DNA from: Branchiostoma floridae
Lineage: Eukaryota; Chordata; Leptocardii; Amphioxiformes; Branchiostomatidae
Direction: 5' to 3'
Length of the DNA: 64,000 nucleotides
NCBI RefSeq assembly: GCF_000003815.2
Contig: NC_049982.1
Span: 4,299,259 to 4,363,258, forward strand
Position numbers and translations under genes: made by a program. Within the stretch, counting starts at the first letter, position 1. Each line of letters opens with the position of its first letter. This document shows positions 1-64,000 of this stretch, piece after piece. The notes beneath the pieces are model-generated. The model saw only the letters and a list, made by a program, of their open reading frames with translations, did no database searches and was not told the DNA's origin.

Positions 1-1575
1 GTGCCGGGAGAGGCGACTTAATACTAGTAACAGAATTTGGGTCGCAAAATCTTTCTAAGTGACACGTTTACAAACGGGTTGAAGGACGGCAGCTTAGGGG
101 CGTTAGCCACAACGGGTTATATTTCAATCCCATATGGATAACTACTGAATATGAATAACATTTCAGGCTGCAAGGAAAGACTTGTCACGGCTCGGATTAT
201 GTTGTCAATATTATTGATGAGATGTGCTCTTAAACAAATGGCTCATGATATTCGTGCCTTATTGCTAGACTCAGCATGACGTATTGTTCCCACTTAAGAG
301 AACGGCGACAGAACCAAGTATGCCACTTTTCCGGCTCTTTGATTTAAGATAAAAATAGTACTAAATTGATACTCTACTGAAAAATCTTTCCATTGTTGCT
401 TATGGCAAATATTCATGAATTACACTTGGTATATGCTTATAACGAATTTTAGGGATTCCTATTTTCAAATGTTTGTATTTTCTAGAGTTCAAAGTAAGCA
501 GCGCTTTAAACAGCACTATAGATATTGCTCCAGTGCAGTTGTTTAACACCAGTAGTTAAAGCCCAACCTCGCATCTGTATGGGGTCGGCTCGACTCGCGA
601 ACATTTTTCTATGGCTGTAAAAGACTACAGTGCATGGTGCTACCGCGAACTTAAGACCACCGCGAAAAGTCATTTTATCCGCAACCGCGAAATTAAATCC
701 CCGCGAACTTGAATGCATTTACAGTATACTGTATACGTTCTATGTAGACAGATGCGATGTTTCCTAACATGGTGCAAGTACGACTGGCCGTGAATCAGCT
801 CACGGCATCAGTATTCTCCCCCCGACACGCCGGGGGATTACCGCCCGGCTCAGCCACAGTGCGCGGGTGGCGCGGAGAGAGCACTTTTATAGAGTCCGTA
901 GCGCCGAGAAGATTAGGCGCGCTTTGTTGGGCGTTCAGAACGGCATGCGAATGGGAGTCTATGAATATTCTGCTTCTTCTCCTGTAGTCTGTTTGGAAGT
1001 GGAGTACAAACAAATGGACTGATGAAGCGCTCACAGGAGTGTTAATCCCTCGTGCTTTTCTTTTGAACCTTAACTTCCAGGAGGCACACAAAAAGAAAGT
1101 TTTGTGATATTCTTCTTGGTCGTTGAAGATTGGCAGCTGTCAAAAAGGAGGACGTCTCTCCTATGTACTCTGTCTCTCCTATGTACTCTGGTGTCCGTTT
1201 CGAGGATCATAACTCTACAGACAGCATGTTATTTGAACTCCAGTTAAGGTGATGCGCAAACAAGATTGGTAGCCACTAGGCCTCTGTGCGGCGCGGTAAT
1301 ACGATCCTTCACCCGCCTGTCAAACTCGGGTCGGCAGGTGCACCCAAACAAAATCAAATGTCGTCCGAAATCTGGAATCGTGTCTGGTTATCGAGCGATC
1401 GACCACCCGGCGGTCCGGTTCGATTTTTCTGTCGGGGTTTTCCTTCCTTCGCCCGAGTGCCTCCACCGTTTCCCCATCACGGGCTCTCACACGCTCGTCC
1501 GTCTCCCACCGGGTCGATGGGAACAGTCGTTATGCCCAGCTGGTAGGTCACGGATCCCCGCGCGATACGATCGGT
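1..1575. other. Non-coding stretch, no gene recognised
   Basis: I see no exon with flanking splice signals and a recognisable product. About 585-735 holds a GC-spiced repeat (several CCGCGAA blocks ending in an ACAGTATACTGTA palindrome); a related block with GCGGAAATCGCGAAAA occurs near 15.1-15.3 kb. The remainder looks like ordinary unique spacer. If the Lhx1/5 gene at 18.9 kb extends this far left, this would be intron, but nothing here proves it. Confidence 0.5.
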
Positions 1576-1584
1576 ACGGCCTCG

Positions 1585-1885
1585 GTACACATTAGGGGAA
1601 AACTTGCTTCCAACTAGAAGTAGCAGCCACAAACTAAAGGGCTAACAGTCCGTACTGCTTCTGTACACATTAGGGTAGAGTTAGGGAGGGGGGGCGACTA
1701 TCTTCCAACAAGAAGTACTAGGCACAAACATGGCTAACAGTTGGTACAGCTTCTGTACACATTAAGGTAGTGTCAACGTACCCACGCCCTTTGCTAAAAC
1801 TCGCTAGAATTCGAACTTCTTCTACGACAGAGTTAGGGGTAAGACTTGCTTCTAGCAAAAAGTACCAACCACAAACTATATAGAG
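1585..1885. repeat. Imperfect tandem repeat, about 78-92 bp unit
   Basis: Units starting GTACACATTAGG recur at 1585, 1663 and 1755. Each contains a CTTCCAACNAGAAGTA block, a CCACAAAC block and a GGCTAACAGT block. The third copy is diverged and partly rearranged. The period is not a multiple of three and the frames are broken, so this is non-coding. Confidence 0.7.
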
Positions 1886-2662
1886 CGCCCCTATTACTAG
1901 CATAGGTACAACTTTGTGCAAATTATGGCAGAAAACAACTTTATGAACCAACCACAGACTTTACAGGGCACACCTTCTCCACTACGCTTCTTCGCAAGTT
2001 GGCAAGAAAAAAACTCCCCCAAAGGAATTGTTGACTGGAACTTCGAACTTTCTTTGGATTTTGTGAACCATTGGCATCTTTCGCGTGGCGTCGATTGTTG
2101 GTCAATGTTGTCTAATGTTCCGTCAATTTGTTTGTCCTTGTGTGTGTTAGCTGTTTTCGGTGTCCCTTTCTTTACACGCTACCAATGTTTTTCTCTCCAC
2201 CGATTAGCTGCAAAACTTTCAGGACACGCTCCTGACTTTTGTCCCAGAAGTTTTTTTTTTTTTAATCAATTCCGAAACACCTTCCATACGTGTATGACAC
2301 CATTTATCACCTGTAAGAGCATAAGTATAGGAGGACTGCGTTTGTTTGGACGTAACCTTGGTGTAAATTTCCTACCACCGCAAACCCCTTCTCGAGCACA
2401 CGAAGGTCTTCCTGGTCCGCCCTGTCTCGTAGTTTTGAGTGTCGGTGATAAATTTTACGGACTAAACAGTGAAATTTACCGCCCAAGCAAAGCGGCAGAT
2501 TGGGGGTAAAAAGATTATGGTTCCGTCGATTTTTCGCATTTGGTGGCCTTCCAGTGCCCGATGTCATAACGCTTTTACAATCGTTATGATTGCTTTAGAA
2601 ACACAGACGGTTGGGCCGTTTACGGGAAATCGTTACGTGACGCGAGGGCGACGTTCGCGGAG

Positions 2663-3290
2663 GCATAACTTAAGGAACTCGCGGTATTGACAGAAAGGCC
2701 GAGTCAATAAGCAAGCGGAGACGGGAAAAGGATTAACCAGAAAAGTTTGGACGAGGTCACAACTTTAACAACAACGACAACAGTTGTGCAAAATTAAAGG
2801 TTTGAATGCGTCCCATAGCGTAACTTAAACTTGGCATAACTTAAAGAACTCGCATTATTGACAGAAAGGACGAGTCAATAAGCAAGCGGGGACGGGAAAA
2901 GGATTAACCAGAAAAGTTTGGACGCGGCCACAACTTGAACAACAATAACAGCAGGTGTGCGAAAGCTTTGGATGCGTCCCGTAGCGTAACTTAAACTTGG
3001 CATAACTTAAGGAACTCGCGGTATTGACAGAAAGGCCGAGTCAATAAGCAAGCGGAGACGGGAAAAGGATTAACCAGAAAAGTTTGGACGCGGCCACAAC
3101 TTGAACAACAATAACAGCAGGTGTGCGAAAGCTTTGGATGCGTCCCGTAGCGTAACTTAAACTTGGCATAACTTAAAGAACTCGCGGTATCGACAGAAAG
3201 GCCGAGTCAGTAAGCAAGCGGAGACGGGGAAGGGATTAACTAAAAAAAGTTTGGACAAGGCCACAATTTTAACAACAACAATAACAGCAG
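2663..3290. repeat. Tandem array, about 166-bp unit, four copies
   Basis: The unit start CATAACTTAA(A/G)GAACTCGC recurs at 2663, 2835, 3001 and 3167, so the spacing is 172, 166 and 166 bp. Each unit carries AGTCAATAAGCAAGCGG, an AACAACAA tract and GCGTAACTTAAACTTGG. Copies 2-4 are almost identical, which points to recent amplification or homogenisation. It runs directly into a second array that shares the AACAACAA/GTGCGAAA part. Confidence 0.85.
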
Positions 3291-3715
3291 GTGTGCGAAA
3301 TGTTTGCAAGTGTCGCGTAGCGTACAAAGCGGTAGAAAGGTTGGCTCAAAACCCAGAGGTCCTGGGTTCGAGCCCTCTGGTATGCTCAGACTTTGTGCCC
3401 TTGGGACTAAGTCACAACTTTAACAACAACAACAACAGTTGTGCGAAAGGTTTGCAAGCGGCACCTAGCGTACGTAACGCCGGTAGGGAGTTTGGCCCCA
3501 AACCCAGAAGTCCTGGGTTAGAGTCCCCTGATATGCTCAGACGTTGTGCCATTGGGACGCGGTCACAACCGTTTAATATCAACAAACAACAGTTGTGTAA
3601 AAGGTTTGCAAGAGACGCCTAGTGTACGTAACGGGAGGGAGGTTTGGCTCTTAACCCAGAGGTCCTGGGTTCGAGCCCTCTGATATGCTCAGACGTTGTT
3701 CCATTGGGGAAGTCA
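3291..3715 (+). repeat. Tandem array, about 150-bp unit, derived from a tRNA-like SINE
   Basis: GTG(C/T)(G/A)AAA-GGTTTGCAAG recurs at 3293, 3441 and 3595 (spacing 148 and 154 bp). Each unit has a polymerase III B-box-like GGGTTCGAGCCC (one copy mutated to GGGTTAGAGTCCC), then TGTGCCCTTGGGA or a close variant. The same order of B box and TTGTGCCCTTGGGA is seen in the SINE at 62.9-63.4 kb. I infer the array arose by tandem duplication of a SINE head next to the 166-bp unit. Confidence 0.7.
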
Positions 3716-3720
3716 ACAAT

Positions 3721-6700
3721 CTGACTCAGAAACAAAAGCGACCCCTACAATCTAAATATATACATTAATATTATTCTAAAATTATGATACCATGTGTTCC
3801 CTAGTTGCCTTCAGTATTATGATTAACAGAAACTTGCATAGCTTACACCTCAACCTGACCCTGCATACCTTAGCCTCGGGAGCCTGTATAATGTCTATAA
3901 TATTGCTGTTGGGGGTATCATATCCGGAAGCATTTGTTATCAATTGCCTCAGATCCCTCCTACAGGAGCTCTGTCCGCTTTACCGAGACATAAACAGGAC
4001 TCGATATTAAGGAAGTGCTCCATCATCGATACATAAAATGCATCATGTAAGATTTCGACTGCAGTCAGTCGTGGCTTGGCAAAAACGGAGCAAGATATTT
4101 TGGCATTCCTGCAACTTTCCTCAAACTTGTTCCATGTGTGTCTTTCTGCATGTGTCAGAAGAACAAAGTCTCAAATTTCGAGACCTTGAATTTGACGCGC
4201 GTTCTGGCAGGTCGCTCTGCACGACTCTTTTCGTCAGCGCTCGCCGCTCCGACGAAGCGACAGCCCTCGGCGGGACAGCGCGGTCCCCCCGCGGGCCTCA
4301 GCAGCTTGTCGCGGTCGCCCTGTCTGACCCCGACTGGAGCCAACAAAGGCCGGCGGGACGGCCTGTCAGCCCTCGGCGGCAGCCGCCTGCCTCCCCCGCC
4401 CGGCTCACACCGCGCGCCCGGTCGACACGCCTGACACCGACCGGAGCCAAAGAGTCCGATCCGAGGGAGTGATAGCGCTCGGTGAGCTTTGCCCCGGACC
4501 CCCGAGCGACTCGTTGCCCTTTCCCGATCACCGGGTCTGACCCCGAGCACGTCGCAGCTGGAGCGGGAACCCGACCCCTCCGTTCTCGGGAGCACCCCCA
4601 TGGGAAGGCCGCAGGTGTGCCGAGGTGACCCCGCTGGCCAGCGACCATGACTCTATTCATATCCATCTCTATTGCCGTGGGGGAGGCACGGGGCCGTGCA
4701 TGTACCGTATATCATATTCTTGTCGCAACGCTTGTAATTACATCTTAAAAACAAACCTGCTTATCAATGGATACGGCACAACATGTGTATGCTGCACAAC
4801 ATCAGCATCTTGCTGCCTGGTGCAGCATACTGTATTGTCAAGTTGCAATTTAAATAAAGTCAAGTCAATGGATACGGCATCGCAGGTAAACTACTTTATG
4901 TAAGCAAAATTAAAAGATGAAATCTGCACCCGCATCTATTATATATGTAGGTCATGAGAACAGGGAAGTGTGGACCTGGATAGCTCAATCTTCCTCTGGT
5001 TCTCCGGAGCAAATTGTGCGTTTTATGTACTTCTGTGATTATTCTTTTTCGTGTGTATCAAAACATTAAAAATTAACCAAGCTTTTTAAAGTTTAAAAGA
5101 TATTCGTAGGACAACTTCTTCAACTATTGCCCTGACATATTGTAGAATCGAGTGATCCGGGCGTTAGCTGTCAGTTAAGCACATCTATTCCATATACTTG
5201 GTATTTGCAAGCCTTTTTCGTTTACGTTTTGCCACTTTTGCGAGTTGTGTTTCTTTCGCTCTCTTTCCCTTAAAAAAAAGTCCCATGTTCATCCCGCTAT
5301 TAGATTATGTTCCCAGTAATGATGCTATTCATTGACCCCCCGCGCGGGGACCGTGACGTCAGCTGGCGCGTAGCGGGCCAGCGGCGTGGAACGAGAGCGG
5401 CTGCACGTCTGGGTGACTGCGCGGGGGGCAAGGTGACTCGTTCCCAGTGTGGGTCAGCGAGTTTGAAGAACGCCCGGCCTAGAGGAGTGATTCATGGGTA
5501 ATTCGACGAGCAGGTTCGCGTTTCCCATTGAACTATGAAGGGCCGGTGTGTAACAGCTGTTAGCTGTGGGCGATCTTCCGTGGATCATGCAAAATGTTTC
5601 ACTTCATTTTTTTTCTCTGACGTTTTTATGTGCGTTCGGTTGTGCTTCTAGATTCGCCTGGTTAGTTGTTAGACACAAGATATTCAAATGGCGCTTCTTC
5701 CGTCTGTTTAAAAGATCTAATTTCATGGGACCAAGTACCTTAAGTTAAGTTTTCGTAGTCCTTTTTAATAGGCAAACGATAATGCTAGTTACCTTTATGA
5801 AGGTTAGACATGCAGGTTATAATGCTACTTCGTATGGTAAAAATGACGTTTCAGTCAGACGACCAAAATTTGTTATAGAGCACTTTCAAGACTTGCCAGC
5901 TATTGAAAGTGCGGGAAACAAATCAATTGATAGTCATGAACTCACGCCTAAGATCTTTTTCCTACGTTGCGTACGTCATAGCCTATAGGTTGTGTGTGCA
6001 TGGTGGGATCCGCTCCCTTCGCTGCAAGTCTGAGCCATTGAATAACGCATCCTGTCTTTGAATCGAAACATTCTGCTCCTTTATAAACTGGTGCTGAACT
6101 GTAAATATTAGCGCGCAGTCTCGGAGATGGAGCCGATGCCCCGACGACCCCTCTCGGAGGGCACGGCGTGGCGGCCATGACACCATGTATCCCATGGGTC
6201 ACCGCTCGCGGATGGGTATCAAATTCACGAGCTGTGATTCGACCTCCGTGTTGGTGTTGCCGCTCTACAAACCACCTGCTCGATTTGCTCCGAGAATTTT
6301 AGCTTGTTTTGTGCAATCAATATGGCATCCACGGAAACCATTTCCTCAAAACCCTCTTCTAGACTTCGTTTTCGACAGCATTCGTAAAACTGCCATAGTC
6401 CACCAAATGCGCTTAGATGAAAAGTAAGTAGAATAGTAGCTATTTGTAAAAATTATTTACTTTTTTGGTAACTATTCACGTCTTCTTATGTTACGTATTC
6501 GACTTGTGAATGTGTCACAAACTTCTACGTGGACTACAAACATTTAACCAAACAGCACTCCGCAACGTTGAAGTCATAAACATATTCATCAAAACTTATC
6601 GTGAAACAAGTGCATATTTTTCTCTCTCTCTTTTTTTTTTAAAGATCGATATATACTGTGTTCACTTTCCAACCAACCCTTTTTGTTGTACAAATCCTAA

Positions 6701-6857
6701 TCCGGCCCATCAACCAGCCAGCACCCGGGCAGTCATCGGTGTCACAAAAGCTATTACCTGGCGCAATGACCCGAACCCACCCGGCAGGTTTCCGGCGGCG
6801 TTCGATACCTCGCTCCAAGTACCGCCACCTTTAGTCGGAGGGGTCAACAGGCCCGAG
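3721..6857. other. Spacer with a GC-rich island at about 4200-4620
   Basis: No gene recognised. The block 4200-4620 is much richer in G+C and CpG than its surroundings, and 5330-5480 is a second short GC-rich patch. Open frames on both strands of the island have no recognisable domain and lack convincing splice sites. The island could be an unmethylated promoter or CpG cluster, or an old repeat; the sequence does not decide. Confidence 0.4.
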
Positions 6858-7221
6858 TTAGGCTTAGGTCACATTTCCAAACCGGGGCCCGGCCGGGATG
6901 TTTTCAGAAACGAAAAATTGAAATGTATCCGTATCCTGTATCCGTACACAAATTATGCCCATGAAGCTTATGTTGACATTTTGTGTAGTTTGCTGTCTTT
7001 TATATAATTCTTTTCCCTCCCGAAAGCTGCCCGGCCGGGCCCCGGTTTGGAAATGTGCAGCTTTTAGGAGGGAAAAGAATGATAAAGGAGACAGCAAAAT
7101 ACACACAATGGCAACATAAAATTCATGAGCATTATTTGTGTACATTTCTAGGTATACATTTGTAGTTTTTCTTTAAACATCCCGCCCGGGCTCCGGTTTG
7201 AAAATGTGACCTAAGCCTAAG
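6858..7221. mobile_element. MITE family B, copy 1 (TTAGGCTTAGG termini)
   Basis: Left end TTAGGCTTAGGTCACATTTC is answered by the inverted right end AAATGTGACCTAAGCCTAA. Just inside both ends is a palindromic GGGCCCGGCCGGG-type core. An extra internal inverted copy (CCGGCCGGGCCCCGG at about 7030-7045) suggests two nested or composite copies. No open frame for a transposase is seen, so it is non-autonomous. Confidence 0.8.
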
Positions 7222-8109
7222 AGGTCTACAAACTAAGGGTACCTACCAGTATAATGTACAGTTCAAAAGCGCTTTTCTTCTCGTTGGATCGGTACAGAAA
7301 TATCGGTGGAAAAAATCAGTGGGCCGGATGCTGGACCGATTCGAAAATGAACAGATTGTATCGGCCAGCTTTTATGTACGTGTTTTGGTGCTTACAAGTC
7401 CACGAAAAGAACGAGCGAAGTAGAGGAGACTGGTTGATAGTCATTTTCCCCAAGCTTCTATTGTCAAACTTGGTCTTAAACAGAGGCAGTTAGTGTTGAT
7501 TACCTTAAGACAAGATTTTAAAACGCCAATGGACGTCGGATATAGTCCACATAACAAAATCCTTTGTTAGCGAAATGGGCCATTGTTTTTACCGCCATCT
7601 TAAGGTCAGCGCCCCCGAAAAAGAGATCCGCACACCTTTCCCAGCTCGAATCTGCTTCTGGCGAATTTGCCAATCAATTTTTTTACCTTCCTGTTATTTT
7701 GCTGGGAAGCATCGTGTACTTCTCACTATGGAAGCATCCAGGAGAGTCGCAAGCACAGTTGGCTCCCGCGCTGACCCGAATCGGCGTTTTCCGATTGGCG
7801 GCTGCTTTAAAACGGTTTAGCTGACAAGCGCAAGTCAAGTGACATCCGTAAAACTTTGCTGCACTCGGCACTAGACAAGAGAAGGAAGGAAGGGGGGAGG
7901 TCGCGACGTTCAACTGGAAGTCTACAGCGAAGACAAAAACCTGTATTGTGAATTGACATACATTCTCTCAAGTCTTCTCAGTCATACTTTTACGTATTAC
8001 GCAATATACAAATTGTAAAAAATCGGAGAAAATTACAAAACAGTGTTGCAGTGAACGAACCCCTCAGTGTCAGTGACGCAAGCTTGACGCAAGTGCAGTG
8101 CCGAGTGCA
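7222..8109. other. Spacer without recognised feature
   Basis: No splice-bounded exon, RNA gene or clear repeat was recognised here. Short overlapping open frames at 7560-7820 in two frames have no known domain. Confidence 0.4.
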
Positions 8110-8300
8110 CCTTAAGGAGACATTCTCACGACTTTGAAAAGCTGTTGACTTTCGAATGTCTCTTCAAACCTGACATGACCGCAGGTCGCAGGACACACCC
8201 ACGACGGCGGACTCCCGTCTGTAATGACTCTCTGCGCATGTCCGGGGCGGCCCCTGTGCCCTGCTGCCATTTCAAGATCATCGTCTGTAGTAGGCGGCCG

Positions 8301-8395
8301 ACTCCCTAGTGGGTTGTTGGTGTTTTTCGGACCCAAAGTACATTCGGGCGGGTGGTTCAAAAGCCGCGTTTTGTTGCCCTGGTGTTTTTCGAGCC
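8301..8395. repeat. Dispersed repeat sharing GGTGTTTTTCGGACCC (copy 1)
   Basis: GGTGTTTTTCGGACCCAAAG, then CATTCGGGCGGGTGGTTCAAAAGCCG, is matched by a diverged second copy at about 8836-8910. The two copies flank the inverted-repeat element at 8401-8786. Confidence 0.6.
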
Positions 8396-8400
8396 TCACA

Positions 8401-8786
8401 CCATGTTGATGTGATTATATGGATGACATCCTCGACCTCTGGGAGCTGTAAATTTGGTGCGAGCGTGCGAAAAAAAGAACGTTGCCTTCATCATGATATC
8501 TAAGTGGTCAGGAAGGTTTAACAAATAACTGAACACACACAATACGGTATACCGAACGATAGATTGTTTTTGCTCTTTCACTTCGTTTCCCCTTTGACTT
8601 TGCGACTGACTTTGGTATCCTACAACAATGGTAACCGTTATTTTATATTCTGCTTTGCAACTTACGGTGTACATTTGCTCATTTTCAGCTGCTTTGTACG
8701 ATTTACTCTGTGGTTGAAAATCTTTTTTTTCTTTTTGGAAAATTAATGCCCACGTGGATGTCATCCATATAATCAAGTCAACATGG
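8401..8786. mobile_element. MITE family A, copy 1 (CCATGTTGAT termini)
   Basis: The left end CCATGTTGATGTGATTATAT and GGATGACATCC are mirrored at the right end by GGATGTCATCC and ATATAATCAAGTCAACATGG. Internal blocks (AGTGGTCAGGAAGGTT, GGTATACC) recur in the copies at 27.1 and 32.2 kb. No transposase frame is seen, so it is a non-autonomous DNA element. Confidence 0.85.
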
Positions 8787-8835
8787 CCTTATAACACATT
8801 CAGGCCGGCGCCCTAAAAGTAGCATTTCCGTGCCC

Positions 8836-8930
8836 TGGTGGGATGTAGGTGTTTTTCGGACCCTCTGTATACTCGGGCGGGCACTCCAAAAGCCGTGTTC
8901 GGGCGTGCCCCCGATGACCCGTTCCCAGCC
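8836..8930. repeat. Dispersed repeat sharing GGTGTTTTTCGGACCC (copy 2)
   Basis: GTAGGTGTTTTTCGGACCCT and CTCGGGCGGGCACTCCAAAAG align with the copy at 8301-8395. Function unknown. Confidence 0.55.
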
Positions 8931-9287
8931 GAGCCCTTTGAAGCCATCTCGTTCCCAGGGCGAGGATCCGCACTCCCGGGGCCGACCTAGTCGTCCCGGC
9001 CTGCCCTTTGACCTCCAACATTCCCGGACAAGCTCCAAGGCGATCCTTAACCACCCACCGGAGACCGGATCTGTAAGTGGCCTCCGACAGGTGTTATTGT
9101 AGATAACCTCCCACAACCTCTGCATCATACTCTTTGTACATCCGGGCACTTTGAATCCTCGGGGAAGACATTGCGGTTAAAGGCTTTTTGTAAGATACTT
9201 CATCAGGAGTTGTTTTAAGCTTACATGTTCGCGGCCTGTTCAAATTGTCTTATCCTTTCTTTATTACGCTGCTTGTTGTGAAATTGG

Positions 9288-9362
9288 TGCTGACTGCTGT
9301 GATCTAATGGTTAGTAATGCCGCTATTGGATCGCAACCTCGGGGGTTCGAATCTCGGCCGGC
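9288..9362 (+). repeat. tRNA-derived SINE head
   Basis: An A-box-like CTAATGGTTAGTAATGC is followed after about 25 bp by a B-box-like GGGTTCGAATCTC. The cloverleaf is not convincing and there is no clean tRNA 3' end, so I treat it as a SINE head and not a working tRNA gene. Confidence 0.55.
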
Positions 9363-9431
9363 TGTCGGCGCTGACTGTTCTTGAGTCAGACATTCGCTTT
9401 TACCAATCCTCATCATTAGTTCTTACCAAGG

Positions 9432-9560
9432 CAGCGTGCGTGTTCCATTGGTTAGCGACCCTGCCACTGGAACTAGTAGCCGTGAGTTCGATTCCGGGTA
9501 TGTCGCTCACCCGACATGCACGCGACCGGAAAGGGTTGCAGTCTTTAGGATAGGACGTTA
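9432..9560 (+). repeat. Second tRNA-derived SINE head and tail fragment
   Basis: GTTCCATTGGTTAGCGACC, then a B box GAGTTCGATTCCGG, then GGATAGGACGTTAGC about 50 bp later. The GGATAGGACGTTA motif is also in the SINE at 62.9-63.4 kb, so the two are related. Confidence 0.55.
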
Positions 9561-11689
9561 GCCGTTGTCAACTGTTCATTGTGCTTTTTAAAAAGAGCTA
9601 GACCTAGGGGAATTTCCACGGTAAAATGAACCTGTACATTCGTCTGTCCTTTCTGTCACGACCAATGAATACTAGCACTTTAGTGTGCTACAACCTTATC
9701 GAAATCACCTTTCTTTTTATACCTACCGCATATTTCCAATAGGTTTGGGACAGATACTGGAGTTTGCGGTACTTATCCCTCAGAACTTTCAAATCACACA
9801 ACTCTACTAGTAAGTCCGGCGTTTCAAAGTCGCATTAACTTTTGTTAAATTACGAGAAAAATTATAGCCAAAGGGCACTTCATATTCGACAAATCAAAAA
9901 GACATTTTTGATACGTATTGCTCAAAGATTCTCAATGATCCCATGACATCCCTTGCCATTTAATGCCCAGGGCGTATTTTTTCATGATTTTTTTTCTCCA
10001 CGTTGTGTACATATTTTTCTATTCTGAATAGCTGAGGCACTTGCAGTGGTCTTTAAGTATAAGCTTAGGAGCATGCCTTTCTTTGCACACGTGTAAGTCA
10101 GGAGATTGTACAAAGTAAACCACTTCTCGGTACCTAATCACATCACGCCAGACTCCCTTCGAAAGTTTTCTGTCTTTGACCAGACATAAACTCCACTTGA
10201 AGAATCTACAGATAACCCGGGTGGAAAAGTCGAAAATCACAAATCTCTTTGTGCGGAGTTCGCGGGCGATGTTTGCCGGTCCTGACCCCAATATCCCGCC
10301 CATACAGCCGGGCCTGCCGGAGATTTATCCCGCAGAATGGCCATCACATCTGTAATACACACTCCGGTGAAGGGGCCGCGCTCCCGGTTACGAGCCCACG
10401 CCCCCATTGTCCCGGGTTACGGTTGTCGGTCGCGACCCCAATCTCAGATCTTCGCTTCCCTTTGGGGAATCTAAATCGAATTTATCTCCAAGAACAAACA
10501 TTGGCTTTGGTAATGAGCGCGCGTCCAGCTAGCCCCATTCCCGGTCACTGCTGACCTTTGCTGCCCGCCAGGTCTAATCCAGTTTTAGTGCCAATATTTG
10601 GAGCTGCGAACTTTCCCCGGCTGGAACGCCCTTTAGCGGTCGTTTCTCGCATCCCGGTCTCGACCCCAATTTCCTCATTTTCTCAGCAGAAAAGGACAAT
10701 TTTTACTGCTATCAAAATGGAATTGGACTGAGCGATATCCTGCAGCGTGTGGTGTCCACCGCTTGACTGTTATTGGCTGTTGCTCAGGAGTTATGCAGGT
10801 TACAGTCTTGCCGGCCGGGAACCGTTAGGAGATGGGTTTTACCAGTTTAGAGTAACAGTGAAGGTAGTGATCCAATAATAGCTGAAGGTAGTGATCCAAT
10901 GATTGTTTTCTTGTAGTTTTATACACAGATGTCCTGATCCGCTTGTTTTAGGGGTGCTTTTGTTGGTAACTTTTTATTGCGTTGTGGTGTAGCTTTTTGA
11001 GTCCTCCCACATCTTCATTGCTATTTCCTATACATATACCAATGCAAGATAATGCAATGTTTATTGTGGTCTGTGTTGCGATGTTCATGTGTGTAAACAC
11101 TTGTTAGTAGACATTTTGAAAATCTTACAAAGCTGGAATTATGATATTTCAAGAAACTTTCTAAAACGTTACTCTACATTCTGCAACAATATACATGAAC
11201 TGTGGCGCTTCTTGTAGTTTGAGTTTGAAAATGACTTCCCAACTTTTAAATTGTTTGTATAAAATGAAAGTCGGTGTACCTCAGAGCTACCTCATTCTCA
11301 TTGATTTTTGAAGACGTTGTTAGGAATCGCTAAACCCAGATCCCCTCAGTGTAGGTATTAATCATCATAAGCTGCACTTGACCGTACCACATGCCAACAA
11401 ATGGGAACTATTGTCGGGTATTCCTTTAGTGGACTAAAGTATTATGCCATGACATTGAATGAAACGACTTTGTAAAGCTTCTCTGAATTGAAAGTCCTCG
11501 CGTACATCAAGACTTAGCTTCTATAGCCGGGCTTAACTTTCACTTTAAGGTATTCCGAAATGGATGTCCCCATCCAATATCAGAAGATTCCCAAATAAAG
11601 CGAATTGTGCCAGTTATACAACAAAACAGTTTTATGGTCACTGTTTGAGGGTTCCTCATGTTCTTGCCTATGTATCATGAATAGTCGTG
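9561..11689. other. Spacer without recognised gene
   Basis: Nothing coding recognised. A short direct duplication (AGTGATCCAAT with GAAGGT) lies at about 10860-10900, and a GC-richer patch runs from about 10.25 to 10.65 kb. Confidence 0.4.
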
Positions 11690-12115
11690 TTTGGCAGTTG
11701 CCTTTTTTAACAGTTGCCTCTTCCAAGAAGCTTCTTTCGACTGTTGCCCATTTACGGAAGCCATTGCATGAAAGTTGTCCATTCTTGGAAGCCTCTGCTT
11801 GACAGTTGCCTCTTCCAGGAAGCCTCTGCTTGACACTTACCCATTCCAGGAGCCCTCTGTTTGACAGTTGCCCATTCCAGGAAGCTTCTGTTTGACAGTT
11901 GCCTATTTAAGGAAGCCTCTGTTTGACACTTACCCATATGTCAAACAGAGGCCTCTGCTGGACAGTTACACATTCCAGGAAGCCGCTGCTTGACATTTAC
12001 CCATTCCAGTACTTTGGTATAGTACTTTGGCAGTTACATATTCCAGGAAGCCTCTGTCTGACACCTACTCATTCCTGTATCCTCTGCTTGACAGTTTCTA
12101 TCCCAGGAAGCGGGA
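11690..12115. repeat. Minisatellite, 31-bp unit
   Basis: Units of the form GACAGTTGCC-TCTTCCAGGAAGCC-TCTGCTT recur with 31-bp spacing (for example 11801, 11832, 11863, 11894). About a dozen diverged copies are present, one with a short inverted block near 11940. Because 31 is not a multiple of three, the frames drift and the array is non-coding. Confidence 0.85.
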
Positions 12116-12367
12116 TGTAGCGGGTGCCTCCCCGCCGGCGCCTGAGATGGGAACACGATCCCATAACACTTCCGGGAATTGGCCCGCCAGCGGCGGCAGC
12201 CGACACATTGACATTTACGTCGCTTTCGGGTCAAATCTCCTGAATAACTCAGACTTAGGCTTTATGGACATCCGTGGGATGTTCTGGCGACCAGCGCTGG
12301 GGGCATTCGGAACGCAGTATACAAGCCCAAGGCTCGACCTTTTCCATGATCCAACATTTTTTTGCAA

Positions 12368-12426
12368 AAATAGCAGTTACTCTAGAAATATGATTTCCAA
12401 ATCATATCAGGTTGTTGAGTAACTGC
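12368..12426. repeat. Short palindromic element with GCAGTTACTC ends
   Basis: AGCAGTTACTCTAGAAATATGATTT is mirrored by AAATCATATCAGG and GTTGAGTAACTGC. The ends match those of the palindromic elements at 51.65 and 54.6 kb, so this is a short copy of the same MITE family. Confidence 0.6.
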
Positions 12427-15400
12427 AATTTTACGTATCTTGTTACCTGGATGTCGACCTCTCTTTCATCATTCCATCTTAGTATAACTTCAAACTTATT
12501 TTTATGAAAGAAGTAATACATGTAAAGCGTATAACATGTTTAGAGCTGAATGAAATCGGACAATGCTTGTGTGTAAAATAGTGCACAAAATAATCCAGGT
12601 ACTTTTATTATTCTAACTTGACCATACAGAAAGTTCTTGACACCTGTTTGAAAGGCCATTAAAACTGTGAACATGTCGTAGATATGATACATAACCTTCG
12701 GTACGGTTGTGATGCTTTACGAGGAACATAAAGATGCTAAGTTGTGGGTCGACAAATCTTTATCAGCAGTTGATACTTTCTTTACTACCTGTAACGGAAG
12801 ATCTGCGTATGATGTCTGTGCCGTTGTTGTCAGCAAAGCGTGCTTTTTCTACCAAACAAACAAACACAAACAAATGTCGGAAGAGGCGTATCTCCTCCAC
12901 ATCGCCGCTGCCGCCTCGGAACGGCCAGTTCCCTTTCACAGGTCCAATCCATCAGTTCACGCATGTGCAGGCGAGATACCATTCAGCGTGTCAATCACCC
13001 GGGTCCGAGCGGTCCGGAGGGCTTTGTTGGGCCGCCCGGCTATCAGATCCCACCACTCCGCCGCTCTCACGGCAACGCCCTCGTCTCTTATCAAATCGCA
13101 CTCGTGGCGCCAAACCCTGATCCGCAATGAACGGGCGATAATTCTCTCACATTACCGTCACGTTGCTACGGGGGGAAAAAGAAAAGTTATCGTCCGACCG
13201 GACTGTCAATCACAGCGGCTTGACATCTATCTCGCCCATCGTGCTCGCCTTGCCCTGTAAAGTCCTTTACAACCCGAGCTTTGCGCCGCTTCGGCCGGTC
13301 AATTAATTAGCTAATATCTCTGGCCCCGGGCGTCATCTGGACAGAAGGGATGGCCTGTTTTATAGATAAGGATTACAAGTATGAAGTAAAGGTATGCTCG
13401 CGCGGATAAAGCCAGACCGCCGACATAACTGCAAATGTGTTTTGCGCACTCGTAAACTTTCCGTGTGGAGTTAGTCGTGGGTATGGAGAAAGTTGCAACA
13501 TTTATCATGATTGGACGTGGTCAACTATAACATAACATAATAGGGCATGACCGGTGTGCTGTGCGAACTTACTTGTTCGGACATCGGATCTTCATATGGT
13601 AATTGGCACGTCAAAAGATTCCCAAAGTAAAATATTTACAAAAAAAACAAGGATTAGTGAGCTGGAAAAAAATACGAAAACATCTTGATGATGATGATGA
13701 TGATCATCATGTTTTGATGATACTGGTCAGTCTTCTAAAAACTCCATAGCAATACGTGCGTTACAGTGATGCTAGCACAGCAAAAGTAGGAGGCTCATGG
13801 ATGTTAGGATGTACAAGAGTGGTGAGGAAGTTTTCACGAAAGTTTTGACACGAGTCGGGGGCTGGTTGTGTTCTGGATGGCGTGTTCAGCACCGTGGACA
13901 GAGACGGCGCTATGGGCTGCCCTGCACTGCAGTGGCTGCTATCCTGTTACCGCATCAGTGGCTAGTTAGTATGTCAAGGTTGTCGCTCCTTGCTGTGCAC
14001 TTGATTACAAACATCTGTGAAAAGCGTTACCTGGGCGGAACTTGCTGCAGCTGCACCCCCCCCCCCCCTCCATGCACCAGCAGGTTGCCGTCTGATCATC
14101 TCTCTCACCATTCATGTTTGGTATGCTGACGCGACAAGTCTTCACTAGCGGCTCATTCGTATGCGCCCGATTCGCTCGGCTGTTCGCCTCCGACGCGGCT
14201 AACGCGATTTGGCCCGGAACATCTGCCTGTACGTAAGCCCGTTCCTTCTCCTCCGCCGGCTTTCTTCCGCGCGCCTCGGCGAACCCCGGATCCCTTAAGC
14301 TCAAGATTAGCCCTCCTCTTTGAACCTTGGGGATTTGCACGGGTGTTCGCAGATGAAAGGACGTTGTTTGGTGGGTTTTAAAGTTGTCTTAACGCTTGGA
14401 ACACCGTCACGTGACTGCCGATGAACCTGTCTGCGGGACCCCCTGAAGAGAACATGTTTTCTGCCTGGACGTGCAGTACCAAAACATGCGGGGCTTTGTC
14501 GGCACAAAAGCCGTATCATGCAGATCGATGATTCGGCTGCTTCCGCGACGATGTTTTGATGTAGGAAAACTCAGCGTCTTTGGAAGCACGCACTTTCCAA
14601 AAGCCCGGCTGCGGCGTCTCCACTTTTTGGCTGTTTGAAAACCAAAACCAAACGTTTCTTGAAAAAATCGATATTTCTTTGTCGCTAGTTAGTTTCTCTC
14701 ACGTTGCGCTGCTGCTACAGGGTCCATTATCAGAGGAATGCGCCCGTTCTCTGCTGCGTCAGGGTCCAAGAATTTTTCAATTTTCCACCATTTCCAACCT
14801 GTTGTTCCACGACAGTCTTCCAACAAACTGATTCTCCATGCCGGGTTTTGTGGGCATTTGCGCCGATTCTGTTCACTCGCCTTCTTCCACTGTTTTCAAC
14901 AACACTGCTGAAATTGATTTAAACGGCTTGAACAGGATGATCACCTAGGCGTGAATAAGAATGTGAAAAACAAGAGGGTTGTTAGCAGAGTATCTTGGAA
15001 ACTCCAAAGTGCGCATTTTTTTCAGGGTTGTTGATGTACTCAATACAACCTACTCTGTATACTTGTAATAAACTGGTAAGACTGAATAGCGCAAATGTAT
15101 TCATTTTCGCGGGACGTAATTTCGCATTTGAGGACTAAATGATGTTCTCTCGGTGTTTTGCGCTCGCCGTTGAAAAACATCTGTATCGCTGTATTAATTG
15201 ATACAGTGGAAACATGTGTTCGTGTTGTCACGGAAATTTCTCTAGCTCTGCGGAAATCGCGAAAACAAAACCGCCCGAAAAAAAATTCGAGATCTACTGT
15301 ACTTTCTCTACAATTCTGTCGCCTGTCTGTTGTTAGACAGATATCTCTCTGCTCAAAATAACACAAGATGTGCCACAGTGTCATATATGTTTAAAATGTG

Positions 15401-15993
15401 TGCAAAATAAATGATTAATTAGTGCTCGTAAATAATTTGCCATCTGGACAAAAACAAGCAGCCAGGCGTGCATTTCAGAACTGACAGGGGTTAATAAATT
15501 TTTTTTTTAAATGTTACTTGTCAAAGATCTTTCAGTCATACAAATACTCCAAATTGTGCAAATCAAGGCACCCAGAAAAAAAAATTCGTTGAAGTCATTT
15601 CATAAAAAACTTGTCGTAGACAGAGAACTTCATTGCACGACAATTGTACATGGTACAATGTATGGCAACGACTATTACACAAAGTACAAAATAGATGTAA
15701 AGAATAAGACTTAACATCCTAATTAAAACAGCTATAAGGGCTAATACAAGTCTTTGAAATAGTATTACAATCGAGTCGGGCTAATCATTAGTTTCGGTAT
15801 TCTCTCTAATAGCACATCAGTCTTTGGCATATTTACCTATCTTCGCATTATAGGAGTTGTGACATCTAAAGATTTATACAAATCTGTCTGTAGCATCGAG
15901 TCTCTTGAAATCTGTTTTACTTGATTCGAGACATGTGAATAGCTCATTACGTAAATAAGCTTATGAAGAGCATTCCAGATGTCATATAACCCC
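12427..15993. other. Spacer; simple repeats and a homeodomain-site-like block
   Basis: No gene recognised. The GC-rich block at 12.88-13.27 kb ends in a TCAATTAATTAGCTAATA run (13299-13316) that looks like clustered homeodomain sites. A GATGAT run with an ATCATCAT inversion lies at about 13686-13712, and a C12 run at 14057. The block 15.15-15.31 kb repeats the GCG-rich motif noted near 0.6 kb. Confidence 0.35.
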
Positions 15994-16170
15994 CCTCACA
16001 TTAGGCGAAAATCGATCGGACGACGAGTCTGCGAGCTCTAAACTACGAGGAGGCATGAGCCTGACGGGAAGGGGAGAACTCTGCCATTTCTTTGTCGACA
16101 GCAGGGTCATGCCTCCTCGTATTTAGAGCTCGCAGACACGTCGTCCGATCGATTTTCGCCTAATGTGAGG
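15994..16170. mobile_element. Near-perfect inverted-repeat element (family C), 177 bp
   Basis: CCTCACATTAGGCGAAAATC at the left end is matched by GATTTTCGCCTAATGTGAGG at the right end. The arms extend about 64 bp to GAGGAGGCATGA with one mismatch and one indel, leaving a loop of about 50 bp. It is too short to code for anything. High arm identity suggests recent mobility or strong hairpin conservation. Confidence 0.8.
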
Positions 16171-16206
16171 TGGGTATATGGACGGGTCCCGGGGACCCAA
16201 GCAGAC

Positions 16207-16419
16207 TTACTCTCCAAGCAGAGGTTAGGCTCCGGCTGTTTTTTTAACGTTTTTTTAGTCGTTTTTATCGGACTTTCTATTTTGTCATTTTTCTTGAAGT
16301 ACGCCAGCCAAAGTTCGGTTTTGACACAGCAAGATATTTAAAAAAAATAGAAAGCCCGAGAAAAACGGCTAAAAAAACTTTAAAAAACAGCCGGAGCCTA
16401 ACCTCTGCTTGGACAGTAA
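16207..16419. mobile_element. Inverted-repeat element (family D) inside a direct repeat
   Basis: TCCAAGCAGAGGTTAGGCTC at the left end is mirrored by GAGCCTAACCTCTGCTTGGA at the right end, with AT-rich inner arms. The element is bracketed by a direct repeat TGGACGGGTCCCGGGGAC at 16179-16196 and 16422-16439. That is too long for an ordinary target duplication, so an older local duplication is likely. The same CTCCAAGCAG terminal motif is found in the element at 38.6 kb. Confidence 0.75.
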
Positions 16420-16724
16420 TGTGGACGGGTCCCGGGGACGCAGGCAGACGGGCCAGATCGATGGTAGTTCAGACTGAAGAACAATGAAATACAGCTTCTC
16501 GATGAGAGATAAGCGGGGAGGAAACCCACTATTTATTACTGATCGACTCTAACGAGACTTGTCTCTATGTAGTCATAAATTACAGACTGTTGGAAGTCAT
16601 TCATATCCCATTAGCTAATTACACATCGTCTCGGTGATTGTAGATACAGTAATGACAGGGGGGGTCGTCTAAGGTTAAAGTGGGTTGGAGGTATTTTGAT
16701 GTTTGCCGAACGTACCAAAAGTTT

Positions 16725-16910
16725 GAAAGCTTTCCCGAGCAGCCTCGAAACCCCTGCTTCGCCTATATTGAGTCAGTCGAACTTGCTGAAGCTCTGTGTT
16801 TCTGACTTAGGGAGAAGCGATGCTGCCACAGTGAGCGTAGTTCAGTGCCTAGAAGTGGTCAATGGCCTTGCACTGAGCCAACTCGTTAAAAAAAAGTTAA
16901 AAACTTAGAG
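16725..16910 (+). repeat. SINE 3' part (family M)
   Basis: TTTCCCGAGCAGCCTCGAAA, CCCCTGCTTCGCCTAT and TTTCTGACTTAGGG match the SINE at 62.94-63.42 kb. It ends in an A-rich tail at about 16885-16905. The head is missing. Confidence 0.65.
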
Positions 16911-17255
16911 CTTTGCAAGTGAACTCACAGCGCAATGCTGGTTACTTGGACCTGGTGGAATCAGACCTGTAGTTTTGTATCGAGGTGTCGTTTGTAATAA
17001 TTTCTATCCGTATCTGTAGTTATATATATATATAAATATGCAAATCATCAAGATTTGTGAGAACGTCAAGGTTGAACCGTCCAACATGGCGGGCAGTATG
17101 ATCACGTCATAAGCACGTGAGTGCAAACACTATATATGGTCTAACTTATGCCTTTCGTGCTGACGTCACTTGACATCATCAAAAAGCCATGAACTTGCCG
17201 CTACCCCTGCAAATTCTCCACAAGAGAACCTATATAGTATTGCTGCTACAGTATT

Positions 17256-18519
17256 GCTTTGACTTACTTTGACTTAATCCTCTTTGCCCCTTCTGGAGCA
17301 CAGGGCCTCGGTGAGATGCCTCCACCTTCCTCGGTCTTTGGCGGTTGTCTTAGCCTCATGCCACGAGGTCTTTGCATGTTGTAGGTCCTTCATGACTCCT
17401 CGCCTCCACGACAGCCTAGGTCTACCTCTTCGTCTTTTGCCTTGGGGGTTCCATTCTAGGACTGCCCTCGTAATGGATGGTGGGGGTTTTCTTAGTGTGT
17501 GTCCAATCCACCTCCATTTCCTGCGCCTTATGGTGACCTCCACAGGTTCCTGGCCAGTTTTCTCCAGGAGGTCATGGTTGCTGATCTTATTTGGCCACCA
17601 AATGCCAAGGATGTAGCGGAGTCTTACATTGATGAAGGTTTGGAGTTTCTTAATGTTGGCTTGTGTTAGGCCCCAGGTTTCACAGCCATATAGTAGGATG
17701 GACTTGACATTGGATTCAAAGATACGTAGCTTTGTTCTGAGGGAGATGTTCCTGGCCCTCCAAACTGGTCTTAGTTGGACAAAGGCAGCCTTTCCCTTCC
17801 CTATGCGGGCTTCAATGTCCTTGGTCGCACCTCCGTCACTGCTGATGACACTGCCAAGGTATGTGAAATCCTTCACTGTCTCCAGCTCTATTCCTCTGCA
17901 GCACACAGGTTTGGCGTTCCCCACCGTTTTCACCCTCATCTCTTTAGTTTTTCCTGCGTTGATGATTAGTCCCACTTGGCCTGACTTGTGTTCTAACCTC
18001 TGGGTCTTCTCTCTCATCTGGCTGATGGTATGGCACAGAAGAGCAAGGTCGTCCGCGAAGTCTAAGTCATCTAACATGTCCGTCAATGTCCACTGAATTC
18101 CTGTCCTGGCATCTTTGGTAGTTTCCCTCATCACCCAGTCCAGTGCAGTTATAAATAGCAGCGGGCTCAAGAGGCACCCCTGTCGCACTCCGGTGGTCAT
18201 GTTGAAGGGCTCTGTCAGATCTCCTTCGTGGGATACTTGTGCTTGGAAGTTGTTGTAGAAGACTTTGATCATGTTGATGATTTTTGGGGGGATTCCATAG
18301 TGGGCAAGGATGTTCCATAGTGATGTCCTGTCGAGTGAATCAAACGCTTTTTCATAGTCCACAAAAACAGCATACAGTTGTGAATTGAATTCTGTTGATT
18401 GCTCCACTATGACTCTTAGGGTTGCGATCTGGTCGCTACAAGATCTATTTGCTCGGAAGCCTGCTTGATTATCTCTTAGTTTGGTCTCCATTGCGTTTGC
18501 TGTTCTATTGAGGATGATC
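17256..18519 (-). mobile_element. 5'-truncated LINE with intact reverse transcriptase end
   Basis: This non-LTR retrotransposon copy lies antisense to Lhx1/5. It is bracketed by a 10-bp target duplication CTACAGTATT at 17246-17255 and 18520-18529. The open frame runs from the truncation point (first internal Met at 18491) to the stop at 17274. It shows RT motif A (FVDYEKAFDSLDR), motif B (GVRQGCLLSPLLF) and the catalytic box as FADD (DLDFADDLALL). It ends in a basic RGRPRLSWRR and GRWRHLTEALCS tail typical of many animal LINEs. The 3' end is a short AAGTCAAAGT repeat. The endonuclease and the start of the RT are missing, so this copy cannot move on its own. The unbroken frame and perfect duplication indicate a recent insertion. 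The LINE clade is not determined. Confidence 0.93.
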
Positions 18520-18868
18520 CTACAGTATTACTACGTGTGTTTTATCATTTGTATATGTCAACAAACGTACACATGATGTTTCACAATGTCAATCAAGCAA
18601 CTGTTTTAATTTTCCACAGTGAGGCAAATGTCTCAGTGTCAAAAAAAAGGAGGGGGGGGTCAGTCGCTAATAAAAGATAGTGGCTGCAATTCGAAACATC
18701 TGATTCTGTAGAGAATTTATTCAGCTGCTTGATTAATTTATATAACGTGGTGTTTTACATGTACCTGGATAATTAACCTTCATACTTATGCATGTGCCTA
18801 TACAATGTATGTATGAGACAAGTTGTTGTACACATGCACTAATGTTATGTTCTCTTTTGTCGTTCCAG

Positions 18869-19230
18869 ATGACCAAGCCGAGTACTACAGCCCGCAGAGC
18901 TACTACGACTTCTTCCCGCCCGGATCGCAGCCGCCCAACTCACAAGCCGGGGGAATGCCGCCCTTCCTACCACCCTCCTCCCAGCCCATGGGCGTCATGG
19001 ACCCGGCCATGCCGCACCAAGGGGGTGGCGGCGGTATGGGGAACGGCCACGGAGGGATGCCGCCTGACGGATTCCTCCCCCCGGGAGACATGCTACCTCA
19101 GTCGGACGCGCCCACTCCGGAGCCGATGATGGGGGACGGAGGGTACGGGCCTCCGCCGAACCAGACGCTGGGGAGGGGATTTCCCCCCGGTATGCCCGGG
19201 CAACCCCCCCGGGAAGAGTCGGTGTGGTAA
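18869..19230 (+). CDS. Lhx1/5: Lhx1/5 LIM-homeobox protein, terminal exon (partial gene)
   Basis: This is the last coding exon of the LIM-homeodomain transcription factor that corresponds to vertebrate Lhx1 and Lhx5. It follows a good acceptor (TCGTTCCAG) in phase 1 and ends at TAA 19228-19230. The 119-residue tail begins DDQAEYYSPQSYYDFFPPGS, matching the YYxPxxxYDFF block after the homeodomain of Lhx1/Lhx5. It also has a PTPEP motif and ends in ESVW where the vertebrate proteins end in AAVW. Between these it is Pro/Gly/Met rich and presumably disordered. The protein family acts in axial mesoderm, nervous system and kidney development. The LIM domains and homeodomain are not encoded anywhere I can see in the 18.8 kb upstream, so the preceding intron must be longer than that or the exons lie outside. 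A LINE sits 349 bp upstream. Confidence 0.9.
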
Positions 19231-20183
19231 CCCGCTGAGCTGTGACGTTGTGTCTCGAGAAGAGCTCGAGGGGAAAAAAAGAACCCTTTCGCGAACTTAG
19301 TATGTTCCAGATCCTCAATCAGTGTTGTCTGTTTCGGATCCTTCCACTCCGACGACAGGGGTGGACGTAGATATTTTGTATGTTGAAATGCTTGTCATTT
19401 GACCGCAATCCTTGTAATGAAAAAAAAAAACAACATCAGTAGCTAGTACAGAGCTAAACGCCATCTTTTATCGGACGTTTTTATGACCAGAAGATGGGTT
19501 TTGTACGTTTTGCGAAAACAAAAGGAGAAAGGAATTGTGCGGGACACAAGAAAGACCAGGCGGGAAGTCCGGAAGAAGACTTGTGATTTTAAAAAAAGAC
19601 AGACTTGCGACAATCTGTACTGTAGAAGCTCATCGCGGAGGACACATCGCAGACACACGTCACCTGTTGGACGAGACCTGTCCACCAATCCACAGGGTGA
19701 CGTCTTCGTGATTTATTCTTCTTTTCCGGAGGAGGAAGAGAAAAAAAGAACATTAAAAAAAAGAGTCGCACAGTTTTTAGCGAACGGCCAACTGGTTGGC
19801 ATTACTCGATACTTACCGTAAACCTCCACATTTATGCTTCTTCGATCTACTTTATGGCTGTGCTTTTCTTTCTGTCGAAAGTTGGCATTCCGTCCAGAAA
19901 AAAACACGATAATCCAACAGAGGTGGGAGTGAGGGGCAGTCTGCGTCATCCAGAACACAATCTGTAACAAAGATGAACTCTGAATCTCCAAGCAGGGGTA
20001 AAAATCGTAAGAGATATTGTCTAACTTGTCTCAACGTGAAAAAAGACAAGTTGGTAGTAGTGAATTGTATCATTCGTCCCTCCAAAATCTGCTTTGAGAT
20101 TCGGCATCTTTTAGCTGGTGACAGATTGCCCTCTCCTCATACGCCCCACATAATGTATGTGTGGATAGTGAGTTGACACTTGT
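19231..20183 (+). other. Lhx1/5 3' UTR and downstream flank
   Basis: No further coding sequence. An A-rich run at about 19420-19430 and ATTAAAAAAAAG at about 19752 are present, but no clear AATAAA close to the stop was found, so the end of the transcript is not fixed. Confidence 0.4.
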
Positions 20184-20888
20184 CTTAGGCTTAGGTCCAA
20201 ATTGCACCGGTGCCCGGCCGGGCTCAATCAATCAATCAATCAATCAGCCGCGGGCATCAGGGGAGATGCATAGCGGCTGTAGACATGTCCCTCCAAGATG
20301 TTCTGTTTTCAGCCAGAGTTCTCCAGTCAGATCTGCTGACCCCTGTGGTGTCCAGCACATTGAAGACTTGGTCCTCCCATCTGCTCCTAGGACGGCCTCT
20401 GGGGCGCCTCCAAGTTGAATCTGGAACTGAGGTGATCAATTTGATCACTTCCTGGGTCGGTGTTGCTCTGGAGATGTGTCCCAGAAGGTTAAGCTGGTAC
20501 TTGGTGATCTTCTGGCTGACCGGGATCTGGTTTGTTGTGTGGCGTACTACTTCGTTGGTGACATGCTCCTGCCAGCGGATGCCCTCGATGTTTCTAAGGC
20601 ACTGTGAATCGAAGGCCGGGCTCCGCAGCCTGAAATTTGTCTATGTGGACTGCCGGATACCGGGGGCACCTCTCGGTGGTCGTCATGGCGACTATTTGTT
20701 ACGGGGTCCCTTGTTTTAAGTTCTCGACTTAAATTCAACCCGACGCTCGATCGGGCCCAAAAATACCCGGCCCGGGAGCAGCAAGGTATATCGCACGGGG
20801 CCACATAGGGGTCAAGCCCGAATGTGCCCCAAAACAGCCCGTGAGCTGCCCGACAGGGCCCCTTGTTCCAATTAGGACCTAAGCCTTA
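20184..20888. mobile_element. MITE family B, copy 2, split by a LINE
   Basis: Left end CTTAGGCTTAGGTCC and right end GGACCTAAGCCTTA are inverted, with the family's CCCGGCCGGGC core next to the left end. A 388-bp LINE piece has been inserted into the left part, so the MITE is the older of the two. Confidence 0.8.
20226..20613 (-). mobile_element. 5'-truncated LINE fragment, second family
   Basis: The minus strand encodes the basic carboxyl end of a non-LTR retrotransposon polyprotein (PRGRPRSRWEDQV, then SDWRTLAENRTSWRDM) and ends in a GATT repeat (CAATCAATC on the plus strand). A 10-bp target duplication GGCCGGGCTC lies at 20216-20225 and 20614-20623. A second, even shorter copy is at 48476-48557. 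Confidence 0.88.
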
Positions 20889-22148
20889 TCCGGAAAGAAG
20901 AAGTAGAAAGATGTGTGGAAAGCTCGACTTAATACGTATGGCGCTTGTTTTACCTAAAAAAAAAAGACCTTCCGTGTTTGCATCATCGTGACGTGCAGGG
21001 TGTGTATGTACATGACAGAATATATTGAGTTAGTTCTTAGGTTTCACGAGAGAGGTCTCTTACGTACCGTTATTCTATCTTTGTACAAAGTGCGGAACCA
21101 CCTACTTGTGCTAGACAGTCGTGTTCTCGGTGTAACGTAGAGTAGGGAGAATCAAAAGACGATGACGTAGGGAAGGAAAAGTCGCCATCTCGAAATAAGC
21201 GCTCTGCGACACAAGTAATAGGAGTAGGGTTCACGTTGGTTGTAAACCATCAGTTGTATCTTAAGGTCATCCATGAACAGATTTAAAGCGCAGGCGAAGG
21301 TCGGCCATCCCCAGAGTTAGATTCGGTGTCACTTATATACTTATATCCATTCTGTGTACAAGTGGTTTCCCCCCTGTATTTATTTGTCTTAGTTCAACCA
21401 CTCTTTGGAGTTGTCATAAGAAGGCATATGATGTAAGAAATCATGTAAGATGATAGTTGAACCAAAGACCAGATGAAGAAATACAACACCGTGGGTCCTT
21501 CCGTCATCCGATGACGCGCAATTACGTAATACATGTACTCAGCTAGCGGATCTGTTCATCCGGGTACCTCCACTTAATTACATCCGGGGCATTAGAGCCC
21601 GGTCGTCGAGCCGGTGGCGCCGCCATCTTGAATGTCGTTCGGTTTTTAGAAACCGGTCGGCGGCTGAGATATTTTTGACTGACATAACTGAGGAGAGAGG
21701 AAACTTTTGCTCTGCCCTGTACAGTGTGTTCTGTAACGTTTAGCTGTAGTCCCTACAGCGGTACTAGTGCCGGATTGTCATTGGTGTCACACCAAACTTT
21801 CCGACACAGCGCTCTGAGTTCAGTCCGGTCCGTTCTTCTTTCAAAAACTTTAATACCAAATTTGACACAAAGAGGATTTCTTTTTGTCCCTATACATTGC
21901 TCGGTTTTTCGTCTGTTTGTCCAAGGAATTCAAAGTGTAAAGTTATTAGCACACAAACTCTCTCATTATGTCATCTATTGGAAAATCGTTTGATGATATA
22001 ATGGACAGGAGAAACTTCATTACCACGTCATGTAATTGACCCTAAAGCAGAAGTTGTGCAGCTCATACGTTTTCTTCTCCAAAGTCCATGTGAAATAGAA
22101 GACAAGTATATATTCCTGTAAGTTCGACACAAAGTTTTGAAGGTATCC

Positions 22149-22150
<2 letters not shown>
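20889..22150. other. Spacer without recognised gene
   Basis: No exon, RNA gene or clear element recognised between the family B MITE and the GA microsatellite. Confidence 0.4.

Positions 22151-22192
<42 letters not shown>
22151..22192. repeat. (GA)21 microsatellite
   Basis: Uninterrupted GA dinucleotide run of 42 bp. Confidence 0.98.
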
Positions 22193-22193
<1 letters not shown>

Positions 22194-22683
22194 GGACCTG
22201 GCCGAATGACAAAGAGCGACGTGTTGTCATATCTGTTGTACATACGATGTAGAGCGGAATATATCGTGACCTTGATATACTTTGGTACCTGTTTCGTGCC
22301 AGTTGTCTGTGAAATCTATGAATACATTGTGTGTAAAAAAAGTCAACTGTGTCCTTCTCTCTTCTTGGACTGCGTTAATGTTTCCGTTACCCGGAAAAAT
22401 ATCGAGTTAGATCAGAATCACACTGTTATTTTTACGGTTATCTTTTTTATTCAATTGTGTGCTCCTATCTAATTGGACTGCGTTGATGCTATTTTAGCGG
22501 TTGTCATATTTTAAATTTATTCACGCATTCTATGAATTGTGTTCAAGACTAAGAAAAAATATGTAAAAATGTGTATAGAGCCTTTCCCAGAGCAAAACTT
22601 AAGGGAAACGATAGATATTCGAACCAATAGAGTCTGTAATACCTAGCCAATGACGTGACATAACTTGTCACAGCGTTTATAAA

Positions 22684-23678
22684 TGTTAGACATTCAAGTA
22701 AACACTACTCAACTATAATTCAATATCTACATTACTACAACTGGATAAAAAATGAAGATTTACTTCCGGACGTTTCGAGTAATATCCATCATTCTTCTTC
22801 GGTGTCACTAAAATGAAGAACAATTCCATACAAGTACAGCTAACTAGAGAAACTATAAAAGAATCGTATGCCAAAAAGTCAAATGTAAATCGTGTTTGCA
22901 TACAAAATGTAGTTCCCTATAGTTAAATAAAACCATAGGAAAAGTTATTGTCCTTTGTGATACAAAGCGGGTTCCCGTGTACTGGAGAGTTCCACGCGGA
23001 GTCCGAGCTTGTCACAACGTCTGGTACAATTCCTCCTTTGATAATAGTCACCTCAACACTCATCATAGGCTAATTGTACACATAGGAACCCGGAGTTTGT
23101 TCCTTTCGCAAAAGTTAAGGTGTTCCCCCCACTCCAAGTTCACTTCGTTCTTGATTATGACCCACAGACAGTCGTTGGAGGGAAGACGACAACGCTAAAT
23201 TGCTACTCTTCCAAGAAGACGTCGATTTAAATGCAAATTTCCGCCACGTAAGAGATAGTTTCCGCGAGATCCTGACTTCTCGAGCGTACCGTTTAAAAAC
23301 TTATAATTGATCGGCGTGCAAGTTCAGATGATTCCAATCTACTTTTCTGGATAGTTCTTGGTTGCTCTTGAGGTCTTTTCCACTGGATTACATGACTTAT
23401 CTTCTATTTCACATTTTAAGTGGCACAGACACCGCTGTATAAGACGATAGTGAATCCGTAATGTTTTTAAACTCTTAAAAGTCAAATGATCCTTATATGT
23501 TCAACCTTTTTTTCTAGTTAGATGTACTTGTATGGAATCGTTTCTGCCAGGTCATTCTATATAGTGACGCTGAAGAAGAGTGATGGGTGTCACTCGAAGC
23601 GCCCGAGAGTAAACCTCCGTTTTTATCCAGTTGTAGAAATTGAATCGTATTTGAATATTGTTTACATGGATGTCTAAC
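22684..23678. mobile_element. Inverted-repeat element (family E), about 1.0 kb
   Basis: The left arm has TTAGACATTCAAGTAAAC, ACAACTGGATAAAAAATG and CATCATTCTTCTTC. It is mirrored on the right by GAAGAAGAGTGATGGG, TTTTTATCCAGTTGTAG and GTTTACATGGATGTCTAAC. Arms are roughly 120 bp. The inside has no transposase-like frame. A right-hand half copy occurs at 42555-42706. Confidence 0.8.
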
Positions 23679-23799
23679 CTTCATAAACGAGTCAAACGTT
23701 TCGTTCGCTGATGTCTTGATCGAACCAAAACCTCACCAAATCGAAAATCCAAATCATACTCATAACTCAAGATATCAAACCCGGAGGTTCTGCTTCAGC

Positions 23800-24030
23800 A
23801 CCGTAACAACACGCTAGGGGAAGGGGGGCAATTAATCTAATCGTTTCAAGCCATTCAAGGTCTCATGAAGACCTACCCGCGTACCAAAATTGGCAAATAT
23901 CAAGACAATCCATTTAGGCATTCTGGAGCTATGATGGTCAATTACAACTGCATACATGCACCCACACATACACGAAAAGCTACCGAAAAAGTAACCTTCT
24001 AGCGGCCGGAGGTAAAAAAAATGGTTCGGA
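23800..24030. repeat. Dispersed repeat with CACCGTAACAA / ACCTTCTAGCGG blocks
   Basis: The order GTTCTGCTTCAGCACCGTAA, then CATACATGCACCCACACATACA, then AGTAACCTTCT matches parts of the repeat inside 48.9-49.85 kb and, in reverse, 29.15-29.43 kb. It is an old interspersed repeat. Confidence 0.5.
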
Positions 24031-24779
24031 AAGGGATGAACTAGGCGTTTATAGGAGGAATGAAGTAGAATAGGGGGTCACTCGTTTAGGTGTGCGATAC
24101 GGTCACCTACAGTTCGGTACGGTATCTGTTCCAAACTGGTACTCTAATGTGAGCCCTTGTCAATGGTCTATTGCTAGTTGAGCAGCCTTGGGTACATGTC
24201 AGTCGGACCAATAGACTAATATAGTAACCTTGCTTGATGGCGCCGTCTGGCGGAATTGGGTAGAAACACAATGAACAATCGAAGGAAGCGGAGCACGCTG
24301 CGTTTCCACCCACCCCTGCTAGGTGGCGCTAATATGGACGCCCATCCTGTAACCATGGTTTCAGCACCACGGCCGGACCCTCACAACAAACTGAAGTATC
24401 TGCGAGGCAATGAGGCAAACAGACAAAACTTATTTCTAAATCAGTTCCCATTTAGTTCCCCCCCAAACCACACAAATTTTCACAATATAAGATCAAATAA
24501 TGAATATCATAACTAGTGTTATGCACCGACAGATGTAGCAATTCACAGTATAGTAGCATGGACTGATCCCATAGTCCCTTAAGTGATGCAAAATATAAAA
24601 GCATAATAATACAAATATTTGATGGACATTGCAGCCATTCTCTGGTTGGTCAATTTTCTAATTTCTGTGCTACCATTGCTTGAACTGCTAATTATGATGG
24701 ACAGTCTTTCGTTTGCCCCATTCATGCAAGCGATCGGGATGATGTCACGGTGACGCAGTGGTAGGCAAAAAACAGGTGT

Positions 24780-25270
24780 TTGGCAAAAGATTGATTTACG
24801 TATTTAACCAGTAATTTGATGTGCTAATTTAATTATCAATTTTAAATCCAATCTACTGACGTCCTGGTAGGCACCGACCGTTCAATACCCCCGGATATAA
24901 AAAACAACAGCGATCCCTCCTATTGAACTCGCTTTAGATCTGACATGGCCGCCACATGAGAAAGGTGTATTGAGTGGCGTGACAGATGTGCCGCCTCGCC
25001 GCACACAGACACAGGGACCAATTAATGTGGAGGCACTTAGGTGGACCTTCCCAACAATGGTGGAGACGTCATCAAATACCTCCCATCAGCTAATTGCATC
25101 ATGAGTCCATTTGAATGGTGGTAATTTCAATACAGAAATAGGGAGGCAACATTGCGTGCGACAGGACTAATATTGTTAATGGCATGGGTAGATTAAAGTT
25201 GGAATATTTCATGAAGAATTCTACATGTGCATCACCGCAGCGTTACCCTGGCAACGCGCTAGTCTCCGAT
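24780..25270. promoter_or_regulatory. Candidate regulatory block with homeodomain-type sites
   Basis: This non-repetitive stretch between Lhx1/5 and the polycystin-like gene is dense in TAATTA/ATTA-type cores (GCTAATTTAATTATCAATTT near 24821, CCAATTAATG near 25018, AGCTAATTGC near 25088). It ends with an X-box. Conservation cannot be judged from one sequence, so this is a suggestion only. Confidence 0.3.
25242..25255. promoter_or_regulatory. RFX X-box-like site
   Basis: GTTACCCTGGCAAC fits the two-half-site X-box (GTNNCC, two bases, then GGNAAC) bound by RFX factors that drive ciliary genes. It lies about 1.1 kb upstream of the start codon of the polycystin-1-like gene, whose family is ciliary. 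Confidence 0.5.
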
Positions 25271-26346
25271 AGAATCGTTTGTTTGCAGTTGAAAAATTGA
25301 AGACGTTTGCAAAATGTTGGAACAGTTCGTCAAAATAACTCAATTTTCTACTACCGTAGCCGGTTTGTTCCACATCATTCGGCCATTCAGCCGATTTTTA
25401 CTACTGTATTATATGGCTTCCTTCGGTCAATATTGACCATGGTAAAATCCTATTGACATCAGCCCTACAGCGTCGACAGTGGCTAAACATTTCTATGCGA
25501 GAATGGCACCCACCTCACCTCACCTAGTCCCATCCTCATCAAGAGGGTCGGGGACCATAGTTGCCTCCAGCACAAGTCTCCGCCTTGAGAATCCTCTGGA
25601 TCCATACATCTGCTTGGAGACTAGTGCGTGTTCTCCCACAAAAAAATCCACACGGAGTTCCGCTTGCCGCACACAAGCAAATTAGCGGAAGTCTGTAACA
25701 AGTAATCCTCAAGCATTGTTACCAGCGGTTGGAGTCATTAATATTTCAAATTTCATTAACTTAACTCTAAGACCTGGGATCTAGGTAGGGTACAGGTGCG
25801 TCTGTTTTTCTGATGTGTATCAGCTCATAGCAACGGTTCATACTACTGCACCAAGTCCTGGGGGTATGTGATGATATGATGATTTTTAAAGGCCCGATAA
25901 CCAGGTTCATTAGTTATGTTCATGATTCCACATTATCCTTGTTTTATTAAAATCAACTTTACATCATAACGCATTGGTGACGAGGTTACCTCGATAACGT
26001 TGATATCGCCATTTCAAAGATCTTTCCTACCTGTTGTTGTAGTCTCGTCCAGCCCAGTCCACCGTCAAATTGTTATATTTCTCCGGTACGTCTCCTTCCC
26101 AGTCATAATATTGAGGTAGTGGTGTTGGCGTTTTAAACTGTACGACACTTATTGGCTTTGCTATCGGACTCATGCTGACGCAGCCGTTTGTTTAGCTTTA
26201 ATAGTTATTTGTATTTTGTTCGTTTGTAATTAAACAGCGTGTAAAGGAAATTGACAATCATTATGTTAGACTGGCGGAGTGGTAGGGGCAAGAGGAGGAT
26301 CGTTCTTAGTTTATGTTAGAGGTAGTCCTCAACAAACCGGACGAAA

Positions 26347-26413
26347 ATGGGAGCTTTTTGGCTCTGCTGTGTCCTTGCGATCTCCTCCGCCTCGCTTGTA
26401 ACTGGTGATCAAA
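26347..26413 (+). CDS. Polycystin-like exon 1: signal peptide
   Basis: The exon encodes [20 protein letters not shown] plus DQ, a typical hydrophobic signal peptide, and ends in phase 1 before GTAAGT. The start context GAAAATGG has A at -3 and G at +4. All lectin, EGF and first FN3 exons that follow are also bounded by phase-1 introns, which is what allows them to be duplicated as cassettes. Confidence 0.85.
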
Positions 26414-29400
26414 GTAAGTAACATCGCCATTATAATGCCTCCATTTTTAGTCATTTTATTCACAGAGCGATCTTACCTGTTTAATTTTACCTTTCACTAT
26501 CATGACGACAATCGCTTTGTTCCAGCAATTCGACTTTAACTTAAGGTATTTCACCTGGCTAAAGTGGCATTTTGACCAGCCAATATTTTCCCATTGATGA
26601 ATTAAGAAAGAATGGAGCCGTAATGAATATTTTTGGGACCATATGAATGACGTCATCAAGTTTTATTGCCACTAATATTATTTTTTTCTGTTAGAAAATA
26701 CAGCACTTTGGTACATACCACTGCAATAAAACTACGTGTATGTTTTTCATGTGCATAATGATGAAAGCTACAGACTCACTTTTGCGCAAATTGATATCTT
26801 GTAATGATCTATAGTTATTAGAAAATAATATTTCTAATTAGATGAAAACAATCATTTTCTAATTACTACAGATCATTAGAAGATATCAATTTGCGCAAAC
26901 GATTGAAACAGGTACAACAAATTGGCACCCTAGATAGGCTAGGAAACTGAAACAACATTATGAAATAAATAGCATGAGCATGCGCGTCTACTTTAAACGT
27001 TTACATCTACAGTTGATCTATAATGGGCTAGTTACACCTAAATTGATTGAGTCACTGCGTGGTATTTGTTGAAAATTGTTATACTGTGTTTTGCTAATGG
27101 TGGTAGCACAATTTAGGCCATATTGGTTTGATTATATGGATCGATGACATCATCTGGGAACCCCAAAACTGATGCGAGCGTGCTAATAAAGAAAAGTTTG
27201 GCAAAAAATACTTTAATTATGAACTTTAAGTGATCAGGAAGGTTGAACAAATGACGTTAGTTTATACAGTTTACAGCATGGTCAAAAACTTCTTTTTCTT
27301 CTTTTTGGAAACGACCGAAAATTAATGTGCGCGTGGATGTCATCCATAAAATCAAATTGACATGGCGTAAAAGAAGCACACCAACCTATCAAATCGACGA
27401 GGTGAAAGCTTTGTACACTAATTTATCCATCTCGGTCGTTATTTTCAGTTGAAATTCAGCTAATGTGTACGTATGATTGCGTACAAACTTCCCCCCAACA
27501 TTTTCTCTCCAAACAGGCCGTCCACTACCACCAGGCTACGTTAGTTTTAACGGAAATTATTTCAAGCCATTTGCTGAGCGGAAGACGTACTTTGAGGCCA
27601 GGCAGACGTGTGCCGAGGATGGTGCCCTGTTGGCCATGCCGAAAGACAGAGCAACCAACTCTTTTATCACCAGCCTTGTACCAACCGGCGAACGTCTTTG
27701 GATTGGACTGACAGACATGGACGTGGAGAGGCAGTGGGCTTTTGCGGACGGCCAATCTCTCGATTCGTCGGTATATTCCAGCTGGCACCCCAGTCAACCA
27801 AACAATCATGCTAACGAAGACTGTGGCGCAATTTCGGATTCCGGACACTGGCATGACAGCACGTGTAATAGCCCCACTAGGAGATTCATCTGCCAGTTAC
27901 AACCAGGTATGCCTGATAAACATTCACTTTATGATTTCCATCATGATGTTTAGAATTTCTTAGACTATGGGTCCAATTCTGGTCTGTCTGAAATTTCATG
28001 TGTCCTCTAGTCAAACTTCTTTTGTTCTGCCCATGCATAGGGTGCCCATCAGCAGGCTACGTTAGCTTCAGTGGAAATTGCTTCAAGTTCTTTGCAGAGA
28101 TGATGACGTATTTTGACGCTAAACAGACGTGTGCAGATGACGGTGCCCTGTTGGCCATGCCGAAAGACAGCGCGACCAACTCTTTTATCACCAGCCTTGT
28201 ACCACCCGGCGGACGTATTTGGATTGGAATGACCGACATAAAAGTGGACAGACAGTGGGTATTTGCGAACGGCCAATCTCTGGAGTCATCGGTCTATTCC
28301 AACTGGGGCACAGATGAACCAAACAATCATGCTAACGAAGACTGTGGCGCACTTTCGGATTCCGGACACTGGTATGCCAGCACGTGTAATACGCAAATCA
28401 GGAGATTCATCTGCCAGTTTCAACCAGGTATGCCTTATAAATACTCACTTTATGATTCCAGTAATGATGTCTTGAATTTCTTAGACTATGGATCCGATTC
28501 TGGTCTGTCTGAGAATCCTTGTGTCCTGACGTCGAACTATTTTGTTCTCCCCATGCATAGGGTGTCCAACACCAAGCTACATAAGTTTCAGCGGAAATTG
28601 TTTCAAGCTATTTGCTGAGACGAAGACGTTCTTTGATGCCAGACAGACGTGTGCCGAGGATGGTGCCCTGTTGGCCATGCCGAAAGACAGCGCGACCAAC
28701 TCGTTTATCACCAGCCTTATACCAACCGGTGGAGGTCGGTGGGTTGGGCTGTCTGATATGGAAGTGGAAGGCCAGTGGGTATTTGCGGACGGCCAATCTC
28801 TGGAGTCATCGGTCTATTCCAGCTGGTATCCAGATCAACCAAACGATTATGGTGGCCTGGACTGTGTCAACCTTTTTGCTTCCGGGCGCTGGGAAGATGA
28901 TTCATGTGACGCCAACAAGACATTCATCTGCCAGTTCCAAACAGGTATGCCTCATAAATAAATGTGCTCACTATATGATTCCCATCATGTTGTCTTGAGT
29001 TTCGTAGACTCTGAGTCAGATTTCAGTGTAGCCAGAGGTCCGATCCAGCCTGTATCCAGGTCAACAGTGGGACATTGTAACATGCTTTGATGGAACATGC
29101 CACAATACCTAACAATTCATCTGTCATTTACATCACGTTGTGACAACTTGATGTTCACTACCTTCGCCAAGAAAGTTATGTCTGAGGGTGTTTGTGTTTG
29201 TTACCAGCGTAACCTGAAAAGCTGAGGCCCTGGATAGATCCTTATGATATTTGGGAGGTGAGTAAGGGTCGGCAAACCAAGGTTTAATAATGGGCCTCCT
29301 AGCGGCTTTCGGCGATACTGCAGCGGAACTTGGTCTGGATACCTCTTGTTCTGGACATGTTATGGTCGTGATTTTTAAGAGGTTGATATAACTTGGGACA

Positions 29401-32400
29401 GAGATTAAATGGTGTAGGTTTAGGCCCATATGAGGCTTTGTGTAACTGCAGGGGCATTATCATTAAGTGACGGGTTTGTTTGTAAGTTTCTGCTAGATTT
29501 CACCAAGTCAGAAAGTCCCATTCTCTACCCAGCGTGTCCAATAGCGGGCTACGTCAACGTCAAGGGAATCTGCTACCAGTTCTTTGCTCAGAAGAAGACG
29601 TACGGCCAGGCTGAAGAGACGTGTGCCGCAGGCGGGGCGCTGCTAGCCATGCCGAAAGACAGCACGACCAACTCTTTTATCACCAGCCTTGTACCACCCG
29701 GCGAACGTCTTTGGATTGGACTGACTGACATGGAAGTGGAAAAACAGTGGGCTTTTGCGGACGGCCAATCTCTGGAGTCATCGGGCTATTCCAGCTGGCA
29801 CCCAAGTCAACCAAACAATTATGCTGTCGAAGACTGTGGCGCAATTTCGGATTCCGGACACTGGCATGACAGCACGTGTAATAGCCCCATTAGGAGATTC
29901 ATCTGCCAGTTACAACCAGGTGTATAAGTGTACTCACTATATGGTTCTTAATTATCACGCTGTCTTGAATTTCGTAGACACTGTGTCCGATTTCAGTGTA
30001 GCCAGAGGTCCTTTCCTGCCTCACCAGGTATGACTAAAAATACTCACTTTCTGATTCACACCTTGAGTTTCATAAACCTTTTGCCAGAGAACCAAACTTC
30101 TGTGGTGCACAAGACTGTGATTTTATCTAAAATGCCGGAAAGTGGCATGCCTTATAATAAATGCTCAATGCATGATTCTTGTCACAATTAGGTAAGTTTG
30201 TTAGATTCTGTCAGACTTCAGTGTGTCCGAAATTCTTTTTCTTACCACGTCCAGCGTGCCCGATACCAGACTACGTGAGTTTCAAGGGAACCTGCTACAA
30301 GGACTTTACAGAGCGCGTGACGTACAGCCAGGCCGAACAGGCGTGTGCCGCGGACGGAGGAATGCTGGCCATGCCGAAAGACAGCGCGACCAACTCTTTT
30401 ATCGCCAGTCTGAAACACGGAGGGCGATGGCTTGGGCTGACTGCCGGGGACCAGAATGGCCAGTGGGTGTTCGCAGACGGCCAAACCCTGCATTCGACCG
30501 GCTATTCCAACTGGCGCCCGGGTGATCCAAGCAATAGCCTCGGAAATGAGTCCTGTGTCGAGTATCATGGGAACTTGTGGGCTAATTTGCCTTGCAACTG
30601 GGAATATGGATTTGTATGTCAGATAGACCAAGGTATGCGTTTGAATAATGCACGTTATGCTGAAATTTGTTTTATACGATCTATGACCATGTTCAAATTC
30701 GGTTGCTATGTTCACAATATCACTATATTCAGGTATTACTTGTGGTATCTAGGTACTGCATTAGAACGGCAGTTCTTTGTTAATTTTATTCTAAACATGC
30801 TGTGGTCATGATTTGGGCTCACACGAGAATCTCTCTCAACAGCTCTTTTGTTGGAGGTAGATTCACTGTGTCTAAGTTGCTCGATCCATTTTAGAAGACT
30901 GTATTTACCTTACGAATTGCAGACGAGTGTGCAAGAGACAGTGGAGGGTGTGACCAGATCTGCACCAACTTCCCTGAAAGTTATAGCTGTTCCTGCCTAC
31001 AGGGCTTCACGCTAATGACGGATGGTCATAGTTGTAAAGGTAGGCATGACACATCAAACAGCTTGATATGTAAGACGATTCCCGGTATTGTAAATACCCA
31101 CAGCAGCTCGGCAAACTTTTTTGGCAAAATTTCTGACCTTTGATGCTGAAAAGTTCTTCTGGAAAGTGTGGAGTGAATTGTAAGTATAGGAGTTCCGGAA
31201 AATAATGTTCGCCTTAATTGTGTAGATATTGACGAATGTGCAACAGACAATGGAGGTGTGTGAACATTACACATTCGAAGTGTAGAATGAATAGTAGGCT
31301 GAGTTGTGAGTATATGAGTTCCAAAAACTAATATTCGCCTTGATTTTGCAGATATTGACGAATGTGCAACAGACAGTGGAGGGTGTGACCAGATCTGTAC
31401 CAACGCAGTGGCAACTTACAGCTGTTCCTGTCGCCAGGGCTTCGCGTCAATGGGAGATGGCTATACTTGTGAAGGTAGGAAGCTTCAGCTTACAACTTAA
31501 TGCCATTCTTTTACACATGTAGATATACCAAAAGCCATTGCATATTACAATAAGTAGAGTTAAAGTATCAAGATCTTATTCTCAATCTGAAATTGCCAAC
31601 TGTAGGCTGCAACTTCAGCCATTTTCATAACCGCTACGCTCGAGAGCAAGGTCAGCGAGGGCATGTGGTCATGAGGATGGACATTGAAGGACATTTTGGA
31701 ACTGAAGAATGATATGAAGTCTCAACCTTATCTTTAAACAAGGTCGCTGGCGTTATTGTATGATGTCGGCATCTAACTTTGGAATGTGGCAAAAGACCAC
31801 CAGTTATGCTGACAATGGAATCTGTATTTTTCAGTGTGCGGCCACTGCCAGGGCGGCGACACGAACTGTGACCGGGTCTCGGGTGTATGCTCGGCGGGGT
31901 GTCAGGTCGGGTGGAAAACACAGCTTTGTCATGAAGGTACGGTGTGTCATCATCGTAAGCCGGGTTCACACGTGCGGATATATTTTAGTCCGTATGAGGT
32001 CCATGTGGAATTGTTAGCCTCCACAGGTTGCTCCTGACAGGTCGCTGGAAAAATGATAGAAATTGGACAAATATAGATGCATAACGTGCCAGAGGAGTTA
32101 GCTGTCCATGGTTTGCGACCAGCTAACGCCGCTGGCATGTTATCTGGCTATCAGCATCTGGCTATATTTGTCCAATTCCTACTATTTTACACATAGCACA
32201 AAAAGAAAGCACTTTGATTGAGATAAGTGGAAGATTTTCGGGAACATAAGGCCATGTTGATTTGATTATATGGATGACATCTTCTGAAAACTCCAAAACT
32301 GATGCGAGCGAGCGAATAAAAAAAAAGTTTGGCAAGAAAAAAAAGTTGCCTTCAGTATGAAATCAAAGTGGCCAGGAAGGTTGAATATAGGACCAAACAC

Positions 32401-35400
32401 ACATAGTATGGTATACCAACAGTTAGGTGTAGGGACCAGTACATCATACGGGTGCAAAACATTTTTTTTCTTCTTGGACCAGTCCGAAAAAAAAGACCTG
32501 AAAAAAAATCACAGGAACAGGTTTCGCCAATCACAAAATGGACACACTATGTCGGCAGGCATTTGGGGTCTTACCGGGGGCCAAGAAGACAACATATAGT
32601 CAATCGTGCCAAGTTTCTATAGTCAAAGGTACAGAGACAGTGAGTTAGTCTTTATTACATGGAGATGGAATTTTAAAATGCCTGTGGGGTCCCAATAATC
32701 CACCAAACAGATTCCTTTGTAGCAAAATTGACCAATTGCCATTGTTTTGAGTATTTCCAGTTCCAACTTGAATTGCAAGTTTCCACAGACAATCAGGTCC
32801 AGGTTCAAGTCCAGACCTGAAAATGATACTCTGGACCTTAATTTTCTGTACTGGTACCTCCCCCTATCAACAACATATATTTCTTTCTGTCCTTTTACAT
32901 CTTATTCTTGACTTTAGATTTATTTTGGCATTCTATGGCATTAGTTTTCTGTTTTCAGATATCTTTTTTTCCATCTACGGAATATTTGTGCTCATTTTAC
33001 AGCTGTTTTGCACAATTTATTGTGTGGTCGAAAACTTTTTTGTTTGTTGGAAATGGCCGAAAATTGGTGCGAGCGCGGATGTCATCCATATAATCAAATC
33101 AACATGGCCTAACTGTCAATGGGTCACCCATTCCATTTTATTAAAACCATGTCTTCCTGCAGCTGTGGACCCTCCTGTTAACCTGATCGTTACTGACGTC
33201 ACTGAAGAAGGGTTCAACGTCACGTGGTCTCCGTCCCTTGACCCTGACCGTCATGGTTACCATGTCGTGGTGTCGAAGCTGGACATGACGACAGCTGTCA
33301 ATCAAAGCACAGACAAGGCGTCATTCCCGGTGAGTGGACTGTCGCCAGAAACTGATTACGTCATCAAAGTGACATCACTGGTCTTGTCGGGCGGATGGAG
33401 GTCACAGAGCGAGGAGGCAGTCATACTCGCAGCCACAGGTACTGAGTGATTAAATGCTCATTATCTATTTATCTAATTAGATATGATCTCAGTGCACCAG
33501 TAAATTAGTATATAGAAGCTTCGCTAACACAAAGATTTGGGGGCCTCGGTTCGCGATTTTCAGCGTTGGCTGGGTTCTCTTGTGCCGTGAAAGGGAGTTT
33601 GCCGCGGAAGGCAGTTTGCTGTGGAAGGAAGTTTGCCGTGATAGCGAGTCTTTGCCCCCGTCCGAAGACTGCGCCAATTCGGCGACACGAGAGACCAATT
33701 AAAAACACTTGGACGCAATCTGCATGGACGTGTGAAATCCCTACGGTCCGTTGGGCGCGTTAATAAACCACACGCATCTTCTCCGGGCAGCAAGTTGCCA
33801 TTCCTCCTGGCGCAAACTTTCATGGATTCTTTGCCAATCAATGTTGTACTGATCCTTGTCGAGTAATTCCTGATCTTGGTTCAAGCCCTGATTAAACCCG
33901 GACCGAAGAGCAGGAAAATAAGTATCGGAATCGGGTTTGACGTCATCTAAAATTAAATTCGTTCATCACCTACTAATTTTTGACGGTACATTTCCAGGAG
34001 CTCGCTCCTCCACAGACCTGCAGTTCGTTGAAGTGACCGACTTCATGGTCGCATTCACCTGGTCACCCCCTGACGCGGCCGTGACCGGGTACCGAGTCAT
34101 GTACGGACAGGAGGATGCGACGGAGCAGCTCAGCCCCTCTCCCGGACCAGGGAGTAGATCTGCAGTCATCGTAGGACTACGCTCGGAGACGATGTACAAG
34201 GTGTGCAAATATAGAAATAACATCCTCTTTTCCTGACGTTTAAAAGTGCCCTAAAACCCACGATAAGTGACATGAGCCCTCTATAGTAACCGCATATGTC
34301 CTGTCTCATTTCATCTTAGTTCATGACACTAATTATTTGATTATCCATATGTATTGTTATCACATTCTACGTATTACTTAACTTTGTCATTTATCTATTA
34401 TAATCAATCTCATCAATTTAGTTAAATATAAAATGAGGTCTGGGGGACCTAGTATAAGCTATATACTCGTGTACCTTTTCATCCCTACATCCGTTTTATA
34501 TAATGTTTATCTTGTTATGTATTTTTTTTCTTGTTGTGCAAATTAATAGGTGGAGATCACTACAATCGGAGTTTACCGAGAAAGTTCGCCACTAGTCGGC
34601 CAGATCAAGACTGGTGAGTGTAACTCTTTTTTTTTACTTAATGATCAACACGTAACAAGACCTGAAGGTCATTTCAAGGTGTGCCCGAAAGACGCCCCAA
34701 GGTTACAGGTTACATTGCAAATGTAACAGCATCTCTTAGCTCAATGACAGAAACATCATGATTGAGACCAGCTCAGTTGCTCACTAAGAGTGAGGACTAA
34801 CTGACCAGTTGGGTCACACAGTTATCGAGTTAAGCATCAACTTGGCAATGCATATTCTTGTCCTTTTTGTTTCCTCTGTGTCGCCATTGACGAGTTAATT
34901 GGGTACGCAATACGGTTGCATATTCTCCCCTGATGGAGATGTGTCACTAGGAGCTGTATCCTATTCACCTTGACCTGTACTTAACTTGTTAGAAAGCAAA
35001 AACGTACAATGAAGGTCTTCATTCATTCATTCATTCATTCATTCATTCATTCATTCATTCATTCATTCATTCATTCATTCATTCATTCATTCATTCATTC
35101 ATTCTCTCCTGATGATGTTTCCCTGCCAGCCGCTGCTCCCACCACACCCAACCCTGCTGCCGGACAGACGAGTCGGATGACCACCACTCTGTCCATGAGC
35201 ACGTCGTCCTCATCCTCCACCACTCCAGCGAAGACTACACGAGACCAAGGGGCGTCTGCCGACGGTATGTTATCACTGAAAGACAAGGAAACATTGCTTG
35301 ATGACTGCCCAGATCTAGTGATGTGACATACTTAGTACACTCTTCCCTTGAGACCGCCCCCCCCCCCCCCACATTCTTCCCAGCAAGCTCTTCCCTATGC

Positions 35401-38400
35401 TGTCAATATGTCGTTCCGGTCAATTTTTCAGAACACCTACGCATGTGGTGATAAACATTATATAGATAACGAACTCCCTTGATGCAAGCTGCTTACAGTA
35501 GACAAGGCTTATTCTATTATACGACGTTTGATGTTCTCTAATAACTGATGGCATTTGTTTAAATCTCCAAGAAGGTGTCGGAAGGCAAATCGTGACTTTT
35601 TTCTGTTCTGTTCTTATTTTCGACGGGAACCGGGAACCCGTGAAACGTTATCATAATAAAACTATAAAAATTCCTTTTTTTGCATCTGCTTGTAGACTAG
35701 GAAATTCTTATATAACAAATTGATTTGACACATGAAACATTTTTTTCTTTCAGATGAAGAAATCGACAGTGTTGATTTGGGTGGCATGGACACTGAAGGC
35801 GTTGACAGCGGTTCCTATGACTACTCTGATTCCCAAGACAGTGGTTCCTATGGTGACTCTGATGCTGAACGACCAGTTCCCACAACGGAGTCAAACAAAG
35901 ATGGTGAGTGAATTACTCTTGATGAACACGTAGTTCCTCTTGCTCAAGCCTATTTGAAAGAATAGTAGACACGTGGAGTTAGGGACAAGTGTTTATCATT
36001 ATTTGATGAGACAATCGAATGTGTGTATAGAGGAATATTACTATTCGTTCACCTTTGTCGTCTCTTATTTCAATATGGCAACTTTCTTTTAAAATCATCA
36101 ATGGTAACCAAAATATGCATGACAATTTTATCAAAAGAAAAAAATAAAGCGCAATACTGATTTTGACAACAACAATTCTCTTTTTGCTGTACAGCAACAA
36201 CTGGGAAAAGCAGCAAATCACCTGGTGACGTCAGGACAACGTCATATCAGGTTTTCGGTTATTACAGATACTTAACTCCGCACTACGGGGGACGCTTAAG
36301 AAATAGAATATCTCTAAAGTCTTTCCAAACCTCGGTTAGATTATGACCAAGAAAGAACATTAAGATTTACATAAAGTCATTTTAGAAAATTCCAAAAGCA
36401 AAAGTGCGAAAAAGAGCTTAATACAGTTTCTCCGTGAGCGCGTGCAATATGAATTGAAATAAAATGAGTATGAAATGACTTAGGGGATACCGATGACGCT
36501 CACGCAGCACTTGAAACTGTTTTATAATATATATAATTGAATTAGGTCTTAATTGTTTATTAAGTCAGCTATAAGGCTCATGCCTTGCCGTCTGATGCAC
36601 TATAAACATTGTCTTTGTTTTTCCTCTTTTCAAACTATTCAAACTTCATAAACAGCACGTTTTTTTATAATGGTTTATTTGGCAAAACTTTACATGTCAT
36701 ACGGTTCGCAGCCTTGCGGCTGAATTGGAGTAATGACAACACATTCAGCACAGTTAATACAATATAAACGATAAAATTCCTGGCACATTAAGATAACAAG
36801 CAAGGTTTAAAATATCTATAAATGAAGTACTCGATTAAAAACTTTTATTGCACTTTCAAGTAATCGTGATATTGCACTTAGATTACTTCTATTAGTAAGC
36901 AATTACCTACATGGTATCGGTTGTGCGTTTTGTACTTTAATCTATTTGTGGTTCTAATGGAAAGGCTGCTGGAGATGCTGTGGAGATGATGGAGACGACA
37001 ACAGCTGCTGAGGAAAATGCAGAGGTAAGTACCCATCGGAGGTAAGTTCTGAAGCTCTTCCATTACAGCTATATGGAGTGACAATCTGATCTACTTGACT
37101 GTTGATAAGTGTAGCAATGGATAGGCTTGTGTTGAGGAGTGGAGAAACTATGTCATCATTTACGGGGCTCATATAAAATATAAAAATACGAAAAGAACAA
37201 GAAGGATAAAATGTGCACCTGCATCTGCTGGGGCTTTACACGTGGCATGCAGTTCTTGTCCCTGTGGGACTTAGTGCTCCAGTAGACGAGAGGGTGGAGA
37301 AGGAAGTGCACACCCCACCTTCACCCTAAAAAGTCACGTGCAGGCCAGGCAGACGGGGCGCCTAACCCACCCTGTCTGCCTACCATTGTCTTCCGTGCAA
37401 ACTTTGTATCTGTGTGATGGAAGTGGAAATTTTAAAGCCGACATTTATTGCGACCAGGCAAAAACTCGGATCCTCAATCAGAAAGTGGATATGCCTGTGA
37501 CTGTCCTGTTTCTTACACCTTTGTGAACAAAAGGGAAGTGTGAGGTTTTTTTTGCTTCATGCATTAAACAAGAAACTAAGACATTAGAGACAGATATGAT
37601 TAAGCCGTGATGTTTACATGGTTTCGAAAAATTGATGAAGTCTCGCGAAAGTTGATGAAGTCTCGTGAAAGTTGATGAAGTCTCGTGAAAGTTGATGAAG
37701 TCTCGCGAAAGTTGATGAAGTCTCGCGAAAGTTGATGAAGTCTCGCGAAAGTTGATGAAGTCTCGCGGAAGTTTATGAAGTCTCGCGAGTTTTCTTGCTT
37801 CCACAGGACAAGGCGCTGGACCTTCTCGAGTCCATTACAACCACGCTGGACGAGGTGGACATGTCCGACCCGGCAACTCTCGAGTCTGTGGGAGGATGTG
37901 AGTACAAATATACCCAGTCTGATGTCATCATGCGTATATATATGTATAGTTTTCTCGGTGCAAGGCCATTATTTGACCACTTCTGGGCACTGAAGTACTC
38001 TCACTGTGGCAGCATCTCTTCTTCTTAAGTCAGAAACATCGAGCTTCAGCATTCTCGCCTAACTGCCCCAATAGGCATTTACCCGGAATGGTTTGATCCA
38101 CTCACACCGGGAAGGTCTCCTACTCTTTTCGATAAGTGCGGCGGGTTTTTTACGTGCCAGGGGTGTGGCTCTCCTCAAACACGGGACGTCCTATCCGAGG
38201 GACGGCCCTAGCTGAAGCTAGACTGCCTCTTTTTGTCCGTCTGCCAAGAGATATAATGCCGTTTAATGACGTGCGGTAGAAGCGTAAAGGGCCCGTGACA
38301 TCTAGAAAGTAACGTTAGTAACTTTACATCTGGATACACGCACATACACATTTTAGTATCATACCTCTCTAAATTGCAACGCTTTTTAGATCATTCCTTT

Positions 38401-41400
38401 TATCATAGTTTTCTAGAACAAAAACACACAAAGAGCATGAAAAAATGAGTAATCAAAGGCACGTGCGAGTAGTGAAAAACACACACATAAAACCTGGAAA
38501 ACAGCAAATATGTATTCATATATCTTAACGCTACAAACAAAACAAAGACATAACCATTCAAACTATGTGATAGATAAGGCTGTTTGCAGAATACACAACC
38601 ACAGCATAACTCAGTATGGTGGTATGCACTGTATGTCTAATCTCCAAGCAGATCCTACGGTAGCATAAGATAGTATCAAAAGCTGGCAAAGGAGTGAAGC
38701 CGGCCTAGGAGTGTGTATGCTACCGGTGCCCAACTGACTCCCTCTGGCTGGCTATACTTCTTGGCCAGCTTTGGTACTATCTTATGGCACCGTAGGATCT
38801 GCTTGGAGACTATGGTATGACTATATCTTAGTATAAGAACATGATATCTGTTTGCAAGAGGTGTTTCTGGCTTTTGTCAGAGTCCCTGTTTCCCTTTCCA
38901 GCTCTGCTGGAGTCCGTAGGTACCCTGCTCGAGGACCCAGAGACAGATGCAGAAGAAGCTGCCGATGATGGTGACCCCAAGGCTGACCCCGCTGAAGACG
39001 AGAGTCTCTCTCCAGAGGAACGCCTGCAAAAGACTGGACAACAGAAACAGGAGGAGCAAGCTAAGGTAGAACGAGTCAATACACTCGGTTTTACTCAAGA
39101 ACATTCTATTTATATCATTTGAGATGCAAGTACCACACGTACATGACAGATAAGCATCCTGTTGTTATTGACGTGGCTTGTATTTGCTGACAAATATGTC
39201 CTCTAGTAGTTTTTCCCTTTGTTTTAAAGTTAGTTTTTTGTCTGCCCGGTGACGAGGAGAACTAAGGCTAACGTCACATTTCCAAATCGGGGCCCGGTCG
39301 GGCTGTTTGTGGAAACGGATAAAAATGTATAGTTACGTAAAAATATACGCAATCAATGCCCACGACTATTCTCTTTACGTCTTGTATAGTTTGGTGCCAA
39401 GTTTTATGTTATACTGCTGCTGTCCGGTCCACGGTTTGGAAATCCAACGTAGGCCTAAGTCGAATAAAAACCGGAAGTGGGTCCAGCGTCACTTACGATT
39501 ATGGGGATAACTATTTGAGGAACAAGAGTTGGCTATACTAGGTAATTACTGCCATGGCTGTATCAGGTATATCTAATCTCCTCACAGAGACGAAAGCTTG
39601 TCCAAGAAAGTCGCCGGGTCCTAGAGAAGATGGAAGATGCCATTGTCCAAACCCTGAAGCCTGGAGCGCCCGCCGTCACCCTGTCAAGAGGCGGGGTCAC
39701 GCTGAGCGCTCAGAAGGTTTCAGGCTCCGAATTCGGAAGCCAGGAGGTGCGGACAGGTGATGGAGGCTTCCAGCTTCCATCTCAAGCGGCGCTTTTCTCG
39801 GATTATACACCACACAGCGTCACTATTAAAGTAGGTTAAGTTCTTCCTTTAGCTATAGGCATAGATGATTATCTTCTCTTTATGGGATCAATATCAAGTC
39901 ACCTTAATATTTGCTGATAACGTAAGTCAACAGAGGAATTTCCAGAACTCATGTATAACAGTCAATTTAGTTCGCATAACCTCCTGTCATCGTTCTGGAT
40001 GTGTCACTGATGTGTTTTTTCTGTATATCTTTTGTGATGGTTGTGACAATCTTGTCTTTCAGCGTGTTTATCATGCAAATAAATATTAGTAACTGAAATT
40101 ACGATAATCATCAGTATCACCATAGTCCTGTGATCAAACCTCTAAAAGACGAGCTAAATGTTATGCATTTTTGACGTTGTAGTTGCTGTACTGCAGTTGT
40201 AGTTTGACAACAGGAGCTTATGGACTTAAAAGTAATCTCGTCTTGACTTTGTTTTCTCGTGAACCATCTGAGAATTGTTTGTCTTCACCTATTCCACATA
40301 TCAATTCACAGTTTTAGTTTAAAAGCTGATAAGTCCTGATATTCCTCCAATCACAGACGAAAGTTTAAGATGGCAGATGCTGCCTGATGGACCCTCTGGC
40401 CGTTTCCAAATCATATCCAGATACAGTAGAGGCCGCTTAATTGCACATCCAATTTGCAAGCGTATTTCGTGCAATTATCCGTATGGTGCAATAATGCGAA
40501 GTTATCCAGCTGAACTGCACCGGTTTAGGATTTGGGGATTCCGTGCAATTAACAGAAGTTTGCGGTAATCCGCTGTGCAATTAACTGACTTGTATTGTAC
40601 TTAAGTCTTCAGTAACTATTATTTGGCGTACTTACCTAAGACGTTGTTGTCTCTTTAAATAGCTGAAGCAGTTTGAAGAAAACCCGTTCACCTGGGGGAC
40701 CGGAGAACGCCAGGTCAGCTCCACAGTCATGGAACTTTCGCTCCAACAGAACAACATTAACGAAGCTCTGGCCTTCAACAACCTCACCGAGGACTTCGTC
40801 ATCACCATTCCCGGAAGTTCCAAAAACAAGATGGCGACAAAGAACATAACCTTCTATTCTCGCGGAAACAAAACCGCAGTGTATCATTTCTATAATCTCA
40901 CCGACATGGCAGAGGGATTCATGGTCACAATAATACCGTTAAACACGAGTGTGGTGTACGGCGTGTCGGGCAGGTACGACGACCGTCCTGACGACCAGAA
41001 CTACAGCGTGTCCATGGAGACGTACGTTCTTCCCGAGCAGTGTGCCTTGATGAAAACCCTGAGTGGCGATGAAGACGACGTGGACAAGACACAGGCAACG
41101 ATGTTCATCAAGGGGCAGAGGGACCCAGCGCAATACTACGTCAAAGTTCGAATTTTAGGTCAGCGTTCTTAAGCCATTTTGATGCTTGACCTATGCCACT
41201 ATTATAATAGGTAACGCGAGCTTTGCAAGCGTGGTAATTTATAGGCCTTTTGTCGTAAATGAAAAGAGAATATAAAAACTTCTATCAATATTTGTAAAAC
41301 TATCAAAAAAGACATCGCACAAGTTAGTTTTGTGATCCATACTTAAACAATAGTTTATTTCTACATTCTGATCTTTTATTGTGTAACTGCATGATGCTGT

Positions 41401-43214
41401 TTACGTTAATTTCAACACTTCATACTTTTACCATTTAGCCCTACGTCACACTTCCAAACCGCGGCCCGGCCGGGCAGCTTTCGTGAACCTTAAGCTTCCG
41501 GCAGGACCCGTTTTTCCAAATGAGACCTAAGCCTTACTGGTACCATTCCCGTTTGTTTCAGGTCCGGCGACCGAGTGCGGCGATGAGGAAGAGACTGACT
41601 TGTGGGATTCAGAGGAAGGTGGCTTTTTCGCCTACGAGATCCAGTGGGCCCGTTTGCGCTGTGTTTATTGGAACGAGACTCAGGAAACCTGGCTGACTGA
41701 TGGCTGCGCGGTATTTTATTTTATTCACATTTCCTTAAGGCGTATTAGACAAAAAGCACATCTGATTACATTGGCATTCTGCTCGAGGTAAACATATAAT
41801 AACAAATAACAGTCAAAATAAACAAAGGACAGGGTTGGACAAGTCCACTAGCCTTATTGTCCAGGGCAAGTGAAAGTGCTGATCGGGCAAGTGCATGACC
41901 TGATTTTATATTGAGTGAGATTTTGATATACTTGTTACTTTTTACAGTCATGACATCAAGCAATGGTCAACATTGAAAAATAGAGGCATAATTCCATTGA
42001 TGGAAGTGAAAATACATCTTAAAGTGACATCTGAATTTTGGGCAAATGAAAAATTGGTTCGGGCAAGTAAATTGCACCGGTCGTCATACAAATAAACGAT
42101 AACTGGAAATAAATCTAGCAAAATGTGATTACGACATGTCTGTCACCGCTGTTCACAGATCAGCAACAAATCCACCATCAACAGCACCATCTGCCACTGC
42201 AACCATCTCACCGCGTTCGGAAGTGACGTCATCACGCCGCCCAGCAAGGCCAACTTCGGGGAGCTGAAGTTCAGCGATGTGGGGGACAGCGGCGCAGTCG
42301 TGACGGCTGTCTGCGTGGAGTTCTGGATCTTCGTGCTCACAATGGTCGCCATCAAAGAGATGGCGCGATGGAAGAAGAAGGTAGGTTAACGTCGATGGTT
42401 AGACATTCGCGGGTAGCAAGGTGATTTCCTTCTTCTTTTTACTTCTTCTTTTTTTTTACGTTAAAGAATTGAATTTTGAGGCCACAACTGCTCTACAGCG
42501 TTGGAGTGAGATTTACATTTGAGTGACTTTTGCATACAGAGTTTGTGTATTGACATGTTCAAGTTTTTCTAGTTAGCTGTACTTGTATTGTTCTGCCAGA
42601 TCATTTTAGTGACGCTGAAGAAGAGTGATGGATGTCACTCGAAACGTCCAGAAGTAAATTCCCGTTTTTTATCCAGTTGTAGGGATTGAATTGAATTTGA
42701 ATATTTAGCGTGAGGTACGTTAACCATTGATACATGCAAAGATAATAATAGTGGTCATTCAATTGATACTTCTTGAGTATTTAGTGATCTCTGGTGATTT
42801 TTTTTTAAATTCTCGGCCCCGCTGAAGAAACATGATTCGTATATAGTAGAGTAGATTCATCCCTCAAGCTAGCGACATCTTGTACACTGCAGTCGTCCCC
42901 CAGAAAGACATTTGGAGCCGCATAGTTCAAGTTTTGAACTTTTATTCAGCCTGTCGGCCAAGCTAGTTTCACTGTGTACAGCTTCTTCGGTGGCTCGAGG
43001 CTAAATGACACAAGTACAAGGAAGTTTGCGCTTACCTTGTTGAGCATTCGTGCTTGTTTATGAAAACTTCTGTTTGATTACTCAGCTAAATGAGCTGGAC
43101 GACCTGCAGCACGGTGACCCGGCCCACCTCTACATCCGGGCAGGTGCCGCTGAGAACGCTGGAAAGGAGTCCAGCATTGCCTTCAAGCTGTTCGGGGATG
43201 CAACGACCACTTAG
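26347..43214 (+). CDS. Truncated polycystin-1-like lectin receptor, 23 exons
   Basis: Full model: 26347-26413, 27517-27906, 28041-28427, 28561-28944, 29533-29919, 30255-30632, 30923-31039, 31352-31474, 31835-31936, 33163-33438, 33998-34200, 34550-34613, 35130-35264, 35754-35903, 36195-36250, 36965-37024, 37807-37897, 38902-39065, 39588-39830, 40663-41158, 41562-41710, 42159-42380, 43086-43214. All junctions are GT-AG and all phases agree, giving 1,590 residues. Order: signal peptide, five CTLDs, two EGF and one EGF-like, two FN3, Thr/Ser/acidic stalk, GAIN/REJ-like region, GPS, one span, broken PLAT. Polycystin-1 relatives normally continue through PLAT and ten more spans; here a stop ends the frame 51 residues after the span. 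I expect a cell-surface or ciliary lectin receptor. Introns 34201-34549, 35265-35753 and 36251-36964 hold nothing I recognise. AATAAA occurs at 43794 and 44931. Confidence 0.85.
26780..26899. repeat. Palindromic element in intron 1
   Basis: TTTGCGCAAATTGATATCTT is mirrored by AGATATCAATTTGCGCAAA with imperfect inner arms; 120 bp in all, AT-rich, a MITE-like hairpin. Confidence 0.7.
27117..27368. mobile_element. MITE family A, copy 2 (intron 1)
   Basis: GATTATATGGATCGATGACATC on the left and GATGTCATCCATAAAATC plus GACATGGC on the right are the inverted ends of the family seen at 8.4 and 32.2 kb. This copy is shorter, with internal loss. Confidence 0.75.
27517..27906 (+). CDS. Polycystin-like exon 2: C-type lectin domain 1
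   Basis: Residues 23-152. The domain shows the WIGL motif, six cysteines in CTLD spacing and ends FICQLQPG. At the calcium/sugar site it has QPN (not EPN) and WHD in place of WND, so calcium-dependent sugar binding is plausible but specificity is unclear. Intron after it is 134 bp and closely resembles the next intron, showing tandem duplication of exon plus intron. Confidence 0.9.
28041..28427 (+). CDS. Polycystin-like exon 3: C-type lectin domain 2
   Basis: Residues 153-281. This domain carries EPN, the motif of mannose-type CTLDs, but its WND position reads WYA, so one calcium ligand set is probably impaired. It contains WIGM where other copies have WIGL. It shares a long near-identical stretch ([17 protein letters not shown]) with its neighbours. 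Confidence 0.9.
28561..28944 (+). CDS. Polycystin-like exon 4: C-type lectin domain 3
   Basis: Residues 282-409. QPN at the sugar site and WED in place of WND; WVGL replaces WIGL. The intron before it (133 bp) is a close copy of the preceding intron. Confidence 0.9.
29040..29140 (+). pseudogene. Relic CTLD exon between domains 3 and 4
   Basis: ACAATTCATCTGTCATTTACA matches the exon end that encodes RRFICQLQ in intact copies, with frame breaks. The upstream GTATCCAGGTCAACAGTGGG matches the block before QPN. There is no usable exon. Confidence 0.55.
29150..29440. repeat. Dispersed repeat in intron, ACCTTCGCCAAG end
   Basis: CTACCTTCGCCAAGAAAGTTA, then AGCTGAGGCCC, GGGCCTCCTAGCGGC and ACTGCAGCGGAACTTG. 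These blocks recur in reverse order and complement inside 48.95-49.85 kb. Confidence 0.55.
29533..29919 (+). CDS. Polycystin-like exon 5: C-type lectin domain 4
   Basis: Residues 410-538. QPN and WHD at the binding loop, almost identical to domain 1 in its second half ([15 protein letters not shown]), while the first half differs ([20 protein letters not shown]). The patchwork suggests gene conversion between cassettes. Confidence 0.9.
30060..30165 (+). pseudogene. Relic CTLD exon between domains 4 and 5
   Basis: From 30089 one frame reads [13 protein letters not shown], then a stop, then NAGKWHA. This aligns with the EPN...DC...GHWHDS segment of the intact domains. The preceding half is lost and the stop makes it non-functional. 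Confidence 0.6.
30255..30632 (+). CDS. Polycystin-like exon 6: C-type lectin domain 5
   Basis: Residues 539-664, the most diverged copy. WLGL is present; the sugar site reads DPS and the WND position reads WAN, so calcium-dependent sugar binding is doubtful. It ends FVCQIDQG. Confidence 0.88.
30923..31039 (+). CDS. Polycystin-like exon 7: calcium-type EGF domain 1
   Basis: Residues 665-703: [16 protein letters not shown], then YSCSCLQGF and SCKG. Six cysteines in EGF spacing. A single EGF exon with phase-1 borders. Confidence 0.9.
31226..31262 (+). pseudogene. Truncated EGF exon copy
   Basis: After a TTGTGTAG acceptor the sequence reads [12 protein letters not shown] and then a stop. It and its flanks are repeated at 31314-31390, where the complete EGF exon lies. 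It is a partial tandem duplicate of the following exon. Confidence 0.75.
31352..31474 (+). CDS. Polycystin-like exon 8: calcium-type EGF domain 2
   Basis: Residues 704-744: [18 protein letters not shown], then YSCSCRQGF and YTCEG. The DIDEC start is the calcium-binding type. Confidence 0.9.
31835..31936 (+). CDS. Polycystin-like exon 9: EGF-like cysteine-rich module
   Basis: Residues 745-778: [18 protein letters not shown], then [11 protein letters not shown]. The spacing is that of MEGF/scavenger-type EGF repeats. Confidence 0.8.
32051..32187. repeat. Palindromic element in intron 9
   Basis: AATGATAGAAATTGGACAAA with TATAG is mirrored by CTATATTTGTCCAATTCCTA. A second inner palindrome (GTTAGCTG / CAGCTAAC) completes a hairpin of about 137 bp. 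Confidence 0.7.
32248..33112. mobile_element. MITE family A, copy 3, interrupted
   Basis: AAGGCCATGTTGATTTGATT at the left and ATATAATCAAATCAACATGG at the right are inverted ends. Internal blocks (AGTGGCCAGGAAGGTT, GGTATACC, TGTGGTCGAAAACTT) align with copy 1 at 8.4 kb. The middle, about 32.46-32.86 kb, has no counterpart in copy 1 and is probably a later insertion. The right end lies only 50 bp upstream of the FN3 exon. Confidence 0.8.
33163..33438 (+). CDS. Polycystin-like exon 10: fibronectin type III domain 1
   Basis: Residues 779-870. [19 protein letters not shown], then a GYHVVVS strand, [13 protein letters not shown] and a closing TG are the FN3 hallmarks. One whole domain in one phase-1 exon. 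Confidence 0.9.
33540..33850. repeat. Dispersed GGGAGTTTGCCG repeat in intron 10
   Basis: GATTTTCAGCGTTGGCTGGG, AAAGGGAGTTTGCCG and several GTTTGCCG variants match the palindromic element at 53.77-53.95 kb. Confidence 0.55.
33998..34613 (+). CDS. Polycystin-like exons 11-12: fibronectin type III domain 2
   Basis: Exons 33998-34200 and 34550-34613, residues 871-959, joined at a phase-0 intron. [34 protein letters not shown] and then [20 protein letters not shown] form one FN3 domain split inside strand F. The 349-bp intron between them holds nothing I recognise. Confidence 0.88.
34670..34830 (-). repeat. SINE fragment (family M), reverse orientation
   Basis: AACATCATGATTGAGACCAG and AGTGAGGACTAACTGACC are the complement of the 3' part of the SINE at 63.2-63.4 kb. 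Confidence 0.65.
35021..35104. repeat. (ATTC)21 microsatellite next to a splice acceptor
   Basis: Perfect tetranucleotide run of 84 bp that ends 25 bp before the first base of exon 13 (35130). It therefore occupies the region where the branch point and pyrimidine tract normally lie. Confidence 0.97.
35130..35264 (+). CDS. Polycystin-like exon 13: Thr/Ser-rich stalk
   Basis: Residues 960-1004, rich in Ala, Pro, Thr and Ser ([12 protein letters not shown], then [15 protein letters not shown]). Probably an O-glycosylated, extended stalk. Confidence 0.8.
35754..35903 (+). CDS. Polycystin-like exon 14: acidic Ser/Gly/Tyr stalk
   Basis: Residues 1005-1054. Contains a repeated [23 protein letters not shown] pattern, strongly acidic. 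No known domain. Confidence 0.78.
36195..37024 (+). CDS. Polycystin-like exons 15-16: short linker exons
   Basis: Exons 36195-36250 (ends phase 0 at CAG before GTTTTC) and 36965-37024 (phase 0 to 0; [20 protein letters not shown]). An alternative donor GTGACG at 36225 would end exon 15 in phase 1, but then exon 16 would meet a stop, so I chose the longer form. These two exons are the least certain part of the model. Confidence 0.6.
37626..37790. repeat. Minisatellite, 20-bp unit, eight copies, at a splice acceptor
   Basis: GTTGATGAAGTCTCGCGAAA is repeated about eight times with C/T changes at one CpG, and ends 16 bp before exon 17. Confidence 0.93.
37807..39065 (+). CDS. Polycystin-like exons 17-18: helical start of the GAIN/REJ-like region
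   Basis: Exons 37807-37897 and 38902-39065, residues 1094-1178, phase 1 between them. They contain repeated [13 protein letters not shown] and [12 protein letters not shown] helices, as at the start of polycystin-1-type GAIN regions, followed by an acidic linker and [17 protein letters not shown]. Confidence 0.8.
38060..38225 (-). repeat. SINE fragment (family M), reverse orientation
   Basis: The complement carries CCCTCGGATAGGACGT, GGAGAGCCACACCC, CACGTAAAAAACCCGCC and GGATCAAACCATTCCGG, in the same order as the SINE at 63.08-63.21 kb. Confidence 0.75.
38641..38809. mobile_element. Inverted-repeat element (family H), 169 bp
   Basis: TCTCCAAGCAGATCCTACGG is mirrored by CCGTAGGATCTGCTTGGAGA; arms continue through CATAAGATAGTA and AGCTGGC. 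The ends share CTCCAAGCAG with the family D element at 16.2 kb. Confidence 0.85.
39262..39461. mobile_element. MITE family B, copy 3 (intron 18)
   Basis: CTAAGGCTAACGTCACATTTCC with GGGGCCCGGTCGGGC at the left and CGGTTTGGAAATCCAACG with GGCCTAAG at the right are diverged family B ends. Confidence 0.7.
39588..39830 (+). CDS. Polycystin-like exon 19: GAIN region
   Basis: Residues 1179-1259, phase 0 both sides. The helix [18 protein letters not shown] leads into strands [17 protein letters not shown] and [10 protein letters not shown], the pattern seen in polycystin-1 proteins before the GPS. Confidence 0.82.
39831..40662. other. Intron 19 with a possible pogo/Tigger-like MITE remnant
   Basis: ACAGTAGAGGCCGCTTAATT at about 40422 resembles pogo/Tigger-type termini (CAGT... 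CGCTTA). The other end near 40580 (CCGCTGTGCAATTAACTG) is only a weak inverse. The rest of the intron shows nothing. Confidence 0.35.
40663..41158 (+). CDS. Polycystin-like exon 20: GAIN core
   Basis: Residues 1260-1425 (end shared with the next exon). [19 protein letters not shown], then [14 protein letters not shown] and later [19 protein letters not shown] match the polycystin-1/PKD1L strands around NLTEPIVIxIP. Several N-glycosylation sequons. The longest exon of the gene. Confidence 0.88.
41441..41536. mobile_element. MITE family B, copy 4, internally deleted
   Basis: TAGCCCTACGTCACACTTCC with GCGGCCCGGCCGGGC on the left and CCAAATGAGACCTAAGCC on the right; only about 95 bp remain. The right end is 26 bp before exon 21. 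Confidence 0.7.
41562..42380 (+). CDS. Polycystin-like exons 21-22: GPS and transmembrane span
   Basis: Exons 41562-41710 and 42159-42380, residues up to 1548. The GPS reads [17 protein letters not shown], then [15 protein letters not shown]; the expected self-cleavage point is between Leu and Thr of CNHLT. About 30 residues on is a single span, [19 protein letters not shown], followed by the positive stop-transfer run ARWKKK. This corresponds to the first span of polycystin-1. Cys, Trp and HLT residues needed for GPS folding and cleavage are all present. Confidence 0.92.
41835..42085. repeat. Dispersed GGACAAGT / GGGCAAGT repeat (copy 1)
   Basis: GGTTGGACAAGTCCACTAGCC, TTGTCCAGGGCAAGTGAAA and GGGCAAGTAAATTGC are repeated in part at 56.2-56.3 kb. 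Confidence 0.5.
42555..42706. repeat. Half copy of element family E (intron 22)
   Basis: GTGACGCTGAAGAAGAGTGA, TGGATGTCACTCGAAACG and TTTTTTATCCAGTTGTAG match the right arm of the 22.7-23.7 kb element. Confidence 0.75.
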
Positions 43215-43239
43215 AGTGGCCCACGTGCAAAAGAAGAAG
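43086..43239 (+). CDS. Polycystin-like exon 23: broken start of PLAT, stop at 43212
   Basis: In frame the exon encodes [20 protein letters not shown] and [10 protein letters not shown] and stops at TAG 43212-43214 (CDS end 43214). This is the first strand pair of the PLAT domain that follows span 1 in polycystin-1. From the stop to the donor at 43240 the next frame reads [12 protein letters not shown], the normal continuation of PLAT, so one small frame shift has ended the protein. The original exon borders survive. Confidence 0.8.
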
Positions 43240-43339
43240 GTCGGTACTTAAATTGTCATCTCTGGATGATTGCTTGACGATGTCATGTTAAATGTTCACT
43301 CTAGATCTGAAGTACACCAAAGAAACCCTAAAATAGTCT

Positions 43340-43545
43340 CTATCAGGCTGACCTGCCTGGTGAGATAGTAATAGGGGACTTACTTTTACAAAGTTAGGAA
43401 TAAAAGCCTAATAGGAATCAATTGGCCTGGGAGTGAACTGACCAGCCGGATAGCTGGATAGACTGCAAAAGAATGGCTGAAATATTAAGACCTATATTTG
43501 TCCCTACTTGGCCAATTTCTTCATCCAGCTGACACGGCTGCTTGG
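43340..43545. repeat. Dispersed repeat with GTTAGGAATAAAAG and GCTGGATAGACTG
   Basis: AAGTTAGGAATAAAAGCC, TTGGCCTGGGAGTGAACTGA and AGCTGGATAGACTG recur at about 62.66-62.72 kb and 63.77-63.86 kb. Confidence 0.6.
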
Positions 43546-44102
43546 AGACTATCCTATAACACGCCGTATCTCTCCTTTTTTGCCTTGCCGCGCCAGCAGC
43601 AAGGCCTTATGCCAGCTTTCTTCCATGGATCCATGGACCAATGGACGGACCTTTTAACCCAGCCCTTCCAAAGGCCCGTTTTTAATGGGTTTTCTTTCCT
43701 TGCCGAGTTTCATAGCTTAGTTAGACAATGGTACATTCCAGGCGAGTATCAAAACTCTCTTCTAGACGCATGTTACTGTATGTGGTCCAGCGTAATAAAT
43801 CTACGCTTTAACTCACCATGTTTATATAAAGATATATCACAAATTGCATCAGAAGGAACTTATTTTGTAATGAAAAATAATGCATATTCATTGTGGGTCA
43901 AAAAGTTTTACAAAACCTGTTTAATGTGCCAATAATTCATCTGACATAAATTATGATAATGAGGTAAATTTCCAATATCCCCTAGTACACTCGGGGATTT
44001 TTGCTGCATTTCCTACTGAAGTTGCTAGGTGTCGCTCTCAGCAGTTCAGTCATAAAATACGCGGCAAGGCACAGCTTTTCTTAAAAGATTTCTTGTTTGT
44101 AG

Positions 44103-44157
44103 ATTTTCACACGAGGCAGTCAAGTGACGCTGAAGTTCAGCACATCAGAACAGCTGG
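44103..44157 (+). pseudogene. Relic second PLAT exon of the polycystin-like gene
   Basis: After a TTTGTAG acceptor the frame reads IFTRGSQVTLKFSTSEQLG and reaches a GTGATG donor. It continues [12 protein letters not shown] of the previous exon, as PLAT domains do (KxxFxRGSxxxFxLxTxxxLG). It can only be read if the frame shift in exon 23 is bypassed. I find no further PLAT or membrane exons before 46.5 kb. Confidence 0.72.
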
Positions 44158-44404
44158 GTGATGAGGCGAGCTGCTGCCGATTATGCATGACAACCGTGTT
44201 TGTAAACTTTTGTCGATATTTGCTTAAACTTTTCTCTAAGCAAATTTTGTTTTATAACTACTTGAATGTCCTGAAGTCGCGCGCTCGGCTAGAAAGATTA
44301 TGCAGGACCTGATGCGTGGATGCGTGATCTTGCATGTATACGTATCACCTGCAGTTTTGAACCTATGGCCAGAAGATATGATGTTACAGTTAGGTCACTG
44401 CAGG

Positions 44405-44950
44405 TTTGCTTCTTTGCGTCCGTTACATGACACCATGCTATTGTTTGAATGAAGATAGGTAAATAATGGAAATGGATCTTGGTTAGCATTTGGAAGGTTG
44501 AAATGGTGACTGTCTAATGGCGAAGCCTGTCGTTTTTTGTTTATAGAAAAAGTGTACGTGTGCATGTGTGTGTGTGGAGAGGGGGTAATGTTTGCTATTG
44601 TTATCATGCGTATGAAGTTACTCAACAATATTTGTGTGTGCATTCAATGACAGTTTACATATCACCATACTGTTGTTCGAGTGAAGGTAAATAGTGGAAT
44701 GGATCTTGGTTAGCAATTGTTGTGTAAGGTTGAAACTGCGAATGTCTTATGACGTCTTTTTTGTTTATAGAAAACGTGTACGTGTGTGTGTGGGGGGGGG
44801 GGCGTAGGGTAATGTATATTACTGCTATCATATGATATGTGGCGAGGATGAGTGAGTGAGTAATAAGTTACTCAAATCTATTTCTGCGTGTGCACTCATT
44901 GACTGTTAAATATTGCCATACTGCTGTTTGAATAAAAAAGTCAATAAAAA
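44405..44950. repeat. Tandem repeat, about 230-250 bp unit, 2.3 copies
   Basis: CACCATGCTATTGTTTGAAT (44431), CACCATACTGTTGTTCGAGT (about 44662) and GCCATACTGCTGTTTGAAT start successive units. Each full unit includes AATGGATCTTGGTTAGCA and TTGTTTATAGAAAA. Confidence 0.75.
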
Positions 44951-45292
44951 CTGCATGTATAATAATATGGTAGTCAAAGTGTTTTATAAAGAGGAACATT
45001 TAGTTTGACGTCTGAAGGTTATTGAGATGATACTCTACACTCTAGTTTGATTAAAGATAACTGTTGCTATGTCCGTGCAGAGGCGCCACCTATCGAGAGA
45101 GTTTAGAAGTGTATTTATGATGGCCACAGGATCAACTGTGAGAACGTACACATCAACCTAGCTAATACACCCTATCCGGTGAACAAATAATTGAAACCTT
45201 CAAAACTTTTAATAGATGTTTCATCTAAAACTATAGCTGTTTACTAAAGAGTCATTTTGAAAATACACAAATACACATAGCCACACACAATG

Positions 45293-45420
45293 TACACACA
45301 CACACACACACACACACTCATGTACACACACATGCATACACACACACACACTCATGCATACACACACAAACAGATACACACACACATAAACACACATACA
45401 CAAACACATCAGAATTAGTA
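45293..45420. repeat. Degenerate CA microsatellite
   Basis: About 128 bp dominated by CACACA interrupted by TCATG, AAACAG and similar. A cysteine/valine-rich frame on the minus strand is only its translation. Confidence 0.95.
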
Positions 45421-46355
45421 CACAAACACACCACACAAACTTTGTCTTCAGTTCACCTGATAATTTCATCTTCCTCTTCGAGCACAAATGTTACAGTGAG
45501 TTTGTCCAGTTGGTACTACATTACTGAACACCGGCTTTATTCAATTTTTCTTCTACCTTGTTACAGTTTGAAGAGTAATAACACCCCATGGCATAATACA
45601 TGTACAGTCATAATTAACGCTCAACATATTGGCAACAGAAATGCACATGTACAATGACTGACAATGCTTGCGCTATCAGCCCTTCTACCTTCAGGCTGTA
45701 GCATAAATTTTGTAACTCTTGTTACATTAGTAAAGAAAACTTAATGCTCATAAAACAAACCGGACAAAATGAAACAAAATGAGCAGCGCATTGTCAAGTT
45801 ACATTGACATTATCTGTGGCAGAAATTAGGACACTAATTGCTTCTAGTACATGTAACATCAATCAGTTTACTCTCTGCTATGATATAAAATTAACTTTTC
45901 TTGTACAACTGGATAGAACTGTTTCAATGACTCATAACCTGAATCCGTCTTTCATCACTTTGAAGTTGATCTGGAACACTTCCAACTTTCAGTGAAACAC
46001 ACAGATTAGACATGAAAAATATTTCGTCATCGTCAACTTTTACTGAATAGTTGCAGTCTACAATCCTCCCACTTTAGTCTTCAAAACCTTTTCTGCGGGG
46101 TTTGACAATAACATGTATAGCTTTCATACTTGCCCATTGTATACCTCTGATTCATGCAATTTGTGCAATATAATGTAAGGCTTGACACCAATGCTTTTCT
46201 AGGCCACATAAATCTTGCTTCTTCAAAAAACAGAATGGCGTCAAAAATGATTTTTGCAGCAACAACAACAAAAAAGATGCACAAAACATATTATAATAGC
46301 CTAAATTTGAAACTTGACTCAGTCCACTGCATTAAGTCGTGACACTGGTAGCAGC
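45421..46355. other. Spacer between the polycystin-like gene and ETFRF1
   Basis: No exon recognised on either strand. An inverted AATAAA (TTTATT at 46356-46361) just beyond marks the likely end of ETFRF1. Confidence 0.45.
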
Positions 46356-46361
46356 TTTATT
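46356..46361 (-). terminator. Poly(A) signal of ETFRF1
   Basis: AATAAA on the minus strand about 150 bp after the ETFRF1 stop codon. Confidence 0.5.
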
Positions 46362-46513
46362 TCATTATCAACAATTTCTAAATTCGTTCACCGCTTTGGA
46401 TCCATGAAATACAAATCTCCTAAGGAAGACTATACAATCATGTAAATGATTTTGAACAACGTTGAATATTTTCATGGCTACAAACAACTATTCTGTCTAG
46501 TATTACACATCAT

Positions 46514-48168
46514 CTATGAGGGGTAGTATCTCTTTTTCAGGGTCCTGTATTTCCTAAGCATGTACAGAGCCTCCAGCTCCTTAATGACGTAGTCTCCTCT
46601 CGCTATGAGCATCTTGATGACCTCCGGGTCTGTCTCATCCTTGTGTTTGACAAAAGCAGCCTTGCATCTCTGTCTGAAGTAGTCCTGGCCCTTGGGGTAC
46701 TCTCTACCCAGGAACATCAGCTGTGAATGGGGGAAATGAGACAAAATGCTTTTCTAGAAGGTAAGGGTCACATATTAAATCTTGACGTTGTTTCTTTTAA
46801 ATGAAAAATGGTGAAAAAGATTATCAAACAGTCACCTGTTACTGGCTATTACAAATTGCTGACAATACAAAATAGAATTTGACACACGCGCAAGCACACA
46901 CACACACACACTCGTAAGGAAGGATACTGTAAATGCAGAAATGTTTGCAAAGGTTAAGTGTTTGTCATTTTTCAGGTGACGTCGACTGTGATCTCGATGA
47001 CTGCAGGCTGTTATGACTTAGCAACTTATCAATTGTAAAAGATTAGAGTCCATTCCAAGACACCATGCGGATGTTTGTTGCCATTGTTTAGAATTGATTA
47101 TAAAGTTTTGTAATTATATGTCTAGGACATTTGATACTTCAGAAATATTTTTAACACTGTTTCAACTTTATAAATATTTCCCTGGTCCTGTAAAACTTTG
47201 GAAATATTCATGGTGTGGAATTGGATACTTCTAATGGTTTCAAAATAATGATAACAGCATTCTACCATTATTTACCATTTTCTACCATTTTTTGTAAATG
47301 GTTCGGTGGGCTGGGAAGATAGCAATTCACACATTCTTGCAAAGTATGGTTGGGTGCCATGCAACAATGGCCCACCACAAAGGATCCACCAGTGCCCAGC
47401 TGTGAAATCTAAAAATATACAGATGCAACAATAGGGCTTACTTATATGGGGGCAATAAACTAATTTTACCATTTGGCCAGGTTTACCATTTTTTGTAAAT
47501 ATTTGTAAATGTGAAATAATCACAGAGAGGTTTCACAATTATTCTAAATAAAGATATTTTTGTACAGTTACTTTCAAAATGTTTCTAAAATATTCAAAGA
47601 AATTCAAATAAATGAGTATTTTCTTAGTCAATTTTTTGAAAATAATTTAATTCTTGTGGCTCAGATATTCTTTTATTCACAATAATTCAGACTAATTATA
47701 AATATCGCCTAAAAACCCTCATGGTGTCTTGGAATGGACTCTATGACTTAGCAATTGTAAAAGATTATGACTTAGCAATTGTAAAACTAAAAGATTATGA
47801 CTTAGCAATTGTAAAAGATTATGACTTAGGAATTGTAAAAGAAGCCCAGCAACAGTACAGTAACCATGCTAATGCCAGTAGCCACAGCCATGGCTGCCCA
47901 ACTAGACTGTGGCTATAACAAAGGGCTAGCCCTGATGACAGAGACAAAGACACATAATACAAATAGACTTTTACATGTACAGAATGACAATCAATAACAA
48001 CATTCAAAGTACAAAAAATACTGTATATAAATGGTCTAGAGTAGCATCTACAGTGTTTATTAAGGTATCAACAGCTAGTCCACGTGAATTTTTAGACCAA
48101 GGTTCAATGGTAGCTGCCCTTACATTTTTGTACAGTTGTCTGACTTGATATCTCAGGTTGACTGCCAT
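46514..48168 (-). CDS. ETFRF1: ETFRF1 (LYRM5), LYR-family mitochondrial protein, two coding exons
   Basis: Coding exons 48168-48124 and 46720-46514 on the minus strand join at a phase-0 intron (donor AAT before GTAAGG, acceptor CCCATTCACAG) to give an 83-residue protein. It begins [15 protein letters not shown] and continues [15 protein letters not shown], then [20 protein letters not shown]. This matches human ETFRF1/LYRM5 along its whole length, including the LYK form of the LYR motif and the YPKG and LEALYxLRKYR blocks. The family member in human binds the electron-transfer flavoprotein in the mitochondrial matrix and displaces its FAD. A good acceptor (GTTTTGTCAG, first exon base 48197) lies just upstream of the ATG, so a 5' UTR exon probably exists further upstream, perhaps near 50.65 kb beside DNAI7. 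The 1.4-kb intron contains a TIR element. Confidence 0.93.
47046..47741. mobile_element. TIR element in the ETFRF1 intron, TA target duplication
   Basis: Perfect 22-bp inverted ends (GAGTCCATTCCAAGACACCA plus TG) bound 696 bp flanked by TA on both sides, as for Tc1/mariner-type elements. The inside has ACCATTTTTTGTAAAT repeats and a minus-strand frame of 83 codons with no recognised domain. Confidence 0.75.
47742..47840. repeat. Tandem repeat, 24-30 bp unit
   Basis: TATGACTTAGCAATTGTAAA is repeated four times with small indels; one related copy lies left of the TIR element at about 47014-47042. Confidence 0.8.
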
Positions 48169-48475
48169 CTTGCTTCAGCTCTGCGGTCCGCAACAATCTG
48201 ACAAAACAGGGCATAGTTTTAAAACTATAATTGTACTTTTAGTGTAATTTTGTGTTTCCTGTTTCAATCTTGAGACTAAGGGATGATATTTTTTTTCTTA
48301 ATATTTGTAGACTTTGGCCAAAACTGACACAATAAAGTTTAACAGAGTAAAATGGAAATGCATGAGCACACTTCTTTTTCGATGTCAAACTTTAATTTTC
48401 ATTACAAGGGATGGCCCTGTCAATAGTGCAGTTCTTTCTACTGCAGACAGGCCATCGTCCTGTCAATACCCACTC

Positions 48476-48557
48476 AATCAATCAATCAATCAGCCGCGGG
48501 CATCAGGGGAGATGCATAGCGGCTGTAGACATGTCCCTCCAAGATGTTCTGTTAGAG
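48476..48557 (-). mobile_element. 82-bp LINE fragment with 10-bp target duplication
   Basis: AATCAATCAATCAGCCGCGG, then the last codons of the same LINE as at 20.2 kb. ATACCCACTC is duplicated at 48466-48475 and 48558-48567. It is a severely 5'-truncated insertion between ETFRF1 and DNAI7. Confidence 0.92.
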
Positions 48558-48764
48558 ATACCCACTCCCATTACCATATTCTATCACTATCTTTAATATA
48601 TCAGCTGGGTGGGCTAGAAATGTTGAATTAAAAATCTTAACCTTCCATGGTGAAAGAACAACATGCGTCTCTGTTGCTAATCCATTGAACCATAGCCAAT
48701 TATGTATCAGTTTACTAAACCATGTGCACTCAATGATTATTACTCAATTCAAGTAATTGGTATG

Positions 48765-49999
48765 CAGGGCTCGAAATACTTTTTTCTGCATACCTGCACT
48801 GGTGAAGGTAACACTGAAAATTACCAGCACCAGACAAATTTTACCTGCACCAATCTGAATTTAGGAAGTATGGATCATACTAAAATTGTCCAGGAACCAT
48901 TGCTATTTTCTTTATAGGTGGTAACAGTCAAGGCAGATAATAACTAGAGTTCCACGACCCCATACCTTCGCCAAATGATCCTAGCTGTGTTGTCTGTTTC
49001 ATTAATTGTGCAAATAAGGTTCTCATTTGCATAATTATATTACTTAATCATCTCCTCCACCAAACACCAGACGTGCACAATCTATGTTAAGAAAGACGGC
49101 CTTTGTCGCATTTTCGGATAATTTATGCAAATGAGGGCCTCATTTGCATAAGTAATGTTCAACGATGTTCACCTGTCCATAACTTCCAAATGCTACAAGT
49201 AAGAAGTTCCCGTCATTTACCACAATGACATTATAGCATTTTCTCATTAACTATGCAAATTAGGTCTTTATTTTGCATAAAATATATATATCAATATTCT
49301 TCTTCTTCTCAGTTACAAATGTCACATGTTGCAATGGTCTTATAATGGAACTGAGCGTGTATACATGATTTTCTAATTAATTATGCAAATTAGATACCAA
49401 TTTGCATAATTAATATGTAACTACATGAAGCATCACTAAAACTATCTACATGCCAAAAATCATAACAATCCGTCAACCCCTTCTTGAGTTATTCCCTTTC
49501 AAAGTCTGGCACTAAACTTGCCCTGCAGTTCTAAGACAAGCCGCTAGGAGGCCCAAATCTATACCACATACTCCCGGCATCAAGAGCTATCCACCACTTA
49601 AATATCATTGCCGCAGCATGTCCAGAACTCGAAATATCAAACCAGGAAGTTCCGCTGCAGTACCGTAACAGGCCGCTAGGAGGCCCAGAATCTAATCGTT
49701 TTTATGTCTCAACAAGACCTACCCACATACTGAATATTAATACTATCCATTCAGGTGTTCTTATTAAGTTATGATGGTCTTCTACAGACATACATACAAA
49801 CAAACATACACACGCTACCCAAAATATAACCTTCTTGGCGAAGGTAACAATCCACATACACCTACATCATATGACATTTATGTATAAAACCCAGCACATG
49901 GACCAGTGCAAGTTAGGTGCAGGTAGACACCAGAAATACCTGCACAGCTCCAATTTTACCTGCACTAACCTGCATATGCAGGTGGTATTTCGAGCCCTG
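48765..49999. mobile_element. TIR element with CAGGGCTCGAAATA ends, 1.2 kb
   Basis: CAGGGCTCGAAATAC at the left and GTATTTCGAGCCCTG at the right, flanked by GTATG on both sides. Inner halves carry TTTTACCTGCACC-type blocks in inverted orientation. A second repeat (ACCTTCGCCAA ... TTGGCGAAGGT, about 48963-49845) is nested inside. No transposase frame. CAGGG ends recall hAT-like elements, though the flank duplication looks like 5 bp, not 8. Confidence 0.75.
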
Positions 50000-50612
50000 G
50001 TATGTCAGCTAGGCTCTTACACAATTTGTAGAATACAGTCTGGTTACTAACTTTCATAAGGCTTTGGTATTACGGTAGGAATATCTGACTTACTGCAGAC
50101 CTTCTTTGCCAAAGGTAAATGACGATAGGAAGTTGTAGAACGACGACAACAACTGATACTTTTGCACCAAAATACTGGGGTCAGTGACCTCGGACGGCAG
50201 TGGCCATGAAAACAACGTTAACACTGCATGCGTTTCCGCACGTAGTTCTAGTACGAACAAGTCCCGAATATTCCGCGACTTTACGACAATGACAACTCAC
50301 AGAAGTTGTTTAGGAACGTCAAGGATACCTTCCTTGGTAGACTGGAGCTACCCAAAGTCTAAAACTCACCGCAGACACAAAGAAATCGTCGGTCAAAACA
50401 TCCAACTCCTCTGACCCTGGCAGCTGTCTGACAACTTTACATAAATACCGCAAAATGGGCGGATGTAATTACGACATTCTCCATGTATGTAGTCTTAGAG
50501 CTGATTTTTTGTCTTGTTCAAAGAACAAGTTGACCAGAAGTAATTTTATAGATCATAAACTGGCTTTTTGATGTTAAATTACTTTCAATAATATTCAAAT
50601 TCAAACAATTAC

Positions 50613-50690
50613 CATATAGTGTCGTAAAATACTGACTGCGTACAAGCGTAGTAGACATGCGCAGTAGCGTATTCGGTTGCCATCGTAGCT
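50613..50690 (-). promoter_or_regulatory. Candidate shared ETFRF1/DNAI7 promoter with X-box-like site
   Basis: GTTGCCATCGTAGC at 50676-50689 has a perfect first X-box half and a weak second half; ATGCGCA just beside it (about 50657) resembles an NRF1 half-site. Both lie 35-70 bp upstream of the DNAI7 ATG. On the minus strand the segment could be an ETFRF1 5' UTR exon ending at a GTAATT donor near 50612. Inference only. Confidence 0.4.
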
Positions 50691-50722
50691 GTACACGGAA
50701 GCCGCAACTTTCAAAACACAAA

Positions 50723-53700
50723 ATGGTGAGAACACAGAAAAACGCTTGGTTTTCGTAATAGTGTTGGCGTTTTGTGCAGTTTTGTAGCTTAGCTGGTTTT
50801 CCTGTGTGTTTGTTTCCATCTTTGTAAGGAAATACAAACTATGAAATACATTTTGCTTACATTCTGGAGGCGAAGAAAGTTCATGGGGAGGGGGGCGGAG
50901 TTATAAGCTAGTTCTGGTATTCATCATTTCAGGGTTTCATAATATTTAGCTTTTACCGGGTCACCTTTTCAATGAACCGGTCTCATGTCATGAAAACGCG
51001 TTGGTTGTGAAGTTTGCTATACAAGTGGTTAAAAGGACTAAATATTATTATTGGACTATATGTCAAATATGTTCACGGATTCAAAGTTAAACTTTGCAAA
51101 GTTCTAAAAAAATCAATGTCTGAAAATATCACAAATTGACAACACAAGATATTGAATTGGAAATAAAGTGGCAAACCATCAAAATTTATTTTGGAAAAAA
51201 ATGTCACAATGTTTTTTTGTTTTTTTCTTCTGATATCAGTGATAGTACGTGGTGTAATACACATCACATGTGATCTCCATGCAGATATATGTGGTTTTTC
51301 CTTCTTTGTATCTTTTGATTTGTATGTCCCTCAAGCAAACTGCTTAGAAGTCTAACCTCACAGAGGTCTGGTAAAAGCCAAATAAATACATGATCTGAAA
51401 CATCATCAATAAGGACTGTTCGAATGTTTTCTGGGGAGAGGAGATAAAAGGAAAAAATTGATGGCGAACATGAAACCCTATTTCTGGAAAAAGAAAGCTG
51501 GATGATTCATGTAGTATAAGAAATGTAACACTTTGACAATGGCATGACACATTTTTCAGGTGCCAGGCCAATGGTTTGCTTTTCCCCAGATGTTGATCTT
51601 TAAAGTACATCTTTAAAGTTTATGATCCCAATCATGCTGCTGAATAGCAGTTACTCAAGCAAAGTTGTATATGCTTTGGGAAATGGGTAGATGTTTCAGA
51701 TAGCATCCACTATATCTTTCCTCAATGTCTTGTATCAGGTAGCATTCACTACCTTTCAATCAAGTTTCATCAGTGACACTGACAAAATGTAATTATTTGG
51801 ATGCTATCTGAAACGTCTGTGACCATTTCCAAAACTATACCCAGTTGCTTGAGTAGCTGCTATATTTGGCATATCTCATCACTTGGATGTCTAACCTTCA
51901 TCAATGATTCCAATCATGTTTATTTTTTGCTAACTGTTTGGTAGTGAGTTTTATTTTACTAACCTTGTGCGTGTGTGTTGTGTGCCGTGTTTTCTTCTCT
52001 CGTTGACGTAAAACACGTAGCCTCCCAAGTCACCTGCAAAGAAGTCGGCCAGCAGCACAAAAAGCTCCGGGAAGGTAAGAAAAAACGTCTCAAGTTTCGG
52101 TGGCGAAGTTGATCACTGCACTGCGTGAAGGTAAAGGCTTAAGGTGACCCGCTAGCATGGCCTGGACACCCCTGCTTGCATGACTGCTTGGTAGCTTCCA
52201 CAATGAATATCATACACTTATAGAAGAATTATTTGGGCTATACCATTTTTGGGGTTCCATGTGGATGACCTACAATAACATGTAGATACGCCAACATGTA
52301 GATAGACTGCGTGAAAATAAGGGCCTGCTCATTAATTTGGTATAATCATTGATTTGTAGACTGAACGGAAAATCCAAAGAAATCATTTCTCTTAAGTACA
52401 TGTCATTGCCTCTTGTAAAGTCTTGGAACAGGAAACAATCATAAAATTTGAAAATAGATGATTAGCTAGATGGTCAGCTACAAGTGTTAGCATAATTAGC
52501 TGGTGTCAATCTACTTAGTTTTCTTTTACTCTATATTCACAAACTAGTACATGTAAGCAGGAGAAACAACACCCGTACCCACTCTAATACTGGACATCTA
52601 CAATAATACAATTATGTAGAATTATAAGAAAAAACATTTCATGTGACTCAAACAGAAGAATTTTTTAGCAAATACATTGAACTGTTGACTGACTACCAAA
52701 CCCTTGAATCCTGACAAGAGGAGTTAAGACCAGGTACAAAGGTTGTCAGATACAAAGTGGTGACTAGGATGACACTTACAGGTGTGGCTCTGCCTACCCT
52801 TACAAAACACCACCCACTCCAAGGTTACTCTACGGAAGGTTATATTATAAATATCCCAGAACAATTGGCTGCATGATTGCCTACACCTCACGACTCTGAT
52901 ACACGCTCCGCAGGCAATTAAGACAGCCTCCTTCTCATGCCCATAAATGGCATGCAAAGAACTCGAGCGCTGTAAAAACATCTTTGTCTGCTACCAAAGA
53001 TAATCATTGATTCATCTGAATCTGACTACAGCTTGGCTGGTGCTAGCTAATAATAAGCACTCTACTGTATAGCTTAGGAGTGCACACCAATTTCTTTTTT
53101 ATTTTTGCAAAAACCAAGTTTAAGAGTACATACCAATTTTTTTTTTCAAAAACCAAGCTTATGTATACACACCAATTTCTTTTTTTGTTTTTGCAAAAGC
53201 AAAGCTTACGAGTACATACCAATTTCTTTTTATTTTTTAATTTGCAAAAACCAAGCTTATGTGTACATCATGATACTACATGCCAATTTCTTTTTCTTAT
53301 TTTTGCAAAAACAGTTCGACCAGATGAGTTTAGACAGAATATTTTCACATTGGATTCCACAAAAAAGAAGTCCATACAAAAATTATTATTTTGTAGATTG
53401 ATACTATTCAATTTCTTCTGAGAAAAGGAGGCAATGGACACAAACTAATGGGTCTTACAAATATTGGAAGAGATACGTTTTAGACAGAGCAGCCCTCTTA
53501 CGAACTTTAAAAATGGTATAGCTCCAACTTTGATAAATCGCACCAATAGAATTCTGCATGTTTAGAGAAGGCGTATACATGTATACGTGTAGAGTATTTG
53601 TAAGTCAAGCATGGTAGTCACATTAATATAAGAATATTCATGATAGGTAAATTAACCATTAAGTTAGATTTCGTTACATGCAATTGCCTTATAGGGCCTT

Positions 53701-56092
53701 CACACTGAAACCAAATTAGCAGGAATCAAGCAGAATCAGCTGGAATGAAGTATTTGCAAAATTCGCTGGTTCCCAATTTTCAATGTTGGCTAAGTTTCTC
53801 TTATGCCAGTAAAGGGAGTTTGCCGTGGAAAGGACGGGGCGAAACTACATATACCTTCCTTGGCAAACTCCCTTCCTTGGCAAACGGAAAACTCCCTTTC
53901 CGGGCAAAAGAGAGCCTAGCCAACGCTGAAAATCACAAACCAGCTCCCCACTCCCTCTAAAATGAAATAAAAACAGAGGCTACCTTCAAGGCACTTGGGT
54001 GTTTTGTCTAACTGTTACCTGTACTTTACCTGTACCTGTAGCCTCCCTTTGTCTGACTGTTACCTGTACTTTACCTGTACCTGTAGCCTCCCTTTGTCTA
54101 ACTGTTACCTGTACTTTACCTGTACCCGTATACTCCCTTTGTCTGACTGTTACCTGTACTTTACCTGTACCTGTAGCCTCCCTTTGTCTGACTGTTACCT
54201 GTACTTTACCTGTACCTGTAGCCTCCCCATGTCTAAATGTTACCTGTACTTTACCTGTACCTGTACCTCCCTTTGTCTGACTGTTACCTGTACTTTACCT
54301 GTACCTGTAGCCTCCCAAGAAGCCAGCCAGCGCCAAACTCAGCAAGGCAGAGAAGGAGAAACTCCAGAAGGAGGAGGAGGAGAAGAGATTAAAGGAGGAA
54401 GGTGGGAAGACTCAACTTTCACTTTTATAATTTTTTGTTTTTAGATAAAATTGTGTAATGTTATGATCAAGCAATGGATGGTATGGATCCTCCTTCCCCT
54501 ACCATGGTGTGGTCCTGTCTGAGTATTAGAAAATTTCAAAGTTGCTTCAAAGTTGCAAAGACTCGTTGATAAAGATTGACATCCAGGTATTGAGATATGC
54601 CAAAAAGCAGTTACTCAGGCAACTGGATATGATTTTGGAAACGTTTCAGATAGTATTCACCATATATCTGAAACGTCTGACCGTTTCCAAATTCATATCC
54701 AGTTACTTGATAAATATCGGTGGGAATTCTTCACTAAATTTCAGTATCTGGTAAAAGGACAGAAGTCTTGACTTTAAATTGTGGCCCAGGCAGAAATACA
54801 ATGTACTACAATGTATAAGTGCACTTTGCATGCATGAATTGATTATACATTCTGTTTTACCATATTTGTCATTTGTTGACAGGTTAAGATTATAAACTTT
54901 CATAAAACCTAATGTTTGTTTGTCAGAGAGAGACTTACTGACAGTTTTCTTCTGCATCTGCTTGTAGAAGAAGCCAGGAAAAAGGCAGAGGAAGAGGAGA
55001 GAGAACGACTGGAAAAGGAGAGGATAGAAAGAGAGGAACGGGAGAGGCTGGAAAGAGAGGTATGTAGTCTCACTTTCATCTGCGGGATAACATGTATATA
55101 GTATAGGGGCCTTTGTTTCTAAAAATAGCATGCTTAGGACGGTGGTTTCAGACTGCAATTTGAAACCACCATCCTTTCAGTTATGATTTTTTCTCACAGA
55201 ACAGTTGTTGCATAAAAAAAGAGTAAGGGGTTGTTTCAACTCATGATCACCAACTCAGTCAGTGACCTTCTGTCTTCTCCCTGGATATGTGGCCAGGTAT
55301 TGAAGCTGGCCATATGTCGGTGTACCTATTATGGTATATCAATTCTCCAAGAAGGTCTTTTAAGGTAAATTTTGATGTTTTCTGACTGGGCCCTGACCTA
55401 TCCACTAAGCCCTAACAGATCCAAAATTCAATACACTGTACCTGGCGAGTCTCTTTCGTCCCCTATTAAAATAGCTGACAAAGCTTTTTCGTCTTGTTAT
55501 GCAAAATTCATTTCCCTTATCATTTCATTCTACTTATGTTTCTCAGTCATATTATTTTGATATAAGTACATTTTTTTATTTACTTATATCAAAAAATGAT
55601 ATTATTGGTTAGTGACATATCACCATATATATTGGCGATTTTCAATGTGCGCCAGACATACATGTACATATAGCCTGACTAAAATCGCGCCCCTAGCGGC
55701 CGGCCCTACGATTGCCGCCGCCTCCATTAATCCCATCCAGCGAGAGCTTGTGTAAACACAGGCTAATGTACATATAGTACATATCAAATAAGATAAAAAG
55801 TAACATTGCAAGAGAAATTTAACATTAACGCATATGCCTGTCAATATAAATCATCGCAACTTAGGAGTAACCGCGATTTGTTTGGAAACCAGGCTAGACT
55901 GCATGCTTTCTAGATCTTGCCGGAGTTAGGTCAATTCTGGGCGTTGCATAATTTTTTTTGCCTGATGTTCATGATTATGGTTTTTAGGAGCATGAGCGGC
56001 ATGACATGGAGATGGCTGACCTGAACGCTGTCCTGGATAATGTGGACTCAGCCATCAACAGCCAGGAGGAGCAGAGAAGGGCAAATGCAAAG
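50723..56092 (+). CDS. DNAI7: DNAI7 (CASC1), first five coding exons (3' incomplete)
   Basis: Exons: 50723-50725 (ATG only, before GTGAGA), 52021-52074, 54311-54401, 54968-55059, 55988-56092; phases 0, 0, 1, 0, 0 agree. The frame starts MPPKSPAKKSASSTKSSGK, repeats PPKKPASAK, then enters KLSKAEKEKLQKEEEEKRLK and a charged coiled coil (ARKKAEEEERERLEKERIER), followed by MADLNAVLDNVDSAI. The LSKAExxxLQxEEEExRLxEEEEAR order and spacing match the amino end of human DNAI7/CASC1, an axonemal protein linked to inner-arm dynein assembly. Next exons should encode the CDGSPDP-containing part; none is found up to 64 kb, so the next intron is at least 7.9 kb. The divergent neighbour ETFRF1 supports the call. 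Confidence 0.87.
51645..51861. mobile_element. Palindromic element with AGCAGTTACTCAAGC ends (family F, copy 1)
   Basis: TAGCAGTTACTCAAGC and GTTTCAGATAGCATCC at the left are mirrored by GGATGCTATCTGAAACG and GCTTGAGTAGCTGCTA at the right. It lies in DNAI7 intron 1. Confidence 0.8.
53085..53315. repeat. Imperfect tandem repeat with CCAATTTCTTTTT and GCAAAAACCAAG
   Basis: Five diverged units of about 40-65 bp, each with ACATACCAATTTCTTTTT and TTTGCAAAAACCAAGCTTA. Confidence 0.75.
53771..53945. mobile_element. Palindromic GGGAGTTTGCC element
   Basis: ATTTTCAATGTTGGCTAAGT and AAAGGGAGTTTGCCG are mirrored by GGCAAACTCCC, CCTAGCCAACGCTGAAAAT. Related to the intron-10 repeat at 33.5-33.85 kb. Confidence 0.75.
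54006..54310 (+). repeat. 45-bp minisatellite that copies a 3' splice site
   Basis: Units start GTCT(A/G)ACTGTTACCTGTAC at 54006, 54051, 54096, 54141, 54186, 54231 and 54275. Most contain CCTGTAGCCTCCC (one CCCGTATACTCCC, one CCTGTACCTCCC). The last CCTGTAG is the real acceptor of DNAI7 exon 3, whose first bases are CCTCCC. The unit therefore spans the intron-exon border. Confidence 0.95.
54605..54712. mobile_element. Palindromic element family F, copy 2
   Basis: AGCAGTTACTCAGGCAACTG and GGAAACGTTTCAGATA are mirrored by TATCTGAAACGTCTGACCG and CATATCCAGTTACTTGAT. Confidence 0.8.
55060..55987. other. DNAI7 intron 4
   Basis: No element with clear ends recognised. A small palindrome GGTGGTTTCAGACTGC / CAATTTGAAACCACC lies at about 55140-55171. 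Confidence 0.45.
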
Positions 56093-56199
56093 GTAAACAA
56101 ACTCAAGAGCTAAACTGTCGCTCAAAAATCTTATCCGAGTAATGCAATCATGGTTAACAACTCAAGAGCTACATGTACCTGTCACTCAAAAATCAGGCT

Positions 56200-56310
56200 T
56201 GGACAAGTACTCTAGCCCTTTTGTCCCAGGCAAATGAAATTGTTTTGGGCAAGTAAATTTTTTATGTACTTGCCCGATAGGACAATTGAGTTTTAGAAAA
56301 CTTGTCCAAT
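56200..56310. repeat. Dispersed GGACAAGT / GGGCAAGT repeat (copy 2)
   Basis: GGCTTGGACAAGTACTCTAGCC and TTGGGCAAGTAAATTT match the repeat at 41.8-42.1 kb. Confidence 0.5.
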
Positions 56311-56638
56311 TGCTCTGAAAATCTTAACTACAAATGTAAGTAATATTTAACTCTTAAAATTCCACCGTTGCCCTTCTCAAGATTGTCTTGTATTTTACAG
56401 ACTAAGTACTCCATGTCTTTTGCTCTTTTTTGTTGCTATAAACTTGAGTTTACTCGGGTTGGCATGATATGTATAAGATACAACACGGGGTATTGTATGA
56501 AATTTAATCTTCTTGATTGTGAATCAAAGTAATCAAAGGGACAACTTCTGCACTTATACTGGCAGAGCTGAAAATTCTGCCTGCATAATGCAAATTTGCA
56601 TGCAGGTAAGATAAGTGAAGTTTTTTCTAATATTAGGT

Positions 56639-56977
56639 CAGGGCTTTAGCCAGCTCGAATTTTGTTTCCGTCAGCCAATTACAATCGTCGCGAAAACCGC
56701 GAAATTAATTAGAAGGACTGAACTGAGACCTTGAAAAACGGGTTTTAATGAGATTATCGTATGCGAAAGGGTGCCGACACACATTGTCAACAATCATAAC
56801 AATAGCAAAACAAACAGTGTGTGGCTTTTACGGCCGTGGACAGCGTTCCCAAGCCGCCTGTAGCTTCCACCAAGGATTTTTGTCCGTCAAGGTTGACGGA
56901 TTGGTTTTAAAATTTTTCCGTCAGACGCAGCACATTTCCGTCAATTGACGGAAAAACGGACGCTGGCTAGAGCCCTG
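56639..56977. mobile_element. hAT-like MITE with CAGGGCT ends (family L, copy 1)
   Basis: CAGGGCTTTAGCCAGC at the left and GCTGGCTAGAGCCCTG at the right, flanked by TATTAGGT and TATTACAT, an 8-bp target duplication with two mismatches. Inside are TCCGTCA/TGACGGA blocks in both orientations. A second copy in reverse begins at 63867. Confidence 0.8.
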
Positions 56978-58010
56978 TATTACATGTAGGTACTTCTGAT
57001 GTTTCCATTATACCTGCAGTGCATGTGGATTTTGGGATAATAAGGTACACAATAGAGAGTAGAGCCAGGTGATTATCCTTTGTCCATGATTTATTGTACC
57101 AATAACAATTTGCCAGTTACAGACTCTATATTTTGCGGACTTGTCATTTACAAGATTCAGCATACTTATACAAGATAATGAAGTTTAATACAGAGTCCGA
57201 GACACTTGTACTGGGAGGAGGTACTGTAACAGTATCCATATCCAACATTACTGCAATCAATCCTGGTTGGGCTGCAAATGGATTACATGTACTTTGAGCC
57301 CAGCGCGCTGTTTAGTTTCTAGGCAAAGACCATACACTTAAGAGCAGGTACTGCTAATTGTTGCACAAAGGACCAAAATCAACGTTACAACAATTCGGGT
57401 TCAGCATAGATAACGAAATTAGACTTCACAATGAAACACTTCAAACTAATACCTCCTTGTCTTTATACAGCTAACACTCGATGATATAAAGGTTCTAATC
57501 TTTTGGTTAAAATGCTTCAAAATCCATCTTTTTAATATGCACAAATCAAAAAAGCAGAACACAACACTTCAGTTCAGTTCAGTTCAGTTCATCCTCGGAG
57601 AGGTGACACCATCGTCTTAAATTAAAGTGCATAACATCACTTAAGAAAACATCTAATGGTACGTTGTGATCGTTATTTCAGTCACTTTAGACAAGAAATA
57701 GAGATGTCCAAAGGATAGATTCACCCACAGGGAAAAATGAAAACTGTCATCATTATGACTTATACAAAACATCACTTCAAGTTAGCTAAAGTATATACTA
57801 ATTCCTTCTCCAGACTCATTACATTACATTAGTTAAACATATTAGGTGATATCTAAGTAAATTGCAATAATTATTATACACTGATCAAATTGCACTGAAC
57901 AAAAAGCTTTGAGCTATAATAATTTCCTGCTTTTGCAGCTAAACACTCTCTAGTACAATGTAGTATACATTATTAATAAGGAAATTTACTGATGATTAAA
58001 GTTGAGTTCT
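56978..58010. other. Presumed DNAI7 intron, no gene seen
   Basis: No exon or RNA gene recognised apart from the short GTTCA repeat. Confidence 0.4.
57572..57592. repeat. Short (GTTCA)n microsatellite
   Basis: CAGTTCAGTTCAGTTCAGTT run of about four units. Confidence 0.8.
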
Positions 58011-58019
58011 TCCAAATCC

Positions 58020-58480
58020 AAATGATACACAAATGTTTACAGAAACATCACTTTTCAACTATACATCAATTCAAAGTTTACATTTACCAAAAATTCTTAA
58101 AAATTATTTGTGGAGTCAGGACTAAAACAATATCTAACAAAAATCACAAGAAAATAGATATACTATTTTTTAGTTAAAATTTAAATCAGGCAGGATGTGC
58201 GTAGGGCCGTAGGCTGATGACATCTGTCCTACTCCTACCTTAATGACTTTCATTGTCCAGCCTCTCACAGCTTCACTGAAGGACAAGTCTTATTCTCAGT
58301 CTCCTTTTGTGAGCAGAAATTAGTGCTGATAAGAGGCTGTCTGAGTACTGGGAGTGTGGAGGGGGAAATGTCAGACATCCCAGAGAGAGACAAGAGGGTC
58401 TGCATGGGGGTCCCCGCAACGATTTCTGCTAAATTCAGAAGAATGTGCTACGCTATATATGTAGAATTTAATTTTTTTTA
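58020..58480. repeat. Segment duplicated on the other side of the GPCR gene (copy 1)
   Basis: TTCAAAGTTTACATTTACCA, ATCTAACAAAAATCAC, GGATGTGCGTAGG, GGCTGATGAC, CACAGCTTCACTGAA and GAGGGGGAAATGTC follow the same order as in 62.27-62.62 kb, at moderate identity. Confidence 0.65.
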
Positions 58481-60213
58481 TTTCTTTGTACTATTTGGCA
58501 ATCCTAATGGTATTGTGTTCATGTCCAGGTCCCAATACTAAGCAGATGTAGTTTTTTTTAATGACTCACACTTTTTTTACTGCTTGACAAAGGCTATGTG
58601 GAAAAAATTCTGCATTTTTGCAAAGATGTTGCCTTTCTAGTTTAATATTGTGATCCACTAAATGTTCTACCAACCCAGATGAAATGATTTTTGGAAAGAA
58701 ATGAGGAATTTTTCAATATCTAGTGCATTGTGTATGAAAGGGTATCCTTCCTCATCGAATGCTTGCTGTTGTCATTCTTACAACAAGAATTTTCTGAGAG
58801 ATGGCTATGAATACCATGTAGATTGAATACGATCGTTGAGGTACCACATTTTTAGTACTGGAATCATCTCATTTTGTACTGGGTTTCACACGCATTAGGA
58901 TAACATAAGACATGTTTTAAACACCCCTCAGTCAGTAACTTGTAGAAATTTTTACAGAGTCTTACTGTTAGAAATGTTGTAATATGTTCTGGTGATGCTT
59001 TATTTTCAACTACTGTAATTCCTGATTTTTTCAATGTACTGTTATGTTCACGGTTTTCACAGTGACAACTGTAACATGAACTTATCATTACTGATAATAA
59101 ATAAATCACAGACTTTTTTTATGCGCACTTGCCGCGACAGTGAACATTTAGTTCCGAGAACAAGTTGAATTTTCTCAGACCGTGAAAGTTTCATACCGAG
59201 AAGACAAAGTGAACTACAGTATTGACGGACTGTTGAAAATGATTTTCAGAAAATTTCTGTTGACCTGAGGGTTTGTCCATGCAAGTGATCCAAGAAGATG
59301 AAGGCCACTTTTTGGCTTCAGGACCATATTTCGACATTGCCTATTTACTGGAAACAATTCTATCATCTAGATCAGGATTTCTCTTGTTCTTGTTCTTGTA
59401 TGGTTACTGGGCAACACTACTTAGTGTTGTGGCAATCCACCCAGCGTAGTAGTACAAAAGTCAGCCGTGACAACCCAAGCACCGTACATATTGGACATAA
59501 ATTAGATGGCAAAACGTTATTCCAACAATGACTACTACATGTAGTAAAATACCTCATCTTTTGTGAGGTAAATTTAGCCTTCTTTTGCAAGGTTGATTAT
59601 ATATTTAATATTTATCAAGTTGTTGAATTAACAGAAGTTGTCATACATTTTACCTTTGTACAATTTTTGTGCATTTAAGTCTATCATCAGTCTAACAGAG
59701 ACAAAGGATACAATCACTCACCAAAGGATTCAGCCACTATCCAACTTTGTTCCAATGCTTGTGTCCAGGATCATGTCCATTCAGTTTTCATGGGTTGGCC
59801 ATGAACAGTTCCATGATTTTGATGTCGTCCTTCTACTCCACATGCAGTAATCTTCTGCGTCCACCACAGTTCGCCTGTCAAACATAGAACAGTCAGTTCT
59901 CCCCTTTTTACATGGCATTGCAGGCTTTGTCTTGTGATAAAAGTTCCGCAAGGTTGATGCACATATCTAAAAATATATTATTAAGAAAACTTCTGTTTAA
60001 TTGTTGCCTATTTATGCTGCAGCTCACTGTGTTCACCATTGTTCTAAAAACCCAACGTTAAGAAAAGTCCAAGCAAACATTGTGGATCATTCCTAATGCC
60101 TCGCAGGTGTTGTTATCCATCGCACTGTTCAGCCTGTATTCTCATGCCAATGCATTGCCATCTATGGATCTTGCTTTCTTCTTGGCAACTTCATCCCCAC
60201 AAATGATGATGTC
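58481..60213. other. Spacer downstream of the GPCR gene
   Basis: No exon with recognisable product. The region may contain the GPCR 3' UTR (minus strand). Confidence 0.4.
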
Positions 60214-61680
60214 CTAATCTATGTGGATTTCTGGTAGAGATGTGGAAGTGGCCACCATCCTTGGACCCTGTTCGTTTTGTTCAGGAGACACTGTTTTCTG
60301 TCCGTGGTGTTGGCGACGTGGTGGTGGGCTGGGGTGTATCTCTGCCTGTACGGTCAGTACCATGGGTTGGCTGGGTTGGGTCTTCTTCTCTTTGCAGCAT
60401 CCTTGAAGGGGTGCTTGCTCTGGATGTTCTTCTCCCTGTGTTTTGGGTGGACTTGAACTAGTAGGAGGTGGTATCTGCTCTTCAAGCTGCCCCTCTCCTT
60501 GTGAATGTGAAGAGGATGGTGTTGGCCTGAATTTCCGGCGTGAAGCCCATTGCCCACTATTAGGATTGCTGAAGATAGCCATCTCCGTGTCCTGGCCTCG
60601 CTGTATGGGAGGTGGTGCCATTGCTGCATGTGCATTTTGTGTCATGCCACACAGCTCCCTCAGAGCTCGTCGGACCTCTGGGTGCCTGAAGCCATAGATG
60701 ATGGGGTTGACCACAGACGAAAGCGTCAGGTAGATCAGCTTGGCTACTTGGGAGGTAATGAGGAGTGAGACACCTTTTTCTTCTTCGTGGAACGAAACCC
60801 GAGCCAATGCAATCATGACTATGTAGGATGCCAACTGCACAGCCAGAACTATGATATGCGGCGCCAATGTCTTGAAGGCCTTGGTCTGGCAGAGCCACAG
60901 GTTTCGGTTCTCGTCCCTCTCCTGCTGTTTCCTGGCCTCCTTGAAGACAAGGCAGTAGATTGTGATGATCACAAGGAGAGACAGTGCTGCCCCAAGATAG
61001 CAAATGCTTGCAAAGATGGCAGCAGTGCTGGTGCTGGTGATGGGGTCTACGTGACACAGATGTAGGCCACCACTGGAGTTCTGCAGCCGTTGGATGATTG
61101 CCGATCCAGCCCCGAACAGCAGGGCAAAGGCCCTCACTGCAAGTATGCCAAACACGACGCGCTTTGTGGTGAGTTTGCTGTTGTAATGCAGCGGTTGGCA
61201 GATGAAGTAGTACAGTTCTACTGCCATCAGAAAGTATGTGCCAAACATTGATGATGATGACAATCGCCCCACCAGGATTTGGACCCAGCATGCCTCTTGA
61301 CCAACTCTTGCATCTTGACTGAAGAGAAGGCAGAGTTCTGTGGGAATCAAGAAGACAGTGAAGATGATGTCATCTACTGACAAGTTGCATCGGAGATAGT
61401 GGCGAGGCCTTTGGAGAAAGTCCTTCTTGCAGACCAGGTAGATGAGCAGCAGGCTGCACCCCACAGCCAACACCACGCTGATGATGAGATATGCTGTCTG
61501 AAGACCAAGAGACAGGGTACTGTCAGATAGAACACGATACTTGTGCTCTAGAAGGATGGCAAATCTATTGTCTTCTCCAGCCATGTTTTCTTTGTGACCC
61601 GGTCGGAAGTCTGAAGTTGAGCTGTAGAAGAAGAATTCTGTTTCCAACAGAAATTTGTCAACCCTGTGATGCAAAACCAA
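60214..61680 (-). CDS. Class A (rhodopsin-like) GPCR, single exon
   Basis: An uninterrupted frame of 488 codons (ATG 61680, stop at 60214). A shorter start at 61584 gives MAGEDNRFAILLEHKYR and is at least as likely, because the first 32 residues are unlike the rest. Seven spans fall at about 58-83, 95-120, 132-157, 175-195, 216-245, 268-293 and 303-328 (long numbering). Asp103 in span 2 (LSVDD), the Cys131-Cys209 pair and NPIIY 325-329 in span 7 are kept. The DRY position reads ELY (ELYYFICQPLHY), lacking the Arg, and the CWxP motif of span 6 is absent. The long cytoplasmic tail is rich in Pro, Ser, Gln and Glu. Ligand unknown. It lies on the opposite strand, probably within a long DNAI7 intron. 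Confidence 0.88.
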   Translation of the reverse strand: MVLHHRVDKFLLETEFFFYSSTSDFRPGHKENMAGEDNRFAILLEHKYRVLSDSTLSLGLQTAYLIISVVLAVGCSLLLIYLVCKKDFLQRPRHYLRCNLSVDDIIFTVFLIPTELCLLFSQDARVGQEACWVQILVGRLSSSSMFGTYFLMAVELYYFICQPLHYNSKLTTKRVVFGILAVRAFALLFGAGSAIIQRLQNSSGGLHLCHVDPITSTSTAAIFASICYLGAALSLLVIITIYCLVFKEARKQQERDENRNLWLCQTKAFKTLAPHIIVLAVQLASYIVMIALARVSFHEEEKGVSLLITSQVAKLIYLTLSSVVNPIIYGFRHPEVRRALRELCGMTQNAHAAMAPPPIQRGQDTEMAIFSNPNSGQWASRRKFRPTPSSSHSQGEGQLEEQIPPPTSSSPPKTQGEEHPEQAPLQGCCKEKKTQPSQPMVLTVQAEIHPSPPPRRQHHGQKTVSPEQNEQGPRMVATSTSLPEIHID

Positions 61681-62269
61681 CCTCAGAGTCCGGCAAGAAA
61701 TCTCTGCCCTGCGCTAGCCAGCGCAGAGCGGAAATGTGTTGGGAGTAGGTAACAATTATTTGTGATTTCAGTAAGCGATGACGTAAATGCAAATGAAGGC
61801 TGGAGTAGGAATCTTATATTTGAAAGGATGTCCCTTGTTGTCAAGCAAGTTGTTGCTAACGTCGCACAGTCTTTTTTAACCCTTTCATGTTCCATCAGGA
61901 TTGCCTAGGCCTCCCTACCAGGTTCTATTCAGCCAAGTATTTCCTATCTATTAAAGAGGTCATGTAATATATATGTAAATGTCCTGAACATTTTTTGTTC
62001 CTGCCAATAAAAATTTCCCAAATGCCTAACTTTTGAAGACATCATACACTGATTGAATTGGACTAAACTGACAGCTTTCAACTAATACTTGTCTTATAGT
62101 AATAGTTCCGTACCTTTGAATTTACAGCAATCGGGCGATCCGACCCGTGGTTGGGCTGACACCTTGGGCGATACGGAATACACCGTGTTGTATTCTATAT
62201 GTATATATATTTTACTAAGTATGAATTTTAAGTTGAATGCATCCAAAAACATTAATGCACAGCAGAAAA
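61681..62269. other. GPCR upstream flank
   Basis: No exon recognised. The promoter of the GPCR should lie here, but no TATA box or other element is convincing. Confidence 0.35.
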
Positions 62270-62620
62270 CATCGCTTTTTACAAAAGTCCACTTCAAAGT
62301 TTATTTTTACCAAATTATTTATATTGTGGACCTATTAGATGAGACGATAGCTAACAAAAATTCCAAGGTAGTAAAATCGGGGAGGATGTGTGTAGCCATT
62401 GGCTGATGGCGTTTGTCATGCCTTTTATTTAGCAACTTTCGATAGTCCAGTACCCCACAGCTTCACTAAATCACAAGCCTTTTGTTAGCGGAAATTAGGT
62501 GACTAATGTGGTAAGGGGCTTTTTGAATACAGGTAGTGCGGAGGAGAAATGTCTGAGGGAGACAGAAATGAGATTCTTTGCAATATTTATGTATGAAAGG
62601 GTTATTAATCTTTCTTCCTC
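62270..62620. repeat. Segment duplicated on the other side of the GPCR gene (copy 2)
   Basis: Counterpart of 58.02-58.48 kb: TTCAAAGTTTATTTTTACCA, AGCTAACAAAAATTCC, GGATGTGTGTAGCC, CACAGCTTCACTAAATCACA, GAGGAGAAATGTC. Confidence 0.65.
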
Positions 62621-62659
62621 AACCAGACTCGTGCCTTGTCGAATAGTCATAGGGGAATT

Positions 62660-62740
62660 TAACCAAGTTAGGAATAAAAGTACTGGTACATGTAGGAGGC
62701 CATTGGCCTGGGAGTCAACTGACTGGCTGGCGGAGTCTGT
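62660..62740. repeat. Dispersed GTTAGGAATAAAAG repeat
   Basis: AAGTTAGGAATAAAAGTAC and TTGGCCTGGGAGTCAACTGA match the repeat at 43.38-43.44 kb. Confidence 0.55.
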
Positions 62741-62943
62741 TCGTTGTTTCGGTCTTCAAAGATCATAAAACTAATCTTCTCGTAGTTCTGGAGTTGATAT
62801 ATTAAGCCATAAATGGATAAAAGTGTGGTTGGATGTCAACAGGCTGCTGGCTTTATTTTCAATGCAACGAGCATTTTGCTAACCTATCTATTACCATTCT
62901 CTGTAGTTATTTTTGCTAACTTCTTCTATAAACTTCCTCTAAA

Positions 62944-63416
62944 AGTTGGGACCGCGTAGCTGTATTCGGCCCGTGACCGAGAGGTCGCCTGTTCGAATCC
63001 GCCTGCCGTGTTGCCGGTCTTGTGCCCTTGGGAAAGGCACTTTACACGACTTTCCTCACTTTACTCAAGTGAAAAATGAGTCGTCCCTCGGATAGGACGT
63101 TAAATAGAGGTCCCGTGTGTGGGAGAGCCATACCCTATGCACGTTAAAGAACCCGCCACATGTGCGAACATCCACCCTAGCGGATCAAACCATTCCGGCC
63201 AAAATAGGGGTAGGGAATCTCCCGAGCAGCCCTCGTAACCCCTGCTTCGCCTATTGGGTCAGTTAGTCCTCACTCATAGTGAGCAATTGGGCTGGTCTCA
63301 ATCATGATGTTTCTGACCTAGGGCGAAGAGTTGCTGTTACAGTTTCAATCATGTAACCCGTAACCTTGAGTGGCCTTTAGGCCTTGTTACGTGATTGAGT
63401 AAAAAAAAAAAAAATT
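62944..63416 (+). mobile_element. Full-length-looking tRNA-related SINE (family M)
   Basis: The head has a B-box-like TGTTCGAATCC at 62991-63001. It is followed by TTGTGCCCTTGGGAAAGGCA, TTTCCTCACT, CTCGGATAGGACGTTAAATA, CACGTTAAAGAACCCGCC and a tail with GTGGCCTTTAGGCCTTGTTA. It ends in an A-rich run at 63401-63414. Fragments of it are at 16.7, 34.7 and 38.1 kb. Confidence 0.8.
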
Positions 63417-63764
63417 GAAACTTGAAGCATCGTCCACCGCTTCCACAGTTTGGCAGATCGGTTGGCCGCAAAATGACAGCGCTATTAGATTTTGCCTCGT
63501 CAATCAGTGAAGGAATTATAAGAAGGACCTCATTATGTTACGACTATACTTAACCATATTTAACAAACTTTGAAGTTTTCAAATGCTGATTGTCAAGTTG
63601 GACAAAACAAATTCTCATGATGGACCAGGCACTTCCTGTTACAATTCCTGCATGGGTTTGTCTGTTCTGTCACAGTCCACTCGCAAAGAAATAGATTCTG
63701 AAGTACTTGGCACCTATTAGAAACTCATCAGCAGACCTCAAAGATGGCACTGGGATATGGCAGA

Positions 63765-63866
63765 CGTGCTAGCTGGATAGACTGAAAAAAGCTGACTGTA
63801 AACCCATGGTAAGCTATTTGTCCCTATTTGGCCAAATTCTTCTCTTTAAAATCTTATCCAGCTGAC
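63765..63866. repeat. Dispersed AGCTGGATAGACTG repeat
   Basis: GCTAGCTGGATAGACTGAAA and TATTTGTCCCTATTTGGCCA match 43.45-43.52 kb. Confidence 0.55.
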
Positions 63867-64000
63867 CAGGGGTCTAGCCAGCGTCCGTTTTTCCGTCAAT
63901 TGACGGAAATTTGCTGCGTCTGACGGAAAAATTTTAAAACCAATCCGTCAACTTTGACGGACAAAAATCCTTGGTGGAAGCTACAGGCGGCTTGGGGACG
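63867..64000. mobile_element. hAT-like MITE family L, copy 2 (cut by window end)
   Basis: CAGGGGTCTAGCCAGCGTCC and the following TCCGTCA blocks are the reverse complement of 56.84-56.98 kb. The other end is beyond the window. Confidence 0.8.

Follow-up and report, generated by a model that had tools for sequence, protein, structure and literature searches.

A lancelet gene of polycystin-1 descent appears to have lost its channel half and may persist as a single-span, five-lectin receptor

The stretch of DNA analysed here (the window) comprises 64,000 nucleotides of the Branchiostoma floridae genome (contig C4, 4299259-4363258; the assembly searched is of 513.4 Mb in 431 contigs), and a plus-strand gene within it is best explained as a reduced lectin receptor with a single membrane span, a reading to which we give a probability of roughly 0.55. 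Sequence comparison supports the assignment of this gene by descent to the polycystin-1 (PKD1) family, as its GAIN, GPS and PLAT exons match those of a channel-bearing subfamily in the same genome. It likewise supports descent from a polycystin-1-type channel gene whose channel half was lost at this locus. The features are as follows, in positions of the window.

26347-26413, plus strand: exon 1, signal peptide (exon model; second hydropathy peak)
27517-30632, plus strand: exons 2-6, five C-type lectin domains (CTLDs) (Pfam Lectin_C 3.5e-100, five stretches), one per exon and all of phase 1-1, at 27517-27906, 28041-28427, 28561-28944, 29533-29919 and 30255-30632
30923-31936, plus strand: exons 7-9, two EGF domains and a third Cys-rich EGF-like module (Pfam; exon 9 module 79-82% identical in the C5 paralog)
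33163-34613, plus strand: exons 10-12, two FN3 domains (Pfam fn3 5.8e-21; 67-69% identical in the C5 paralog)
35130-37024, plus strand: exons 13-16, Ser/Thr-rich and acidic stalk (phase fit; weak or no paralog match)
37807-41710, plus strand: exons 17-21, stalk and GAIN domain (exon 20 is 60-68% identical to 24 nearly whole paralog copies)
42159-42380, plus strand: exon 22, end of the GPS (CHCNHL/T) and the single membrane span (GPS 2e-10; hydropathy)
43086-43239, plus strand: exon 23, first PLAT exon, with a 5-nt gap against the paralogs at about 43210/43211 and TAG at 43212-43214
44103-44198, plus strand: remnant of the second PLAT exon, with a 2-nt insertion at 44166-44167 and clear homology to about 44198
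46514-46753, minus strand: frame of the next downstream gene, an LYR-family protein (Complex1_LYR 2.5e-9), bordering the region where channel exons would be expected

A scripted exon build from the sequence produced 23 exons with continuous phases throughout, as the original prediction had described, between 26347 and 43214 and with a GT donor and an AG acceptor at all 22 introns; the encoded protein has 1,583 residues, seven fewer than the 1,590 given there. The exons of the model were selected so that the frame stays open, and those of the stalk (13-16) were picked partly by phase fit and have the least certain boundaries of all: the paralog on contig C5 matched exon 13 (E 0.017) and exon 14 (E 0.29) only weakly, and exons 15 and 16 found no match in it. 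A Pfam scan of the 1,583 residues detected Lectin_C in five stretches, fn3 in two, EGF-type domains and a GPS. The strongest hydropathy peak falls at residues 1514-1532 (2.41) and the second is the signal peptide (1.84). The layout first read from the letters, namely signal peptide, five CTLDs, EGF domains, two FN3 domains, stalk, GAIN/GPS and one span, was recovered by the exon model, Pfam and hydropathy. The frame indeed ends in the first PLAT exon, at the TAG of 43212-43214 within exon 23, leaving a tail of 51 residues after the span.

A GPS (PF01825, 2e-10) lies ahead of the first span, as in the PKD1 family, and the motif CHCNHLT, earlier called an intact self-cleavage motif, is present in the predicted protein with HL/T as the candidate cleavage site. 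The REJ domain, which is usual but not universal in this family, gave no Pfam match at E<=1 in the 1,583 residues. One span is predicted rather than the 11 that accompany a polycystin channel, and the PLAT domain after it is not intact, with a 5-nt deletion, a 2-nt insertion and a remainder that was not found. A PDB search with the C-terminal part returned nine sequences, all of adhesion GPCRs and all through the GPS region; as for the seven-span domain of that group, Pfam found no 7tm match after the GPS and hydropathy indicated only one peak there.

The same C-terminal part matched 112 places in the genome, its own exons counted. Apart from its own, the GAIN exon had close copies at 27 places, of which 24 matched over nearly the whole length at 60-68% identity and three over part of it at 54-74%, when matches at 26-29% on C2, C11 and C4 were excluded as distant; the subfamily found therefore consists of 28 dispersed GAIN copies, including the window gene. 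One member, L037 (C13:18701400-18709300), was read from the GAIN domain to the channel, in pieces chosen by eye from open frames, and encodes PLAT (8.9e-9), Polycystin_dom (2.5e-28) and PKD_channel (6.8e-15). With the PLAT-to-loop part of L037 as query, 26 close copies of the main post-PLAT transmembrane exon were recovered at 63-96% identity, that of L037 among them; seven further matches at 35-38% on C2 and C11 were excluded. When paired by strand and distance, 26 of the 28 GAIN copies have this exon 2.5-23 kb downstream, which uses up all 26 exon copies and leaves no orphan. The two unpaired GAIN copies are the window gene and a copy on C274, a contig of 33,555 bases that ends 2.4 kb away from it. 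Among the matches listed, PKD_channel occurs downstream of at least 17 of the 27 other GAIN copies and of none for the window gene. The polycystin-1-type repertoire of this genome is very large, with at least 84 PLAT and at least 158 PKD_channel matches counted exon by exon, and the PLAT matches need not all be polycystins.

Several lesions mark the PLAT region. Compared with L037, 5 nt are absent from exon 23 at about 43210/43211, and this deletion puts the stop in frame; the end of the exon also differs by three nucleotides with the frame kept. The second PLAT exon has 2 extra nucleotides at 44166-44167. Both PLAT exons are open in all six paralogs read (L037 and L061-L065; 6 of 27), and none of the six carries either the deletion or the insertion, which are found in the window copy alone. 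In these six the second PLAT exon continues through HDNSGEG..ASW, the second half of PLAT, to its end; the window sequence diverges past about 44198 and has no clear homology beyond, and if a short match further on is real, some 64 nt would have been deleted inside this exon. The claim that a PLAT domain once followed, drawn from the exon at 44103, is therefore borne out by homology to the second PLAT exon of the paralogs. The end assigned to that exon, 44157, does not hold: since the exon runs on past it in six of six paralogs, the GT there is a chance one. The PLAT fragment of the window had no Pfam match at E<=1, nor at E<=10 when joined to the piece after the insertion, because the fragment is too short: the same stretch of an intact paralog scores 0.15, and a whole paralog PLAT 2.5e-10. 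A local repeat scan of the breakpoint region showed CA-rich runs and two short duplicated stretches. AATAAA occurs at 43399, perhaps by chance.

The original prediction had found no channel spans before the next gene and proposed a search for PLAT and channel exons within 100 kb. Ten pieces of L037 were accordingly compared by tblastn with the window and 100 kb on each side (264 kb, holding 3,097 N, all in the flanks and none in the window). They matched exons 22, 23 and 24 (the last being the second PLAT exon) at 8e-23, 3e-8 and 7e-6, the next best E value being 0.08, and no further PLAT or channel piece was detected in the 264 kb.

Whether the remaining half is alive or dead bears on the most serious rival, a pseudogene of the whole gene in an early phase, in which the gene died with the loss of PLAT and channel and decay has yet to reach exons 1-22. 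This is unlikely, though it keeps an appreciable share of the probability: the loss appears recent, the remnant holds three lesions with the channel absent, a partial PLAT tail may not fold, and large duplicated families would be expected to generate such copies. Against it, the 4,623 nt of exons 1-22 are free of stops, frameshifts and broken splice sites, whereas the PLAT remnant of about 249 nt contains three lesions. If lesions were evenly spread, all three would fall in the remnant by chance with a probability of 1.3e-4, or of about 0.003 if the insertion and the large loss were one event; this test was framed after the fact and draws on two or three events. For the GAIN exon, dN/dS between the window gene and 21 of its 27 paralogs is 0.21-0.32 (164 codons), and the median is 0.316 for paralog pairs with dS above 0.1 (out of 210 pairs). 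The comparison with the C5 paralog, which covers 298 codons of exons 9-11, 17 and 19, gives 0.29. These values average a long shared history, and the window GAIN forms the longest terminal branch of the GAIN tree. The PLAT remnant itself gives 0.35 against L037 (bootstrap 95% 0.17-0.72, 73 codons), which places the loss late on the lineage; the open upstream frame is for that reason weak evidence and may largely reflect a lag in decay. The stop lies 25 nt upstream of the exon 23 donor, so that, by the 50-nt rule for mRNA decay, decay of the transcript need not be triggered. Because exons 1-22 are constrained and free of lesions, the reduced receptor is favoured over a pseudogene of the whole gene.

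A misassembly, or a null allele in a species whose normal gene keeps the channel, is a good deal less probable again. The analysis rests on one assembly, lancelets are highly polymorphic and runs of N occur in the flanks, and the channel sequence may be missing from the assembly altogether; but the window has no N, the PLAT remnant has several lesions and all 26 close post-PLAT transmembrane exons already have a GAIN partner. No spare half thus remains among the matches found, and a misjoin is unsupported. No second copy of the window gene is seen either, since no other GAIN-exon match exceeds 74% identity (68% for those nearly whole). An assembly slip in its simple form, one of the explanations first offered, is not supported, given the same lesions, the lack of N in the window and the lack of an unpaired post-PLAT exon copy; a slip of a single base is ruled out by the several lesions together with the absence of an orphan among the close post-PLAT exons. 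Very improbable is a further 3' exon to which exon 22 would splice, for example that at 44103 read in frame to give a new tail: with exon 22 ending in phase 0, skipping of exon 23 would lead into the frame IFTRG, which the AG at 44103 opens and which stays open to 44309 (a join through exon 23 would be out of phase, its 154 nt exceeding the required length by one base or falling two short of it), but no paralog read has such a tail and the channel would still be absent from it.

On the favoured reading of a reduced receptor, the window gene would be a dispersed member of the lancelet polycystin-1-type subfamily from which the remainder of PLAT and every channel exon disappeared late in its history, the lateness being suggested by the dN/dS values. 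The remaining frame most likely still yields a single-span protein. Outside the cell the lectin array may bind glycans, the GAIN domain would cleave itself at HL/T while keeping both parts together, and the 51-residue tail would remain inside, where a tail with only part of PLAT may misfold. Such a protein could serve adhesion or recognition, or pair with its full-length relatives or act as a decoy for them, and presumably would not be an ion channel. The fuller proposal, a working, self-cleaving receptor with one span and five lectin domains whose lineage shed PLAT and channel recently and independently of sea urchin REJ1, is held tentatively, at somewhat less than even odds.

The lectin array looks specific to the window gene, judging from a direct comparison with 2 of the 27 paralogs and from the distribution of lectin matches. 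By tblastn with the window exons, no lectin domain was detected in the 14.9 kb up to the GAIN exon of the C5 paralog (486 N upstream) or in the 9.9 kb upstream of FN3 in the C9 paralog, and the third EGF-like module (exon 9) was found in the paralogs read at 77-82% identity. A genome search with a query in which CTLD4 was the sole lectin domain gave a best match outside the window of 58% identity; among the lectin matches listed (74 of 2,282 candidates scored), none is nearer than 400 kb to any subfamily GAIN copy except that of the window gene. The N-terminus of the C5 paralog (L059 1-9000 with L058) consists of repeated Cys-containing modules, two of which had no Pfam match at E<=1, and this paralog also has a duplicated EGF-FN3-FN3 unit. 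Together with the differing N-terminus of the C9 paralog, these modules suggest that N-termini have been shuffled within the subfamily. CTLD1, 2 and 4 (27517-29919) arose by tandem duplication fairly recently (dS 0.24-0.38), and at what we take to be the sugar site they carry the unusual motifs QPN/EPN and WHD/WYA. CTLD2-5 keep the extra N-terminal pair of cysteines and CTLD1 lacks both, as expected of a folded domain. Pairs among CTLD1-4 give dN/dS of 0.32-0.76, which indicates mild constraint at most.

Elsewhere in the window, an unbroken minus-strand frame at 60217-61713 encodes a rhodopsin-type receptor of 499 residues (7tm_1 9.5e-26), and a retroelement reverse transcriptase frame lies at 17277-18527 on the same strand (RVT_1 3.5e-28). 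The LYR-family neighbour is presumably ETFRF1/LYRM5-like. By eye, a tandem repeat of about 20 nt (gttgatgaagtctcgcgaaa) occupies 37640-37790 immediately upstream of exon 17, and an (ATTC)n run occupies 35015-35105 just upstream of exon 13.

Titles and the openings of abstracts, with thin coverage of subscription journals, yielded no paper on the lancelet subfamily. Its members, L037 included, share the GAIN, GPS, span and PLAT exons of the window gene (the L037 GAIN exon is 68% identical), but L037 continues with an intact PLAT, Polycystin_dom and PKD_channel, and no lectin domain was detected in the N-termini of the C5 and C9 paralogs, the two that were read. One genome thus holds a reduced copy with a readable broken PLAT beside 26 paralogs that keep the next transmembrane exon, so that the path from a channel to a one-span receptor could be traced in it. 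If the protein is made, it would offer a test of whether the lectin and GAIN domains of a polycystin work once the channel is gone, which bears on polycystin-1 signalling in general. Adhesion GPCRs such as ADGRG6 resemble the window protein in the GPS region (1.1e-4, PDB chain 6v55_A), but they have a seven-span domain, which was not found here. Human PKD1 pseudogenes are duplicated polycystin-1 genes without the 3' part; they are recent segmental copies, whereas no terminal branch of the GAIN tree is longer than that of the window copy. The nearest published case is sea urchin SpREJ1, described as a PKD1-family protein of 1,450 residues with C-type lectin, EGF and GPS domains. SpREJ1, 8 and 9 have one predicted span, as against 11 in SpREJ3-6 and all five human PKD1 proteins (PMC1934368). 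SpREJ1 thus shares C-type lectin, EGF, GPS, a single predicted span and similar length with the window protein, and the suggestion of a new architecture stands only in part, a one-span lectin-bearing PKD1 relative having been published (PMC1934368). What is distinctive is the array of five lectin domains, the two FN3 domains, the visible broken PLAT remnant and the lack of a detectable REJ domain, which SpREJ1 has. With no REJ, a different set of domains and a broken PLAT still visible, the reduction in the lancelet looks independent of that in the sea urchin and recent.
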